A stretch of 53,102 bases of DNA from Streptomyces sp. MMBL 11-1 (GTDB taxonomy: Bacteria; Actinomycetota; Actinomycetes; Streptomycetales; Streptomycetaceae), in assembly GCF_028622875.1 (NCBI RefSeq), contig NZ_CP117711.1:1-53102 (forward strand). The letters are read 5' to 3'. How positions within the stretch are numbered: the stretch's first letter is position 1; the number at the start of each line of letters is the position of its first letter. A program made the translations under genes and the position numbers. Below are positions 1 to 53,102 of the stretch, piece after piece. A model generated the notes under the pieces. It did no database searches. It saw nothing but the letters and a program-made list of their open reading frames with translations, and had not been told where the DNA came from.

Positions 1-563
1 GCCCGGTTGCGCAGTCCCAGCAGGGTGTCGGGGGCGGCGGCGACGGCGGCGCGCAGCTGGGGGACGGTGAACGCGGGGGCCGGGCCCCGGCCGCGGACCT
101 CGCCGGTCTTCTCCAGCTCCTTCACCTTGGCCTTGAGTACCCGGCGGGCGCGGGCGGCCACGGTCTTGGCGAGCAGCAGGCCGTGCTCGGCCCGGCCGGT
201 GACGACGACACCGGACAGGCGGCGGTCGATGGTGGAGGGCGCGGTGTAGGTGCCCTCCTTCCATCCGGGCTGCCACCACAGCCACTCGACGAACGCGGTC
301 AGCGATCCGGGCGTGATGGCGGTGACGGGGAGTTCGAGCAGCGCGCAGAACTGGGTCCACTGCTTCCAGTCGGCGGCGTAGCCGTCGACCGTGTTCGTCG
401 GCCGCGTGTTCTGCTCGTGCTTCTTGGAGCGGTCCTCCAGCTCCTGGAGCTTGGCGAGGACGTCGGGGGTGAACTCGGCGGGAGTCCCGCCGGCCGCGCC
501 GGGCAGGATGAGCGAGGGCGTCACGATGGGTCGAACGTCCGTACTCGTCTCGGTCTGCTCCAT
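1..563 (-). CDS. Tyrosine site-specific recombinase, N-terminal part (continues at 53102)
   Basis: These 563 bases encode the first 187 codons, plus two bases of codon 188, of a tyrosine recombinase. Joining base 1 to base 53102 completes codon 188 (GCC) and gives one 357-residue frame without a stop. Seen here are an unstructured N-terminus of about 45 residues, a helical SAM-like core-binding domain (roughly 45-160, with the tryptophan-rich FVEWLWWQPGW) and the first helix of the catalytic domain (LLGLRNRA). The ATG at 563 was chosen because the frame upstream lacks a better start; no strong ribosome site is visible, and a 12-bp tandem repeat lies about 20 bp upstream. Family members cut and rejoin DNA through a tyrosine, for multimer resolution or integration; which of these applies here is not visible. 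Confidence 0.85.
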   Translation of the reverse strand, partial: MEQTETSTDVRPIVTPSLILPGAAGGTPAEFTPDVLAKLQELEDRSKKHEQNTRPTNTVDGYAADWKQWTQFCALLELPVTAITPGSLTAFVEWLWWQPGWKEGTYTAPSTIDRRLSGVVVTGRAEHGLLLAKTVAARARRVLKAKVKELEKTGEVRGRGPAPAFTVPQLRAAVAAAPDTLLGLRNR

Positions 564-581
564 GATGGCCCGTCACGCACC

Positions 582-606
582 TTTGTTCGTAGCATTGTTT
601 GTAGCT
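582..606. repeat. Tandem 12-bp direct repeat upstream of the recombinase gene
   Basis: On the minus strand GCTACAAACAAT is followed directly by GCTACGAACAAA, two near-identical 12-bp units about 20 bp upstream of the recombinase start codon. The stretch is A/T-rich compared with its surroundings. Such a pair could be an operator or an accessory or core site for the recombinase itself; the sequence does not decide which. Confidence 0.5.
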
Positions 607-748
607 TCTTTAGCCCGCATATGTGAGGTTATCCCGGATTGACAGCTGGCGCGGATTCGACGGCCTCCACGGCAGGGGCGGTTCATCCGTGTCCCGGCGG
701 GGGAGGGTGCAAGGCGCTGTCGGATGGACCGGCGGCGGAGGGGTGAGG

Positions 749-925
749 ATGACGCAGAAGAGCGTGTGGGGCGACTACGCGGAGACCAGGGCGGACTCGG
801 CGGCCGGCCGGGAGGGTGAGGAGAAGCAGACCGACGCGATCGGCGAGGGCCTGGCGGCCGTCGCGTACGCGCTGCTGGACGTCGCCGCGGCGATCCGGGA
901 GAACACCGAAGCACGCGAGCAGTAG
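749..925 (+). CDS. Small hypothetical protein (58 aa)
   Basis: The reading frame starts at ATG 749, preceded by a good ribosome site (GGAGGGGTGAGG). It encodes a 58-residue acidic protein beginning MTQKSVWGDYAETRAD. The C-terminal half (EGLAAVAYALLDVAAAIRE) is an amphipathic helix. The frame can be extended upstream to 623, but the ribosome site and codon bias favour 749. It lies divergent from the recombinase gene. I do not recognise a family. Its size and helical end resemble the small accessory proteins common on Streptomyces plasmids. Confidence 0.65.
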   Translation: MTQKSVWGDYAETRADSAAGREGEEKQTDAIGEGLAAVAYALLDVAAAIRENTEAREQ

Positions 926-1041
926 GGGAGGGGCCCGGCGGCGGCAGCATCGGCCGGACACAGGGCGCACCGCCGGGCCGCCCCAGTCTCCCTCACGTCC
1001 GTCTCGGCGGGGTGTCCGCTTCGGGTGTGACGGTCCGGCTC

Positions 1042-1284
1042 ATGAACTGGCACAAGGGCCACCTGCCCCGTCGCTCGATCGGCTCGTACCTCACCGCCCG
1101 GCCCTGGCTGGAGTTGTACGCCTGGCTGCTGGCCGGGCTCCTCCTGGACCTCCTCGTCGGCTGCGGCGGGGACGGCCTCGACCCCGGCTCCGCCTGGGAC
1201 ATGGGTCTCGGGCTGCTCGCGCTCGCGGCTGTGCGCACCGGCCTGGTGCGCGGGCTCGTCCTGCTCACCGGCCGGGACCGGTGA
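1042..1284 (+). CDS. Small membrane protein (80 aa)
   Basis: From ATG 1042 the product is MNWHKGHLPRRS... with two hydrophobic segments: LELYAWLLAGLLLDLLVG (about residues 22-40) and MGLGLLALAAVRTGLVRG (about 52-70). Third codon positions are almost all G or C, which supports real coding. A GTG at 1012 would add ten residues; neither start has a clear ribosome site. It sits between the 58-residue gene and the recombinase-like gene on the same strand. The function is unknown; a two-helix inner-membrane protein is all that can be said. Confidence 0.55.
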   Translation: MNWHKGHLPRRSIGSYLTARPWLELYAWLLAGLLLDLLVGCGGDGLDPGSAWDMGLGLLALAAVRTGLVRGLVLLTGRDR

Positions 1285-1325
1285 GGGCTCTCCTCGCGCG
1301 CGTACGCGTGCGCGCATAAAGGGGG

Positions 1326-1343
1326 GTCCAGAAAGTCCAGAAA
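1326..1343. repeat. Two 9-bp direct repeats before the recombinase-like gene
   Basis: GTCCAGAAA occurs twice head to tail, about 30 bp upstream of the GTG at 1374. It is a plausible operator or leader element, though it is short. Confidence 0.35.
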
Positions 1344-1373
1344 CTCGGCGTCCCCCAGGTCCGGCCGGGCTGC

Positions 1374-2291
1374 GTGCGCGACAATCGCGGCGTGCAGACG
1401 ACGACGTTCCCCTCGGTCCGCGCGCTCGACCAGCTCCTCGACGACCTGGGCGCCGGCGCGGCCCGGCGGCGTCAGCTGCACATGGTCCGCGGGGAGCTGG
1501 ACCGGGCACTGGAGCGCGGCGCGCTGCCGATCGGTGCCCGACGCAGCCTGCAGCGGCTCCTGGAGGAAGAGGCGCTCGGCCCGTACGTACGGCTCGGGGA
1601 GTCCGGGGCGCTGCGGCACCGGAGAGTCGAGGGGAAGTTCCCTCCCACCTCGGAGGCGACCAACAAGGCCCGCCGCGAGTGCATCAACCTGCTGCGCGAG
1701 GCGCTGGGGATGTCGGCCCTGCGCCTGGGCGGCGGGGAGATCCCGCTGCAGCCCGCACCGGAGGCGGCCACCCTCTCCGCCCTGGCCCGCCAGCTCGACC
1801 AGTACCTCACCGGTCCCATGTCCCCGGCGCAGACCCGGCTGACGGCCGTGCTCGCGCTGGAGCTGGACACCGCGGCGCGCAGCGGGGAACTGGTCGAGCT
1901 GCGCACCACGGACCTGGGCGAGAACAACGCCGCGGTGTACGTCGAGCGGCGCCCCCAGGGCGGCGGCACGGTCGAGGGGGAGTGGGTCGAGACCTCGGCG
2001 CTGACCCGGGCCGCGCTGGACCGCTGGCTGGACGTGCGCAAAGACTTCCTGCAGCGGGCCCACGGCACCTCGAAGCTGTGGGTGTCGCTCTGGATGAACC
2101 ACGACGGCGTCCTCGACGACGACGGACACACGACGATCCGCCCGCCCGGGATGCCACTGGAGGAGAACGGCCTCGTCACCTCCTACCGGGTCGGCCGGCT
2201 GCGGTACGACGGGCTGCGCCAGCTGCTGCCCCTCAAGCTGGAGGCCCTGCGGCGCGCGGTTGACGCCGAACGCCGGCGCACCGCCCCGTAG
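1374..2291 (+). CDS. Recombinase/integrase-like protein lacking the catalytic C-terminus (305 aa)
   Basis: The 305-residue protein begins with a helical, Arg-rich region like a core-binding domain. It then shows a stretch resembling tyrosine-recombinase box I (ALELDTAARSGELVELRTTDL read around residues 160-180: Arg in ARSGE, then ELVELR). The rest keeps a beta-rich core (AAVYVERRPQGGG, TSKLWVSLWMN), but I find no HxxR box and no C-terminal tyrosine; the end reads YRVGRLRYDGLRQLL. It therefore looks like a recombinase-fold protein that may bind DNA without cutting it. The start is GTG 1374; a second GTG at 1392 is possible. A 9-bp tandem repeat (GTCCAGAAA twice, 1326-1343) lies just upstream. 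Confidence 0.7.
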   Translation: MRDNRGVQTTTFPSVRALDQLLDDLGAGAARRRQLHMVRGELDRALERGALPIGARRSLQRLLEEEALGPYVRLGESGALRHRRVEGKFPPTSEATNKARRECINLLREALGMSALRLGGGEIPLQPAPEAATLSALARQLDQYLTGPMSPAQTRLTAVLALELDTAARSGELVELRTTDLGENNAAVYVERRPQGGGTVEGEWVETSALTRAALDRWLDVRKDFLQRAHGTSKLWVSLWMNHDGVLDDDGHTTIRPPGMPLEENGLVTSYRVGRLRYDGLRQLLPLKLEALRRAVDAERRRTAP

Positions 2292-2352
2292 CCCTTCTCC
2301 TTGTTGCTGCCTGACCTGGCCTTTTGCCGTGCGGCGGCGGGGGCGCCCCCCG

Positions 2353-2368
2353 AGGGCTTGTTATCAGC
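2353..2368 (+). promoter_or_regulatory. Conserved AGGGCTTGTTATC element, copy 1
   Basis: AGGGCTTGTTATCAGC lies 50 bp upstream of the RHH-like gene at 2418. The same 16 bases recur at 31528-31543, preceded in both cases by a GGGCGCCCC run. The first 13 bases recur on the minus strand at 39373-39361. Each copy points toward the gene downstream of it, which suggests a shared promoter or activator element. Confidence 0.55.
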
Positions 2369-2393
2369 AGCAGCGAGGCGCTTGCGGTCTCAT

Positions 2394-2409
2394 TAAACGA
2401 CGTCGTTTA
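2394..2409. promoter_or_regulatory. Palindromic operator in front of the RHH-like gene
   Basis: TAAACGACGTCGTTTA is a perfect 16-bp palindrome ending 9 bp before the ATG at 2418. Its right part with following bases (AACGACGTCGTTTACTGGA, 2396-2414) is repeated exactly at 3070-3088, directly after the same gene. The placement suggests autoregulation by the encoded DNA-binding protein. Confidence 0.7.
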
Positions 2410-2417
2410 CTGGATTC

Positions 2418-3071
2418 ATGACACGTAAAAGGATCACATTGCAGCTCTCGGTACAGCAGGCGGGCCGTCTACGGGCGCAGATAAGGCGTCACCGAAAAGA
2501 CGAAACTCAGTTCGTGAACGACCTGGTGGAAGAGCGGGCGGCGGCACTCACGGAGCCGGTAGACACCCCGCCGTGGGAGCGGGCCGTCGCGCGGCTACGT
2601 CGGCAGGCGCGCATCGAGGCGGCGGAGGTGCGGCCGGTGCGCTGGCCCGCCCTGGACGTGCTGATGGAACGGGCGCTCAAGGAGCGGCTGCAGCTGCCGG
2701 ACCTGGCCGGGCCGTGGCTGCCGCTGACGGCGGGGGAGCGTACCCGGCTGTCCCTGTCGGGACGGTGGCCGGCCTGCCTGTCAGGGCTCGAACACGGCAC
2801 GGCGGAGCGCGCGTTCACGCTCGACGAGAAGGTGGTGCTGCAGCTGCGCACGGCGGCCTGGCGCGTCTCGGAACCAGTGCTGAAAGAGCTGGAGGAGAAG
2901 AACCTGATCGGGCCCCAGGCGGACCTGGGCGAACAGGCCCGGGAAGAGCGCGACCGCCTGGCGGCGCAGCTGTACCCGTCCAGCCGGATCGCCCGGGAAG
3001 CAGTCGAGGACCACTGGCCGGACCCCGAAGACGACCAGGTCGCGGACGTGGGCGCCGTCGGAAATATGTAA
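2418..3071 (+). CDS. Probable ribbon-helix-helix autoregulatory DNA-binding protein (217 aa)
   Basis: The N-terminus (MTRKRITLQLSVQQAGRL, then a helix ending FVNDLVEERAAAL) has the strand-helix-helix pattern of ribbon-helix-helix repressors. The remaining 170 residues are helical and charged, with no recognised domain. The gene is bracketed by two copies of the same palindromic operator, one over its own promoter (2394-2409) and one starting at its stop codon (3070-3081). I infer that the product represses itself and the exonuclease operon downstream, acting as a local control hub. The ATG at 2418 is the first start after the operator. The RHH call rests on pattern only. Confidence 0.7.
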   Translation: MTRKRITLQLSVQQAGRLRAQIRRHRKDETQFVNDLVEERAAALTEPVDTPPWERAVARLRRQARIEAAEVRPVRWPALDVLMERALKERLQLPDLAGPWLPLTAGERTRLSLSGRWPACLSGLEHGTAERAFTLDEKVVLQLRTAAWRVSEPVLKELEEKNLIGPQADLGEQAREERDRLAAQLYPSSRIAREAVEDHWPDPEDDQVADVGAVGNM

Positions 3072-3088
3072 CGACGTCGTTTACTGGA
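3070..3088. promoter_or_regulatory. Second copy of the RHH operator, in front of the exonuclease gene
   Basis: AACGACGTCGTTTACTGGA repeats the 19 bases at 2396-2414 exactly. It overlaps the stop codon of the RHH-like gene. It lies 136 bp upstream of the exonuclease start at 3224, so that operon probably shares the regulator. The 136-bp leader is relatively A/T-rich and holds no convincing gene. Confidence 0.65.
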
Positions 3089-3223
3089 ATCCGGCTTCGC
3101 GCGCGCAATAAATAGGGGCCGATTTCGGCCGCTCATTGGCATCAACGGGAATGTTTGGAAAGGCGGTGGATTGGGTTTATGACTGCTACGGTTTCAATTC
3201 CCTGGATTCTCTCGGAGGTATGA

Positions 3224-4687
3224 GTGAGCACCACTACGGCGACGGAGGCGGAGATCCCGGCCAGCCGGGCGGAGGCGGACCCGGCCCGGGTCGCCAAGGG
3301 CAAGCCGCTGGTCCACACCGCCGGCGTCCCCGTCTACGGCTGGGGGCAGGCACCGCCGTACCTGCGGACCAAGACCCAACTCGCGGCGGACCGGCTGAAC
3401 ACGACGGAGGAGCAGGAGAAGGCTCCGCTGGCGTACATCCGCACCCGCGACTACGGCGACGTGCCGCTCCACGACCCGGCGGCGGCGGTGAAGATGAAGC
3501 CCCTGCCCTCCTCGACCAAGGCCAAGATGGCGGCGCGGCGCACATGCCCGGAGTGCGGCAAGGTCCACAAGGTGGTCCTGCGCGGGCCGTGCTCGCCGTG
3601 CAGGGAGCGGGCGGAGAAGGAGCGGCAGCGGCTGCTCGCGCGGACGTGCGCGGGCTGCAGCACGGTCCGGGAGCGCCCCTACCCCAAGGGGCACCGCCGT
3701 TGCCAGACCTGCCGACAGGAGCAGCTGCAGGCGAAACGGGAGCGGGTCGAGACGTGGCTGGTCGAGGTGACCGTGTGCGTCGGCGATGACTGCACCACGC
3801 GGCTGGGCTCCAAGACGCGGGCGCGGGCCTGGCTCAAGGAACGGGCCTGGTTGCTGAACCCGGAGCGCACGGGTCTGCCGGATTCGTCGTGGTGGCCGGA
3901 CTGGTCGCGCCGGTGTCCGCCGTGCGCCACGGCGTACGAGCAGGAGCAGGAGCGCCGTCGTGCTGAGTATCAGGAGCGGTACGAACGGCAGGAGCGGGAG
4001 CGTACGGAGCGGGAGCGGCAGGCGGCTGCGGCTCGCGTGCGGTGGGCTGCGGAGGCGCTCGTCGACCCGGACGTGGTGGTCCTCGACACGGAGACGACCG
4101 GCCTGGGCGACGATGCCCGAATCGTCGAGCTGGCCGTGCTGTCCTCGTCGGGGGAAGTCCTGCTCGACACCCTGGTCGACCCGGGCCAGCCCATCCCGGC
4201 CGGGGCGACGGACATTCACGGGATCACGGACTCCGACGTCGCCGGGGCGCCCCGGTTCCCGGAACTCCTCGCACGACTCGCTGACCTGCTCAAGGGCAAG
4301 CGGGTGCTGATTTACAACAAGTGGTACGACGTCGGCGTGCTGAGGCACGAACTGACGCTGCACTACCTCGACCGTGCCGCGCAGGACGCTGCCGGAGAGG
4401 GTGCCGGCGTCGAGCTCGGCGGGCTGCGGGAGCAGGCAGTCGTCTCGGCGAGTAAGCAGGCGGCGGCATGGCTGGAGGCTCTGGACGTCGAGGACGTGAT
4501 GATCCCGTACAGCGATTGGGTGGGGGACTGGAGCGAGTATCACGGGAACAACCGGTGGCAGCCGCTGCAGGGCGGGCACCGGGCCGCGGGGGATTGCCGT
4601 GCGGTCCTGGACTGTCTCCGGGCCATGGGGCGCAGCTACGAGAGGCTGGCGGCCATCGGCGGCCTGGACGAAGAGGAGGCGGCCTGA
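3224..4687 (+). CDS. DnaQ-like DEDDh 3'-5' exonuclease with N-terminal zinc knuckles (487 aa)
   Basis: The C-terminal third carries the three exonuclease motifs of the DnaQ/epsilon family: Exo I VVLDTETTGL (about residue 285, with Asp and Glu), Exo II IYNKWYDVGVL (Asp) and Exo III HRAAGDCRAVLDCL (His and Asp, making it DEDDh). The N-terminal half has cysteine pairs (CPECGK, CSPC, CAGC, CQTC, later CPPC) that look like zinc ribbons or knuckles, then a Glu/Arg-rich helix. It probably trims or proofreads DNA, or nicks RNA, during plasmid replication or transfer. The GTG at 3224 follows a good ribosome site (CGGAGG). The next gene overlaps its stop by one base. Confidence 0.85.
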   Translation: MSTTTATEAEIPASRAEADPARVAKGKPLVHTAGVPVYGWGQAPPYLRTKTQLAADRLNTTEEQEKAPLAYIRTRDYGDVPLHDPAAAVKMKPLPSSTKAKMAARRTCPECGKVHKVVLRGPCSPCRERAEKERQRLLARTCAGCSTVRERPYPKGHRRCQTCRQEQLQAKRERVETWLVEVTVCVGDDCTTRLGSKTRARAWLKERAWLLNPERTGLPDSSWWPDWSRRCPPCATAYEQEQERRRAEYQERYERQERERTERERQAAAARVRWAAEALVDPDVVVLDTETTGLGDDARIVELAVLSSSGEVLLDTLVDPGQPIPAGATDIHGITDSDVAGAPRFPELLARLADLLKGKRVLIYNKWYDVGVLRHELTLHYLDRAAQDAAGEGAGVELGGLREQAVVSASKQAAAWLEALDVEDVMIPYSDWVGDWSEYHGNNRWQPLQGGHRAAGDCRAVLDCLRAMGRSYERLAAIGGLDEEEAA

Positions 4688-4959
4688 TGCCGCAGATTCG
4701 CCTGATGGGCTCGGACTCCAACGACGTGCAGCGCACGGCCGACGCGGTCGTACGGGCGCTGCGTGCCTGGCCGGAGTGTCGGGTCGGGGACGTCTCCAGC
4801 CCAGTGCCGAACCGGCGCGGGACGGGCTCCCGCATCTACATCGAGGTCTTGGCCGACGTCGCCGACCAGGTCGAGGTCACGGTCGAGCGCGACGACCAGG
4901 AGCAGCCGGTGCAGCGGCGGGCGCTGCCTGCCGTTCGCGGGCGCCGGCTTCCGCGCTGA
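4687..4959 (+). CDS. Small hypothetical protein coupled to the exonuclease gene (90 aa)
   Basis: The ATG at 4687 shares a base with the exonuclease stop (TGATG), a sign of translational coupling. The product begins MPQIRLMGSDSND and has an alternating beta/alpha look: a helix (VQRTADAVVRALRAW) followed by strands (SRIYIEVLA, QVEVTVER). This is compatible with a small ferredoxin-like fold. The last 20 residues are Arg-rich. The family is not recognised; its context suggests it works with the exonuclease. Confidence 0.7.
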   Translation: MPQIRLMGSDSNDVQRTADAVVRALRAWPECRVGDVSSPVPNRRGTGSRIYIEVLADVADQVEVTVERDDQEQPVQRRALPAVRGRRLPR

Positions 4960-4998
4960 GCGCCTCATCTCCGGTCGAAAAAGAGGAACCCTCCCAGG

Positions 4999-5202
4999 TC
5001 ACGGTGAGGGGTGGACCGTGCCCAGCACGCCGTTCTCGCGTAGCTGGGCGAGGTGTTCCAGCCCGCCCGGCCGATACAGCGGGCCCGCCTCGACGTCGGC
5101 CTCGGCCGCGCGCACGCGGCGGGCGGTTCCGGGGCTGGGCTGGGGAGCGGCGGTCGTCTGGGGCTGCGGACCGTGGCCCAGCGGCCGGCGTGCGGTGCTC
5201 AT
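4999..5202 (-). CDS. Small hypothetical protein (67 aa)
   Basis: The minus-strand frame from ATG 5202 encodes MSTARRPLGHGPQPQ..., a Pro/Arg-rich start and a more ordered C-terminus (GPLYRPGGLEHLAQLREN). Upstream frames run to 5259. Codon third positions are moderately G/C-biased. It lies between the plus-strand exonuclease operon and the pseudo-caspase gene. No family is recognised; it could still be non-coding. Confidence 0.4.
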   Translation of the reverse strand: MSTARRPLGHGPQPQTTAAPQPSPGTARRVRAAEADVEAGPLYRPGGLEHLAQLRENGVLGTVHPSP

Positions 5203-5303
5203 AGCGGTTGATCGTACGGACCGGGCCCGGCCTGACACCTCTTGCAACTCGGCGGCCACCGCGCGGACCTCGGCCTCAATTGCGGGGGCGTTTCTATAAG
5301 AGG

Positions 5304-5335
5304 GCCGTCCCGGTGCAGGTCAGCACCGGGACGGC
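5304..5335 (-). terminator. Hairpin terminator after the pseudo-caspase gene
   Basis: A 13-bp perfect stem (GCCGTCCCGGTGC / GCACCGGGACGGC) with a 6-base loop lies 5 bp beyond the minus-strand stop at 5341. On the minus strand it is followed by CCCTCTTATAG, a weak T-rich tail. Confidence 0.7.
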
Positions 5336-5340
5336 GGTGA

Positions 5341-6885
5341 TCAGCGTCCGCTGGGTGCGTTCTGCAGGTACTCCATCCGCTGCTGGGCGTTCGTCAAATG
5401 CCTCCGGTCGAGCGCGGGCAGCTGACGCAGCAGGTTGACCAACTCGGGTCCGCAGCCGCGGGCTTCGGTGGCGTCCTTGATCTCTGTCCAGCAGAAGTGG
5501 GCGGACTTCGCGCCGTTGAGCACCTCGGTGGAGTCCGGGGCCTGGTGCGCCATCCGCGTGTGTGTCGCGGCGATCCACAGCTGGGTGGCGAACATCCAGC
5601 GGCCAGCGATCCGCGCGAGGTCCGCTCTGATCTCCGCCCACTGCGTGGCCTGCGGTGAATCCGGGCCGTACTGCTGCAGGGCGTGCTGTTCCCACGCTGC
5701 GGCCATCTCGGCGGCCTCGTTGTGCTTCCCGGCCTGCGCGGTCTGCCAGATGTACGGCCGGGGGTCAGGTTGCTGTGGGGCCGGGGCCGGTTGGGGTGCC
5801 GGGGCCGGGGCTGGCTGCACCGGCGCGTATGGCTGCTGGAGGGCTCTGGGGGAGGTGACCGGGTGCGGGGCCCGGACCGGTTCCTGGGGGCGCTCCGCGC
5901 GCTGCTGGTGTACAGCTGGGGCCTGATAGGTGTGGTTCTGCGTCGGCGGCTGCTGCGGTGGAACGTACGTCTGCTGCCGGGCCGGGGCCGGGGCCGGCGC
6001 GGGGGCAGGCGGTGGCGGTTGCGGTACCTGGACCGGAGACGGCGACGGGTACGCGTAGGGAGCAGCAGGCGCGGGCTGTGGGGCTTCGAGCCCTGGTGCG
6101 ACTTCTTGCGGCTCGGGCCGGCGGAGGCGTGCGGGCATGACACTGGTGTCTCCGGCGAGCAGCCGCTGCAGGTTGCTCATCGGCGGCCGGAGAGCGGGCT
6201 GTTCCTCGTCCTCGTCGTACGCCTCGATCTCCGGGGCGGCGGGCATGACCAGGGCGCCGGGCGGTATCCCGGCGGCGGCGACGGTCAGGGCGTGCAGCCG
6301 CGGCGCGGAAGGGCGGTCCGGGTTGCGGCGCAGCTGCTCGACCAGCTGCCGGGTGTACGGGCTGGCTCCGTCGGTCCCGGGGAATCCGGGCGGGCTGATG
6401 GTCCCGTACGTGTCGGCGTTGACGGCAGGGAGTGATCCCAGCTCCCGAAGTTCGGCCCACGCGCTCTTGTCGGCGACCAGGTCGAGCAGCAGCGTTGTCC
6501 ACCCCGCAGGCCGGCCGCGCAGCTCGTTGTGCAGCCACTCCCAGGGCAGTGCGGTGTAGCGGGTGTTCGAGGTGCTGGTGCCGGTAGAGGCGAGGTGGAA
6601 TCGGTGACCCTTGCGGTCGACGGTCAGCCGCCCGGAGAGGTAGACCAGCAGCGGGCCCGGGGTCGCGGCAGCGGTGCGCAGCCGTAGCAGCAGGGTGTTC
6701 TGGTCGTTGACTCCGTCGAGGTGGACCAGGTCGGCGGGCAGCGTGCTGTTCAGCAGTACAGGCACGGGCACCACGGACAGCGCGGCAAGGTTCGCGCTCG
6801 GGTGCACCTGTACGGTGCGCCGATGGACGGCCCGGTCCCCACCGATCAGAAGTACGTGTCCCCGTTCCGCCCCGTTGATCTGCAT
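5341..6885 (-). CDS. Pseudo-caspase-like protein with proline-rich linker (514 aa)
   Basis: The first 240 residues follow the order of a caspase/CHAT-type peptidase: a strand ending LLVYLSGRL, where active enzymes have SGHG; a strand TTLLLDLVADKSAW, where they have a D-x-C-x-S block; and a later SPYTRQLVEQLRR, like the usual SxFTxxL helix. Catalytic His and Cys are absent (Arg and Val/Ala), so it would be inactive. A Pro/Ala/Gln linker (about 265-400) leads to a helical, TPR-like domain rich in Trp and Ala. The caspase relation is my reading, not a search result. ATG 6885 has no ribosome site, but TACGGT lies just upstream, so a near-leaderless mRNA is likely. Confidence 0.7.
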   Translation of the reverse strand: MQINGAERGHVLLIGGDRAVHRRTVQVHPSANLAALSVVPVPVLLNSTLPADLVHLDGVNDQNTLLLRLRTAAATPGPLLVYLSGRLTVDRKGHRFHLASTGTSTSNTRYTALPWEWLHNELRGRPAGWTTLLLDLVADKSAWAELRELGSLPAVNADTYGTISPPGFPGTDGASPYTRQLVEQLRRNPDRPSAPRLHALTVAAAGIPPGALVMPAAPEIEAYDEDEEQPALRPPMSNLQRLLAGDTSVMPARLRRPEPQEVAPGLEAPQPAPAAPYAYPSPSPVQVPQPPPPAPAPAPAPARQQTYVPPQQPPTQNHTYQAPAVHQQRAERPQEPVRAPHPVTSPRALQQPYAPVQPAPAPAPQPAPAPQQPDPRPYIWQTAQAGKHNEAAEMAAAWEQHALQQYGPDSPQATQWAEIRADLARIAGRWMFATQLWIAATHTRMAHQAPDSTEVLNGAKSAHFCWTEIKDATEARGCGPELVNLLRQLPALDRRHLTNAQQRMEYLQNAPSGR

Positions 6886-6911
6886 GGTTGAACCGTACTC
6901 ACACGCGAAAA

Positions 6912-6938
6912 GCCCCGGCGGACACTTTCCGCCGGGGC
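6912..6938 (-). terminator. Hairpin terminator ending the 14.4-7 kb operon
   Basis: A 10-bp perfect stem (GCCCCGGCGG / CCGCCGGGGC) with a 7-base loop lies 22 bp beyond the stop of the last gene (6961). It is placed to separate the long operon from the pseudo-caspase gene. Confidence 0.7.
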
Positions 6939-6960
6939 CTTCCGCTGCTTCGCGCTTCGG

Positions 6961-7482
6961 TCAGATCTCGATCTCGGGCTCGTCGTCCGACGCTGCGGGG
7001 CGCTGGGCGTACAGCTCGGTGACGGTGTTGTCGCCCCAGGTGCCGGTCTGCTCGATGGACTCCGTCAGGGGGCCGCCGACGTCCTGCAGGATCTGCGTCG
7101 AGAGCTGATCGACGACGGTGTTGAACCGGTCCTCGGCGCCGGGCTCGTTGGAGTTGCTGAGCGGGTCGTATCCGCCCTGTTCCACGGGGTTCTGCTCCCA
7201 GTACGTGCGCATCGCCTGCTGGCGTGCCGCCCAGCCTGCCCGTACGGCGGGGCTGACCGGCTCGACGGGCCGGGCGGGAATCTCACCGGAGGCTTCGGCG
7301 GCCGGGACGACCATCTCGTCCCACATGCATTCCGCGTACTCGGGGTCCTGGCCGGACTCCTCGATGTACCGCTGGCGCTGAGCGTCGCCGTATCCGGCGG
7401 CGTCCAGCTGCTGCTCGTAGGTCGGGGCGGCGGCGGTCACGGTGACCGGCGCCCACGGGTCCTCGGTCTGGTCGGCGTTCAC
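6961..7482 (-). CDS. Acidic hypothetical protein with EIEI C-terminal tail (173 aa)
   Basis: This is the last gene of the minus-strand operon. The GTG at 7482 overlaps the previous stop (GTGA). The protein is acidic and mostly helical, with no recognised domain and no membrane segment. Its end reads ASDDEPEIEI, the same short tail type as three other products of this operon and the relaxase. Central helices (AVRAGWAARQQAMRTYWEQ and FNTVVDQLSTQILQDV) could form a small bundle. A role in DNA transfer is inferred only from the shared tail and the position. Confidence 0.75.
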   Translation of the reverse strand: MNADQTEDPWAPVTVTAAAPTYEQQLDAAGYGDAQRQRYIEESGQDPEYAECMWDEMVVPAAEASGEIPARPVEPVSPAVRAGWAARQQAMRTYWEQNPVEQGGYDPLSNSNEPGAEDRFNTVVDQLSTQILQDVGGPLTESIEQTGTWGDNTVTELYAQRPAASDDEPEIEI

Positions 7483-7862
7483 AGGGAGATCTCCACTTCT
7501 TCCTCGATGTCGCGGTCCTTGTCGCTGCCGGCGTCGGCGGCCGGGAGCGGCTCGAAGTGCCGGGTGTGCGTGGCGTGGTCGAGCGCCCGTCCGGTGAAGC
7601 CGCGGTCGCCGTCGCTGCGGTGCTCCTGTTCGGCGTCGGTGATCTCCCGGGCGGTGACTCCGGCGGCGCTCACCAGGTGCCGGGCGTGCGCGGCCTCCGT
7701 CTCGTAGGCGGCGATCTGCCCGGCGGTGACCTCCTTGCCCGCGGCGGCCAGCTGCTCCAGCTCGGCCGCCGTCTTGTCGAGCTGGGAGAGAACCGGCAGT
7801 AACCCGGTGATCTCGGCCTGACGGGTGATCTCCTCGGTGCTCTGCTCTGCGGTGTCGCTCAT
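7479..7862 (-). CDS. Small helical protein with EISL C-terminal tail (127 aa)
   Basis: The ATG at 7862 follows AGGAAGG at a proper distance. The product (MSDTAEQSTEEITRQ...) is helical: helices ILPVLSQLDKTAAELEQLAA-like around residues 18-38 and IAAYETEAAHARHLVSAA around 50-68 suggest a short coiled-coil. The tail is RDIEEEVEISL. It overlaps the next gene by 4 bp. No family is recognised. The helical core with an acidic hydrophobic tail suits an adaptor or a protein carried with the relaxase (inference). Confidence 0.75.
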   Translation of the reverse strand: MSDTAEQSTEEITRQAEITGLLPVLSQLDKTAAELEQLAAAGKEVTAGQIAAYETEAAHARHLVSAAGVTAREITDAEQEHRSDGDRGFTGRALDHATHTRHFEPLPAADAGSDKDRDIEEEVEISL

Positions 7863-7893
7863 GGTCGGTGCCTTCCTCTTCGGTGGTGCGGGG

Positions 7894-8244
7894 CTACAGC
7901 TCGATCTCGAAGTCGTCGTCGGGCTGGGGCGGCGAGGGGCCGCGGGTGTGCTCCCCCCGGTCCTGCTCGGGCGGCCAGACGGCCCCCTCGGGCCCGTGCA
8001 CGGTGACGGCGTCACCGGGGTGGACCTCGGCCTGGACGTGGCCCCGGTAGACCAGGGAGCCGCTGTCGAGGAACTGGAGCGAGGGGTGGGTGCGCGGGTC
8101 GTCGGCGGGCTTCACCGCGTCGCGTTCGGTCAGCGCCTTGGGGTCGACCGTGCGGCCGTCGATGGACAGTCCCTTCGGGGAGACCTCCACGGTGTGGCCG
8201 CGCCACTGCCTGACCAGCCGTCCGACGGCGGCGGTGGGCTTCAC
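7894..8244 (-). CDS. Small beta-rich protein with FEIEL C-terminal tail (116 aa)
   Basis: The GTG at 8244 overlaps the stop of the membrane-protein gene (GTGA). The protein starts MKPTAAVGRLVRQWRGHTVEVS and carries several strands (HTVEVSPKGLSIDGRTV, SGSLVYRGHVQAEVHPGDAVTV when read in pieces), suggesting a small beta-barrel or SH3-like fold. It ends PQPDDDFEIEL, matching the tail of its operon neighbours and the relaxase. The function is unknown; no motif points to an enzyme. Confidence 0.75.
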   Translation of the reverse strand: MKPTAAVGRLVRQWRGHTVEVSPKGLSIDGRTVDPKALTERDAVKPADDPRTHPSLQFLDSGSLVYRGHVQAEVHPGDAVTVHGPEGAVWPPEQDRGEHTRGPSPPQPDDDFEIEL

Positions 8245-9002
8245 CGCTGCCGCTCTTCGCGTTCGGCTGCGGTCAGCTCGACCGGGGCCTCGTGGCCGGC
8301 GGCCTTGAGCAGTGCGGCCACGTTCAGCTCGTCGCCGGGGGCGACGGCGCGGGTCTCGCGGGCGTCGCTTGCCGCGACCAGAGCCTCGACGGTCTTGCTG
8401 ATGGCCTCGACCCGGGCCACCTCGGTGCGGTGCTCCCACACCTTCTCGGCGACGCGGGTCTGGCCCTCGATCATGGCGACGGCCACCTGGGTGCGGCCCT
8501 CGGTCTGTGCCATGACGCGCTCGTGACGCTGCTCGCGGTCCAGGCGGCGGTCGCCGCGCCACAGCGGGGCGCACACGGCATAGACGGCGGCGGTGCCCAC
8601 CAGCCACAGCAGGGCGCGCAGTGCGGAGTCCGGCGTCCAGGCGGCCACGCCCAGCAGGGCGAGAGTCCCGCCGGCGGCGAACGCGAACCGGGTGGTCTCG
8701 GCCTCGCCGTGCTGCTTGGCGGCCGACACGGTGCCCGCCGCGGCGGCGAGTGCGGCCAGCCCGCCACTGATCCACAGGGGCTGGGTCGAGCCGTCGGGCA
8801 GCTGCTCGTGCCAGCCCCATGCCAGCGCGGTCGCCGCGGTGGTGACCAGTCCGGGCGCGAGGCGACCGAAGTGCTCCCACAGGGCGCGACCGGCTGACTT
8901 CACCGGCGGCAGGGGCTCGACGTCGGGCAGGTAGGGAGCGGTGATCTGGTGTTCGCGGCTGATCAGGTAGGCGGTGGGGTCGAAGGGGGCGGGCTCGTTC
9001 AT
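8241..9002 (-). CDS. Integral membrane protein of the tail-protein operon (253 aa)
   Basis: From ATG 9002 (MNEPAPFDPTAYLIS) the protein has a soluble N-terminus of about 50 residues and four hydrophobic segments between residues 55 and 150 (for example LVTTAATALAWGW, GGLAALAAAAGTVSA, GGTLALLGVAAW, LVGTAAVYAVCAPLW). A long charged helix follows (about 155-215), probably a coiled-coil. It is the only member of the 6.9-10 kb group without the acidic-hydrophobic tail. That pattern suggests it could be the membrane partner the tailed proteins dock on (inference). It starts 5 bp after the previous gene's stop. Confidence 0.78.
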   Translation of the reverse strand: MNEPAPFDPTAYLISREHQITAPYLPDVEPLPPVKSAGRALWEHFGRLAPGLVTTAATALAWGWHEQLPDGSTQPLWISGGLAALAAAAGTVSAAKQHGEAETTRFAFAAGGTLALLGVAAWTPDSALRALLWLVGTAAVYAVCAPLWRGDRRLDREQRHERVMAQTEGRTQVAVAMIEGQTRVAEKVWEHRTEVARVEAISKTVEALVAASDARETRAVAPGDELNVAALLKAAGHEAPVELTAAEREERQR

Positions 9003-9006
9003 GGGG

Positions 9007-10095
9007 TCAGATCTCCATCTCGTGCTGGTGGGCGGGAGCGTCGGGAGCGTGGGTGGGAGCCGGTGGGGCGGGCTCCTTGTCGCTGGCCAGCTGCGGTTCG
9101 CGTTCGGCGTGCTGGATGCGCTGGTGGTCGGCGTGGACCGGTTCCAGTGCCTGTCCCGCGTGCTCGACCAGGGCGCTGGGTGCGAGGGCCGGGTGGCGGG
9201 CGTAGTTGCGCAGGTCGTGACCGGCTGCGTCGAGCCGGTCAAGGGCGGCGGTGTGCAGGACCTGCTCGGCGGTGTAGGCGGCGGTGCCGCCCATCCCGGC
9301 CTCCTGCAGCTCGGCGAGGACCTGGTCGCTGGGCTGCGGCCCGGGGTGGCGCTGGGCCTCCCACGCGACGGTCAGCGGGTCGATGGGGGCGTGCCGCTCG
9401 TCGAGCGTGCGCATCGCCTGGTAGACGGCGGCCAGCTGCGGGTGGGAGAAGTCCCGGTCCTCCAGCCAGCCGGTGACCTCGCGCAGCTGGCGGGGCTCGT
9501 AGAGCAGGGAGGCGACGGTCTCGCCCTCGGCCTGGATGTCGACCCGGGCCCGCTCGGTGCGGGGCACCGGGGTGACCTCCTGCTCGGGCGTGGTGTCGAG
9601 CAGGTTGCGCACGGTCTCCGGTGCGGTCTTCCAGGCGGCGTCCAGCTGGGCGAGGCGCTGACCGGTCTTGTCGGCCTGTTCCAGTGCCTTGAGCGCCTGG
9701 TCGACCTCGGCCTGCCGGGCGGTGTCCCGCAGCGTCTCGCCGGCGTGCTCGACGGCCCGGTGGATCGCGGCCTCCAGCACCATCCCGCCGTACAGCGGGG
9801 CGGTCTTGGGGTTCGGGCAGACGCTGGCGTTGGCGAGGACGGACAGGCGGGAGGGGGTGAGGGTCTGCCGGATGCCCGGCTCCTCGATCTTCGCCACGGC
9901 CGCGGTGACGGCGGCCGGGACATCGTTCGGGGCGACCTTGGAGAAGTCGATCGAGTGCAGCGTCTGCCACAGGGCGGCGTAGTCCGGGCGGGAGAAGGTC
10001 CCCGGCGGTATCCAGCGCATCGAGGGCAGCGCCTCGGGGCGGTGCAGCATCGCCCCGAGCAGCGCTTCCTCGGCCTTGAGCGTCAGCTTCTTCAC
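9007..10095 (-). CDS. Protein with two DnaB-N-like helical modules and HEMEI tail (362 aa)
   Basis: Residues 1-45 (KLTLKAEEALLGAMLHRP, then TFSRPDYAALWQTL) look like the N-terminal domain of replicative DnaB helicases. A second similar unit follows around residues 175-260 (ERARVDIQAEGETVASLLY, then FSHPQLAAVYQAMRTLDE). There is no Walker motif, so it is not a helicase. It may bind the host helicase or primase or load them on transferred single-stranded DNA (inference from the domain). A Pro/Ala-rich linker precedes the tail HQHEMEI. The GTG at 10095 overlaps the upstream stop (GTGA). Confidence 0.78.
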   Translation of the reverse strand: MKKLTLKAEEALLGAMLHRPEALPSMRWIPPGTFSRPDYAALWQTLHSIDFSKVAPNDVPAAVTAAVAKIEEPGIRQTLTPSRLSVLANASVCPNPKTAPLYGGMVLEAAIHRAVEHAGETLRDTARQAEVDQALKALEQADKTGQRLAQLDAAWKTAPETVRNLLDTTPEQEVTPVPRTERARVDIQAEGETVASLLYEPRQLREVTGWLEDRDFSHPQLAAVYQAMRTLDERHAPIDPLTVAWEAQRHPGPQPSDQVLAELQEAGMGGTAAYTAEQVLHTAALDRLDAAGHDLRNYARHPALAPSALVEHAGQALEPVHADHQRIQHAEREPQLASDKEPAPPAPTHAPDAPAHQHEMEI

Positions 10096-10646
10096 CGGGC
10101 CACACCGCCCGGCTCGTACGGGTGCAGGGGCGCGACCGCCGGGAGGTACAGCGGGTGGCGCGGGTGCCCGGCCTTGGTGGTGCCCAGGGCCCACAGCCGG
10201 GCGCCGTGGGCGGTGAGGGCCTTCTCGACGGTGGCGGCGCGCTGGAGCCTGCCCCACGCTCCCCAGCCGACGGTGAGGTCGTGGGCGGCCTCGGCGAGCA
10301 ACCGCAGCAGTTCGTCGTTGTGGGCGCCGACCGTGTCCAGCAGCCCGGTGGTCAGGACGCTGGGGTCGGTGGACCGGACGGCGAACAGGTTGGCCAGCAC
10401 CAGCCCGCCGCAGCGGTCGCGCTGGGCGAAGCCGACCAGTCGCCGGACCGTGGGGTCGTCCTGGTCGGCGGTGGCCATCGACGGGTTGAGCAGGACGTAG
10501 ACGCGGTGCGGGCCGGGTGCCCAGGTGCGGGTCAGGGCGTAGCGGTGGACCAGGTCGGGGCTGAACACGGCGGTGCCGGCGTCGCCCTGCTGATGGGTCA
10601 GGCCCTGGTCTGCGGCCCATGCCTGGATCTGCTCGGGCAGCGTCAC
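10092..10646 (-). CDS. DUF1643-family protein (184 aa)
   Basis: The core reads HRVYVLLNPSMATADQDDPT and continues with VRRLVGFAQ and LVLANLFAVRSTDP, the signature pattern of DUF1643 proteins, for which no activity is established. The length is normal. The GTG at 10646 overlaps the stop of the DUF4326 gene. Its neighbours (DUF4326, cytosine methyltransferase, ASCH) form a set often seen in phages and plasmids. A role in nucleotide or DNA modification is possible but only inferred from that company. Confidence 0.85.
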   Translation of the reverse strand: MTLPEQIQAWAADQGLTHQQGDAGTAVFSPDLVHRYALTRTWAPGPHRVYVLLNPSMATADQDDPTVRRLVGFAQRDRCGGLVLANLFAVRSTDPSVLTTGLLDTVGAHNDELLRLLAEAAHDLTVGWGAWGRLQRAATVEKALTAHGARLWALGTTKAGHPRHPLYLPAVAPLHPYEPGGVAR

Positions 10647-11062
10647 GACGTCACCTCCGTCGCGTCCGCCAGCTCGGCGAGCACACGCGCGTGGCACGGT
10701 TCGCCCTCGGGGCACCAGCAGCCCAGCAGCTGCCCCTTGAGCCGGGGAAGCTCGCGGGCGACCAGGTCGCGGTGCTGGTCGAGCCACACGCGGTACTTGG
10801 CGACGACGTCCTCGGCGGTGCCGTGCTTGCCCACCTTGAAGGGGTTGGCGAGCAGGTGACCGGCGAGGTGCCATCCGCCCTGGTACATCGGGCGGCCGAC
10901 GTAGACGACACCCTCGATCTCGGGGTCGTTGCGGCGGCCCTTGAGGCACACCACGGTGGTGGGCCCGGTGGCGGCGGCCTGCTCCTGGTGCTCCTCCTCG
11001 AAGAGGTCGAGGCCCAGCTGCAGCCCGCCGTTCATCTCCGGGTCGAAGGACTTGGGGGTCAT
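10643..11062 (-). CDS. DUF4326-family protein (139 aa)
   Basis: After a 40-residue charged leader the protein shows VYVGRPMYQGG, LANPFKVGKHG and the C-terminal GCWCPEGEPCHARVL. These are the conserved blocks of DUF4326, including the paired cysteines and a His that may bind metal. No reaction is known for the family. The ATG at 11062 overlaps the methyltransferase stop by 4 bp (ATGA), so the two are probably co-translated. Confidence 0.88.
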   Translation of the reverse strand: MTPKSFDPEMNGGLQLGLDLFEEEHQEQAAATGPTTVVCLKGRRNDPEIEGVVYVGRPMYQGGWHLAGHLLANPFKVGKHGTAEDVVAKYRVWLDQHRDLVARELPRLKGQLLGCWCPEGEPCHARVLAELADATEVTS

Positions 11063-12783
11063 GCCGCCTCCGCCCGGTGGAGGACGGCCCGCAGTCGGTT
11101 TCCGATCCAGGTACCGACCTGCGGGGAGACGGCGTTGCCGAACCCGTCGACCTGGTTCCGGGCGGAGCCCCAGACGGTGAAGGTGCCGCGGTATTCGTTG
11201 AAGTCGACGTCGAAGCCGCAGCCGCGGCCGATCTCGTGCGCCGCCATCATTCGGTAGAAGCAGTCCTCAAGCGGCAGGTCGGCGAGCGACGCCTGCCACT
11301 GGGCCCTGAGCAGCGCGGTCGTGTCAGTGGCGGTGAGGGTGCCGAGCGGGTCCGTGACTGGGTGCGGTGCGGTCCCGTGGTCGGGGCTGGTTCCGTTCTG
11401 CTTGTACCAGCCGGCGGCCGTCAGCACCGCCGGGATCTGCTCCGAGGTGAAGGTGGGCATCGCCTCGCTGTGCAGCGTGGGCAGCGTGTTCTTCCGGTAC
11501 GGGATGACCCCGGAAGACACCAGGGCGAGGGTCTCCGACCCGACCTGAGTGGGCAGCGGCTCCCCGGCGCCGCGCGCGGCACCCTGGAAGTTGTCCACGG
11601 CGAGCGCCATCGTCGGGGTGATCAGTCCGTCAGCGGCGTCCTGGGCCCACAGCGGCTGGGCGACCGGGCCGGTCGACAGGATCGCGGTCTCCTGCTGACT
11701 CGTCTGCGTCGCCATCGGCTGGAGCAGCAGCCGCTCGGAGCCGTGCACACCCTTCGCGGGCATGAGGATCGCCGGGAAGTCGGCGAAGCGCTGGCGGCAG
11801 CGTTCCGCGCGCGCCATCGACGACCGTGCGAGCGGGCCGACGAATCCGTCCGGGAACGTCTTGACCGGCTTGTCGCCGATGCGCGTGCCGAGATCGGTGA
11901 GGTCGAGCGCGGCCAGCGACGGCGTCATCGGCGGGACGACCGGGCGGCGGCAGGACGGGCACCGGTATTCGTACTGCCGGCCGTATGTCACCGTGCCGGA
12001 CTCCGGGATGCCGGTCTTCCACGTCCACACCGCCTCGACGTCCTTGTCGCAGCGCCCGCAGTGCGACACCGGGCGGTGCTCCAGGTCAGGCATCGGCAGG
12101 GACTTGTCGACGAACACCCAATAGCCGCGGTCCCTCGACTGCGGCACCCCGAAGAACTGGCTGTTCAGGTACAGGACCGTGTGGTTGTAGCCGAGCAGAT
12201 CGAACTGCTTGAGCCAGTACCTGTAGGTGCTCCCGTCGCCGACCTTCTTGCGGCCGGGCAGCGCGGGCCCCCACGAGGTGAGCTGGGTGGTGCACTCGAC
12301 CAAGATGAGCCGCGGGTGGTGCTTGGCGGCGTACTGCAGCACGCAGTTCGCGGTCGCCCGGTCCCGCTCCGAGCGCGTCACCTGCGCCTCGTAGTCGGGG
12401 TCCTCCAGCTCGAACAGAGTCGCGCCCTGCTCGTAGGCCCGGATCGTGTTGGCGAGCGAGTGGTTGACGCAGCTGACTCCGGCGGCCAAGAGGTCAGCCG
12501 GGGGAAGGTCGCGGGCGGAGTGGTAGTCGGAGGACTCGGGGTTGACCAGGTCGGCGATCCAGTGCTCGGCCCCGGGGTGGTTCGCCTCGTGGACCTCGAC
12601 CTTGTACCGCTTGTGGTTCGCGGCCATGATCGTGTCGAAGCCAGCGTCCTCAATGCCCTTGGTGAGTCCGCCGAAGCCGCTGAAAAGGTCGACTGCGGTG
12701 TACCCGTCGTGGCGGAAGCGTCGGCGCCTGACGGCCGGCCGGTGGGTGGCGGTACGCGTCTGCTGCATCGTGCGGCGGGCCAT
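11059..12783 (-). CDS. C5-cytosine DNA methyltransferase with atypical motifs IV and VI (574 aa)
   Basis: Motif I is clear (VDLFSGFGGL, about residue 31), as are motif VIII (QSRDR in VPQSRDRGYWV) and motif X (GNAVSPQV). The catalytic Cys loop reads GVSCVNHSLAN instead of the usual PPCQ block, like the SPECxxHS variants I know from actinophage enzymes. Motif VI is VECTTQ instead of ENV. A CxxC...CxxC zinc ribbon (CGRC, CPSC) sits in the target-recognition region. Known family members transfer a methyl group from AdoMet to C5 of cytosine. No restriction partner lies nearby, so it is an orphan and could protect the plasmid. ATG 12783 overlaps the ASCH stop. Confidence 0.85.
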   Translation of the reverse strand: MARRTMQQTRTATHRPAVRRRRFRHDGYTAVDLFSGFGGLTKGIEDAGFDTIMAANHKRYKVEVHEANHPGAEHWIADLVNPESSDYHSARDLPPADLLAAGVSCVNHSLANTIRAYEQGATLFELEDPDYEAQVTRSERDRATANCVLQYAAKHHPRLILVECTTQLTSWGPALPGRKKVGDGSTYRYWLKQFDLLGYNHTVLYLNSQFFGVPQSRDRGYWVFVDKSLPMPDLEHRPVSHCGRCDKDVEAVWTWKTGIPESGTVTYGRQYEYRCPSCRRPVVPPMTPSLAALDLTDLGTRIGDKPVKTFPDGFVGPLARSSMARAERCRQRFADFPAILMPAKGVHGSERLLLQPMATQTSQQETAILSTGPVAQPLWAQDAADGLITPTMALAVDNFQGAARGAGEPLPTQVGSETLALVSSGVIPYRKNTLPTLHSEAMPTFTSEQIPAVLTAAGWYKQNGTSPDHGTAPHPVTDPLGTLTATDTTALLRAQWQASLADLPLEDCFYRMMAAHEIGRGCGFDVDFNEYRGTFTVWGSARNQVDGFGNAVSPQVGTWIGNRLRAVLHRAEAA

Positions 12784-13250
12784 CAGACGGCCCCCTCGTC
12801 GAGCAGGCGTGCGGCGGTGGCGTCGTCGAGCTGCAGCCGGACCCGGGCGACCAGCTCGGCCGGCGGGAACCACAGCCCCAGCTGGCCCCGCTCGTGGGGG
12901 ACGGGCAGGGGCAGGGGGGTCACGTCCTGGAGGACGTAGTGGTTGTGGCCGGACAGGGACCACGGGGTGCACTCCCCGTCGTCGGCGTGGCAGTCGACGA
13001 TCCGGGCGACGGCGATCACGGCGCGCTGTTCCAGCTGCAGCCCGCGGATGACAGCGGCCATCGGCGGGTGCTTCTTCGCGGCCTTGTCGATCGTCGCGCC
13101 CGCGTGGATCAGGACGGGGCCCCGGTACGACCAGCGCTGAACCCGGTTCTCGATCCCCTTGCCCGCGTACGCGATGCACGCGGCGTGGGGCTGGCGGACG
13201 GTCAGCGCGCGGACCTGGCGCGGTGCGGCGTTCTGGACGGTGCCGGTCAT
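12783..13250 (-). CDS. ASCH-domain protein (155 aa)
   Basis: The N-terminal half reads RALTVRQPHAACIAYAGKGIE, continues into NRVQRWSYRG and ends with PVLIHAG. This is the typical start of ASCH (PUA-like) domains, which bind or process RNA or modified nucleosides. A central C/H/D-rich stretch (DCHADDGECTPW) follows. The ATG at 13250 overlaps the previous stop. Its position right before the methyltransferase fits a modified-base theme, though the exact substrate cannot be read from the sequence. Confidence 0.85.
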   Translation of the reverse strand: MTGTVQNAAPRQVRALTVRQPHAACIAYAGKGIENRVQRWSYRGPVLIHAGATIDKAAKKHPPMAAVIRGLQLEQRAVIAVARIVDCHADDGECTPWSLSGHNHYVLQDVTPLPLPVPHERGQLGLWFPPAELVARVRLQLDDATAARLLDEGAV

Positions 13251-13531
13251 GCCAGCCCCCGGAACGCCTTGGCGATGCCGATGAGCACGATGGCCGTGAT
13301 GACGACCGCGATGATCGTGCCCCGGCCGCTCGCGGTGACGACCTTGACCAGCTGCAGCGGCACCTTGACGGCGACGGCCACGATCGTGGCCACGTAGGTG
13401 AGGAACGCGGCGCCGATGGTGTTGCCGATGCCCGTGCCGATGTGGACGGCGAGCAGGGCGGCCAGCGTGCCCGCGAGGATGGCGACCAGGGCGGTAATCC
13501 GCTCGGCGGTGAAGTTGTCGGTGGCCTTCAT
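13247..13531 (-). CDS. Small membrane protein, three helices (94 aa)
   Basis: The product starts MKATDNFTAERITALVAILAG and contains three hydrophobic stretches (ALVAILAGTLAALLAVHIG, AFLTYVATIVAVAVK, IIAVVITAIVLIGIA). It has hardly any soluble part. The ATG at 13531 overlaps the previous stop (ATGA). No family is recognised; it may be a phage-holin-like or transfer-related small membrane protein. Confidence 0.75.
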   Translation of the reverse strand: MKATDNFTAERITALVAILAGTLAALLAVHIGTGIGNTIGAAFLTYVATIVAVAVKVPLQLVKVVTASGRGTIIAVVITAIVLIGIAKAFRGLA

Positions 13532-13815
13532 CGGGACACCGCCAGTCGCGCGGCGGGGACGAAGGTGCGGAAGTCGGCGGACTCGACGGCGAGCAGGCAG
13601 GCGCGCATGTGGGCGGCGGCGGTCTCGGGGTGCTCGCCGTACTCGTAGGCGAACTCGGCGACCGCGTCGGCGGCGCCGTCCGGGCCGAGTCGGTCGGCGG
13701 TCTCGTGGACCAGCTCGCGGGTCCGGGCCGGGTTCGTGGCGAACTCGGCGACCGGGGCCTGGGAGACGAACAGGAACGTGGCGAGCGTCGTGGTGACGCG
13801 CGAGGTGGAACGCAC
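13528..13815 (-). CDS. Small helical protein (95 aa)
   Basis: The GTG at 13815 has a good ribosome site (CCGGAGG). The protein (MRSTSRVTTTLATFLFV...) has a hydrophobic N-terminal segment, possibly a signal anchor, then helices such as TRELVHETADRL and AVAEFAYEYGEH. The gene is part of the chained operon. No family is recognised. Confidence 0.65.
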   Translation of the reverse strand: MRSTSRVTTTLATFLFVSQAPVAEFATNPARTRELVHETADRLGPDGAADAVAEFAYEYGEHPETAAAHMRACLLAVESADFRTFVPAARLAVSR

Positions 13816-13910
13816 AGCAGCCTCCGGCGAAGGAGAGAAGAGACGGGGGGTCCGGCTCGACCCGGGCGGGGCAGGTCGCTCGTCCGCCCGGGTCGAGGTA
13901 GAGGGAGCGG

Positions 13911-14039
13911 TCAGCTGCCCTGACGGGCGCGCTCGGCGGCGGCGCGGGCGGCGGCCTCGGCGGCCTCCTGCGCGCGGCGCAGCGATTCGCTGGCGGCGGG
14001 GTCCTGGATGACGGCGGTGGTGCCGATCGCGGCGACCAC
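13911..14039 (-). CDS. Very small helical protein (42 aa)
   Basis: The GTG at 14039 lies 5 bp after the previous stop. The product begins MVAAIGTTAVIQDPAAS and ends in an Ala/Glu/Arg helix (RRAQEAAEAAARAAAERAR). The spacing and codon bias support translation; the function is unknown. Confidence 0.5.
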   Translation of the reverse strand: MVAAIGTTAVIQDPAASESLRRAQEAAEAAARAAAERARQGS

Positions 14040-14044
14040 GGCGG

Positions 14045-14374
14045 TCAGCCGACCAGCAGCGCGGCGCGGCGGTGCGGGCGGGCGGGCTCCGGGGAGTCCT
14101 GCCGGCCGTCCCGCTCGTGCGGGGTGGGGCGCATGGGCAGCTGGGGCTTCGTCTCGGCGTGCACCGGGTTGTCGCAGGTGACCAGGCCGTTGCGGGTGAC
14201 GACGCTCTCGAAGTCGCGGCAGTCGCGGCACTTCGGGCCGATCCGTCCGACGACCGCGAGGCGCGGGCCGGTGAGGACCGGCAGGGCGCGGATGCCCTCG
14301 GGCGACAGGCGCAGGGCGGGCAGGTCGTCGACCATGAGGTCGATACGGGCGAAGGTGCTGAGAGACTTACGCAT
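14045..14374 (-). CDS. Hypothetical protein with CxxC motif, first gene of the long operon (109 aa)
   Basis: The ATG at 14374 has a strong ribosome site (GGAGGGATCTCC). The protein (MRKSLSTFARIDLMVDDLP) has two strands (LPVLTGPRLAVVGRIG) and a KCRDCRDFESVV motif with a further Cys in LVTCDNP. It could bind one zinc ion. The C-terminal 40 residues are Pro/Arg-rich and look disordered. It is the promoter-proximal gene of the operon running to 6961. No family is recognised. Confidence 0.7.
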   Translation of the reverse strand: MRKSLSTFARIDLMVDDLPALRLSPEGIRALPVLTGPRLAVVGRIGPKCRDCRDFESVVTRNGLVTCDNPVHAETKPQLPMRPTPHERDGRQDSPEPARPHRRAALLVG

Positions 14375-14441
14375 GGAGATCCCTCCAACTAGGGGTGTCC
14401 CGATCCGGAAGGCGGTTGCAACGCCTGTCCGGGCTGAGTCA

Positions 14442-14491
14442 GGGCCTGCAAGCCCTGGCTGGAGAGGGGTTCCGGGGCCTGCAAGCCCTGG
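14442..14491. repeat. Two 17-bp direct repeats spaced 33 bp in the operon leader
   Basis: GGGCCTGCAAGCCCTGG occurs at 14442-14458 and 14475-14491, start to start 33 bp, about three helical turns. Each unit is itself nearly palindromic (AGGGC...GCCCT around TGCA). They sit downstream of the likely promoter, so they are operator or leader hairpin candidates. Confidence 0.6.
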
Positions 14492-14509
14492 GGCCCCTCT
14501 CGCACTTCC

Positions 14510-14538
14510 ATTAACCTCCCCCCTAGCCAGAATGTCAA
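14510..14538 (-). promoter_or_regulatory. Minus-strand promoter of the long operon
   Basis: On the minus strand TTGACA (14538-14533) is followed after exactly 17 bases by GTTAAT (14515-14510). This is a near-consensus housekeeping promoter about 130 bp upstream of the first gene (14374). Two 17-bp repeats lie between it and the gene. Confidence 0.6.
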
Positions 14539-14561
14539 CAACCTCGGAATCCCGATTTCTG

Positions 14562-14588
14562 GGATGTTGGCAAACGTGGATGTTGGCA
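14562..14588. repeat. GGATGTTGGCA direct repeat in the divergent intergenic region
   Basis: GGATGTTGGCA appears at 14562-14572 and 14578-14588, 16 bp apart. It lies upstream of the -35 of the minus promoter and upstream of the plus-strand RHH gene (14681), so either direction could be controlled. The region 14375-14680 holds no gene that I can support. Confidence 0.5.
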
Positions 14589-14680
14589 TTACAGTTAGCG
14601 AGCAAGCACGGAAGACATGAAGCCAACGAGGGGACCATAGGGTGCTCGCAACACTGGAACGACCCGTCACAGGAGCCAAC

Positions 14681-14863
14681 GTGCCGCAGCAGGACGAACC
14701 CCAGCAGACGCCTGAGGAGTCGGAGGAGCGCGTCAACTTCAGCGCCCGCGTTCGAGCGTCCGTCCGTAAGAGGGCCAAGCTCTACGCGGCCCAGAACGAC
14801 GTGAGCCTGCAGGACCTCGTGGACGCCGCGCTGGACGACTACCTCACCCGACACGACGCATGA
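14681..14863 (+). CDS. Ribbon-helix-helix (Arc/CopG-type) regulator (60 aa)
   Basis: The C-terminal 40 residues (RVNFSARVRASVRKRAKLY, then a helix VSLQDLVDAALDDYLTRH) match the strand-helix-helix pattern of CopG/Arc proteins. The GTG at 14681 follows AGGAGC at a good distance; a GTG at 14642 would add 13 residues. It stands alone between two divergent operons and ends in a hairpin terminator. This makes it a natural candidate to bind the repeats in the upstream intergenic region and to balance transfer genes against the 14-7 kb operon. Confidence 0.8.
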   Translation: MPQQDEPQQTPEESEERVNFSARVRASVRKRAKLYAAQNDVSLQDLVDAALDDYLTRHDA

Positions 14864-14872
14864 AAAACGCCC

Positions 14873-14894
14873 CAGCGGTGCGCTATCACCGCTG
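14873..14894 (+). terminator. Hairpin after the RHH gene
   Basis: An 8-bp stem (CAGCGGTG / CACCGCTG) with a 6-base loop starts 10 bp after the stop of the RHH gene and 31 bp before the next start. It is probably a terminator or partial attenuator in front of the transfer operon. Confidence 0.6.
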
Positions 14895-14924
14895 AGGCTC
14901 GACGCAAGAATGGGAGTTGACTAG

Positions 14925-16919
14925 ATGCGCCACGACCAGGGTACGGGCACCGATCCGTACTGGTCAGCAGCCGGTTTCGGCCAGCTGGACTGGCAGGCGG
15001 AGGCTGAACGCCTCTTGAAGGACGCGCCTACCTGGGTCCTGCTGGCCATTGCCGGCGCCGTACTCATCATGGTGCTGCTCGCGGGCTTCCTGGTCCTGTC
15101 CCGGACCTCGAAGCGCAAGGCGGAGAGCGACAAGAACCACGAAGCGGCCGTCGCGGTCGCCCGGGAGAAGGAGCAGCCCCTTCCTCCGAAGCCCTTGCAC
15201 ATGGACCCCACGCCGCTGCTCGGCGGTATCGCGGTGTCCCTGAACGGCTTGTGGGGATTCGCCCAGGACACGGTCCATCTGTCGTTCTTCTTCGCGATCG
15301 GCTTCGTGACGATGTTCGACGTCCTGGAAATGCGGCTGTTCTCGATCATGTACGAGATGGCGAACGCCGACCCGCGCAGGCGGTGGACGCGCCAGCTCAA
15401 GGTGATGAGGGGCACGGCGTGGGCATTCGTCTTCGCGTCGGCCGCGGTGAACGTCGCCCACGCCCCGAACGTGTACGCCGCCCCCTTCCTCGCGATCATG
15501 CCGATCGGTGCGGGCTGGGTCATCTACATGCCGCTCAAGAACGCGCTCGACGGCGGGGAAGAGGAAGAGGACACCAAGCGGCCGGAGGGCACGAAGCCCG
15601 GTCCGTTCCGGCTCGCCGGCCTGCTGTGGCGGCGTGTGTGGGCCTGGGGCTTCCGTGTGGCGGGCATGGACGTCAACGACCGTGCGGACGAGATGGTCCG
15701 CCGGGCCCGCGCCCGGGACGCTGCGGATGCCTCGTACGAACTGCGCAAGGTGCTCAAGGAGAAGGAGCAGCTGGAGGCGGTCGTCGGCACTGCTGTGGTC
15801 CCGCGTCGTCGGGGGAAGGTGTCGGAGGAGCAGAAGCGCCTCGCCGCGCTGAACCGGACGCTGGAGAAGAAGGTCCGGCCCAAGGCGCAGACGGCGCTGG
15901 AGATGGCGGACACGCAGGACCCTGAGCAGGGCCTGCAGCTCATGCAGCGCATGGCGTGGCTGACCCGGGCCGACGATGTGGCCCTGCTCGACTACGGGCC
16001 CGACAGCCCGGCCATGACGGTGCTCGAAGAGCTGAACATCGCGGCGAACGCCGAGTTCGTGAAGTCCAACAAGCGTGCGATCGAGGCGGGCAAGACGGCG
16101 GAGGCTGCGGAGGAGACCCGGCGTAAGGCCGAACAGGCAGTCAAGGAAGCGGCGGACAGGCTCGCGGCCGTCGAGAAGGAGCTGGAGCGGACCCGCAAGG
16201 AGGCGGAGGAGTCCCAGCAGCAGGTCGTGGCCGAACGGGAGAAGGAAGAGAAGCGGCTCAAGGCGCTCCAGGATGAACGGGCCCTGCTGGAGAGCAGCGA
16301 CGCCACGGCCGGCCAGCTCTACCAGCGAACCGTCAAGGAACTGGAGGACACCCGAGAGCAGCTCACCAAGCTCATGGAGGAGCGCGGGAAGCTCACCGAC
16401 TCGACCAGCGAGGTCCAGAAGGAAGCCGCTCAGGCCCGGGAGGAAGTCCTTCGCCTCGAAGGTGAGCGGAAGGCTCTGGAAGAGCGCCTGGGCCTCATGG
16501 CGGACGAACGTGACCGGCTGACCACGGTGGCGTCCGACGCGGAGAAGGAAGCGCGGGAAGCGCGCGAGCTGTCGCTGCGTCTGGAGGAGCGCCTGGCCTC
16601 GATCGAGCGTCAGCAGGCCGCCGGAGTCGCGGCCCGTGCCCAGCAGCCCGGCCGGGTCGACGCCCGGATCGGCGCGGGGGGCGGCGACACCCGCCAGCGC
16701 ATCCGCGACCTGCTCGCCGAGATGAGCCCGGAGGACCGGCAGCAGTCCCAGCGGAAGATCGCTGCGCAGCTGATGGACCAGGTGGGCCTCGGCCTCGATG
16801 CGGTCCGCAACCACCTGCGGGCCATCGACCAGGAAGACGCAGAGGCTGCGGGCGTCCCCAACCCCCGTGCGGAGGAAGACCCGGAGGACCCGGACGTCGT
16901 CGAGGACGACGAGAGGTGA
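14925..16919 (+). CDS. DUF2637 (SpdB-like) membrane protein with long coiled-coil (664 aa)
   Basis: An N-terminal membrane helix (WVLLAIAGAVLIMVLLAGFL, about residues 37-56) is followed by a DUF2637-like block of three or four helices (about 90-200, for example LLGGIAVSLNGLWGF, FFFAIGFVTMFDVLEM, GTAWAFVFASAAVNVAHA). Residues 250-590 form a long Glu/Lys/Arg-rich coiled-coil. The C-terminus reads like a small helical domain (TRQRIRDLLAEMSPEDR...VRNHLRAIDQ) and an acidic tail. DUF2637 proteins of Streptomyces plasmids act in intramycelial spread. The coiled-coil makes this version unusually large. ATG 14925 has GGGAG upstream. Confidence 0.82.
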   Translation: MRHDQGTGTDPYWSAAGFGQLDWQAEAERLLKDAPTWVLLAIAGAVLIMVLLAGFLVLSRTSKRKAESDKNHEAAVAVAREKEQPLPPKPLHMDPTPLLGGIAVSLNGLWGFAQDTVHLSFFFAIGFVTMFDVLEMRLFSIMYEMANADPRRRWTRQLKVMRGTAWAFVFASAAVNVAHAPNVYAAPFLAIMPIGAGWVIYMPLKNALDGGEEEEDTKRPEGTKPGPFRLAGLLWRRVWAWGFRVAGMDVNDRADEMVRRARARDAADASYELRKVLKEKEQLEAVVGTAVVPRRRGKVSEEQKRLAALNRTLEKKVRPKAQTALEMADTQDPEQGLQLMQRMAWLTRADDVALLDYGPDSPAMTVLEELNIAANAEFVKSNKRAIEAGKTAEAAEETRRKAEQAVKEAADRLAAVEKELERTRKEAEESQQQVVAEREKEEKRLKALQDERALLESSDATAGQLYQRTVKELEDTREQLTKLMEERGKLTDSTSEVQKEAAQAREEVLRLEGERKALEERLGLMADERDRLTTVASDAEKEAREARELSLRLEERLASIERQQAAGVAARAQQPGRVDARIGAGGGDTRQRIRDLLAEMSPEDRQQSQRKIAAQLMDQVGLGLDAVRNHLRAIDQEDAEAAGVPNPRAEEDPEDPDVVEDDER

Positions 16920-17213
16920 TCCCGGAAATCCGCGGACTCTATCCACAGGCCCGGCTCTGGAGCATTGGCGGACCGGTGACCACGGCCGGCGGGATGGAAG
17001 GGCCGAACACGAAGGTGTCCGGTCTGGCGGGCAATCTGCCCAGATCATCCCGCCCGGCGGGAAGCTGCGCAACCGCGCGCAGTAGGTCCGTAACGATCGG
17101 CAATAACCATGCCGCGCTTGTCAGTGCAGAGACGTATACAGACAGGAGTGGCCCCGGTGCTATCTGAGCTTGGCGGCTACAGCACCGGGGCCCCGACGAA
17201 GGAGGAGACCTTC
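16920..17213 (+). other. Leader between DUF2637 gene and coupling-protein gene
   Basis: This 294-bp stretch contains one weak frame (GTG 16916 to 17167, starting MIPEIRGLYPQARLW) with mixed codon bias, which I do not annotate as a gene. Its last part holds a strong hairpin (17150-17192) just before the ribosome site of the coupling-protein gene. It could be a regulatory leader or could hold part of oriT; nothing decisive is visible. Confidence 0.4.
17150..17192 (+). promoter_or_regulatory. 12-bp stem hairpin ahead of the coupling-protein ribosome site
   Basis: GGCCCCGGTGCT (17150-17161) pairs perfectly with AGCACCGGGGCC (17181-17192) around a 19-base loop. The ribosome site (AAGGAGGAG, ending about 17207) begins 7 bases after the stem. 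It may attenuate transcription or hide and expose the start of the coupling-protein gene. Confidence 0.55.
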
Positions 17214-19505
17214 GTGAACGACAACAGTAAGGCCAGCATCCACACCGACTCGACGTCCTCGGACGACTCCGCGGAGGCGACCGAATCCCAGCAGCAGGCC
17301 CCGCAGAGCCCGCTGTTCAGCGAGACACCCATCTGGCGCGGCACGGGCGTGAGGGTCACGGCCCTCGCCGTTCCCACCACGTTCCTCGCGGCCGGGGAGG
17401 TCGCCCCCACCAACCCCTCCGGCGACGACGCGGGCGACATCGTCGGCACGATCCTCGGCGGCCTGGCCGACGGCGTCGGCAGCGTGTTCTCCGCACAGCC
17501 GCTCCTGGCGACCGGGCTGACGGTCGGTCTGGCCGGCGCGGGCTACATGTACGTGAAGACGAACGTGGACTTCGGCCGCGAGACCGACGGCTTCGCCGAC
17601 AGGAAGCGGCTCAAGAAGCAGATGACCCGCGGCCCGCTGGTCAAGAAGCGCAAGATCCTTCGGCCCAGCCTCAAGGACGTTCCCGCCCGGAAGGTGCCGA
17701 CCAACGCGGTCGGCTTCTACATCGGACGCGACCGCAAGACCGGCCTGCACCTGTACGCGGCGATCGAGGAGTCGTCCCTGATGCTCGCGCCGATGGGTGC
17801 GGGCAAGACGGCCAAGCTGGGCAACTGGCTGCTGGACGCGGTGGGGGCGGTCCTGGCGACCAGCACGAAGTACGACATCGTCGAGCTGACCGAAGCCATC
17901 CGGGCCCGGGTGGGCAACATCCTGATCTGGAACCCGGAGGGCCTGGCCGACCGGCAGTCGAACATTGCCTGGGACCCGGTGATCGGCTGCTCCGACCCGA
18001 AGCTCGGCATCGAGCGCTCCAAGCGGCGGGCCAAGTCCCTGCTGGAGGGCTCCGACGCCACCAAGGGCATGGAGAACCGGAACTTCTGGACCTCCAGCTC
18101 CTACCGGGTGCTCAAGGCGTTCTTGTGGGCTGCCGACGTCGAAGGGCTGACCCTGATGGACGTGGCCCGGTGGTCCAAGCAGCCGCACCGCTACGAAGCG
18201 ATCAAGATTTTCGAGAAGCACTCGGACATCGCACCCCCCGGCTGGCAGGACGACCTGGAGCAGCAGCAGAAGGTCGACGGCAAGACGACGACCCTGGAGA
18301 ACGTGTTCGGCACGCTCTCCCAGACCTTCATGTTCCTCGACTCCCCGGACATCCAGCAGGTGATCCTGTCCGCCCACCGGCCCGGCGCGCAGTTCGACAC
18401 GGACGCGTACCTTCGCTCGCGGGACACGCTCTACATGCTCGGCAACGACAGCGACGTCGGCGGCATGGGCCCGCTGTTCACCTGCCTGACCAGCGAGGTG
18501 TACGCGGGGGCGCGGACGATGGCGTCCCGCTCGCGCGGCGGCCGGCTGGACCCGCCGATGACGTTCGTGCTGGATGAGGCGGCGCTGATCTGCAGCGTGC
18601 CGCTCCAGCGGTGGACCGCTGACAGCCGCGGCATCGGCATCACGATCCACGCCGTGTTCCAGTCCCCGGCGCAGATCTACGAGCGGTACGGGAAGTACGC
18701 CTACCAGACCATCTGGGAGAACTGCATCAAGCTCATCCTCGGCGGCCTGAGCAACGTCGAGCACCTGGAGGACCTCTCCAAGCTCACCGGCACGAAGCGG
18801 GTCAAGCAGGAGAGTCAGTCGGAGTCGAACTCGGGGGGCGTGAACGGCACCTCGAACCGCTCTTCCAGCTACACATGGGTGGAGAAGCCGACCATGACGA
18901 TCTCCGACATCATGTATCTCGACCCGGGACAGATCCTGATGTTCCGCAAGTACATCGGGGGTCCGGTCATCGCCACCTACACCCCGGTGTGGGACCGCAA
19001 GGACGTCAAGAACGTGGTCCGGGACAACAAGAGGGCGGCCAAGGCCGAACTCAAGGCCCGCAAGCGCAAGCTCGCGACGGTGCCGGCGGCCCCGGAAGCC
19101 AGCCCGTGGGTGGACGCTCCGGTCCCGGACGTGTGGGGCCCGCAGCCCGAGGAACCCTGGGCGCCGCCCGTCCCGGCGGCGGAGGCCAGCCCGTGGACGT
19201 CGGACCCGGCGGCCAGCGGCTGGAGCACCGGCGGGTTCCCCGGGCCGCGTGACCACCTGCGGGTCGTGCCCGGCGAGGTCATCGAGCCGACCGTGGCGCA
19301 GCCGCTGCCGGAGATGCCCTCGTTCGAGCCGACCGCGCACCTGGTGCCGGAGCAGCCGACGCCGGTCGAGGAGCCCACGGCGAAGGCGGAGCCCGAGCAG
19401 CTGCGTGACACCGGCACGGCCGGACCCAACAAGCCGACCGGCTCGGCCGGCCCGACCCGGTCGACCCGGCGTCGGCGTGACGCGGACGACCTGGGGGCCT
19501 TCTGA
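17214..19505 (+). CDS. VirD4/TraG-type conjugative coupling ATPase (763 aa)
   Basis: Walker A is APMGAGKTAKLGNW (about residue 192) and Walker B is MTFVLDEAALI (about 448). Between them are the typical coupling-protein stretches around NILIWNPEGLA and NRNFWTSSSYRVLKAFL. One or two hydrophobic segments (for example ATGLTVGLAGAGYMYVK, about residue 100-116) anchor it in the membrane. Such ATPases bring the relaxase-DNA complex to the mating pore and may pump DNA. The last 150 residues are Pro/Ala/Glu-rich and probably disordered. GTG 17214 is chosen because of the strong AAGGAGGAG; an upstream ATG at 17109 would translate through a hairpin. Confidence 0.88.
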   Translation: MNDNSKASIHTDSTSSDDSAEATESQQQAPQSPLFSETPIWRGTGVRVTALAVPTTFLAAGEVAPTNPSGDDAGDIVGTILGGLADGVGSVFSAQPLLATGLTVGLAGAGYMYVKTNVDFGRETDGFADRKRLKKQMTRGPLVKKRKILRPSLKDVPARKVPTNAVGFYIGRDRKTGLHLYAAIEESSLMLAPMGAGKTAKLGNWLLDAVGAVLATSTKYDIVELTEAIRARVGNILIWNPEGLADRQSNIAWDPVIGCSDPKLGIERSKRRAKSLLEGSDATKGMENRNFWTSSSYRVLKAFLWAADVEGLTLMDVARWSKQPHRYEAIKIFEKHSDIAPPGWQDDLEQQQKVDGKTTTLENVFGTLSQTFMFLDSPDIQQVILSAHRPGAQFDTDAYLRSRDTLYMLGNDSDVGGMGPLFTCLTSEVYAGARTMASRSRGGRLDPPMTFVLDEAALICSVPLQRWTADSRGIGITIHAVFQSPAQIYERYGKYAYQTIWENCIKLILGGLSNVEHLEDLSKLTGTKRVKQESQSESNSGGVNGTSNRSSSYTWVEKPTMTISDIMYLDPGQILMFRKYIGGPVIATYTPVWDRKDVKNVVRDNKRAAKAELKARKRKLATVPAAPEASPWVDAPVPDVWGPQPEEPWAPPVPAAEASPWTSDPAASGWSTGGFPGPRDHLRVVPGEVIEPTVAQPLPEMPSFEPTAHLVPEQPTPVEEPTAKAEPEQLRDTGTAGPNKPTGSAGPTRSTRRRRDADDLGAF

Positions 19506-20176
19506 TGAAGCTGGAGCCGGGGGACATGCTCCTCGCGCTGGCCCGGGACCTCTCCGAGACCCGAACCACTCTCAGCGCCGGGCTGGAGGACCTCGCCGGA
19601 CGCCTGGAGGCGGTGGAGGGTGCGGAGTACGGCGATGCCATCGCCGGACTGCGGAAGGTGCTCGGCGACGTCACCGAAGCAGTCCAGAAGCTGCAGGCCA
19701 AGGCGGAAGAGGAAGAGCCGGAGGGGCCGGGTACCGCCCCGGACTGGACGAACCTCGACAAGGAGCAGTGCCGGGAACTGTGGGACTGGCTCAACACCTG
19801 GTGCAGCAAGGTGCTGCTGCCCGTCTACGCCCCGGACGCCTGGAGGCCGTGCTGGTACCGCCACACGGAGCTGAAATTCCAGCTGACGTGGCTGTGCGCC
19901 TACTGGCACTGGGCGTATGAGAAGACGGCACCGCCGACCCGGGCCGCCGAGTGGCACGTCAGGTGGTGGCCGGCCGTCCTGACCTTCATGAAGAAGGAGC
20001 TGGCGGAATGCGGCTACGTTGACCCGGAGAAGCTGCGTGACCCGCTGCACGTCATTCCGGCGGACGACTCGCTCGACGATTTCGCCGACAGCGGCCTGCT
20101 GGAGTGGATGGACCGGGACATCGAGCGGCGCCCGGACCCGGAGAAGAAGCGCAGCAAGAAGGACCCTGCCGACTGA
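19505..20176 (+). CDS. DUF4913-family protein (223 aa)
   Basis: The start shares a base with the coupling-protein stop (TGATG). Residues 1-70 form a helical coiled-coil (LARDLSETRTTLSAGLEDL). Residues 80-165 carry the tryptophan-rich DUF4913 block (WDWLNTWCSKVLLPVYAP, CWYRHTELKFQLTWL, WHWAYE). The family is common beside transfer genes in actinobacterial plasmids, with no known activity. Coupling to the VirD4-like gene suggests that it assists the coupling protein. The gene ends just before a long perfect palindrome shared with the converging gene. Confidence 0.85.
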   Translation: MKLEPGDMLLALARDLSETRTTLSAGLEDLAGRLEAVEGAEYGDAIAGLRKVLGDVTEAVQKLQAKAEEEEPEGPGTAPDWTNLDKEQCRELWDWLNTWCSKVLLPVYAPDAWRPCWYRHTELKFQLTWLCAYWHWAYEKTAPPTRAAEWHVRWWPAVLTFMKKELAECGYVDPEKLRDPLHVIPADDSLDDFADSGLLEWMDRDIERRPDPEKKRSKKDPAD

Positions 20177-20196
20177 TCGGGCCCAGCTGCAGTAGA

Positions 20197-20230
20197 AGGG
20201 GGAGTCACCCAAATTTGGGTGACTCCCCCT
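20197..20230. promoter_or_regulatory. 34-bp perfect palindrome: candidate parS site and bidirectional terminator
   Basis: The sequence is a perfect inverted repeat centred at 20213/20214 with the core CACCCAAATTTGGGTG. It lies between two converging genes (stops at 20176 and 20249). The 16-bp core recurs at 20533-20548 and 31497-31512, so it is probably a binding site for the ParA partner rather than only a terminator. Confidence 0.65.
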
Positions 20231-20248
20231 CTGCGTGTGCCGTTCCGC

Positions 20249-21346
20249 CTACCGGTCCTTGAGAACGTCTTCGGCGGCCTCTGCGATGGCCAGCGCCGTC
20301 TCCATGATGGCCTTGAGCGTGTCCGTGCGGGCGTGCCGCAGCAGCTGCCCGTCCGTGAACCCGATGCGCATTCCGTCGAGGACGTCACTCGCGCGGGACG
20401 CCTGCTCGGTGAGCGGGTCGGCGCTGGCCTCTCGCTGATCGTCGGCCCCGGGCGCCGCGGCTGCGCTTTCGGGCTCCGGCTCCTGGTGCTCGTCCTCGGC
20501 CGCACTCTCCGAGTCCGCGCCCGGGGCGGAGTCACCCAAATTTGGGTGGCCTCCGGGCTCGGCTGGCTCCGGGGCCGGTGCCTCGGGGGCGTGCTCCGTC
20601 TTCCCGCTGCTCGACCGTTTGGGCTTGGGCTTCGGCTCGATCGCCAGCTGGAAGGTGTTCGCCGTCGTCAGTGCCGGCGGCTCGGCGGCCTGAGCCAGCC
20701 CGACCAGTTCGCCGACCACTTCGGCGGTGACCCGGTGGCGGCGCTCAGCGGCCCACACCCGCAGTGCCACGTACGCGCGGGCGGTCAGGTCCTGGCCGTG
20801 CTGCTTGACCATGGGCAGCAGCCGCTGCACATGGGAGTCGGGAATCGAGCGGGGCAGGCTCTGCTGATCGGTGATGGCCTTGAGCAGCGGCCACTGCTGA
20901 ATCCGCCGGTTCACCTCGGACTCGCTGTCGCCGAACCTGTCCTGGCAGTAGTCCGGCCACGTCCGCCCGTCCTGCCGGTACAGGCGCCGGGAGCGGACGG
21001 CGTGCGCCGCCTTCCACTTCATCCACTCGGCCTTGTTGGCGTTGCCGAACGCGGCCTCGCAGTGGCCCAGCTCGTCGACTTCCTCCGGTGTCAGGTCGCC
21101 CTCGGCCTCGATCTCCTTGGGCTCGGGCAGCAGGTCCTGGGTGAAGGGCTGGGGCCGGTAGGGCTCCTCCGGGACGACCGGCAACACCGGGTCGGGCTCA
21201 CCCCCGGGCGAGGGGATGGCCAGCTCGGCGGCCTCGGCCTCGGGTGCTTCTTCCGCTTCCGGCTCCGGTGCGGCGGCCTCCGCCTCCAGCCGCTCCCGTT
21301 CGGCCCGCTCCTCTTCCTCCATGAGCTTCTTGTAGTTGACGCTCAC
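20249..21346 (-). CDS. Putative ParB-like partner of ParA, HTH protein (365 aa)
   Basis: The GTG at 21346 overlaps the stop of the ParA-like gene (GTGA), so the two are translated together. The protein has an acidic Glu/Pro N-terminus (1-100) and a central helical DNA-binding region (about 110-225), with WPDYCQDRFGDSESEVNRRI looking like a helix-turn-helix. The Pro/Glu-rich second half ends in a helix (TLKAIMETALAIAEAAEDV). It has no recognisable ParB nuclease/CTPase box, so it is an atypical centromere-binding protein. A candidate parS core lies inside its coding sequence (20533-20548) and another just past its end. Confidence 0.65.
   Translation of the reverse strand: MSVNYKKLMEEEERAERERLEAEAAAPEPEAEEAPEAEAAELAIPSPGGEPDPVLPVVPEEPYRPQPFTQDLLPEPKEIEAEGDLTPEEVDELGHCEAAFGNANKAEWMKWKAAHAVRSRRLYRQDGRTWPDYCQDRFGDSESEVNRRIQQWPLLKAITDQQSLPRSIPDSHVQRLLPMVKQHGQDLTARAYVALRVWAAERRHRVTAEVVGELVGLAQAAEPPALTTANTFQLAIEPKPKPKRSSSGKTEHAPEAPAPEPAEPGGHPNLGDSAPGADSESAAEDEHQEPEPESAAAAPGADDQREASADPLTEQASRASDVLDGMRIGFTDGQLLRHARTDTLKAIMETALAIAEAAEDVLKDR
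20533..20548. promoter_or_regulatory. Candidate parS core inside the partner gene
   Basis: CACCCAAATTTGGGTG is a perfect 16-bp palindrome within the coding region of the putative ParB-like gene, encoding part of its disordered linker. The identical core lies 325 bp away at 20206-20221. Confidence 0.65.
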
Positions 21347-21987
21347 GGCAGCAGCCCTCTCTCCTTCATCTCGACGACCAGGTCCCCGAAGTGCGTGTCC
21401 TTCGCCCCGGAGATCGGGAAGTTCATGCTCTGCGCGTACAGACCCACATTCGGGATGACCGTGTTGAACACGTTCCAGTCCTTGCGCTCCATGCGCTCCG
21501 CGTAGTACTTCGTCATGCCCTCGTGGCGTTTGCTGCTGGGAGAACACCGGTTGAGCAGTACCCATGTGGTGGGCGGCTTCTTGTCGGCGCGGAAGACGGC
21601 GCTGCGCAGGACGATGTCCTTGAACGGGGTGGCCTCCGGCGGCTTCTCGACGCGCAGCCAGTCCGCCCGGGTGGGGGACATGTGCAGGATCACCAGGTCC
21701 GCGACCTTGAACAGGCTGTCGGTGATCGCGGGGTGGTTCTCGCTGTGTCCGCAGTCCACCAGGCTGATCTTCTTGGGGGGAAGCTCGACCTCGTCGTGGA
21801 AGCGGGCGCTCGCTTTGAGGTGGACGGGGAACGAGAACTTCCCGGCCTTCGACCAGTCCCAGAACTGCTTGCTGTGGTCCGCGTCGAACCCCTCGACGTC
21901 GAACCCGTGCTCCTGGAGGGCGTGCCCGAGCCAGGCGGTGTCCGTCGTCTTTCCCGCGGTTCGGGGACTGGCATTCACGATGAGCAT
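21343..21987 (-). CDS. parA: ParA/MinD-type partition ATPase (214 aa)
   Basis: The N-terminus MLIVNASPRTAGKTTDTAWL carries a deviant Walker A (SPRTAGKTT) of the ParA class, including the final GKTT. A Walker B-like strand follows (ISLVDCGHSENHP) and then LVILHMSPTRADWLRVE. The length fits small plasmid ParA proteins without an N-terminal HTH. It would form ATP-dependent gradients on the nucleoid to move plasmid copies. ATG 21987 has TAGGCT about 7 bp upstream and no ribosome site, so the mRNA is probably leaderless. The partner gene overlaps its stop. Confidence 0.78.
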   Translation of the reverse strand: MLIVNASPRTAGKTTDTAWLGHALQEHGFDVEGFDADHSKQFWDWSKAGKFSFPVHLKASARFHDEVELPPKKISLVDCGHSENHPAITDSLFKVADLVILHMSPTRADWLRVEKPPEATPFKDIVLRSAVFRADKKPPTTWVLLNRCSPSSKRHEGMTKYYAERMERKDWNVFNTVIPNVGLYAQSMNFPISGAKDTHFGDLVVEMKERGLLP

Positions 21988-22069
21988 GGCGCGAGCCTAT
22001 GGGCATCGCCGAGATCAACACATCACGGACGCCTGCTTCCATCCCCATAACGCCCGCTTGACGCGCGAA

Positions 22070-22093
22070 AGCCCGCCCCGGCCGGGACGGGCT
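22070..22093 (-). terminator. Imperfect GC-rich hairpin after the 149-aa gene
   Basis: AGCCCG...CGGGCT arms around a GC-rich centre lie about 30 bp past the stop at 22125 and are oriented to end that minus-strand transcript before parA. Confidence 0.45.
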
Positions 22094-22124
22094 GACACTG
22101 CGGGACGGTCAGGGGGGCGGGCCC

Positions 22125-22574
22125 TCACTCGAAGATGGGGCGCTCCTCGGCGCTCGACGTCGCCCACTGCACGGTGCGCTTCACGCCGCCGGCGTACCAC
22201 TCGGACGTGTCCGTCCACTTGTAGCCGAAGATCGCGTCCTCGGCGTGCGTACGGATCAGCGGGACCGGCAGGTCCGGGTACGGGTACAGCTCCCGGGAGA
22301 TCGGGGCCCACTCGCGCTCACCGAGCAGCCACCGGGTGGTGTGGATGATGGCCTCCAGCGCGCTCGCCACACCCTCGGGGGATACCCAAATCATCCGGAC
22401 GTCGCCCGGCTCCAGCGGCTGCGAGGCCAGCGCGTCGTCGCGGAGTTTCTCCAGCGCGCTGCGAGAGCGCACGACGCGCGGCGGCAGGTCCTGCGCCGCG
22501 GGCGCCTGCGTCGGAGGGGCCGGCGGCTGCGGGCCGCCCTGGTTCCACCACGATGTCTCGGCCATGTTCGTCAA
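22125..22574 (-). CDS. Hypothetical protein downstream of the relaxase (149 aa)
   Basis: The protein begins near MAETSWWNQGGPQPPAP, with a Pro-rich first third. A more ordered region follows: SALEKLRDDALASQPLEPGD, then DVRMIWVSPEGVASALEAI, and the end AVKRTVQWATSSAEERPIFE-like. The start is uncertain. TTG 22574 has a perfect AGGAGG 8 bases upstream; ATG 22565 lies too far from it; GTG 22595 has none. I took the TTG. It lies between parA and the relaxase, each separated by a hairpin. No family is recognised. Confidence 0.6.
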   Translation of the reverse strand: MTNMAETSWWNQGGPQPPAPPTQAPAAQDLPPRVVRSRSALEKLRDDALASQPLEPGDVRMIWVSPEGVASALEAIIHTTRWLLGEREWAPISRELYPYPDLPVPLIRTHAEDAIFGYKWTDTSEWYAGGVKRTVQWATSSAEERPIFE

Positions 22575-22612
22575 GGTAGCGGCCTCCTGTGACACAGGGC
22601 CAGGAAATGAGG

Positions 22613-22639
22613 CGGGCCAGCGGGTTGGCCGCTGGCCCG
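22613..22639 (-). terminator. Terminator after the relaxase gene
   Basis: An 11-bp perfect stem (CGGGCCAGCGG / CCGCTGGCCCG) with a 5-base loop begins 4 bp after the relaxase stop (22644). Confidence 0.7.
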
Positions 22640-22643
22640 TGGC

Positions 22644-25600
22644 CTACATCTCGATGTCGATGTCGATGTCCGGAGCAGCGGGCGCGGGCGGCTCCGGTGC
22701 CGGCGCGGGGGCCGGGGCAGGTTCCGGCTCGGGTGCGGCCGGGCTGCTACCCGCGGGCTCGACGTCGAGGTCCTGGCCGTGGTCGTACCCGGCCAGTTCC
22801 CGGCCCAGCCGCTCGTACTCGGCCTCGAAGTCCATGCCGGAGTCGCGGCGCTCGCGGTCGACCTCTTCGGTCTTGGGCTGCGCCTCGCGCTCCCGCTGGG
22901 CTTCCTGCTCCCGCTCCTGGGCGCGCTGTTCGAGGATCTGCTGCGCCTGGCGGGCCTGCTCCATCGCGGCCATCAGCTCCTGCTCGGCCGACGGCTGCGG
23001 GCTCGGCGCGGCGGCCGGGGCCGCCTCGGTCTCCGGCTCGGCGGTCTCCGGCTCGACGACGGGGTTACGGCGCTCCAGCTCGATCCGGGCGTAGTCGGCC
23101 TCTTCGCGTACCTGCTGCGTCTCGGCGAACCACTTCTCCCGGGTCTCGTGGACCTCCTGGTACTGGCGCGCGCGGTCGCCCATCGTCTCCGCGATGTCCC
23201 GGCTGGTCTCGGCCCGGTCGAGGGTGTCGCGGACCAGCTCGCTGGGCTCGATGTTCGCCTGGAGCGTGGGCACCTGCTGCAGCGCCATCGACTGGGCGAG
23301 GGCCTGCTGGTGCTCGTTGTAGCCGGTCGCCTTCGAGACCTCGTCCAGGGCCTTGTTGATGCGCTCCTCGTGCTCGGCGACCTCCTTGTCCGCCATCTCC
23401 TGAGCACGCAGCTCCATCTGCACGGCCTGGTCCTCGTAGTCACGCGACGCCTTGAACGACTTCTGCATGTCGTCGGCGACGTACGGCGGCGCCCACTCCT
23501 CCTCGCGCTCGGCACGCTCGACGGACTGGCGCAGGTTCTCCTCGCTCGCGCGGGAGATGTCGGCCAGCTCGTCCGGCACACCAAGGGCGCGGCGGGCCCG
23601 CTCCCAGTCCGCGCGCGCCTCGACGGCGCCGTCCGGCGGGGCCTGGCCGATGGCGTCGGCTTCCTTGTCGAAGGAGTGCGCCTCGCGGTACCGCTCGACA
23701 CGGCCGGCGCGCAGCTCCCAGTCGGCGCGCTCGGTCGGGTCCTCGGGGACCGGGCCCAACCGGTCGAGCGCCCATTGCGGCTGCTCCTCGGCGACACGCT
23801 GGCCCAGCCGCTCGGTGCGCTGGTCCATCAGGTCGGCCCACTCGCCCATGAACCGGCCCAGGTCGCCGTCGAGGTCCGGCGTACGGGCGCGGTAGGAGTC
23901 CATGGCCTCCATCTGTGCCTCGCGCTCGGCGGCCTGGCGCTGCTTGACCTCGTTGTCCTGACCCGCGTGCAGGACCTCCGTCTCGGTCTGGAAGGCGAAG
24001 GACTGGCGCAGCAGCAGCTCTGTGTTGAGCATGTCGTTGGCCTGTGGGTCCAACTCGGGTGCGGGACTGTCGACCAGCTGCTGCAGCTGGTCCTGGTCGA
24101 GGGGCTCGGCGGTCGCGGCCTCGATGGCGGCCGTCTCCTGCTGCTGGCGGGTCTCCTCGTCGGAGGCGGCGCCCAGGACCTCGGTGCCCATCTGGGTGGC
24201 GAGGGTCTGCTGCAGCAGTTCGTCCTGGTGCGGGTGGACCCGGGCGGCCTCGTCCGCAGCGTCGAGCAGCTGCTTGAGCTCCTCCGGGGTGGCGGTCGCC
24301 TGCCCGGTCTCGATGGCGGTGTCGACCCTCTGCTCCTGGGCGGCGAGGGCTTCGCGCTGCTCGGCCTTCTCCGCTCGGATCTGGTCCCGCTCGACCAGGT
24401 TGTAGGCGTTCTTGAGGCGGTGGTGCATGGCCTTGCTAGCGTCGTCGGCCGTGTCCAGCTCGCGCGAGCGGGCGGTGCGCACCAGCAGGTCCTCGGCGTC
24501 GAACCCGCGCTCCTCGACCGTGCGGGCCAGCCGCATCAGGGAGCCGTACGCTTCGCCGCTGCTGACGCGGGCGTAGTCCTCCGGGCCCAGCGCGTCGAGC
24601 AGTGCCTTGCCGTACCGGGTCTCGGCGTGCTGGTCCTTGACCCCGGCCCATGCCGGCTGGATGGCGGCGAGGTGCTCGCGGCGCTCCAGCTCGCCCGCGA
24701 TGGCCTGGGTGGCGGTCTGCTGCGAGCCGGACCGTTGCAAGGTCTGGTCCAGCGTCGAGAGGTAGTGCGGGACGTCCTCGTCCTTGATCCCGTCGCCGTC
24801 CCGGTGGGTGATGACGTAGGCCCAGTTCCCGTCCTGGCCTCGGGTGAGGCTGACGTACAGGGCCTCGCGGGTGGTCTGCTCGTCGACCAGCGAGTGGCAG
24901 GGCCCGACGGTGCGGCCCTGCGCGCCGTGCACGGTGCTGGCGTATCCCAGCTCGACGTGCGTCTGGACGTAGGCCGCGGGGAGGTGCATCCGCGAGCCGT
25001 CTTCCAGCTGGACCATCAGGGAGCCGTTGTCGCTGATCCCGGTGACCGTGGCGGTCAGCCGGTTGGTGGCGAACTGGCCGCTCTCGCCCTCGATCTTCCG
25101 GTCGTTGCGGCGCATCTGGATGACGTCGCCGCGGCCGGCCTTGGTCTCGACGCCGTACTGCTGCCCGGTGCGCAGGGCGACGCCGTCCTCCTCGACCAGG
25201 CCGGCGCGGACCAGGTCGGCGCGGGCGCGGGCGGAGAGTTCGGCGGCCGTCTCGTTGTCCGGCGCGACCAGCAGCGGGTTACGCCCGGCCAGCTGGTCGG
25301 TGACCCATCCCTGGTAGGCGCGCTCCTTCATCGCCTCGGCTTCACCGCCGCGCAGACGGCCGTGAAGCTCGTACTGGGCCAGCGCCTCGCTGTCGCCCTC
25401 GCGCAGCTGCAGCGATGCCTTGGCCTCCCACTCGCGGACCTTCGACTCGCCGGTGACGGGGTCGATGTCGCGGAAGCGGCGGACCTCTTCGAGCGTGTGG
25501 ACCCCGGGCATCTCCTCGGCGAGCTGGCCGAACATCCCGCCCGCGCCGACGGCCGTGAGCTGGTGGTGGTCGCCGGAGCCGATCATCTTGGCGCCGTACG

Positions 25601-27701
25601 ACTCGACCAGGGCACGGACGCGGTCCAGGTCCGGGGTGTTGGTCATGCCCGCCTCGTCGACGATGACCAGGGTGCCGGGGGCGATCCGGTACTTGTCCGC
25701 GTCGGGTACGTGCTTCCCGGCGGCCATGTCGTCGTGCTTCTTGAGCAGCATGGAGATGTTGGCGACGTTGGTCAGGCCCTCGTCGGCGAGGACCTGGGCG
25801 GCGCGCTCACCACTGGCCAGCCCGATGACCTGGCGGCCTTCGTGGGCCTCCCACACCTCGGTCAGAGCGGCGAGGGTGTAGGACTTGCCCGCGCCGGCCG
25901 GGCCGATCAGCAGGTCGAGCTTGCGGCCGGACGTCGCCGCGCTGCGGACGAAATCGGCCTGCTTGCCCTTGAGCCCGCGCCGGGCGATGACTTCCTCGAC
26001 CAGCTCGCTGGGCACCGTGGGCCCGCCGCGCTCGCCCGCGAAGGTGCGCATCCGCTCCTCGGTCGCGATGTGGCGTTCGGTCGCGAACCGGTTCACGTTG
26101 TTGTCGGCCGGCTCGTAGACGAAGGACCCGTCCTCGCGCTGCAGCTCGACGGGGATCTCGACCAGGTGCGGGGCGGTCGCGCAGACCACGCCGTTGTCGT
26201 TGGTCGGGTCCAGCGCCTCATCCGCGAGCCGGTTGAGCAGGTCGCGGACCTCGTGGGCCTCCATGCCGCCCAGCGTGTCCGGCAGCTGGCGGTTCAGCTC
26301 GACGATCAGATCCGGGCGGCGCCACGTCGCCTTCTGCTCCTGAACTGCGGCGATGGCGCGCTGCTGGATGCGCTCGGGGTCGAACTCCTTGTAGGGGCGG
26401 TGCAGGTCGTGCAGCGCGGACTCGTGCTCGACCTGGTCGGGGACGTTGGCCAGCGAGTCGCGGAACCGCTCCTGGCTGAACGCCTCCCAACGGTCGAGCA
26501 GCTGGTCGCGGGTGACGGCGTCGTGCTTCTTCGCCTGACGCTGCTGCAGCGTGACGTCCTCGGACATCCGGGCCAGCACGTAGGGGGAGGGGGCGGTGCC
26601 GTACCGCTCCTCGTACGCCTTCGCGACCTCTGCGACCTCGGCCTTGATGGCGACGCGACGGGAGGAGAACCCGTCGCGCAGGTCCTGGTCGATGCCGACG
26701 ATCTCGCGGGCCTTACCGTCCGGGCGGGTCGCGAACCGCACGCCTTCCGTGCGCTCCAGCTCCTGCTCGGCGATCCGCTCGGCGAGGTGGCCCACGGCCT
26801 GCTTGTGGACCCACAGGCCGTGCCCGTCGACCGATCCCCAGGTCACGCGCTCCTCGCCGGTCACCGGGTCGATCTCAACAGCCTTGATCTTGTTCAGGAC
26901 CGTGGCGTGAACGTGGAGCTGCGGGTCGTCGTCGCGGCTCGTGTGCTGCGCCCAGGCGGAGACGATGAAGCCCTCACCCTTGACGTAGCGGCCGGTCGAG
27001 CGGCCCTCGACCTTCTTCCCGTGGTGGCCCAGCCGGGTGTAGCCGGCCTCCTCCTGCATGTGCTCCAGACCGGCCTTCACGCCGACCTTCCAGGCGTCCC
27101 AAACGCGGTCCGCCTTCGCGGCGTACTGCTCGGCGCCTTCCAGGTCACCGGCCTTGCGGCATTCTGCGGCCTTCACCTGCAGGCTCGCGTGGTAGACGCT
27201 CCAGCTCTTCGGCGCGCTGAACGTCAGGTCGTAGTACAGCGTCGCTGACGGTGAGTGCTTCCGGGTGTCCAGCTCGATCGCCTTGACCCGCTCAGGGGTC
27301 AGGTCGACCCCCGGCGTCTTGGCCTGGGCGTCGCTCAGGGCGGCCTCGAACCGCTTCTGGAAGCTCTTCTCGTAGTTCTTCGGGGCGTTCCCCAGCCGGG
27401 CGTCCTTGCGGATCTGCTTCTCGGCCTTGGCGTACGCCGGCGTGCCCTCCTCGTGGGGGATCGCCGCGAGACGCTCGTACATCTCGTCGCGCTTACGGGG
27501 GTCGATCCAGTCCTTGTAGAGGTCCGTGAAGACCTCGTTGTCGACCGTTCCCTCCAGGCCCAGCTCGGCCGCGCCGTCACCGAGCCAGTAGCCGGGCGGT
27601 TCCCCCTGCAGGTCCACGCTCCGGGCGTAGTAGTGCTCAGCACCAGCCGCTACCTCACGGGTGAGGTAGGCGGGGTCTGAACCTGCGGAGATTGAAAGCA
27701 T
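22644..27701 (-). CDS. MOBF (TrwC/TraA-type) relaxase-helicase (1685 aa)
   Basis: The N-terminus has the nicking tyrosines (EHYYARS, about residue 23) and the three-His metal motif HTSRDDDPQLHVH (about 253-265) of MOBF relaxases. A RecD-like helicase follows with Walker A GPAGAGKS (about 600), Walker B VIVDEAGM (about 680), GSGDHHQLTAVG, and STVHGAQGRT near 920. The last 550 residues are Glu/Gln/Arg-rich coiled-coil ending in the acidic tail DIDIDIEM. The protein should nick one strand at oriT, stay bound to the 5' end and unwind the plasmid. At 1685 residues it is longer than TrwC (966). No ribosome site precedes ATG 27701; TACTCT lies just upstream. Confidence 0.92.
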   Translation of the reverse strand: MLSISAGSDPAYLTREVAAGAEHYYARSVDLQGEPPGYWLGDGAAELGLEGTVDNEVFTDLYKDWIDPRKRDEMYERLAAIPHEEGTPAYAKAEKQIRKDARLGNAPKNYEKSFQKRFEAALSDAQAKTPGVDLTPERVKAIELDTRKHSPSATLYYDLTFSAPKSWSVYHASLQVKAAECRKAGDLEGAEQYAAKADRVWDAWKVGVKAGLEHMQEEAGYTRLGHHGKKVEGRSTGRYVKGEGFIVSAWAQHTSRDDDPQLHVHATVLNKIKAVEIDPVTGEERVTWGSVDGHGLWVHKQAVGHLAERIAEQELERTEGVRFATRPDGKAREIVGIDQDLRDGFSSRRVAIKAEVAEVAKAYEERYGTAPSPYVLARMSEDVTLQQRQAKKHDAVTRDQLLDRWEAFSQERFRDSLANVPDQVEHESALHDLHRPYKEFDPERIQQRAIAAVQEQKATWRRPDLIVELNRQLPDTLGGMEAHEVRDLLNRLADEALDPTNDNGVVCATAPHLVEIPVELQREDGSFVYEPADNNVNRFATERHIATEERMRTFAGERGGPTVPSELVEEVIARRGLKGKQADFVRSAATSGRKLDLLIGPAGAGKSYTLAALTEVWEAHEGRQVIGLASGERAAQVLADEGLTNVANISMLLKKHDDMAAGKHVPDADKYRIAPGTLVIVDEAGMTNTPDLDRVRALVESYGAKMIGSGDHHQLTAVGAGGMFGQLAEEMPGVHTLEEVRRFRDIDPVTGESKVREWEAKASLQLREGDSEALAQYELHGRLRGGEAEAMKERAYQGWVTDQLAGRNPLLVAPDNETAAELSARARADLVRAGLVEEDGVALRTGQQYGVETKAGRGDVIQMRRNDRKIEGESGQFATNRLTATVTGISDNGSLMVQLEDGSRMHLPAAYVQTHVELGYASTVHGAQGRTVGPCHSLVDEQTTREALYVSLTRGQDGNWAYVITHRDGDGIKDEDVPHYLSTLDQTLQRSGSQQTATQAIAGELERREHLAAIQPAWAGVKDQHAETRYGKALLDALGPEDYARVSSGEAYGSLMRLARTVEERGFDAEDLLVRTARSRELDTADDASKAMHHRLKNAYNLVERDQIRAEKAEQREALAAQEQRVDTAIETGQATATPEELKQLLDAADEAARVHPHQDELLQQTLATQMGTEVLGAASDEETRQQQETAAIEAATAEPLDQDQLQQLVDSPAPELDPQANDMLNTELLLRQSFAFQTETEVLHAGQDNEVKQRQAAEREAQMEAMDSYRARTPDLDGDLGRFMGEWADLMDQRTERLGQRVAEEQPQWALDRLGPVPEDPTERADWELRAGRVERYREAHSFDKEADAIGQAPPDGAVEARADWERARRALGVPDELADISRASEENLRQSVERAEREEEWAPPYVADDMQKSFKASRDYEDQAVQMELRAQEMADKEVAEHEERINKALDEVSKATGYNEHQQALAQSMALQQVPTLQANIEPSELVRDTLDRAETSRDIAETMGDRARQYQEVHETREKWFAETQQVREEADYARIELERRNPVVEPETAEPETEAAPAAAPSPQPSAEQELMAAMEQARQAQQILEQRAQEREQEAQREREAQPKTEEVDRERRDSGMDFEAEYERLGRELAGYDHGQDLDVEPAGSSPAAPEPEPAPAPAPAPEPPAPAAPDIDIDIEM

Positions 27702-28642
27702 CGCGACTCAGAGTAGGCGATTTTCAAGATCATTAACACCCATTGGATCGTGATGCATAGGTGTGAGGGTTTGTGGTTGGTGCATCTAGTTCTACGGTCT
27801 GCTGTCGGTCTAATTGATCAAGGGAAGAAAGGGGGTCCGATTACCTGCTCCTGCGGGGGGTCAAAAAGGGTCGTGCAACGGTGGGATGGGGGCCGTCCTG
27901 GCTCCTGCTGATGATCTTCCGGCCTGCTGCGGCGGGCTTGGCGCTGCGCGCGGGTTGTACCGAAATGTGCCGCTCGGCGGCTGAGGGCTGCGCCCACCAC
28001 CTGGGGCGCGCTGGGGGAGGGCCCACCGGGCTGCCGTCGCCGGAACGGGGCGTGCACGCTGGCCACCGGCCGCGCCCGTGCGCTACGGTCGGGCTCGACG
28101 TCATCGACCCCCGTGCGGACACCCGCACGGGGGTCGACTGTTACCAAGGGCCGGACGCGAGGGCGGACCGCGCCGTGCAACCACCCCACCCGGCCGGCGC
28201 GCTCGCGCGGCGGCCGGGTGCCTCACCGCTCCACCCGCTCACCGGTCGACGGAGCGTGACGAACACGGCGGGTCGAGCGCGCCGCGTACGGACGCGGGGG
28301 TGGGAACGCTCACCACCTGGGGAGGCGGCCACGGTCACCAGTCCCCACCCTTCTTCACCACCCCGGTGGTGATCCCCGGGCTGTCGGCCGGTGGTGAGCG
28401 ACGGCGCGGGTTCGGGGCGGCGGAACGATGGCGGGCGGTGATCCTCACCAGTCGGCGGGGGAGTCTCGGCGGCGGACGGTGGTGACGCTCACCGCTGCGG
28501 CGAGGAGTCCGCGGGGGCCTCGGCTGGTGAGTGGGGAGACGCTGCGCGACACGCAAATCCGTCACCGGTGAGCCGTGCTCCCCACCCTTCCCCAACGCGA
28601 CCGGCCCCGGACGGATGTCCGGGGCCGGTGGTGAGCGGTCGG
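27702..28642. other. Non-coding stretch upstream of the relaxase: candidate oriT and origin region
   Basis: No gene is supportable in these 940 bp. Bases 27702-27850 are far richer in A/T than the rest of the plasmid and hold inverted repeats (ACACC 27736-27740 with GGTGT 27760-27764; GATGCA 27752-27757 with TGCATC 27781-27786), a layout usual for oriT next to a MOBF gene. A 15-bp stem hairpin stands at 28104-28137. From 28215 on the heptamer CTCACCA/TGGTGAG recurs many times. Confidence 0.5.
28104..28137 (+). terminator. Orphan 15-bp stem hairpin
   Basis: TCGACCCCCGTGCGG (28104-28118) pairs perfectly with CCGCACGGGGGTCGA (28123-28137) over a 4-base loop. No gene ends near it. A TACGGT box lies about 20 bp upstream at 28084-28089, so it may end a very short transcript or be part of the transfer or replication origin. 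Confidence 0.5.
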
Positions 28643-29405
28643 TCAGAAGAGCGGATTCTGCCGGGCTCCGCTGGGGTTGCCCGCGTCGAGCGCGGCGGCG
28701 ATGGCGGCCTCGATCTCCTCCGGGCCGTCGGCCGCGGCGATGGCGGCCTGGACCGCCCGCGCCCGACCGACCGCACCCCGTACGTCGGCCAGCGCGTGTC
28801 CCGCCAACCGCCTCCGAGCTGCGGCGTCGCGGTTGTTGTCGCCCCTCGTACCGAGTATCCAGTGGCGCGGCTGCTGGCACGGCGGCTCGTCGCAGGTGTG
28901 GCGGACGACGTGGCCGGCGGGGATCGAGTCGTGCCCGTGGGCGAGCCGGTAGCCGAACAAGTGGGCGGGGACGACCCTGCTCGTGCTGGTGGTGTGCGAC
29001 CCGGCGCGGTAGGTGCCGTGGGCGGTGTCGGTCAGTCCGCCGGTCCACCACCAGCAGTCGTCCGGGCCGCGCCGCAGGACGTGGCTCCAGTAGCGGGCGA
29101 CGGTCTCACCATCGGCCAGCAGCCGTTCCCACCCCACCGTGGCCGGTGACGACAAAGCGACTTCGTCACCACCTTCGAGCAGGACCGGGTGGGGACGCTC
29201 ACCAGTGAGCTGGTGAGCGTCGGGGTGGTGAGCCTGCCGCTCTTCGGGTCCTGGTGAGTGCGTCACGCTCACCGCCTCACCAGTCCGGCCGGGCCGGGAC
29301 GGGTGGCGGTGGGGACGGTGTCGGGCCCGGCCCTCACCAATCGGGCCTGCGGCCACGGGTCCTCCCTCACCACCTCACCATCGCCGTACGTGAGCGTCAC
29401 CCTGG
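28215..29405. repeat. Dense CTCACCA/TGGTGAG repeats: candidate iterons
   Basis: By eye I count about 14 copies of the heptamer CTCACCA or its complement, and about 28 of the core TCACC/GGTGA, in two clusters (28215-28640 and 29104-29405). These lie on either side of the middle of the HNH gene. The surrounding tens of kilobases have only scattered copies. The clusters span non-coding and coding DNA, so codon use does not explain them. Iterons for a replication protein, or sites for another multi-site binding protein, are the natural readings. Confidence 0.6.
28643..29272 (-). CDS. HNH-endonuclease-like protein (209 aa)
   Basis: The central part reads FGYRLAHGHDS, VVRHTCDEPPCQQPRHW and GTRGDNNRDAAARR, the HNH_3-type pattern (His-Asn-His with structural cysteines) of phage and plasmid homing nucleases. 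A WWWTGG motif precedes it. The C-terminal 60 residues are Ala/Glu-rich helices. The GTG at 29272 overlaps the preceding stop (GTGA). It may be a nicking or homing enzyme, or a defence nuclease. It is the last gene of the operon that starts at 31407. Confidence 0.8.
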   Translation of the reverse strand: MSVTHSPGPEERQAHHPDAHQLTGERPHPVLLEGGDEVALSSPATVGWERLLADGETVARYWSHVLRRGPDDCWWWTGGLTDTAHGTYRAGSHTTSTSRVVPAHLFGYRLAHGHDSIPAGHVVRHTCDEPPCQQPRHWILGTRGDNNRDAAARRRLAGHALADVRGAVGRARAVQAAIAAADGPEEIEAAIAAALDAGNPSGARQNPLF

Positions 29406-29847
29406 TGTCCCCGGCGTCGGGGTCGTACTCGGCGCTGGTGAGGAAGCGCCATCCCTCGGGGTCGCCGTAGATCCAGACCCACGCCCCGGTGAGCACGGCG
29501 CCGAGATCCTTCACGCGGACGTCGCGCACCTGCGGCTCCCAGCCGGTGGGCCCGGCCGGGCCGGAGGGCTGCTCGTCGTCCTGGTCCTCCTCGTCCGGCC
29601 CGTCCTGGGAGGCGTGCTCGGCGGTGGCCTCGATGTCCAGCTCGCCGTCGCCGCGGTAGAGGAGCGTGGCGCCGTGCTCGTCGACCTCGGTGTACGGCGG
29701 CAGGTCGTCATCGTCATCCGGGTCGCCCGTGCCGTAGGTCCGCCGGCCGCACCCGGGCAGCGGGCAGCGGAAGACCTCCTCGCCCTCCACCTCGGTCCGC
29801 TCGGTCGTGGTCGAGCACTCCGGGCAGGGCGGTGTGACGCTCGTCAC
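29269..29847 (-). CDS. Zinc-ribbon-containing hypothetical protein (192 aa)
   Basis: The N-terminus VTPPCPECSTTTERTEVEG, followed by FRCPLPGCGRRTYG, is a four-cysteine zinc ribbon. A strongly acidic segment (DDDDDLPPYTEVDEHG) and a beta-rich C-terminal half (AWVWIYGDPEGWRFLTSAE, VTLTYGDGEVV) follow. GTG 29847 overlaps the upstream stop. No family is recognised; the zinc ribbon suggests nucleic-acid or protein binding. Confidence 0.75.
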   Translation of the reverse strand: MTSVTPPCPECSTTTERTEVEGEEVFRCPLPGCGRRTYGTGDPDDDDDLPPYTEVDEHGATLLYRGDGELDIEATAEHASQDGPDEEDQDDEQPSGPAGPTGWEPQVRDVRVKDLGAVLTGAWVWIYGDPEGWRFLTSAEYDPDAGDTRVTLTYGDGEVVREDPWPQARLVRAGPDTVPTATRPGPAGLVRR

Positions 29848-30497
29848 TTCGGGTCCGTCTGGTTGGCGGGGGCCTGCGCGCTGGTGTGCTGGTGGGGGAC
29901 CAGGCTCGTCACCTCGTACACGGGATAGGTCCACGGGCCGGGCGTCCACTGGTAGCCCGGCTCGTTCCGCCCGATGCCCTCGATCGTGTAGGTCGAGCGG
30001 GTCAGCCGGATCGGCCCGTGGAACTCGAAGCGCTCGGCGACCAGGGGCAGCAGCTGCTCGGCCGTCGCGTCGGGGTCGGGGGTGTCGCCGGGGTAGACGA
30101 GTGTCTGGGCGCTGCCGCCGGCCTCCCACGAACGGATGGTCAGCAGCTCCCAGCCGCACTGGTCCGGATCGTCGGTCAGCAGGTCGCCGGGGAACCACGC
30201 GGCGACGTGGGTTACGGGGCCGGTGGGGCGCGCGGAGCCGGTGGCCTCGCAGTGCGCGCACTGCCCGTTGCCGTCGCAGTGCGCGTTGCGGGCGGTGGCC
30301 AGCTCGCGCTCGACCAGCTGCGTCAGCCACGCCAGCTGTCCGGCCTGCAGCGTCACGGCCGGCGGGGGCGCTCCGTGCCTGCCGCCGTCCAGCTGCAGCG
30401 TGAAGGTCTCGGCGTCATCGCCGTCGGTCGGGTACTCCTCGGCGAACCGGGCGAGCATCTCCGCAAGCTCGTCGGCGGGGGAGTTGTACGCGCTCAT
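29844..30497 (-). CDS. Hypothetical protein with CxxC pair (217 aa)
   Basis: MSAYNSPADELAEMLARFAEE begins a helical segment. A second helix (LAWLTQLVERELATARNAHC) leads into CDGNGQCAHCEATG, a possible zinc site. The rest is mixed alpha/beta with aromatic residues (ERFEFHGPIRLTRSTYTIEG). ATG 30497 overlaps the previous stop (ATGA). No family is recognised. Confidence 0.75.
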   Translation of the reverse strand: MSAYNSPADELAEMLARFAEEYPTDGDDAETFTLQLDGGRHGAPPPAVTLQAGQLAWLTQLVERELATARNAHCDGNGQCAHCEATGSARPTGPVTHVAAWFPGDLLTDDPDQCGWELLTIRSWEAGGSAQTLVYPGDTPDPDATAEQLLPLVAERFEFHGPIRLTRSTYTIEGIGRNEPGYQWTPGPWTYPVYEVTSLVPHQHTSAQAPANQTDPK

Positions 30498-30775
30498 GCG
30501 GTGGCCTCCATCTGCTGGTCGATCTCCTCGGGGAGCAGGTAGGCGTTGCCCCACGGGTTGGGCTCCGGAACCGGGCGGCCGTGGGCGATGTCCCGCAGCC
30601 GCTCGCGGCGGCGCTCCTGGACGTAGCCGCGGCAGTGCAGGGCGTCGTGGTCGCTGGTCGGCCAGCCCGACGCGGTCGCGCACCACCCGCAGTGCGGGGA
30701 GCGGGTGAGGCGGCGCCGGACGGCGAGGGCGAGCAGGGTGGCGGCGGCGCCGAGCAGGGCGCCCAAGGCGAGCAT
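30494..30775 (-). CDS. Small membrane-anchored protein with cysteine pair (93 aa)
   Basis: A single N-terminal hydrophobic helix (MLALGALLGAAATLLALAV) followed by Arg residues is a membrane anchor with the rest inside. The cytoplasmic part has HCGWCATASGW and a further HCRGYVQERRRER. ATG 30775 shares a base with the preceding stop. The function is unknown. Confidence 0.7.
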   Translation of the reverse strand: MLALGALLGAAATLLALAVRRRLTRSPHCGWCATASGWPTSDHDALHCRGYVQERRRERLRDIAHGRPVPEPNPWGNAYLLPEEIDQQMEATA

Positions 30776-31407
30776 CACTTCGTGTCTCCGTTCGTGGTGG
30801 TGGGGACGGCGTGCTGCTGGAGGAAGGCGCCCGCGTTGGCGGCGGCCTCCTCGCGGGTGTCGTAGGTGGTCTCCTCTCCGGCGTCGCCCGGGGTGCCGTC
30901 CGCTCCCTGGCCGATCCACCACCAGCCGCCCTCGATGGCGTGCCAGGACAGATCGGCGGTGCCGCCGAACGCCTCGATCGTCGTCCGGCTCTCCTGGCCC
31001 GCCGGCGGTTCGGACATCGCGCTGACGGCCTGTGGCCACTTCTTCCGTGCGCCCTGTCGGGTGATCGCCCACGCGTCGCCCAGCTGCGGGTAGCCCGCAC
31101 CCCGGATGCCGGCGGTGCCTGCGCTCTCGTCGGCCAGCGTCTCGGCGGCGGTCCGGATCTCGCGCAGCGCCCGCATCCGGGCGAGGACCCAGTCCCCGGC
31201 GTCACGCACCACCAGGTGCGCGTTGTCGGGGGCGTCGGCAGGCAGGGCCTGGACGCGGGTGGAGAGCTGGTCGGCCAGCTCGGTGGCGAGGTCGGCAACC
31301 CGGGCGCGGACCTGCGCGGACTGCTTCGGGTCGGGGTCGGTCCAGGCCGGATCGCGGACCCGGGACATGTCGGCGGCGAACGCGTCGTCGTAGTAGTCGC
31401 TTCCCAT
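30775..31407 (-). CDS. Hypothetical protein, first gene of the 31.4-28.6 kb operon (210 aa)
   Basis: The N-terminal 100 residues are helical (VRARVADLATELADQLSTRV, LARMRALREIRTAAETLADE). The C-terminal half has strands and a tryptophan-rich stretch (WHAIEGGWWWIGQGADG). Such N-terminal helices plus a C-terminal Trp-rich module are frequent in Streptomyces accessory proteins without known function. ATG 31407 lies about 7 bp from a -10-like TAAGTT, so translation is probably leaderless. The promoter overlaps two operator repeats. Confidence 0.72.
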   Translation of the reverse strand: MGSDYYDDAFAADMSRVRDPAWTDPDPKQSAQVRARVADLATELADQLSTRVQALPADAPDNAHLVVRDAGDWVLARMRALREIRTAAETLADESAGTAGIRGAGYPQLGDAWAITRQGARKKWPQAVSAMSEPPAGQESRTTIEAFGGTADLSWHAIEGGWWWIGQGADGTPGDAGEETTYDTREEAAANAGAFLQQHAVPTTTNGDTK

Positions 31408-31408
31408 G

Positions 31409-31456
31409 CTGACAACTTAGTTACCCGAACGCTCTCTGACAACCGAGTTACCCGAA
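31409..31456 (-). promoter_or_regulatory. Promoter overlapped by two 21-bp direct repeats
   Basis: CTGACAAC-TTA/CGA-GTTACCCGAA occurs at 31409-31429 and 31436-31456 (27 bp apart). On the minus strand TTGTCA (31442-31437), a 17-base spacer and TAAGTT (31419-31414) make a good promoter whose -35 lies in one repeat and -10 in the other. This is a classic repression layout for the operon starting at 31407. Confidence 0.65.
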
Positions 31457-31491
31457 TTGGAGCGCGCCGATTCGCGGCGGTCCGCGAGGGG

Positions 31492-31517
31492 CGGGTCACC
31501 CAAATTTGGGTGACCCG
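31492..31517. promoter_or_regulatory. Third candidate parS palindrome
   Basis: A 26-bp perfect palindrome centred at 31504/31505 contains the same CACCCAAATTTGGGTG core found twice near parA. It lies in the divergent region between the genes starting at 31407 and 31661, 11 kb from the partition genes. Confidence 0.65.
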
Positions 31518-31527
31518 GGCGCCCCGA

Positions 31528-31543
31528 AGGGCTTGTTATCAGC
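31528..31543 (+). promoter_or_regulatory. Conserved AGGGCTTGTTATC element, copy 2
   Basis: AGGGCTTGTTATCAGC is identical to 2353-2368 and, as there, follows a GGGCGCCCC run. It points toward the plus-strand gene at 31661. Confidence 0.55.
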
Positions 31544-31660
31544 TCCGGTTCGTTGTGCGCGCCCGGTCTGGTGTCTGATCTGCGGTGTCGTAGCTGTACG
31601 GCCCCCCGGGCGGGCAGATATGACATGGGTCGTCATCGGGCACGCACGGGGGTGGTGGGG

Positions 31661-32419
31661 GTGAGCGACGTGTGGTCGCTGCGCCGGTCTCCAGAGGGGA
31701 CGCGACGCGAGCATCGGCGTCAGGAGGAACTGCAGCTGCGCCTGCGCGGGGAGTACGGGCCGGAGTGGTGGGAGGTTCTACCTGCGTTCGCCGGGCTCGC
31801 CGTCGTCGTCGGGTTACCCCTGTCCCTCCTGGGGTGGCTGTGGGTCCGCGCTGGCTGGTGGGCTGCGCTGCTCGGTGCCGCAGCTCTCGCGTACGCGGTA
31901 CGGGCCGCGGTACTCCGCCGTCGAGCGGCGCTGGCCCGCAAGCGCCGGCGCGCTGTGTGCTTCACGCTCGACCAGGTCGACGCGGCCGACGACCGGGGCT
32001 TCCGGCGCATCGTCGGGCGGCTCCTGGTCCGCGACGGCTGGGTGGACGTGCGCGGCGTGCGCGTCAACGACGCGGGTGTGGTGCACCTGGTGGGCAAGCG
32101 CCCCAGCGGCCGGCGGCTCGGCGTCGCCTTCGAGCGCGGGGTGGAAAACGCCGGGCAGGACGGCCCGCGCAGTGCGGCGGCCCTGCGATCGGTGAGCGCG
32201 GCCCCGGAAGCGGAGGCGGAGGAGTCGACCGCAGGTGACCCGCCCGCGCTGCTCCTGGTCGTCAGCTCGGGTTCGTTCGCCCGGGAGCGGGTCCTGTGGG
32301 CGGCCCGGACCGACGTCCGGCTCGTCGATCGCGCGACGCTGCAGCGCTGGGCGGCCGGCGAGGACCTGGCGGTGCTCCTCGACCTCGGCACGGACGACGT
32401 CCTGCCGAACTCCGCGTGA
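31661..32419 (+). CDS. Membrane protein with restriction-endonuclease-like (Mrr-type) domain, probably degenerate (252 aa)
   Basis: Two hydrophobic helices (VLPAFAGLAVVVGLPLSLLG and WWAALLGAAALAYAVRAAVL, about residues 40-90) are followed by LDQVDAADDRGFRRIVGRLL. This and the following GWVDVRGV resemble the start of Mrr_cat nuclease domains. Where active enzymes have D...QxK, this protein reads VVHLVGKRPSGRRLGVAFER, so catalysis is doubtful. A second domain (PPALLLVVSSGSF, RVLWAARTDVRLVD) looks like the C-terminal half of such folds. GTG 31661 has GGTGGGGGT upstream; ATG 31625 is an alternative. The nuclease relation is pattern-based. Confidence 0.65.
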   Translation: MSDVWSLRRSPEGTRREHRRQEELQLRLRGEYGPEWWEVLPAFAGLAVVVGLPLSLLGWLWVRAGWWAALLGAAALAYAVRAAVLRRRAALARKRRRAVCFTLDQVDAADDRGFRRIVGRLLVRDGWVDVRGVRVNDAGVVHLVGKRPSGRRLGVAFERGVENAGQDGPRSAAALRSVSAAPEAEAEESTAGDPPALLLVVSSGSFARERVLWAARTDVRLVDRATLQRWAAGEDLAVLLDLGTDDVLPNSA

Positions 32420-32496
32420 CACGCGCGCTGTGCAGGTCAGTGGCCTGCACGGTGAGCCGTGCGGAACCCCACGACGTCGGCCAAGGGGCACGGGAA

Positions 32497-32525
32497 CGGC
32501 CCCCGTCCGACTGCGACGGGGGCCG
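32497..32525. terminator. Bidirectional hairpin between converging genes
   Basis: An 11-bp stem (CGGCCCCCGTC / GACGGGGGCCG) with a 7-base loop sits between the plus-strand gene ending at 32419 and the minus-strand gene ending at 32543. Confidence 0.7.
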
Positions 32526-32542
32526 GGAAGCGATCTGCTTGA

Positions 32543-33286
32543 TCAGCTGCCGTGTCGGGGCAGACGCTGTTCGGCCAGCTGCTCGACGGCGGTGACCCGG
32601 GCGGCGTCCCATCCGGACTGAGGGGCGAGGCCGGCCAGCATCCCGCGCAGCTTCTTCGCCTCGATGACGGTGACGCCGTGCAGCTCGGTGCGCCCGCGCG
32701 GCGCGGGGACCCTCGCGCCGTGCACGGCGAGGATCGGGCGGACCGGAACCCCCAGCGCCTTCGCGGCCTGCTGCGCCTCCCACACCACGGTCTGCAGCGC
32801 CTTGGTCTGGTCGTAGCGGCCGTAGCGCAGCAGTCCGCCGGTGATGGTGATGCGGGACTTCTTCGACCGCCAGTTCTTACTGTCGACCAGGACCACGCCG
32901 AACAATCCGGCGACCAGGTGATCGAGGTTGGCCTTCGACCCGGGGATGGCCCGGTCGTGCAGTACGGCGTAACCGCGCCGGGCGAGGGGGGCGAGCAGGC
33001 GGGCGGTGTTCTCCTCGCCGTCGGCGCCGGACGTCCAGCTGTTGCGCTGGCGCCGGTAGATCTGGTGGACGCCGTACGCGAGGACGGCGGCGGCGACCAG
33101 TACGCCGACCTGCCACACGGTCACGGTGCCGGCGGCCCAGCCGGTGACGGCGGCGGCCATGGCGGTCAGGGGCAGGGCCCACTTCGCGCGGCGGTGCTGG
33201 GCGGCTCGCTCGGCTGCTCGCTGTAACTCGCCCTGGCGGCGGGCGCTGGCTCCAGCTCCGCCGCGGCGACCGGGTGTGGTCGTCAT
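32543..33286 (-). CDS. NERD-domain membrane protein (247 aa)
   Basis: Two membrane helices (about 40-80: LPLTAMAAAVTGWAAGTVTV, VGVLVAAAVLAYGVHQIY) precede a NERD domain (about 95-200). The domain reads SGADGEENTARLLAPLARRG, DHLVAGLFGVVLVDSKNW and later VPVRPILAVHGARV. The conserved E, D and DxK residues of the nuclease-like core are visible (GEEN, LDH, VDSKNW). NERD proteins are suspected DNA- or RNA-processing enzymes. ATG 33286 overlaps the previous stop. Confidence 0.85.
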   Translation of the reverse strand: MTTTPGRRGGAGASARRQGELQRAAERAAQHRRAKWALPLTAMAAAVTGWAAGTVTVWQVGVLVAAAVLAYGVHQIYRRQRNSWTSGADGEENTARLLAPLARRGYAVLHDRAIPGSKANLDHLVAGLFGVVLVDSKNWRSKKSRITITGGLLRYGRYDQTKALQTVVWEAQQAAKALGVPVRPILAVHGARVPAPRGRTELHGVTVIEAKKLRGMLAGLAPQSGWDAARVTAVEQLAEQRLPRHGS

Positions 33287-33675
33287 GTCGTCCCCTCCTG
33301 CTGGTTGTGGTCGTCGGTGACGAGAGTGGTCTGCAGGTGACCGCGGAACTCCAGCCGGTTCATGAGCAGGGCGTGCGCCTCCTCGCGGCTGATCTGCAGG
33401 TTGAAGTCGTCCTCGGCCCGGCGGACGACGTCGGCCACGCTGATGAGCATGATCCGGGGTGCCCGCCAGTCGGTGACCTGCCGGTTCAAGCTCTCCCGGA
33501 CCGACATGGTGATTGCCCAGTCGGTCGCGTTGAGCAGCTGGCGGCGCCGGTGCTCGGCGGCGGTGCGCCGGGCGTGCTCGGCCCGGTACTCCTGGATGCG
33601 GTGGCGGGCGTGGGGCAGGACGGCGGCGAGCAGAGCCGCGCAGATCACGGCGGCGGCGAGTAACGCGGTGGGCAC
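33283..33675 (-). CDS. Single-span membrane protein (130 aa)
   Basis: GTG 33675 has an excellent ribosome site (GGAGGAAG). The N-terminal helix MPTALLAAAVICAALLAAVL anchors the protein in the membrane. The following 50 residues are Arg/His-rich helix, then WAITMSVRESLNRQVTDW and a small alpha/beta end (IMLISVADVVRRAEDDFNL). The family is not recognised. It is co-translated with the NERD gene. Confidence 0.7.
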   Translation of the reverse strand: MPTALLAAAVICAALLAAVLPHARHRIQEYRAEHARRTAAEHRRRQLLNATDWAITMSVRESLNRQVTDWRAPRIMLISVADVVRRAEDDFNLQISREEAHALLMNRLEFRGHLQTTLVTDDHNQQEGTT

Positions 33676-33678
33676 GGG

Positions 33679-34809
33679 CTACTTCCTCCGGTTCTGGTCC
33701 TGGAGCTGCTGGCGGGCGGTGTCGGCGTCGGCCTGGGCGGTCCGCTTCTCGGTGAGAGCGGTGTCCAGCTCCTTGCGCAGCTCGTCGATTCGGGTCTCCA
33801 GCTCGCCGGCGCGGGTGCGGTAGCCCTCGGCGTCCTCGCGGACCCGGGTCAGGGCGTCGGTCAGCTCGGTGACGACCTTGTCGGCGGCGTCGACCCGGGC
33901 CTTCGCCTCGACCGTGGCCTTCTCGGCGGCCTCCTGGGTGTCGGTGGCCCGCTTGTCGGCGGCGGCCGTCGCGGTCGCGGCCTCGTCCTTCGCCTGCTGG
34001 GCGTCGGCCTCGGCCTTCTCGACGGTCTTCTTCATCTCCTCGACCTGGCGGTTCGCCTCCACCTCCGCCTTGCCCGCCGTGTCCTGGGCTTCCTTGACGC
34101 GCCGGTCGGCCTCGGTCTTGGCGGCGGTGGCCTTCGCCTCGGCCTCCTCGCGAGCCTGTCGGATGGCCTCCTCGGTCTCCTCGCGGACCTGGCGGATCTC
34201 CTCCCGCACGGCGGTGACGTCGGCCTCTGCCTGCGCGCGGACCTGCCCGGTTTCCTCCTCGAACCGGGCCGTCTCCTCCTCCAGCTCGGCGATGGCGCGG
34301 TCGGCGGCCTCCTGGGCTTCCTCGGTCTCGGCGCGGGCGAGGTCGCGCTGACGCACGGCAGCGTCCCGCTCGGTGCCCGCGTTGCTCGCCTTCCTGCGCC
34401 ACTCCGCGACCTGCTGGTCGGCCTGTGCGGCGACGGCGGTGACCTCGGCCTCGGCGGCTTCCGGGTCGGTGACGGTCTGGAGCAGATCGACGTACCGGGC
34501 CAGTTCCCTCCGCAGCTCGTCGACCTTCTCCAGCACGGTGCCCTGCACGATGCCGGCGGTCTTGGCGGCGTCGGTGACGACGCGGTCGGACGGCTCCTCG
34601 GCGGCCTGGGCCTTGGCGCTGCTGGTCTTCCCGCGCTTGGCCCGGTAGGCGCTCATCGCGTTGTGGTCGGGGTCCGTGCAGTATTTCGGCGCCCGGCCCG
34701 GCGAGGTCGGGTCCTTCGGGACCGGCGGGGCGGTGCACTCGGGGAACGCGCACTGCGGCGCTTCCTCGGCGGGGGCCTCGATGGTCGGCTCGGTCTGCTG
34801 CTCGCTCAT
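33679..34809 (-). CDS. Long coiled-coil protein with N-terminal zinc-binding motif (376 aa)
   Basis: Residues 15-50 contain four conserved Cys/His positions (CAFPECTAPPVPKD, KYCTDPDHNA). From about 75 to the end the protein is one Ala/Glu/Arg heptad-rich coiled-coil (for example VREEIRQVREETEEAIRQ, AEADAQQAKDEAATATAAAD). This architecture resembles KfrA-type plasmid proteins that bind DNA at the N-terminus and assemble through the coil, although KfrA has no zinc site. ATG 34809 follows AGGAG. It may organise plasmid DNA or scaffold the transfer apparatus (inference). Confidence 0.72.
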   Translation of the reverse strand: MSEQQTEPTIEAPAEEAPQCAFPECTAPPVPKDPTSPGRAPKYCTDPDHNAMSAYRAKRGKTSSAKAQAAEEPSDRVVTDAAKTAGIVQGTVLEKVDELRRELARYVDLLQTVTDPEAAEAEVTAVAAQADQQVAEWRRKASNAGTERDAAVRQRDLARAETEEAQEAADRAIAELEEETARFEEETGQVRAQAEADVTAVREEIRQVREETEEAIRQAREEAEAKATAAKTEADRRVKEAQDTAGKAEVEANRQVEEMKKTVEKAEADAQQAKDEAATATAAADKRATDTQEAAEKATVEAKARVDAADKVVTELTDALTRVREDAEGYRTRAGELETRIDELRKELDTALTEKRTAQADADTARQQLQDQNRRK

Positions 34810-34904
34810 CTGCAAGAACTCCTACGGGGCGGTGCGGGCGGTGGTGCACGCTGCGGTCGACAGCGTGCCGTATTCGGGGGCGGGTGTGTGGGCCGGTCGG
34901 TGGG

Positions 34905-36107
34905 TCACGCGGCGGTGGTGTAGTGGTCGGCGTTCTCGCGCAGGGCGGTCAGCCGGCCGCGCTGGTGGCCGATGCCCAGGTGGGCCAGTGGGGTGCGGGC
35001 CTGGGGCCAGACGGCGGCGGCGCGCTGGGTGTACTTCCCCGGGGTGAGCAGGACGACGTCGGCGCCGGTCAGTCCCAGCTCGGCGGCCTGGGCGTGCAGT
35101 TCCTCGACGGTGACGCTGCCGGCGTCGTCCCATGTGTGGTCGTACGGCTCGATGACCTGGTCGAGCGGCAGGAAGCCGTGCAACGCGCTGAGGACCAGGA
35201 CGGTGCCGCCGTGGACGGTGAGGGCGTCGGCGGTCCGCCGGGCGTGGGTGTGCAGGGTGCCGCGGTAGAGGTCTCCGGCTTGGGCCGCGTGGCTCAACTT
35301 CGGTCCGGAGCAGGGGATGACGACGACCAGGTCGGGCGCGGGCTGGGTGGCGGCGGGGGAGTCGGCGCCGAACAGGGCCAGCTGCTCGCCGTGCACGGTG
35401 GTGACCGGCCAGCGCGCGGCCGGGGCCTCGACGTGTTCGGCGCTGTCGAGCAGCTGCAGGGCGGCGGCCGGGTCGTAGGCGTCGCGGATCTCGACCCACC
35501 CGTACTCGCCGAGAACTCCGCCGACGGTCCGGGCCTGCTCCCACAGGGGCAGGGCCGGGTCGGCCTCGGGCACTACGACGTCCTGCGGGCCGACCAGGAC
35601 CTCGACGATCCGGCGGAAGGCGACCGCGCGGAAGTAGGCGGCTGCGGTCCGGCGACCGCTGGCGCCCAGGGCCTCGAAGTGGTCGGCGTGCCGGGGCCGG
35701 CGGGCGCACTCGCCGTACATGCGGGCGGCCCAGCTGCCGAGTTGCTCGGCGTGGTCCAGGACGCGGGGGAGCGCGGCGGCGTAGCGGGCGACGTCCTCGG
35801 CGGGGCCGGTGACGCGCAGCGCACGCCCGGACCGGTCGAGGGGGCGGGCCTGCACGCCGAAGCGGACGGCGACGGCGCGGGCGGCCTCGGCGCGCTGCGG
35901 GCCGCGACCGGCGGCGTACGGGAAGTCCAGGCGGACCGCGGCGCGGTGGTGGGCGCGGAGCTGCAGGCGGTCGGTGTCGACGTAGCGCGCGCACCGGGCG
36001 GTGTAGCGGGTGGCGCGCTCCGGTCCCCAGCCGGTGTCCCACAGCGGCCGGCGGGCGGTGGTGCCGTCCGCCCGCCGGATCTCCTGGCCTTCGTCCCGCA
36101 GTCCCAT
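34905..36107 (-). CDS. DUF6884-like protein (400 aa)
   Basis: The C-terminal part (about 250-390) reads DLVVVIPCSGPKLSHAAQAG and continues with LVLSALHGFLPLDQVIEPYD. This is the pattern of DUF6884, a Rossmann-like domain (VVxPCSGxKL, SAxHGLxxxD) related to enzymes of tRNA or nucleobase modification by fold. The N-terminal 230 residues are helical (RYVDTDRLQLRAHHRAAVRL) and unique. ATG 36107 has AAGGGGG at the right distance. Its promoter region carries tandem TGCATT repeats. Confidence 0.75.
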   Translation of the reverse strand: MGLRDEGQEIRRADGTTARRPLWDTGWGPERATRYTARCARYVDTDRLQLRAHHRAAVRLDFPYAAGRGPQRAEAARAVAVRFGVQARPLDRSGRALRVTGPAEDVARYAAALPRVLDHAEQLGSWAARMYGECARRPRHADHFEALGASGRRTAAAYFRAVAFRRIVEVLVGPQDVVVPEADPALPLWEQARTVGGVLGEYGWVEIRDAYDPAAALQLLDSAEHVEAPAARWPVTTVHGEQLALFGADSPAATQPAPDLVVVIPCSGPKLSHAAQAGDLYRGTLHTHARRTADALTVHGGTVLVLSALHGFLPLDQVIEPYDHTWDDAGSVTVEELHAQAAELGLTGADVVLLTPGKYTQRAAAVWPQARTPLAHLGIGHQRGRLTALRENADHYTTAA

Positions 36108-36142
36108 CGGTGCCCCCTTCGTGGTGACTTGTGCAGGATGCC

Positions 36143-36215
36143 AGTCTAATGCATTGCATTGCATTTCGTCAATGCATTTCATCACGAGTGGTGCAATGAA
36201 ACGCAATGTTTTAGG
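36143..36215 (-). promoter_or_regulatory. Promoter with tandem TGCATT repeats
   Basis: On the minus strand TTGACG (36172-36167), 18 bases and TAGACT (36148-36143) form a promoter for the DUF6884 gene. The spacer is AATGCA repeated, and related TGCAATG/AATGCATT units continue upstream to about 36215. The repeats inside the spacer look like an operator that blocks polymerase. Confidence 0.65.
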
Positions 36216-36842
36216 GGTGGCGGCGTGATCGCGGCCGTACGCGCACCGTTCGCGGCGACGGACGGGTGGTGTCACGGCCTGCCGTGCGCGCCGCGGTGCG
36301 GACCGGCCGGGCCGGCGCACGGGGCGGCGGGAGTACGGCGCTGCGCCCCGGTCCGGGCAGGCATGCTGCAACCCGTGCGCCGGCCGACCCCTCCCTCCGC
36401 TGCTGGCCGTCTTTTCCCAGCCCGGAGCACCCGCAGCCGCGCACGCTGCGGGCCACGGAGACTTACGGGCCCGGGGCGCTCCTCCCCCGGCCCCCGGGCG
36501 TCCGCGCCATGGCTCGGGCCGGAGCGGGGTGCTCCCTCGTCGGTTGGGCGTGCGCAGCTCTGCCGCGGTTCTCGGGGGGCCGGAAAGGATCGCGCTCGCG
36601 CGACCGCGCAGCGGCGCCGTAGGCGTCCTTGGAGCGTCCCCCGGGGTTCGTGGCACCCTCCGGGGCCCGATCGGCGAGGGAGTGCACCGCGACCCACCCT
36701 CACCCCAGCTCCCCACCGGCCGGCAGGCCGCAACGCTCCCCCCGCCCCCTCGGAGAGCGGGCCCGCCGGAGGCATCGGTCTGTGCCTCGGCCCCGGTCCG
36801 GGCTGCGGGCGCCCGGGACGCGCCGGACCTCCGCCGGACAGC
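36216..36842. other. Long GC-rich region without a supportable gene
   Basis: About 630 bp between the TGCATT promoter and the terminator of the next operon. Open frames exist on both strands but none has consistent codon bias, a ribosome site and a recognisable product. It contains one copy of the CACGGCCTGCCGTG palindrome (36273-36286). It may carry an unrecognised regulatory or decayed segment. Confidence 0.5.
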
Positions 36843-36874
36843 GCGATGGGGCGAGACCGGCTGGTCTCGCCCCA
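36843..36874 (-). terminator. Strong terminator after the 245-aa gene
   Basis: A 14-bp perfect stem (GATGGGGCGAGACC / GGTCTCGCCCCATC) with a 4-base loop lies 20 bp past the stop at 36894. Confidence 0.75.
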
Positions 36875-36893
36875 TCCTCGATCTGCGGTGCGG

Positions 36894-37631
36894 CTACGCC
36901 GTGGCTGGCGGCGTGCCGATGGCGATGCGGGCGCCGACCAGTTGCCCGGTCTGGGCGGCGGTGCGCAGTGCCCTGACGGCGGCTTTGGTGTCGTGGGCGC
37001 GCGGGTCGAGCCCGCCGACGTTGCCGACGTAGAGCACTGCCCAGCCGTAGCGGGCGGCCTGGGTGAGCCACCCGTCGGGGACGTCCACGGCGCCGGTGAA
37101 GAACTGCCCGCCCTCGGGGTCGAGGATCAGCAGCCCGTCCTCGCCTGCCGGGCCGTGTCCGAGCAGCAGCACCCCGACCCACTCGGCGACCTGCTGCGGG
37201 GCCTGGCGCAGCCGGGTGACCAACTGGAACCCCTGGCCCAGCAGGTGACTGGCGACCACATTGGTCAGCTCGCCCGTGGGGTTGTCGGTGACGACGTACG
37301 CCTTGCCGACGGTCTCGGCGACCAGGACCGGCAGGTCGGCGCCGCCGTGGTCGAGGACGGCGGCCGTCATCGTCATGGCGTAGCCATCCGCCGGTGCGGC
37401 CGGGGCGAAGTCCGGGCCCATTGCGATGACCTGGGAGGGGCCGCACCGGTCGTGGACGTAGACGACGTGGGTGTAGGTGCCGCCGGTGCGCACCACCATG
37501 TTCACGGTCCCGGTCAGCGGCTGGTCGCAGAGGACGCACTGACCGCTGGTCAGGGAGACCTCGGCGGCGCGGGCGAGGCCCTCGGGACCGAGCAGCGCGC
37601 GGACCTCCGGGCTCATCTGCAGCTCAACCAC
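36894..37631 (-). CDS. Hypothetical protein with N-terminal zinc-finger-like motif (245 aa)
   Basis: Residues 30-65 read SGQCVLCDQPLTGTVNMV and then YVHDRCGPSQ, a Cys4/His pattern that may bind zinc. The rest alternates strands and helices (LPVLVAETVGKAYVV, VGVLLLGHGPAGEDGLLIL, RYGWAVLYVGNVGG), like an alpha/beta fold. GTG 37631 overlaps the upstream gene by 8 bp; ATG 37616 is an alternative start. No family is recognised. Confidence 0.7.
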   Translation of the reverse strand: MVELQMSPEVRALLGPEGLARAAEVSLTSGQCVLCDQPLTGTVNMVVRTGGTYTHVVYVHDRCGPSQVIAMGPDFAPAAPADGYAMTMTAAVLDHGGADLPVLVAETVGKAYVVTDNPTGELTNVVASHLLGQGFQLVTRLRQAPQQVAEWVGVLLLGHGPAGEDGLLILDPEGGQFFTGAVDVPDGWLTQAARYGWAVLYVGNVGGLDPRAHDTKAAVRALRTAAQTGQLVGARIAIGTPPATA

Positions 37632-37983
37632 GGGCCTGCTCCTGGTCGTGCTCGTCGAGGACGGCGGCGGCGTGCTCCTGGCGGACGTAGCCGCGGGCGT
37701 CGCTTTCCCATCGGGCGTCGTCGGCCGGGACGGGGCCGTGTCCGGTGCCGTGGACGCGGTCGTGCTCCAGCAGGCGACGGGCGGTGCCCTCGGCGTCCTC
37801 CTCGCTGACCGCCGGGTCCTCGACCTCGGCGAGGACGGGCGCGGCACGGTCGGCGAGGGCGGCCCGGTGCACCAGGTACGTGCGCTCGCGCTGCCGGTCG
37901 CCGGGGTGGACGGTCAGCTCGACGTCCAGGCGCTCGACGGCGGCGGTCGCCCGGAGCAGGGTGAAGGAGTCGGTGGTGCTCAT
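37624..37983 (-). CDS. Small acidic hypothetical protein (119 aa)
   Basis: ATG 37983 has AGAGGAA upstream. The protein (MSTTDSFTLLRATAAVERLD) has a beta-like stretch (LDVELTVHPGDRQRERTYLV) and Glu-rich helices to the end (GYVRQEHAAAVLDEHDQEQ). It is cotranscribed with the 245-residue gene. The function is unknown. Confidence 0.65.
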   Translation of the reverse strand: MSTTDSFTLLRATAAVERLDVELTVHPGDRQRERTYLVHRAALADRAAPVLAEVEDPAVSEEDAEGTARRLLEHDRVHGTGHGPVPADDARWESDARGYVRQEHAAAVLDEHDQEQARG

Positions 37984-38005
37984 CGGTTCCTCTCGATGCT
38001 GGGCC

Positions 38006-38040
38006 GGCGGCCGGAGCCAGCTCGAATGGCTCCGGCCGCC
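38006..38040 (-). terminator. Hairpin with GCTCGAA loop, copy 1
   Basis: A perfect 14-bp stem closes the 7-base loop GCTCGAA, 20 bp past the stop of the 399-residue gene. The loop and the closing CCA/TGG pairs are identical in two other terminators of this plasmid (47859-47891 and 48398-48432), while the outer stem differs. Confidence 0.75.
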
Positions 38041-38059
38041 GTGGTGTTCGGGATGAGGG

Positions 38060-39259
38060 TCACGCCTGCTCGGGGCTGTCGTCGGCTCCGGTCTTCTCGC
38101 GGAGCTTGTGCACGGCCTGCCGTGACATGCGGGCCCGCCCGGCGATGTCGGAGTCGCTGTGGCCCCAGTCGATCGCCCGGCCCGCCAGCTGGCGGCGCTC
38201 GGTGAGGTACTTCTCCAGCCGGGCGCACTCGGCACCGACCACGGCGAGGCGGTCCCAGTCCTGCTCGCGCAGCCGGGCCCGGTGGCTGTAGGCGGCCTCC
38301 CGGGTGCCGAACAGGCGCACGCCTTGCTGCCCGGCGCGCGTCTCCTCGCGCTCGATCCAGGTGTTCAGGGCGGCGTCGGTGGTCTCGGAGGTGATGTCGC
38401 TGGCGTCCAGCACCTTGTGCTCGACGTCCCAGTCGGCGAAGTCCCGTGCCGGCCGGGGGTCACCGTTCATCAGGACGGTGCGGTACCAGGAGCGCACGCC
38501 CAGCACGTCCAGGCTCACGCCGGAGCCGTCGCGGTACGGGGTGCCGAACACCTTCTTCACCTCCTCGTGCCAGTGCTCGTTCGCGCCGATGAACCGCGTC
38601 TGGTACTCGCACTCCTCGGCCAGCTTGTCGAGCGACAGGCCCAGCATCTGAGGGCGGTAGACCTGCGGGAAGCGCTGGACGATCTCGGCGAAGTCGACCA
38701 GGTGGGCGTCGACCTCGCGGGGGGCGGCCTCGCGGTGACGGGAGGTCAAGCGGCAGATGTTGCGGGCCGCGTGGGCGGCGCCGGCCGACCAGTCCAGCTC
38801 ACCGCCCGCCTCGAAGAACTGGTCGAGCAGCTCCTGGGCGTACGGCTTCACCAGCTCCAGCAACACGTTGGCGGCCTCGACGTCGAGGTACGGGTACCCG
38901 GTGAAGCCGCTGTCGACGGTCCAGCTGATCAGCTCCGGCACCGGCTCGAACCACATGTGCGGGCCCGCGGACCCGGGCGGGAACATCTTGCCCGGGTGCC
39001 AGCGGTTCCAGGTCTCGCGCGGGACGTCGTTGACGGCCGTCCACGCGGGGTTCCACGGCTCCCGGTGCTCGGTGCTCTCGTGCCAGCTCAGCTCGCCCGT
39101 GGCGGTGTCCAGCAGGACGTGCTGGTAGTGGCCCGGCGCGTGGCGCCCGGGGATCGGCTCGGACGGGATCACCTGCTCCACCAACGTCACCGCGACCCGG
39201 GGCGCCCGGTAGGTCGCCACCTCGATCTGCGGCACAGGCACGGTCGTCTTGTTGCTCAT
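38060..39259 (-). CDS. Protein with C-terminal helix-turn-helix (399 aa), regulator candidate
   Basis: The last 60 residues end in SDSDIAGRARMSRQAVHKLR, a clear helix-turn-helix. The preceding 330 residues are helical/mixed with conserved-looking aromatic blocks (HYQHVLLDTATGELSWHES, WNRWHPGKMFPPG, YPYLDVEAANVLLELVKPYA), but I recognise no family. ATG 39259 follows GAGGAGAG. Upstream are two 14-bp operator-like sites spaced exactly three helical turns and a copy of the AGGGCTTGTTATC element. The product may bind those sites, or the CACGGCCTGCCGTG palindromes, one of which lies in its own gene. Confidence 0.72.
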   Translation of the reverse strand: MSNKTTVPVPQIEVATYRAPRVAVTLVEQVIPSEPIPGRHAPGHYQHVLLDTATGELSWHESTEHREPWNPAWTAVNDVPRETWNRWHPGKMFPPGSAGPHMWFEPVPELISWTVDSGFTGYPYLDVEAANVLLELVKPYAQELLDQFFEAGGELDWSAGAAHAARNICRLTSRHREAAPREVDAHLVDFAEIVQRFPQVYRPQMLGLSLDKLAEECEYQTRFIGANEHWHEEVKKVFGTPYRDGSGVSLDVLGVRSWYRTVLMNGDPRPARDFADWDVEHKVLDASDITSETTDAALNTWIEREETRAGQQGVRLFGTREAAYSHRARLREQDWDRLAVVGAECARLEKYLTERRQLAGRAIDWGHSDSDIAGRARMSRQAVHKLREKTGADDSPEQA

Positions 39260-39288
39260 CCAGCTCTCCTCACTGAGTTCCGTCTGTC

Positions 39289-39332
39289 GTAAACAGGTTG
39301 ACGGCGTATCAGTCGGACGTCAACCGGTTGAC
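39289..39332. promoter_or_regulatory. Paired operators upstream of the 399-aa HTH gene
   Basis: GTCAACCGGTTGAC (39319-39332) is a perfect 14-bp palindrome. GTAAACAGGTTGAC (39289-39302) is a 12/14 match on the same strand. They are 30 bp apart, three turns of the helix, so bound dimers would sit on one face. They lie 30 bp from the start codon. Confidence 0.7.
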
Positions 39333-39360
39333 AGGGATTGGCCGAAAGGTGGCACAGTCC

Positions 39361-39373
39361 GATAACAAGCCCT
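39361..39373 (-). promoter_or_regulatory. Conserved AGGGCTTGTTATC element, copy 3
   Basis: The minus strand reads AGGGCTTGTTATC, as at 2353 and 31528, 100 bp upstream of the 399-residue gene and pointing toward it. Confidence 0.5.
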
Positions 39374-39425
39374 GCGGTGGGGTCATCGGAAGATCAGGAA
39401 AGAGGCGGCAGCAGCCGGAGGGTGT

Positions 39426-39439
39426 CACGGCCTGCCGTG
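39426..39439. repeat. CACGGCCTGCCGTG palindrome (one of five)
   Basis: The imperfect palindrome CACGGCCTGCCGTG lies between the replication gene and the 399-residue gene. The same 14 bases occur at 36273-36286 and 38111-38124, a one-base variant at 39679-39692, and a slightly shorter copy (ACGGCCTGCCGTG) at 47238-47250. Three of the five fall within 1.6 kb around the rep gene end. Confidence 0.55.
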
Positions 39440-39442
39440 ACG

Positions 39443-41683
39443 TCAGGCGGTGGCGATGCGGCGCTCGATGCGGGCCCTGGCGGCGGCGTGGTCGCCGCGG
39501 CCGTCGGCGGTGCGCGGGTAGCGGCGGCGGGGCTGGCGGGCCAGCGTGGTGAGCACCAGGGCGGCCTGCTCGGGGTGCGTCTGGACGCCGGTGCGGATGC
39601 CAGCCTTCGGGGCGCGCATCCACTCCTCCTCCTGCTGCCACCACCGGTACAGCTCGATCTCGACGGCGTACCGGCGTGCACGGCTTGCCGTGACACCGAA
39701 GCAGCCCAGCGCCTTCGCCGCGGCGACCAGGGAGCCGGGCCGTGGGCGGTAGTACGGGGTGCTGGAGCGCTCGGCGGCGAGGTTCTGGCGGGTCGCGTGC
39801 TGGTCGGCTCCACGGCGGCGGAGAACGGCTCCTGTGGCCGTGCGGCAGCGCTCCCCGGGGGCGGCCTCGCAGGTGGGGCACTCATGGTGGACGGTCATCA
39901 CGGCACGAGTGGCGACCATCAGGTCCCGCATCCGGCCCAGGTGCTTGGCGACGGTCCGGGCGGCGTAGCCGGTGCGCTGGCAGAGTTCGGCGAGGCTGAG
40001 GGCGCGGTCGGCGTGCAGGGCGAGCTGCTGGTAGACGCGGCCGGCGTGGTGACCGAGTCCTCCAGCGTGGTTCGCGGTGGCCCTGCCGTAGGAGAAGACG
40101 TCGGCCTGACCTGCTGCGATCCGCGTTTCCAGGCGGGAGATCAGGGTGGGCCGGTCTTCCCCTGTGGGGGGCAGGTTCCTTTGTGTCCCACCCTGTGCAA
40201 CGGGGGTGAAAGCAGGGTGCGCAGCGGTGACGGGGAGCAACTCGTACGTACCGGCGGGGCCGGTGTCCTCGGCCTGGCCCAGCCAGTTGTCGAGGGCCAG
40301 CCGCCGGAAGGCCCGGCTCATGGTCGAGCGGCCGTAGCCGACGGCGAGGGCGGCCCGGCGGGCGTCCAGGCTCAGCACGGTGCTGCCGGAGCGCAGGGCG
40401 AGCAGGCAGAAGAGATCCAGCGCGGCGCGGTCGGCGGGGCCGGAGTCGATGGTCCAGCGCTCCGGGCAGGCGTCGGCGGCCTGCTGCAGCAGCGCGACCA
40501 GGGCGACGACGTCGGCGAGGCTGTCGGTCCACTCCAGGGCCTCCTGGGGCATCGGGAGCTTGGCCGCGAACGCCACGCACCGCTCCCACTGGCGCTCGAA
40601 CTTCTCCTCCGCCTCGGACTGGTCGAGCGTCACGCGCAGCGGGCCCGCCCCGGGCGAGGTCCACAGGTGCAGCAGCCCGCCCTGGCGGTACTGGCGGTCC
40701 TCCAGCAGCCGGGCCACCATCGGCTGCGACCAGCGGCGCAGGGCCAGTTTCGTGAGCAGGGAGGCGCACACCTCGCTGACCCGGTCGGCGGGCGGGCGGC
40801 GGGTCAGCAGCGCCATGGTCTCCCGGTCGAGGATGGTCTTCGGCGTGCCGGCGAGCCGCGGGCCGTCGTCGTCGATGACTGTGCCGAACTCGTCCCGGCC
40901 CACCAGCTTGAAGCGGACGTCCTCGGCGGCCGGGACGGCGTCGATGATGAGCAGCAGCCGCAGGAAGGCGTCCGAGACGTTGCCACAGCTGGCCGGGGTG
41001 AGCAGGGCGGCGGCCCGGCGGGTGTCCAGCGGGCTCATCAGCTCGCTGCGGCCTCCGTTGCGGTGCGGGGCACCGATCGGGCGGACCGCGCCCGTACGGG
41101 ACTTGAGCAGGCCGTAGTCGAGGGTGGGCAGGCGCTTCGCGGCGGCCACGGCGATGGACTCGACCAGCGGCGCCTCCAGCAGCGTCTCGGCGGCCACCCA
41201 TACGTGCCGTCCGCCGGCGGACCCGGAGGCGGCGACCACGTAGGTCAGCCCGGCCTCCTCCAGCCAGCGCAGCAGAGTTGCGAGGTCGGGGCCGACCTGT
41301 CCACGCTTGGTGTCGAGGTCGAAGCAGATCCAGCGGTAACGGCGCTGATGGCCGAACGCCGACGACAGGTAGACGGCGTACGGTCCGCGTGGGGCTCCGC
41401 TGAGGGTGTGCATGGAGCGCTCGGTGTACTTGTGCTGCCACTGGCCCGAAGAGTTCTTGGTGTCGACGCGCACCGACAGCCGCGGGGACAGCTGCAGGAA
41501 CAGTTCCTGCAGGTCCGCGCGCGCGGCTCGGGGGGTCGGGATAACACCCGTATGGGGGTTGTGATTCGGGGCAGATGACGGGCTGTGCGCACTCGACTCC
41601 GCGGACACTCCGGGGGTCGGCGTGAGCTGTCCGGCACCGTAGCGGTCCGCTACGATGGGGGGCGCTCCTAACTCCATATGCAC
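39443..41683 (-). CDS. Archaeo-eukaryotic-primase-like replication protein (746 aa)
   Basis: Residues 60-230 look like an AEP primase/polymerase core: LSVRVDTKNSSG, ending in RYRWICFDLDTKRG with the FDLD metal pair; GSAGGRHVWVAAE in place of the SxGxxxH block; and AVRPIGAPHRNGG. Helical regions with winged-helix look follow (TMSRAFRRLALDNWL, LAELCQRTGYAARTVAKHLG), then a C-terminal zinc motif CPTCEAAPGERCRTATG. This makes it the best candidate for the plasmid replication initiator or primase. The start is uncertain: GTG 41683 (GGGGGG upstream) or ATG 41677. The fifth codon is TTA, very rare in Streptomyces. Confidence 0.78.
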   Translation of the reverse strand: MHMELGAPPIVADRYGAGQLTPTPGVSAESSAHSPSSAPNHNPHTGVIPTPRAARADLQELFLQLSPRLSVRVDTKNSSGQWQHKYTERSMHTLSGAPRGPYAVYLSSAFGHQRRYRWICFDLDTKRGQVGPDLATLLRWLEEAGLTYVVAASGSAGGRHVWVAAETLLEAPLVESIAVAAAKRLPTLDYGLLKSRTGAVRPIGAPHRNGGRSELMSPLDTRRAAALLTPASCGNVSDAFLRLLLIIDAVPAAEDVRFKLVGRDEFGTVIDDDGPRLAGTPKTILDRETMALLTRRPPADRVSEVCASLLTKLALRRWSQPMVARLLEDRQYRQGGLLHLWTSPGAGPLRVTLDQSEAEEKFERQWERCVAFAAKLPMPQEALEWTDSLADVVALVALLQQAADACPERWTIDSGPADRAALDLFCLLALRSGSTVLSLDARRAALAVGYGRSTMSRAFRRLALDNWLGQAEDTGPAGTYELLPVTAAHPAFTPVAQGGTQRNLPPTGEDRPTLISRLETRIAAGQADVFSYGRATANHAGGLGHHAGRVYQQLALHADRALSLAELCQRTGYAARTVAKHLGRMRDLMVATRAVMTVHHECPTCEAAPGERCRTATGAVLRRRGADQHATRQNLAAERSSTPYYRPRPGSLVAAAKALGCFGVTASRARRYAVEIELYRWWQQEEEWMRAPKAGIRTGVQTHPEQAALVLTTLARQPRRRYPRTADGRGDHAAARARIERRIATA

Positions 41684-41689
41684 GCCGAA

Positions 41690-42035
41690 GCCCCCCTACC
41701 GCCATTCGGCGGAGGGCCTCAACGCGACCAACCAGGCGCGTTCAGGGTTCTCGACTCCATATGTGCGGTGTAGGAACACCACCCGCCCGACAGTCGCCGT
41801 GGAAAGCGTCTGTGGGGCTCGACTCACCTCCTCGTTTGTGAGGCGAGGCCCCCCGGTTGGAAGCCGGGGAACCTCTGGGACTGCGGCGTTTGGAAGACAC
41901 CGTTGGACGGGTTGAGCAGGTACAGCAGTGCAGTGATGCGATGGGTTTCAGCGGCCTCGGAAAAGAACGCTGGACCCGGTACGTCGGAAGGGCGCCGTTG
42001 CCCCGGTTGGAATGACCGGGGCTTTTTGGCGCCCT
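41690..42035 (+). ncRNA. Candidate structured or antisense RNA in the rep leader
   Basis: The 370 bp between rep and the RHH gene have no frame with coding bias, but several tight hairpins: GGTGT-AGGA-ACACC (near 41780), CCCCGG/CCGGGG around 41853-41870, and a nested terminator at the plus-strand end. The motif CCCCGGTTGGAA occurs in two of these hairpins. The U-tract orientation shows that a plus-strand transcript ends at about 42030. It would be fully antisense to the leader of rep and could control copy number. The promoter was not located. Confidence 0.35.
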
Positions 42036-42040
42036 TCGAC
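41988..42040 (+). terminator. Nested double-stem intrinsic terminator
   Basis: GCCCCGGT pairs with ACCGGGGC and is followed by TTTTT. Outside it GAAGGGCGCC pairs with GGCGCCCTTC. The inner hairpin plus U-tract is a canonical plus-strand terminator; the outer stem can stop minus-strand transcripts of the RHH gene ending at 42055. Confidence 0.75.
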
Positions 42041-42054
42041 GCTTTTTCAGATGA

Positions 42055-42333
42055 TCAGCCGGTCATGGGAAGTTCCCCCTGGTCCGCCTCACCGAAGGCA
42101 TCGCGGGCCCACGTCGGGCGGCCGTGCTCGTCGAGCTGGTCGCGCCGGATGAGTTCCGCGATGTACTTGCCCATCGAGACCCCGGACGCCTTGGCACTGG
42201 CGAACGCCTTGGCGTGCACCTCGGGCGGGACAAGTGGCGACAGACGCACCAGCTTGTTCTTGGACTTCGAGTCTGCGACGGGCGGCACGTAATCCCGATC
42301 GCGCGCATCCCGACTTCCATAGGGCCTAGACAT
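42055..42333 (-). CDS. Small RHH-like protein upstream of rep, possible copy-number regulator (92 aa)
   Basis: From ATG 42333 (MSRPYGSRDARDRDYVPP) the middle reads KLVRLSPLVPPEVHAKAFAS and then VSMGKYIAELIRRDQ. The strand-helix-turn-helix order fits a ribbon-helix-helix protein. It lies upstream of the putative replication gene on the same strand, where copy-control repressors often sit. No ribosome site is obvious; ATG at about 42345 (MITCMSRPYG) is an alternative. CATG-rich, partly palindromic DNA (CATGTACGTAC) precedes it. Confidence 0.65.
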   Translation of the reverse strand: MSRPYGSRDARDRDYVPPVADSKSKNKLVRLSPLVPPEVHAKAFASAKASGVSMGKYIAELIRRDQLDEHGRPTWARDAFGEADQGELPMTG

Positions 42334-42831
42334 GCAGGTGATCATGTCATGCCGCCCGTTCATGTACGTACTCAAAACGCGGGTGCGGCGCGTGTTTTTT
42401 CTGTGGCGGGAGGTTTTACCTGTCGCCCCCGGGTGAACGGCTGACGGGCAATTAGGGCACGTCGGTACGTTCGGGGTTACTCGGGGCGCTTCTCCCCGGA
42501 GAGGGACGGCGGTCATCGCCCGTCCGGCAACGTCACCCGATCCGGGCATCGGCGTCTCCTCCTTCTGCGTGATCGCACGGCGTTCTAGTCGATAGACGGA
42601 CCGGGCCCCGGAATCGTTACAGCTTCGGGGACACCAGTTTTCGCACGTCAGGTGGTGTCCCCAGGGCTGGAACGGCTGTCCGGCGTGGTGTCCCGCCGGG
42701 CGGGAGACAGGGCGTCTCCCGGGGAGACGGCTGTCCGGTCGGGCGCGGCGAGGGGCATGGGTGGCGTCGTCACACAGAAGGGAACGTCGCCCTCCCGGAT
42801 TCTGTTACACCCCGCCCGCCGGCCGGGACGG
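42334..42831. other. Repeat-rich intergenic region
   Basis: No gene is supported in about 500 bp. It contains a 9-bp inverted repeat (GGGGACACC 42627-42635 with GGTGTCCCC 42654-42662), GGGAGAC 42702-42708 with GTCTCCC 42714-42720, and a direct repeat ACGGCTGTCCGG (42672-42683 and 42727-42738). It may hold promoters or part of an origin. Confidence 0.5.
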
Positions 42832-43386
42832 TCAGCGCTGGGGGAGGTCGAGCAGCATGGCGTGGAAGAGCGGCGCGTCGGGGATGCGCGGGCGCAGGTC
42901 TCCCAGCGTCGTCCAGCCCCACGACGCGTACAGGGCATGGACCTTGGGGTGCTCCTGGTCGACCAGGAGCGTGGCGCGCTCCTCGGTGCGTTCGGCGAGC
43001 AGCGCGTCGTGCAGGCGCCGGGCGGTGCCGGTCTTGCGCCACGGGACGCGCACCATCAGCTCGCTGAGCGCGTAGGTGCGGGTGCCGGTCTCCTCGACGG
43101 CGTCGGCGGGCACCTCGGTGAGCAGCCCGCCCCACCACGGTGCGCCGGCCGGGAGCGGGGCGCCGTAGGCGTAGCCGACGGCCTGGTCCCCGTCGTAGCC
43201 GACAGTGCACGTCCAGCCCGGTCGGCGGCTCCAGCCGTCGAGGCCCTGGGCGAACCGCTCGACGGTGGCGAACGGGTCGGTGGCCGCGGCATCCGCGTAC
43301 ACCTCGGCGTAGACGTCGAGCAGCAGCGGGCGCAGTTCGGCGGCCTGGTGGTGGTCGTAGTGCCGTACGTCTATCCCGGTGGTCAC
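42832..43386 (-). CDS. GNAT-family N-acetyltransferase (184 aa)
   Basis: The C-terminal half has the GNAT pattern: LSELMVRVPWRKTGTARRLH, corresponding to the acetyl-CoA-binding R/Q-x-x-G-x-G/A loop (here RKTGTARRL), then ATLLVDQEHPKVHALYASWG with the late beta-strand and Tyr helix. It would transfer acetyl from acetyl-CoA to an unknown amine. GTG 43386 has AGGAG 7 bases upstream, which overlaps the stop codon of the upstream XRE/TPR gene, so both are one operon. Confidence 0.85.
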   Translation of the reverse strand: MTTGIDVRHYDHHQAAELRPLLLDVYAEVYADAAATDPFATVERFAQGLDGWSRRPGWTCTVGYDGDQAVGYAYGAPLPAGAPWWGGLLTEVPADAVEETGTRTYALSELMVRVPWRKTGTARRLHDALLAERTEERATLLVDQEHPKVHALYASWGWTTLGDLRPRIPDAPLFHAMLLDLPQR

Positions 43387-43396
43387 GGGCGGGCTC

Positions 43397-44632
43397 CTAT
43401 GCGGTGAGGGTGCGCCGGACGGCGGCGAGCCGGTCGGCGATGCGGCGGCTGTCGAGGGAGGAGTGGTCGAGGCCGGTGACGGTGGCCGCGGCCTGCTCGC
43501 GCTCGCCCTGGGCCAGCTGGAGCTCGGCGAGCTGCACGCCGTAGTAGGCGCGAGAGCGGCGCATCGGGGGCGGGAGCAGTTGAAGGGCCTGGGCGGTGGA
43601 TGCCTCGGCACGGTCGTACTGGCCCAGCGCCTGGTGCGTGATGGCGGCCAGCCCGGACAGTTCGGCGGGGGAGAGGAAGGCCAGCCACGTCGGGGCGGTC
43701 GCCGCGGTGTTGACCCGGTCGTACGCCTGCTCGGCGGCGAGCAGGGAGCGGGCGGCGCCGGTGCGGTCGGACGTCCTGGCCTGGCCGATGGCGAGGCGGG
43801 CGTGCAGCAGGGCGGAGATGTGCGGGTCCTGGCGGGTGCGGCGGTTGTCGAGCGCGGCCCGGGTGATCTGGACGGCCTCACGGTGGCGTCCCTCCATGCG
43901 GGCCTGCAGCGCGAGGTTCGACCACGCGCGGGCGCCGGCGGACGCGTCGCTGGCGAGCAGGGCGCTCTGCAGCGAGGCGGTGTGGAGCAGGGCGGCCTGG
44001 TCGGGGTCGCCTCCGTCGTGGGCGGCCCACCCGGCGGACGCGTACAGGCTGCTGATCGCGCCGTGCAGTGCCTTCTCGACGCGGTCGCCGTAGGTGCAGC
44101 CGTCCAGCGCGGTACGGAGCCGGTCGACGTAGGTGGTGCACACGCTGAGCAGCGGGCCCCCGCCGATGGAGAAGAAGTGGGCGTCCAGGCGACCGATGGT
44201 CGCGTGCACGCGGTCTATGTCGCTGGTCGACAGGCGTCCCCGGACGGGGGTCTCGTCGATGCCCAGGGCGAGCGCCACCGTGGCGGCGGCGGACGCGGCG
44301 AGGAACCTGCGGCGCTGCACGGGCTCCACCTCCTTCGGTGCCGGCGACGGCCTCGACGGAGGGGTGGGCAGGTTCGCGCTGTGCTTCCCGCGCGGAATGA
44401 ACCCCAGCCCCTGGGCCGGACAGTCGAAGATCTGTTCCAAGGGCAGAAGGTATCGAGTCCACGGCCAGCGCACCTCGCCGGAGATCCAGCGCCTGACGTG
44501 GCGGTCCGTGCAGTCGCCCGGCTTGCCGAACATGTCCTCGGACACCTGGTTGACCTCGGCGGCGAGGGTCTTGTGGGTGAAGTCGAACTCGGTGAGCAGC
44601 GCCTCGAAGCGGGTGTTGCGCTGTCTGTCCAT
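43397..44632 (-). CDS. XRE/TPR-type transcriptional regulator (411 aa)
   Basis: The N-terminal 80 residues (LLTEFDFTHKTLAAEVNQVS, then DRHVRRWISGEVRWP) are a helix-turn-helix of the Streptomyces XRE/TPR type. A hydrophobic segment (RRRFLAASAAATVALALG) and helical TPR-like repeats follow (about 190-400, for example ISALLHARLAIGQARTSD, AITHQALGQYDRAEASTAQA). Such proteins usually sit divergent from, or beside, small DUF6415-like genes, as here. ATG 44632 has GGGGGA upstream. It probably controls its own operon and the divergent pair at 44802. Confidence 0.82.
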   Translation of the reverse strand: MDRQRNTRFEALLTEFDFTHKTLAAEVNQVSEDMFGKPGDCTDRHVRRWISGEVRWPWTRYLLPLEQIFDCPAQGLGFIPRGKHSANLPTPPSRPSPAPKEVEPVQRRRFLAASAAATVALALGIDETPVRGRLSTSDIDRVHATIGRLDAHFFSIGGGPLLSVCTTYVDRLRTALDGCTYGDRVEKALHGAISSLYASAGWAAHDGGDPDQAALLHTASLQSALLASDASAGARAWSNLALQARMEGRHREAVQITRAALDNRRTRQDPHISALLHARLAIGQARTSDRTGAARSLLAAEQAYDRVNTAATAPTWLAFLSPAELSGLAAITHQALGQYDRAEASTAQALQLLPPPMRRSRAYYGVQLAELQLAQGEREQAAATVTGLDHSSLDSRRIADRLAAVRRTLTA

Positions 44633-44801
44633 CGGTCCCCCGGGAGTGCTGAGCGTGGGCGCGACGGTAGTCCTGCCGCGTCTCTCGCGTTGGCAAAACT
44701 GTCCGGTCCCTGGTCCGTAGTTGCCCGGATTCCGGCCTGAGCCCACCCGAACGTGTGGCGGTTGTCTGGGAGTACGCCAACAACCGCGACGGGAGGGCGC
44801 C
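44633..44801. promoter_or_regulatory. Divergent promoter region
   Basis: These 169 bp separate the XRE/TPR gene from the plus-strand pair. It contains CGTTGGCAAAAC and TACGCCAACAAC, whose TTGGC/GCCAA halves form an inverted pair about 95 bp apart. It is a possible binding site of the XRE/TPR protein. Confidence 0.4.
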
Positions 44802-45275
44802 ATGCCGACATCGCTGAGCAGCCGCACCGCCTGGTGCTCGTTGCCGGAACTGCAGGCGCGGGCCGGCGCACGCTGTGCTCCGGCGGCGTCTCCGTCTCTC
44901 CCGTCGGCCGTCGAGCCGGTCACCGCGGTGGCGCTGTACGCCGTGGTGCCGGTGCCCGGCGTCGAGGACCTGGTGCTCGACGACCTGGCCGTGTACGCGG
45001 ATGCGCGGGGCTGGACCGTGCCGTCCGGCTGCGCGGTGACCGATCCCGGGACGCTGGACCAGGACACCGAACTGCGCGCGGGCTGGTCACGGATACGGGA
45101 AGCGGCGACCGGCGGGCGCATCAGTGGTGTGGTGGTCCCGTCCTTCGCGCACATCGCCTACCGCTGGAACGAATGGAACAACGAACGGGCCTGGCTGCTG
45201 CGGCAGGGGCTGTTCGTCATCGCCACCGACCCCACCGTGACGGTGGGCCTGGAGCCGGAGGAGCTGTGGTCATGA
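44802..45275 (+). CDS. Resolvase-fold-like hypothetical protein (157 aa)
   Basis: ATG 44802 follows GGGAGG. The core reads ALYAVVPVPGVEDLVLDDLA followed by VYADARGWTVP, then GRISGVVVPSFAHIAY and LFVIATDP. This order resembles the catalytic fold of serine recombinases (YxRVS...YAxxxGW...), but the catalytic serine and arginine set is missing. It is probably an inactive fold relative. It is translationally coupled to the next gene. Confidence 0.65.
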   Translation: MPTSLSSRTAWCSLPELQARAGARCAPAASPSLPSAVEPVTAVALYAVVPVPGVEDLVLDDLAVYADARGWTVPSGCAVTDPGTLDQDTELRAGWSRIREAATGGRISGVVVPSFAHIAYRWNEWNNERAWLLRQGLFVIATDPTVTVGLEPEELWS

Positions 45276-45661
45276 GCCACACCGTGTTGTACGACCCGGA
45301 GGGCATCCTGGCGGAGACGCTGCCGCTCGACCGTGACCCGCACCTGGCGCTCGTCGCGGCCGTTCTCGCCTGGGGCCCCCATCCGGTAGGACTGCGGGCG
45401 GCCGACTGCGCACAGATCAGCCTGCAGCTCACCGGGCACGCGCGGTGCGTCGCCTCCGACGTCCGCCGGCGCTACGAAGCGCTGCCAAAGGACAGCGAGC
45501 TGCGGCCGTTGACCCAAGCGACCCTGCGGGAGTCGGTGCGCCGCCTGTCGGTGCCCTCGTCGAACACGGTCGCGCACGTACAGAACCGGGCCCGGCTGGT
45601 CAGGGCGCTGTACCTGGCGCTCGACCGACTCGACGCCGTACAGCCGACCGTGGCCCCCTGA
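45272..45661 (+). CDS. DUF6415-like helical protein (129 aa)
   Basis: ATG 45272 overlaps the previous stop (ATGA). The protein is helical: a Pro-bounded first segment (LPLDRDPHLALVAAVLAWG), then DCAQISLQLTGHARCVASDV and RARLVRALYLALDRLD. Small proteins of this look commonly accompany XRE/TPR regulators in Streptomyces. The assignment to DUF6415 is tentative. The gene ends before a 16-bp stem terminator. Confidence 0.7.
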   Translation: MSHTVLYDPEGILAETLPLDRDPHLALVAAVLAWGPHPVGLRAADCAQISLQLTGHARCVASDVRRRYEALPKDSELRPLTQATLRESVRRLSVPSSNTVAHVQNRARLVRALYLALDRLDAVQPTVAP

Positions 45662-45696
45662 ACCGCCTGCAGCCTCCCCCGTGGCTCAGGCGCACC

Positions 45697-45746
45697 GAAG
45701 CCCCCTGGCGGGTGGCCGCTCTCGTCTCACCCCGCCAGGGGGCTTC
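45697..45746 (+). terminator. 16-bp stem terminator after the DUF6415-like gene
   Basis: GAAGCCCCCTGGCGGG (45697-45712) pairs perfectly with CCCGCCAGGGGGCTTC (45731-45746). It starts 36 bp after the stop at 45661. A shorter relative (CCAGGGGGC/GCCCCCTGG) stands at 46264-46287. Confidence 0.7.
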
Positions 45747-45994
45747 TCCATGCCCGCGCGCCCGCGTGCGTAGGACGGTCTCATAGGTTCCACGGGCGTA
45801 CCTCTTCGCAGGTCAGCGCCGTGCCGCTCGGTCTCGCGAGTATCCCGGATGCGACCGCCCGGCGGACCGGCTGGGCAGGTCCTCGCCTCACCGGGCGGGA
45901 GATCCGGGCACCGGGCGGCCAGCAGCTGCCGGCGGGGCGTACGACGGAGCGGTGCGCTCGACCCCGGCGCCCCCTGATCCCCTGGGAGACCCTG

Positions 45995-46180
45995 ATGGCT
46001 GATGCCGAGAACCGCCCGCCCGACGACGAACCGCTTCCCGCCTCCGTGGACCCCCTCGACGCGCCGCTGCATGTTCACCTGGCCGCGCCGGCGCGGTGGT
46101 TGCCCGGCCGGGCGGACCTGCAGGCGGCCGACGGCCGGACCCCGTCTGTGCCGGACAACCCACCGGAGAGCAGCCTTTGA
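45995..46180 (+). CDS. Small acidic/Pro-rich hypothetical protein (61 aa)
   Basis: ATG 45995 follows GGGAGAC. The product is MADAENRPPDDEPLPASVD and continues with DAPLHVHLAAPARWLPG. Codon bias is good. It is isolated between two hairpins, and no family is recognised. The frame extends upstream to 45821, but without a ribosome site. Confidence 0.45.
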   Translation: MADAENRPPDDEPLPASVDPLDAPLHVHLAAPARWLPGRADLQAADGRTPSVPDNPPESSL

Positions 46181-46263
46181 CCACAACCCCGTTGCTCCCT
46201 GGCGCGACCGGTCTGGGCCACGACGATGCCGTTTCGCGCCGGGGAGTGACGGGGCAGCGGGGT

Positions 46264-46287
46264 CCAGGGGGCGGCGAAGCCCCCTGG
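46264..46287 (-). terminator. Hairpin between the 61-aa gene and the TOPRIM gene
   Basis: CCAGGGGGC pairs with GCCCCCTGG over a 6-base loop, 45 bp beyond the stop at 46332. It can end the minus-strand TOPRIM transcript and the plus-strand one. Confidence 0.6.
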
Positions 46288-46331
46288 TACCACGCCGCCC
46301 GGCCACAGGTCTGTGCCCCGGCCCCGTACGG

Positions 46332-47255
46332 TCAGCGCAGCCGCTCGGCCTTCGCCACGACCTTCTGCCGTTCGCGCTCGGCGCGGGCCCGCACCTTGTG
46401 CAGCGCCCGCATGTCCACGGCCTCCTCGACGCCGGCGCGCACCAGGTCGGTCAGCAGCGTCGGGTCGAGGGCCTCGGCCTGGACTGTGGCGTGCATGTGT
46501 TCGCCGCGGCGGTCGGTGCCCTTCTGCGGGGCGGTGGCCAGCCTGTAGCGGGTGATCTGCTCGTCGGTGACGGCGAGGCGCTTCACGGTCGGCGGGGCGC
46601 CGCCCAGCTCGGACACGAACGCGATGACGTCCTCGACGGCGGCGTCCAGGATGCTGAGGCCGCTCGGGTCGTAGTCGCCGACGCTGAGCACGGTGGTGGG
46701 GACCTCGCGGTGCGCGATGCGGGCGGCGGCGTCGTGCTTGGCGCACACCGACTCGAACCCGCCGGAGCAGTAGACGACCACGCCGTACGGCTGGGTGACC
46801 TCGGCGATCATCGGCATCATGCCCTGGGCCTCGATCCACACCTCGACCGCCCGCGGCTGCCCCTCGGTCAGCGGCCGGGAGTAGTAGCGCGCGGACGTCC
46901 GGACGGACTCCCAGAACTCCGCTGGGCTGTTGTACCCGAAGGAGTGACCGGCTGAGGCGGCCCGGTCGTCGCGGATGGCGTTCATCGGGATCAGTCGGGC
47001 GCGCCGGGCCCGGTTGAGGGTCTCCTGCAGCCGGTCGTACGCCTTCTCTTCCTTGGGGTAGTCGAACGCGCCGACCAGTCGATAGAAGACCTGGCGGGCG
47101 GTCAGCGGCAGGTGCGCGCGGTACTCGTCGAGGACGGTGCGCACCTGCTCGACCAGGCGCAGGGTGTCGGGCTTCGGGGACCAGTCGGCGAACCCGCGCG
47201 GGCGGGTCCGGCGGTAGGTGCGTCCCGAGACGGTGTTACGGCCTGCCGTGCTCAT
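46332..47255 (-). CDS. TOPRIM-domain protein resembling Spo11/TopoVI-A toprim (307 aa)
   Basis: The central part reads AVEVWIEAQGMMPMIAEV, with the conserved TOPRIM glutamate, and TTVLSVGDYDPSGLSILDA, with the acidic DxD pair. GVVVYCSGGFESV lies between them. The N-terminal 120 residues are helical/basic (LTARQVFYRLVG, KAYDRLQETLNRARRARLIP), like the winged-helix part of TopoVI-A relatives, but I see no clear catalytic tyrosine in the expected place. A nuclease or primase-like role on plasmid DNA is possible. ATG 47255 has no ribosome site. A near copy of the CACGGCCTGCCGTG palindrome lies in its first codons. Confidence 0.75.
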   Translation of the reverse strand: MSTAGRNTVSGRTYRRTRPRGFADWSPKPDTLRLVEQVRTVLDEYRAHLPLTARQVFYRLVGAFDYPKEEKAYDRLQETLNRARRARLIPMNAIRDDRAASAGHSFGYNSPAEFWESVRTSARYYSRPLTEGQPRAVEVWIEAQGMMPMIAEVTQPYGVVVYCSGGFESVCAKHDAAARIAHREVPTTVLSVGDYDPSGLSILDAAVEDVIAFVSELGGAPPTVKRLAVTDEQITRYRLATAPQKGTDRRGEHMHATVQAEALDPTLLTDLVRAGVEEAVDMRALHKVRARAERERQKVVAKAERLR

Positions 47256-47308
47256 GCGTCCATCGTGGCACCGGCCGGACGGCCCGGGTCACCCCCGGAC
47301 GGGGTCGG

Positions 47309-47782
47309 TCACTCGGTGGCGGTGTCCGGCTCCGGCTGCTCCTGGGGGGCCCACAGGGGCGTCTCCGTGGGGTTGGGGATGACCGTGCGCGCGAAGGTCG
47401 GCGGGGGCGGCGGAGGCGTGAACACCGGGTTCTTCGACGGCGGGGGCGGCGGGTCGACCTGCGCCGGCGGGACGTCGTCCGGCTCGTACACCTGCCACGA
47501 CCAACTGTCGTCGCTGCGGCGGGCGGCGACGATGCGGTCGCTGTCGGCTTCCTCGGCTGCTCGGCGGGCGCGGTCGAGGGCCTGGAGCAGCTGCAGCGCG
47601 AAGTCCGGGGGCGCCTGCTCGTCGTTGGTGTCACGGACCGGATAGTGCTTGTCGCCCCTGGTGTCGTGCACGACCACCCGCCCGTCGATGTCGTGCTCGA
47701 TGCGTGCGACCCATCCCATCCGCAGCAGTTGATAGGGGCCGTCCCGGTGGGACGGATTCAGAATCCAGACGGTCGCGGGCAC
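47309..47782 (-). CDS. Hypothetical protein with Pro-rich tail (157 aa)
   Basis: GTG 47782 has GAGGAG 6 bases upstream. Residues 1-100 are ordered (MPATVWILNPSHRDGPYQLL, VARIEHDIDGRVVVHDTRGD, a helix FALQLLQALDRARRAAEEA). The rest is Pro-rich (VDPPPPPSKNPVFTPPPPPP). No family is recognised; the Pro-rich end may bind an SH3-like or polyproline partner. Confidence 0.7.
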   Translation of the reverse strand: MPATVWILNPSHRDGPYQLLRMGWVARIEHDIDGRVVVHDTRGDKHYPVRDTNDEQAPPDFALQLLQALDRARRAAEEADSDRIVAARRSDDSWSWQVYEPDDVPPAQVDPPPPPSKNPVFTPPPPPPTFARTVIPNPTETPLWAPQEQPEPDTATE

Positions 47783-47858
47783 GGGCGGCTCCTCTGCTCG
47801 GTGATCCGGTGCCCCATCATCTTCGCGCCGGGGAGCGGCCGGGCTAGAGTCGGCAAAA

Positions 47859-47891
47859 GCGCCCGCAGCCAGCTCGAATGGCTGCGGGCGC
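47859..47891 (-). terminator. Hairpin with GCTCGAA loop, copy 2
   Basis: A 13-bp perfect stem (GCGCCCGCAGCCA / TGGCTGCGGGCGC) closes the loop GCTCGAA and, on the minus strand, is followed by TTTT. It is a canonical intrinsic terminator 24 bp after the NUDIX gene stop. Confidence 0.8.
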
Positions 47892-47914
47892 CCCTGTGCG
47901 ATGCGGTCGGGTGG

Positions 47915-48337
47915 TCAGCGGCCGGCGGTGGCCTTGGCGAGGATCTCGGCGTGGTCGAACGCCAGCGGCTCGGGGAGGCTGTCGAGCGGCCACCAGCGGG
48001 CACTGCGCGCGTCGTCCCCGGCAGTGACGGGCGTCCCGGTGGGCACCACGGCGAGGTAGGCGTCGGTGATGAACCGGCCGCGCGGGTCACGGCCGGGCTG
48101 GTCCCACCGGCCGACCGGCTGCAGCTGCTCGGGGTCGAGCCGGAGGCCGGTCTCCTCCTCCAGCTCGCGCGCCGCGGCCTCCCTGCTGTCGGCGTCCGTC
48201 GGGTCGACGTAGCCACCGGGCAGGGCCCACCGGCCCTTGTACGGCGGCCAGTCCCGCTCGATCAGCAGGACCTGGCCGTCGGGCGTCACGGCCACGACGT
48301 CGGCGGTGTACTGGGTCTCCTCGGCGGGTTCGGTCAT
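47915..48337 (-). CDS. NUDIX hydrolase (140 aa)
   Basis: The NUDIX box is present as GGYVDPTDADSREAAARELE followed by EETGLRL, with the REUxEExGU core and the normal spacing plus a small insertion. TADVVAVTPDGQVLLIERDW is the typical first strand pair. The enzyme should hydrolyse a nucleoside diphosphate linked to another moiety; the long insertion and PPYKGRW recall ADP-ribose/NAD-type members. ATG 48337 follows AAGGAG. Confidence 0.88.
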   Translation of the reverse strand: MTEPAEETQYTADVVAVTPDGQVLLIERDWPPYKGRWALPGGYVDPTDADSREAAARELEEETGLRLDPEQLQPVGRWDQPGRDPRGRFITDAYLAVVPTGTPVTAGDDARSARWWPLDSLPEPLAFDHAEILAKATAGR

Positions 48338-48397
48338 CGGGGTACTCCTTCGCTGGTCGGACCGCCCGGCTCCCGGGCGGGGTCGTGCCCTGCTGTA

Positions 48398-48432
48398 CGG
48401 GCCCGCAGCCAGCTCGAATGGCTGCGGGCCCG
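48398..48432 (-). terminator. Hairpin with GCTCGAA loop, copy 3
   Basis: A 14-bp stem (CGGGCCCGCAGCCA / TGGCTGCGGGCCCG) closes the same GCTCGAA loop as at 38006 and 47859. It lies just beyond the stop of the RapZ-C-like gene (48445). Confidence 0.75.
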
Positions 48433-48444
48433 CTGGTTCTGCGG

Positions 48445-49083
48445 TCAGCGGTCGACGACGTCCTTGTCGAGGTCGCGGTGGACCAGGTCCACGACCAGGC
48501 CGCGGCCGACGAACTCCTCGGCGGCCTCGGCCAGTCCGTACTCTGCTGCCTCCTCGACGTCCCCGGCGACCACGGCGCGCAGTGCCATCGCCGTCGAGGC
48601 TGCCCGGTGGCGTCCGCCGGCGCACTGCGTCACCACGATGATCGGGGCGGCGGTGGGCCCGGCGAGGTAGCCGCCGATCTGCAGCGCGGTCCCCGCGAGG
48701 ACCTGCCGTACGCCCGGGGTGTCCATCACGATGTCGCGCACGACCTGGTCGTGGGCGGTCAGCGTCCGCAGCTCCTTGTTGAGCTTGTGGGGGTCGCGGA
48801 AGTTCTCCCTCAAGTCGACGGCGATCGTCGCGCGCTGCAGGACGTCGGCCCACTCGCCCTGGCGCTCGTCGTGCAGGCGGCCGATGGACACGATCGTGAC
48901 GTCCGGCGCCGGGGGCTCCTCGGCGGGGTTCGCCGCGGGGAGCGGCCCGCAGTGCCCGTCACAGCCCTGCCCGTCGTGGACGGTGCAGGTGTAGCGGTGG
49001 ACCCGGGTGCCGTCGTCGTGCAGCTTCCAGCCCTCGGCGTCGCGGGGGCCGACGTCGTACGCCATGGCGTTCTCGGTGGTCAC
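48445..49083 (-). CDS. RapZ C-terminal-domain-like protein (212 aa)
   Basis: After an N-terminal Cys/His-rich stretch (HRYTCTVHDGQGCDGHC) the protein reads VTIVSIGRLHDERQGEW, DLRENFRDPHKLNKELRTL and APIIVVTQCAGGRHRAAS. This is the order of the RapZ C-terminal domain (DxRxxxNP and CxGGxHR), which binds small RNA or aminosugar in proteobacteria and stands alone in many phages and actinobacteria. The conserved CAGGRHR is intact. GTG 49083 overlaps the previous stop (GTGA). It is the last gene of the operon from 51503. Confidence 0.8.
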   Translation of the reverse strand: MTTENAMAYDVGPRDAEGWKLHDDGTRVHRYTCTVHDGQGCDGHCGPLPAANPAEEPPAPDVTIVSIGRLHDERQGEWADVLQRATIAVDLRENFRDPHKLNKELRTLTAHDQVVRDIVMDTPGVRQVLAGTALQIGGYLAGPTAAPIIVVTQCAGGRHRAASTAMALRAVVAGDVEEAAEYGLAEAAEEFVGRGLVVDLVHRDLDKDVVDR

Positions 49084-49526
49084 GCTCCCTCCTCGGGGGT
49101 GTGCTCGATGCCCGGCGGCAGGTCCTCGACCGCGAGGTCGGCCAGCTCGGCGGCGAGTCGGTAGATGGCGCCGGCCTGCGGGTGCGCGACGTACGTGACG
49201 GCGATGATGTCGCGCACCAGCCATGCGGCGTCCGTGGGGGAGAAGAACGGGGCGCTGCGGTTGCACACGCGGTGGGTGCCCCGGTCGACCTGGCCCAGCT
49301 CGCGCCGGACCCGCTCCAGTCGGGGCAGGTCGACGGTCGGGCGCTGTGCCTTGCGCTGGGCGGCGATGACGGTGTCGAGGATTGCGCGCATGGCCGGGTA
49401 GGCGGCGTTCCAGCGCTCGACCAGCCGCTCGGCGCTGGCCCAGTCGATGTTCTGGTTGGTGACGACCTTCTCGGCGGTGAGCGTGGGCATCAGCCGCGCC
49501 GGTACGTCTGTCTGGGTCTGGGTCAC
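49080..49526 (-). CDS. Hypothetical helical protein (148 aa)
   Basis: GTG 49526 overlaps the previous stop (GTGA). The protein is mainly helical (ASAERLVERWNAAYPAMRAI, TDAAWLVRDIIAVTYVAH, GAIYRLAAELADLAVEDLP). No motif is recognised. It lies between the 299-residue zinc-ribbon protein and the RapZ-C-like gene, all in one coupled operon. Confidence 0.72.
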   Translation of the reverse strand: MTQTQTDVPARLMPTLTAEKVVTNQNIDWASAERLVERWNAAYPAMRAILDTVIAAQRKAQRPTVDLPRLERVRRELGQVDRGTHRVCNRSAPFFSPTDAAWLVRDIIAVTYVAHPQAGAIYRLAAELADLAVEDLPPGIEHTPEEGA

Positions 49527-50422
49527 TTCTGGCTCCCGTAGAGGTGGGTGATCAGGGTGTCGAGCAGCTGGTAGAGGTCGGTGTGCTCGGTGATGGCCGG
49601 GTCCGCGATGTCGAGGTGGCCCAGCTTCCGGGACCGGGTGGTGAGCCGGGCGGAGGTGAAGCGGAAGCCGTAGGCGTGGCCCTCCCACTGCTCGGGCTCG
49701 GGGTCGTAGGCGAAGGTGGCGAGGATCTCGGCGGTGCGGCGCTGGTGTTCGGTGCGGGCCTGGACGGTGAGGCTGATGGTGTCGCGGCTGTCGCCGTGGG
49801 TCTGCGCCGGGTCGGTGGTGAGGCCGGGCAGGGAGCTGGTCAGTTCGGTGAGCAGTCCGGCCTCGCCGGTGACGTAGGCGCGCTCCTCGCCGTCCTGGTA
49901 GCGGATGAGCAGCTTGCTCTCGCCGCTCTTCCGCTCCTCGCCCATCAGGCCGGGGAACTGGAAGCGGCTGTGGCTGTAGGCGTGCCACTGCGGGCGGGTG
50001 GTCTCGACGGCGGCGTGCTCGCGGGCGCACCGGTTGCACAGCGGTTCGTCGTCGGCGTCCACGACGGTGGCGAAGGTGTCGATGCAGGAGAAGCACATGA
50101 AGCCGTGGATGTCCCGGTCCCAGCGGGGGATCGGGCTGCAGGCCAGTACCAGGTTGGACCAGGAACCGACGGTCGCGGTGACGGTGTTCTGGCGCTGGCC
50201 GGCGTACTGGGAGTAGACGGCCGCGGCGCGGTCGTAGCCGTGCACGGAGATCAGCGAGCGGGCCCAAGCCTGCTGGAGTTCCTTCGCCTCCTGGCTCATG
50301 TCGGGGCGGCCGTTGTACGGCACCAGGGAGCCGAGACCGGCGTCGGCGGCGAACAGGCGCTCCATCTCGGCGAGCAGGCGGGCGCGGGCGGTCTGCCGGG
50401 TCTGGACGGTGGTGGGTGACAC
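49523..50422 (-). CDS. Hypothetical protein with central zinc ribbon (299 aa)
   Basis: GTG 50422 has AAGGAG 8 bases upstream. A helical N-terminus (ARARLLAEMERLFAADAG, AKELQQAWARSLISVHGYD) leads to GFMCFSCIDTFAT and then EPLCNRCAREH, a Cys4 zinc ribbon about residue 110-140. The second half has beta-rich, Arg-rich parts (SHSRFQFPGLMGEERKSGES, KLLIRYQDGEERAYV). No family is recognised. It overlaps the next gene by 4 bp. Confidence 0.72.
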   Translation of the reverse strand: MSPTTVQTRQTARARLLAEMERLFAADAGLGSLVPYNGRPDMSQEAKELQQAWARSLISVHGYDRAAAVYSQYAGQRQNTVTATVGSWSNLVLACSPIPRWDRDIHGFMCFSCIDTFATVVDADDEPLCNRCAREHAAVETTRPQWHAYSHSRFQFPGLMGEERKSGESKLLIRYQDGEERAYVTGEAGLLTELTSSLPGLTTDPAQTHGDSRDTISLTVQARTEHQRRTAEILATFAYDPEPEQWEGHAYGFRFTSARLTTRSRKLGHLDIADPAITEHTDLYQLLDTLITHLYGSQK

Positions 50423-50433
50423 GGTGGACTCCT

Positions 50434-50739
50434 TCAACGGAGGAAGCGGCGGACGGCCGCGGGCGAGGTCGAGGTGAGGATCGAGTCGATGCGGAGCAGG
50501 GTCTGCAGGCGCCGGTCGACGTCGGCGCGGTCCCGTGCGGGCACCCGGTCGAGTGCGCGCCGGGCGCGGGACGTCGCCCACCGGGCCCGCCGGTCGGTGA
50601 CCCGGGCGCGGCGGCGGTACGTCGCCTCGTCGGGCTGCCCGGCGGACTCGGCGAGGAAGAGGCGGGCCCGGTCCTGCTCGGCGACGGCGGACCGCAGCCG
50701 GTAGGCGAGGGTGGCGGCCCGTCGTACCCGCCGGCTCAC
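50434..50739 (-). CDS. Small Arg-rich helical protein (101 aa)
   Basis: GTG 50739 overlaps the HTH gene's stop (GTGA). The product is strongly basic (MSRRVRRAATLAYRLRSAVA, RARVTDRRARWATSRARRAL), predicted helical, and could bind nucleic acid. No family is recognised. Confidence 0.65.
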   Translation of the reverse strand: MSRRVRRAATLAYRLRSAVAEQDRARLFLAESAGQPDEATYRRRARVTDRRARWATSRARRALDRVPARDRADVDRRLQTLLRIDSILTSTSPAAVRRFLR

Positions 50740-51503
50740 GCGGTGGCCAGCTGCCGGGTCTCGGCGGCCAGCCCCATGCGGCGCTCGTGGGCCTGGTCGA
50801 GGTTGGCGCGCAGCTGCTCGGCGGTCTGCGCCGGCGTCGGGTCGAGGTCGGCCAGCTCCTGTTCCAGCGCGGGGTGCCCGGCCTCCTGGATCTGCCGGTA
50901 GGCGGCCTCGTCCCGGGGCGAGGAGCAGTACCACATGCAGCCCTTGGCGGTCTCGGCGCGCTCGCGCCACATGTCGATGGCGATGCGGGCCTCGTCGACC
51001 GCGAGGACGTAGGCGTGGTGGGCGGCCAGCCACGCGGCGGCCGTGCTCAGCGCCTCCCAGCGCAGCTCGACCTGGTGCAGCAGGCGGTCGCGCTCGGCGC
51101 GGGCGACCTGCTCGTGGGCGAGGCGGTCGCGGACGTCGGCGTAACGGGCGACGGTATCCATCAGGGCAACCAGCCTCATGCCCTCGACCTTGCCCTCCTC
51201 GTACTCGGCGGTGGGGTTCTTGGCCCGCCAGCGCAGCAGAGCGGCGTCGTACTCGGCGTCCATCCGTTCGCCTACGCCGGTGAAGCCCTCGATGTCGAGC
51301 GGGGAAAGGTTCGTGATCACGCTGGTGCCCTTCGGTCGGTGGTCGGGGTCGATGCCCCTGGATCGCAGATCCGCGTACACGGTCGGCCGGCTGATGCGCG
51401 CGGCCTCGGCGAGAGCGGAGACGTTGGTCTCGCCCGCCTGCCACGCGGTGGCGAGCAGGTCGGCCCGGCGGCCGGGCTTCGACCAGTCCCGCAGTGCAGC
51501 CAT
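50736..51503 (-). CDS. HTH DNA-binding protein, first gene of the 51.5-48.4 kb operon (255 aa)
   Basis: Residues 25-55 (VSALAEAARISRPTVYADLR) are a clear helix-turn-helix. The following 200 residues are long helices (RYADVRDRLAHEQVARAERD, LAVDEARIAIDMWRERAE), probably dimerising. It begins at ATG 51503; GTG 51527 would add eight residues but lies too close to a TAGTTG -10 box. The promoter overlaps TGTAAA/TTTACA repeats, which the protein probably binds to control its own operon. Confidence 0.75.
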   Translation of the reverse strand: MAALRDWSKPGRRADLLATAWQAGETNVSALAEAARISRPTVYADLRSRGIDPDHRPKGTSVITNLSPLDIEGFTGVGERMDAEYDAALLRWRAKNPTAEYEEGKVEGMRLVALMDTVARYADVRDRLAHEQVARAERDRLLHQVELRWEALSTAAAWLAAHHAYVLAVDEARIAIDMWRERAETAKGCMWYCSSPRDEAAYRQIQEAGHPALEQELADLDPTPAQTAEQLRANLDQAHERRMGLAAETRQLATA

Positions 51504-51540
51504 CACGTCGTCTCGTCTCGTACTCACACAACTACGGTGC

Positions 51541-51574
51541 TGTAAAACGGCTTTACATGGCAAGTGGCTTTACA
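51541..51574. promoter_or_regulatory. TGTAAA inverted and direct repeats at the promoter of the HTH operon
   Basis: TGTAAA-ACGGC-TTTACA (51541-51557) is a perfect inverted repeat, and a further TTTACA follows at 51569-51574. On the minus strand TGTAAAGCC occurs twice, 17 bp apart. The site covers the presumed -35 of the gene starting at 51503. Confidence 0.65.
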
Positions 51575-51676
51575 GTGCTCGGCCGGAACTCGTTACGGGA
51601 TGTCCGGATCGCCCCTGTGGACGGGGAGTTGGCCGGATCGGGCCCCGGTGCCGTGGGGGGTGGCTACGGTCGGCGC

Positions 51677-52231
51677 ATGGCGCTGGATGAGCAGATCGAG
51701 AAGGTGCGCGCGGAGCGGGACGCGCAGGACGCGGAGCAGCGGGAGGAGCAGGAGCGGCAGGAGCGGACTCGGGAGCGGCTGCTGGCCCTGGCCGGTGAGG
51801 GGGTCGAGCGGCTCCGCCCGTACGCGCGCCGGGAGACGGCGCAGTTCCTCCACGTCGTGCAGCCGTCCCCGGTGGGGACCGTGACCGGGCGGGACGGCCG
51901 GAAGTACCGGCAGGTCGACGGCCAGTGGTGCTGGCTGATGCGGGACGTGAGGCAGCGCGAGGTCGAGGGCGTCGGTCCCGTCCGCACGGTGATCGTGCTG
52001 CTGCAGGACGGGCGCTTCGCACGGGTCCGGCTGGACTGGCCGAAGCAGGAACCGGGGGTGTTCGTCACCTCGGTGAACGCCCACGAACCGGTGGCCGCCG
52101 ACTTCGTGGCCGACCGGATCTCCTCGGCCCGGCTGAACGACGGGTGGCTCATCGAGCTGGAGAAGGACGTGGCGCGGGTGCTCGTCGACTGCGAACGCGG
52201 CGCGGCGCCAGCCTCGCCGACCGTAGGCTGA
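51677..52231 (+). CDS. Hypothetical coiled-coil plus beta protein (184 aa)
   Basis: TACGGT lies 6 bp before ATG 51677 and there is no ribosome site, so the mRNA is probably leaderless. The N-terminal 50 residues are Glu/Arg/Gln-rich coiled-coil (DEQIEKVRAERDAQDAEQRE). The rest is beta-rich (DGRKYRQVDGQWCWLMRDV, RTVIVLLQDGRFARVRLDW, WLIELEKDVARVLVD). No family is recognised. It is divergent from the HTH operon. Confidence 0.72.
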   Translation: MALDEQIEKVRAERDAQDAEQREEQERQERTRERLLALAGEGVERLRPYARRETAQFLHVVQPSPVGTVTGRDGRKYRQVDGQWCWLMRDVRQREVEGVGPVRTVIVLLQDGRFARVRLDWPKQEPGVFVTSVNAHEPVAADFVADRISSARLNDGWLIELEKDVARVLVDCERGAAPASPTVG

Positions 52232-52236
52232 CGGCC

Positions 52237-52527
52237 ATGGACGACCGTGCTCTCTCCGCCACCGTCTCGGACGACGTCGAGTTCATCGGCGGCCCGTACG
52301 ACGGGACGACGCAGACCCTCGCCGCGGCTCCCGGGGCGCCGGACGAACTGCCCGCCTTCCTGTTCTGGTGGGGTCCCGGCGAGGTCCCCGAACAGGCTGC
52401 TGCCGGGCGCACGGCCGAAGAGGTTGCGCAGACCCGGGAGCACTACCAGCTGTTCGGCAAGAACCTGGTGACGATGCGTTCCCGGTACCTGTGGTGCGCA
52501 CCGCTCACCGCGGCCTCCGACGGCTGA
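52237..52527 (+). CDS. Small hypothetical protein (96 aa)
   Basis: ATG 52237 lies 6 bases after TAGGCT, so it could have its own leaderless promoter. It begins 5 bp after the previous stop. The product reads MDDRALSATVSDDVEFIGGP and contains DGTTQTLAA and EHYQLFGKNLVTMRSRYLW, a short alpha/beta fold. No family is recognised. A 12-bp stem terminator separates it from the recombinase. Confidence 0.7.
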   Translation: MDDRALSATVSDDVEFIGGPYDGTTQTLAAAPGAPDELPAFLFWWGPGEVPEQAAAGRTAEEVAQTREHYQLFGKNLVTMRSRYLWCAPLTAASDG

Positions 52528-52541
52528 CGGACCGGCAGACG

Positions 52542-52577
52542 GCAGGGCCCCGGACGGTTCTCCGCCCGGGGCCCTGC
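52542..52577. terminator. Bidirectional terminator between converging genes
   Basis: A 12-bp stem (GCAGGGCCCCGG / CCGGGGCCCTGC) with a 12-base loop lies between the stop at 52527 and the recombinase stop at 52592. Confidence 0.7.
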
Positions 52578-52591
52578 TGCTTCCTCTCGCC

Positions 52592-53102
52592 CTACAGCAC
52601 GCCGTTCATCGCGTTGTCCTCCCAGCCCTCTCCGTCGTCGAAGTAGACCTCAAGGGCTGAGGAGTTCGCGGCCCATCCGCCGTGCACGGCGATGGCCTTG
52701 CGGTCGGCTCCGGCCCGGCGGGCGGCATCGGCGCCGCCGCGGCGGGTGGAGTGCCCGGTGTGCCGCACGCCCAGGTCGGCGGCGGCTCCCAGCGCGGTGA
52801 TGACGTCGCCGATGGTCTCCGGCTCCAGCCCGCCCTCCATCACGGTGTGCCAACGCGGGTGCAGTGCCCGGAAGGCGAAGTTGTCCGGGTCGGTGAGGCC
52901 GGCGGCGCTCCTCCAGGCCCGCCACGTACGGACCGGGCAGGTCGAGGGGCGGGAGCCCTGGGGGACCTTGACCTTGCGGGGCTTGACCTTGGAGACCCGG
53001 ACGTCGACTAGCAGGCCGTTCTCGTGGTCGACCAGGTCCCGCAGCCGCAGGTAGGCCACCTCGTGCTCGCGGGCCATCAGTGCGAACGCGAGTGTGCCGA
53101 TG
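52592..53102 (-). CDS. Tyrosine site-specific recombinase, catalytic part (begins at 563 across the junction)
   Basis: This is the C-terminal 169 residues of the recombinase that starts at 563 and crosses the ends of the window. The catalytic residues of the family can be seen in order: Arg I in ALMAREHEVAYLRLRDL, the HxxR box as HSTRRGGA, a Trp in HGGW at the usual His/Trp position, and the tyrosine in LEVYFDDG near the C-terminus. All expected residues are present, so the enzyme should be active. It converges with the plus-strand gene ending at 52527, and a 12-bp stem hairpin (52542-52577) lies between them. A 161-residue reading from the internal Met would lack the DNA-binding half and is not a sensible start. 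Confidence 0.88.
   Translation of the reverse strand, partial: IGTLAFALMAREHEVAYLRLRDLVDHENGLLVDVRVSKVKPRKVKVPQGSRPSTCPVRTWRAWRSAAGLTDPDNFAFRALHPRWHTVMEGGLEPETIGDVITALGAAADLGVRHTGHSTRRGGADAARRAGADRKAIAVHGGWAANSSALEVYFDDGEGWEDNAMNGVL

Follow-up and report, generated by a model that had tools for sequence, protein, structure and literature searches.

Tailed proteins of the transfer region

The window, that is, the whole stretch of 53,102 nt analysed here (contig NZ_CP117711.1 from Streptomyces sp. MMBL 11-1), has 58 called genes. Five of them encode proteins with similar acidic-hydrophobic C-termini, a relaxase and four proteins that we call cargo:

22644..27701, minus strand: MobF/TrwC relaxase-helicase, 1685 aa, with a Pro-rich linker and the tail DIDIDIEM (Pfam TrwC 2.8e-40, AAA_30 1.4e-47)
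9007..10095, minus strand: stand-alone DnaB N-terminal-domain (DnaB-N) protein, 362 aa, tail HQHEMEI (Pfam DnaB 6.8e-19)
7894..8244, minus strand: cargo 1, 116 aa, small all-beta domain, predicted disordered linker, tail DDDFEIEL (AlphaFold2 model and homologues)
7479..7862, minus strand: cargo 2, 127 aa, ending in IEEEVEISL, tail EEEVEISL (family in sampled plasmids)
6961..7482, minus strand: cargo 3, 173 aa, tail DDEPEIEI (window ORF and families of relatives)

All five ends were found where the preliminary description had placed them, and its view that the sequences are otherwise unrelated agrees with all-against-all BLASTP, in which the five proteins formed five families. The relaxase combines a TrwC relaxase domain with a superfamily-1 helicase domain (AAA_30), as members of MobF (TrwC/TraI) do, and the DnaB-N-like modules previously noted in one tailed protein correspond to the Pfam DnaB match. 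Scans of the cargo proteins against Pfam, PHROG, NCBIfam and PADLOC gave nothing above cut-off except DnaB-N, and sub-threshold matches were disregarded. The DnaB-N protein had no match in a sequence search of solved structures, and the 7894 product, compared with the genomes of 61 relatives, matched its own genome only. The AlphaFold2 model of the 7894 product (mean pLDDT 72.4) has strands between residues 10 and 82, while residues 95-104 and 106-116 are below pLDDT 50. A solved-structure match of this family to WD-40 proteins covered only ~32 residues, was judged to be repeat-driven and was not used.

The strict tail pattern, [DE]-hydrophobic-[DEST]-hydrophobic-COOH, was devised after the tails had been seen, and the independent test is therefore provided by the related plasmids. 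The pattern is present in 5 of the 58 window genes versus 0 of 618 genes from 39 stretches of 20 kb of the host chromosome (expected in the window 0.045, binomial P about 1e-9, Fisher P 4e-6). A DNA search for [DE]-hydrophobic-[DE]-hydrophobic followed by TGA or TAG, a pattern outside which TAA stops and the EISL end of 7479 fall, found 14 sites in 8.5 Mb. Four are on the 53-kb plasmid and 10 are chromosomal, 4 of the latter terminating a called gene. Tails found throughout the host genome, which the preliminary description had named as evidence against its proposal, are thus not seen. The shared tail is real, and the case for it is stronger than was first claimed.

A short motif picked after the fact could be a coincidence, or a single DNA repeat or gene-end spread by recombination. 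This is extremely improbable given the binomial value above and the codons, stop codons and flanks, which differ among the tailed genes; homologues also keep the tail after divergent linkers, and its tally by family in the sampled plasmids (below) speaks against chance as well. C-terminal hydrophobic residues can serve as protease signals, and the tail might control stability as a degron, or a degron mask, for a protease or adaptor. There is no reason why such control should concern just the relaxase and a single operon, and with 0/618 chromosomal genes tailed we consider it quite improbable.

The tail is conserved, portable and restricted to relaxase and cargo

A slightly broader tail pattern was applied to the 991 called genes of 32 plasmids or contigs, the window and 31 relatives. 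It is present in 90 genes: 87 of the 101 relaxase and cargo genes and 3 of the 890 others, these three resembling shortened cargo genes. Neighbour families from the same operon are without it (membrane protein 0/30, methyltransferase 0/19, ASCH-type 0/17). The DUF1643/DUF4326 cluster has it in 1 of 38 members, which is one of the three shortened-cargo-like genes. An apparent transfer of the tail onto a DUF1643 protein in CP109180 proved wrong, the 272-aa protein clustering with the 7894 family. In other plasmids the cargo slot holds different, unrelated tailed proteins, with products of 212/167, 243, 218, 93 and 125 aa.

Homologues without conserved last residues had also been named as counter-evidence. 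Instead, the tail is kept in 45 of the 47 closest relaxase homologues, 36 of 37 homologues of cargo 1 and 55 of 67 of the DnaB-N protein, and in its broader form by all 18 members of the cargo 2 family in the sampled plasmids. A Rhodococcus relaxase, whose sequence stops before the C-terminal end, was not used. In a reduced alphabet, the entropy of three families is 0 to 0.51 bits at the last four positions versus 0.9-2.5 bits at positions -9 to -30: the chemistry of the tip is nearly invariant and the upstream linkers drift. In 138 homologues of the relaxase, the 7894 product and the DnaB-N protein, taken whether or not they match the pattern, the penultimate position holds D, E, G, A or N, never Pro, and a basic residue occurs in the last four positions once (DnaB-N, EMEIDR).

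The 12 DnaB-N homologues without the tail include all four distant ones, which, like two tail-less homologues of the 6961 protein, belong to a group with different relaxase ends. Forms ending in GPSMGM, GYGISM and IQIQL also occur. In plasmid A2-16 the relaxase tail (YEVER) and the cargo tail (QEKTL) both contain basic residues, and in five DnaB-N homologues the end is shifted by one residue (EMEIDQ three times, EMEIDR and EMEMEP). These cases indicate that a hydrophobic residue at the free end is not strictly necessary.

The modules reassort with their tails kept. CP108570 and the window are 96% identical in the DnaB-N protein, 68% in the relaxase and 57% in the coupling protein, while in G046 it is the relaxase (92%) and coupling protein (88%) that are close and the DnaB-N protein that is distant (64%). 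A degenerate chromosomal copy, G639, has only the ~48 last relaxase codons and no tailed gene; the coupling protein, the 19505-type protein and the membrane protein are still there. Conservation and reassortment of this kind fit a portable signal with one common reader.

Acidic tails often shield the nucleic-acid or peptide site of their own protein, and the relaxase and DnaB-N protein work on or near DNA. Auto-inhibition that arose separately in each protein nevertheless appears improbable, since it explains neither why at least five unrelated families share the same four-residue free end nor why 887 of the 890 other plasmid genes lack it.

Neighbouring genes and candidate readers

Several untailed genes of the window bear on the question of a reader:

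8241..9002, minus strand: probable membrane protein, 253 aa, no tail (alignment A1; family tally above)
14925..16919, plus strand: DUF2637-like membrane protein of the transfer region (Pfam DUF2637 8.3e-4, under its cut-off; name present in annotated relatives)
17109..19505, plus strand: VirD4/TraD-type coupling protein, start called at 17157, C-terminus DADDLGAF, candidate reader (Pfam TraG-D_C 7.8e-26, T4SS-DNA_transf 5.4e-16)
19505..20176, plus strand: Trp-rich protein, 223 aa, starting at the coupling-protein stop codon, candidate adaptor or reader (family alignment)

The 8241 protein is without a tail, as had been described, and so are gene 5341 and the four genes at 10092-13250. Its supposed four helices were not recovered: a crude hydropathy scan gave one clear segment. 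A single reader shared by the tailed proteins, as the preliminary description supposed, is the natural inference from the kept tails; its two further suggestions, dispatch to the recipient or docking on one membrane partner, are candidate readings. As the relaxase must reach the coupling complex and the cargo proteins have the same tip, the reader would most likely be the coupling protein or its regular neighbour, the 19505 product. Both families are present in 21 of the 22 plasmids tallied (9/9, 6/6, 4/4 and 2/3). The coupling protein occurs in groups that have the acidic tail and in groups that lack it, and co-occurrence therefore does not single it out. The 19505 product, for which the Pfam scan gave no family, is acidic (net -15), which is unexpected for a reader of an acidic tail and counts against it. 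In a Pseudonocardia plasmid without an 8241 homologue by BLASTP, the relaxase nevertheless ends in TIEM, an end outside the strict pattern; this makes the 8241 protein a weaker candidate than the coupling complex.

The tail could also be a docking tag inside donor or plasmid-bearing cells, on which relaxase and cargo assemble at one hub (a relaxosome or replication platform, or a membrane scaffold) with no export of cargo. The presence of a DnaB-N protein and a relaxase points to DNA processing, and cargo genes adjoin the 8241-type membrane protein in the loci sampled. The C-terminal tip of SSB and the tails of T7 gp2.5 and gp4, acidic runs ending in Pro-Phe or Phe, dock replication proteins. 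The window tails resemble them in the disordered linker, the acidic run and the hydrophobic last residue, with docking proposed here; they differ from the Pro-Phe tip of SSB, as 0 of 138 homologues have Pro second-last. However, the relaxase tail persists while the other tailed proteins vary by plasmid, a pattern that fits cargo better than components of a single complex, and the Pseudonocardia relaxase end also argues against a hub at the 8241 protein. We regard docking in the donor alone as the leading alternative, though rather unlikely.

Pfam recognised no VirB4-like gene among the 22 of 58 window proteins scanned. The host chromosome has a VirB4/SCO6880-like pair, with one match each at about 30% identity, a lead to a possible channel. 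A search of viral contigs that used the membrane-protein alignment gave 32 stretches with a pattern match, none of them confirmed, and no Rfam family reached its gathering score in the window.

Comparison with known systems and proposed role

Known secretion signals, acidic in Legionella, basic in Agrobacterium and internal in F and R388, all differ from the window tail. In the Agrobacterium VirB/VirD4 system, Vir effectors have a C-terminal Arg signal and the relaxase MobA is recruited through its C-terminal 48 residues, according to excerpts of PMC10025392. A short C-terminal signal common to unrelated effectors and a relaxase is thus found in both; unlike the basic signal, however, the window tail is acidic and hydrophobic, lies at the very last residues and belongs to a Gram-positive plasmid, with a basic residue in the last four positions of 1/138 homologues rather than an Arg/Lys cluster. 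In Legionella Dot/Icm, DotM binds acidic, Glu-rich C-terminal peptides (E-block) at the coupling complex (PMC5802825, in part). The window tails are likewise acidic at the C-terminus, with Asp as well as Glu, and recruitment to a coupling complex is a candidate here. Instead of a Glu-rich stretch bound along basic patches, they have a strict alternation over the last four positions that ends hydrophobic and is shared with the relaxase.

Several plasmid proteins accompany the DNA when an F-type system exports it (PMC8406263), and proteins of the F/pED208 "conjutome" reach recipients through the conjugation system, with the coupling protein needed (excerpts of PMC8406263 and PMC11288057). In the window, relaxase, coupling protein and cargo genes are likewise together on one 53-kb contig. 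Export, demonstrated there, is a candidate here. The excerpts on F/pED208 describe varied internal or C-terminal signals and no single shared tail, whereas the window proteins share one. A literature search found no such C-terminal tail described in Streptomyces.

We propose that the tail is a portable docking signal for the relaxase and unrelated cargo. A four-residue tip (acidic-hydrophobic-acidic-hydrophobic, with the carboxylate free), borne on an exposed, disordered linker, would be recognised by a single reader common to all. For export with DNA the relaxase has to get to the coupling-protein complex; recruited likewise, the DnaB-N protein, the products of 7894, 7479 and 6961 and the replaceable proteins found elsewhere would enter the recipient and may there assist replication and establishment of the incoming strand. 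That relaxase and cargo dock on the coupling-protein complex through the tail, and that cargo travels with the DNA, has in our estimate about an even chance. In favour are the concentration of tails in the window (5/58 against 0/618) and in relaxase and cargo genes (87/101 against 3/890), the tail-less neighbour families, the different tailed proteins of each plasmid, the conserved last four positions, the reassortment with tails kept and G639, which has lost the tailed genes and all but the relaxase end. The precedents of DotM (PMC5802825) and F-type protein export (PMC8406263) also support it, while the internal signals of F TraI and R388 TrwC, the best-known MobF relaxases (PMC10025392, in part), the deviating ends of A2-16 and of the five shifted DnaB-N homologues, and the failure to recognise a VirB4-like gene among the 22 proteins scanned count against it. 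The more general proposal, that Streptomyces MobF plasmids have a dedicated, portable code, [DE]-hydrophobic-[DE]-hydrophobic-COOH, by which the relaxase and an exchangeable, effector-like cassette are loaded into the transfer machine, so that new proteins join the exported set by gaining the tail, is tentative and falls somewhat short of even.

Excerpts of PMC10025392 and PMC11288057 give no general sequence rule for how conjugative T4SSs pick protein substrates. According to part of a recent review (PMC12857230), MobF relaxases are rare in Gram-positive bacteria, and Streptomyces transfer proceeds by TraB double-stranded DNA translocation. If true, a code of four residues common to a relaxase and changing small proteins would provide a little-studied system with a simple rule that can be tested. 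It would also give a list of candidate mating-delivered proteins readable straight from sequence, and a tag with which proteins could be passed from one Streptomyces cell to another.

Transfer and cargo genes of the plasmid

The window is the entire 53,102-base contig C3 within an 8.5-Mb genome, and was handled as a plasmid since its near relatives are Streptomyces plasmids. Its transfer region and cargo operon comprise:

22644-27701, transfer region: MobF relaxase
17109-19505, transfer region: coupling protein, VirD4/TraD-type
19505-20176, transfer region: 223-aa partner protein
14925-16919, transfer region: DUF2637-like protein
6961-10095, minus strand, cargo operon: DnaB-N protein, membrane protein and three small proteins

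Acidic-hydrophobic last residues (the tail) end the relaxase and the proteins encoded at 9007 (DnaB-N), 7894, 7479 and 6961; their coordinates and C-termini in the preliminary description were correct on re-reading of the window. Database scans matched no family to the three small cargo-operon proteins. Directly downstream of the cargo genes, 5341-6807 matches an EACC1-associated caspase-like domain, though below the cut-off (2.7e-7). The operon upstream (10092-13250) encodes a DUF1643 protein, a cytosine methyltransferase and genes with relatives named ASCH and DUF4326. A short protein is encoded at 14681-14863, one relative of which is annotated ribbon-helix-helix. The coupling protein has its own acidic-aromatic C-terminus, different from the tail (DADDLGAF; in relatives DDDDMGAF, GDDDETGF and DDDDLGGL), and this recalls the end of TraD, which binds TraM according to PMC8406263.

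Occurrence and conservation of the tail

Genes were called by a simple codon-usage gene caller, and the strict pattern [DE][ILVM][DEST][ILMVF] at the C-terminus was written after the tails had been seen. This post hoc pattern ends 5 of 58 window genes versus 0 of 618 genes in a chromosome sample of 39 stretches of 20 kb; the number expected from chromosomal C-terminal frequencies is 0.045. In this sample the tail is not scattered across unrelated proteins of the host chromosome, an outcome that the preliminary description had named as refuting. In DNA, [DE]-hydrophobic-[DE]-hydrophobic followed by TGA or TAG occurs at 14 sites genome-wide, 4 on the plasmid and 10 on the chromosome, where 4 end a called gene. 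The tail-coding DNAs are unlike one another in codons, stop codons and flanks.

Alignment of homologue C-termini, proposed in the preliminary description, found the last four positions conserved in the relaxase, 7894 and DnaB-N families (0 to 0.51 bits of entropy, reduced alphabet), with -5 to -8 intermediate and 0.9-2.5 bits at -9 to -30. This set, counted from the C-terminus, held 46 relaxases, 35 proteins of 7894 type and 57 DnaB-N proteins, after removal of near-duplicates, truncated proteins and four distant DnaB-N homologues (27-29% identity), which have no such end. Among the best 120 of 322 database matches to the relaxase, the strict tail is present in 45/47 of the closest (at least 59% identity), 17/35 of the next and 1/38 of the last; a loosened pattern fits 27/35 and 2/38 of the latter two groups. 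Some relaxases of the middle group have acid-free ends that preserve the hydrophobic spacing (GPSMGM, GYGISM, IQIQL). Another Streptomyces group (L093-L095) has relaxases ending QGPTISY or QGPIISY, and extra residues follow this type of end in L004 (ISYGPQ), L161 (ISYGNGPQ) and L172 (MSYGSQG). Outside Streptomyces, relaxases end DGPTIEM in a Pseudonocardia plasmid and EREMHL in an Amycolatopsis plasmid, while those of pA387, Prauserella, a second Pseudonocardia and Natronoglycomyces plasmids do not fit the tail. The 7894 family has the tail in 36/37 homologues listed, the single miss being truncated, and the DnaB-N family in 55/67; its 12 misses comprise five with one end residue changed or added, two truncated proteins, the four distant ones and a near-miss ending MEADL.

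Besides the window, the survey took in 31 related plasmids or contigs, some of them partial and several near-identical to each other; [DESTNAGQ] was allowed at the second-last position. Among 991 called genes there were 90 tails: 87 in the 101 members of the relaxase and cargo families and 3 in the other 890 genes. These three resemble shortened cargo genes, one being a 52-aa remnant in DnaB-N position with a DnaB-N-like end and two being short genes whose start and end resemble the 6961 type. Fourteen family members lack the tail. Nine of them are relaxases: four from the QGP..SY group, those of Pseudonocardia and pA387, that of A2-16 (YEVER), and those of L008 and G224, where the tail is present in another frame. 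Three belong to the 7894 family (ends QEKTL and EETDL, and the G224 protein, its tail likewise in a different frame), and the remaining two are of 6961 type (an EIEIR end, and a longer protein without tail in CP107817). The G224 contig (L067) has the tail in a neighbouring frame for both its relaxase and 7894-type gene, which suggests frameshifts or errors in the sequence. In the A2-16 plasmid (L010, CP063809) both the relaxase and cargo tails (YEVER, QEKTL) carry a basic residue. In G474, 7894-type ends EMEISR and QMELTR stand alongside relaxases ending IQIQL and YYGGGLQ, so that both tails drift together; five DnaB-N end variants show that joint drift is not strict.

Further unrelated tailed proteins of 212/167, 243, 218, 93 and 125 aa occupy the same slot elsewhere, and a contig from another genus (G447) has the tail on relaxase, DnaB-N, 7479-type and 6961-type proteins. 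Families flanking the cargo lack it: membrane protein 0/30, methyltransferase 0/19, ASCH-type 0/17, and the DUF1643/DUF4326 cluster 1/38, namely the 52-aa remnant. By our own gene calls, the 6961-type domain occurs with different C-termini in two QGP..SY-group members (two more sequences aligned poorly and were left out of this count): L093 (35% identity), a plasmid carrying a QGP..SY-type relaxase, and L160 (38%), a relaxase-free 7-kb contig from a genome whose relaxase, on another contig, ends ISYGNGPQ. At L093 3317-4114 we called a gene in which this domain runs on into a further domain with no tail at its end; the record annotates a shorter gene only. A chromosomal element (G639:C1, about 5.08-5.12 Mb; L155, L156) has the coupling, 19505-type and membrane proteins; its relaxase is reduced to the last 48 or so codons, and no 7894-type cargo was found in it.

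Modules and the putative reader of the tail

Plasmid CP108570 matches the window at 96% identity in the DnaB-N protein and 93% in the membrane protein, but only 68% in the relaxase and 57% in the coupling protein. Conversely, G046 has 92% in the relaxase and 88% in the coupling protein, but 64% in DnaB-N. By these comparisons, relaxase plus coupling protein and cargo plus membrane protein behave as two separate modules. Since the modules reassort and both plasmids have tails, tail retention is not merely common descent of one block, and a reader of the tail is likely to be generic.

That the relaxase ends like several proteins unrelated to it suggests a single reader. The predicted model of the 7894 protein (mean pLDDT 72.4) shows a small beta domain and a tail that falls below pLDDT 50, suggesting that this tail is exposed and flexible. 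Because the relaxase must meet the coupling complex, and the coupling and 19505-type proteins each occur in 21/22 plasmids tallied, this complex is our preferred candidate, with roughly even chances that it reads the tail and that cargo would be co-exported as a result. Against this, the 19505 product is itself acidic, the coupling protein occurs also where the tail is not acidic, F and R388 relaxases use internal signals (PMC10025392), and no channel was recognised on the plasmid among the 22 of 58 window proteins covered by Pfam. The main rival, which we consider less likely, is that the tail is a docking tag acting in the donor only. A possible channel for the plasmid is the host chromosome's adjoining SCO6880-like and VirB4-like pair (G000:C1 7516507-7519913; distant, about 30% identity).

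Plasmid proteins are exported by conjugation in F-type plasmids (PMC8406263, PMC11288057), and C-terminal signals are shared in Legionella, where they are acidic, Glu-rich and DotM-bound (PMC5802825), and in Agrobacterium, where they are basic (PMC10025392). No description of such a tail in Streptomyces or other actinobacteria was found in the literature surveyed, partial texts with most subscription papers outside their scope. The tail is a real, conserved and portable feature linked to conjugation genes; that it acts as an export signal is our best guess rather than a result.
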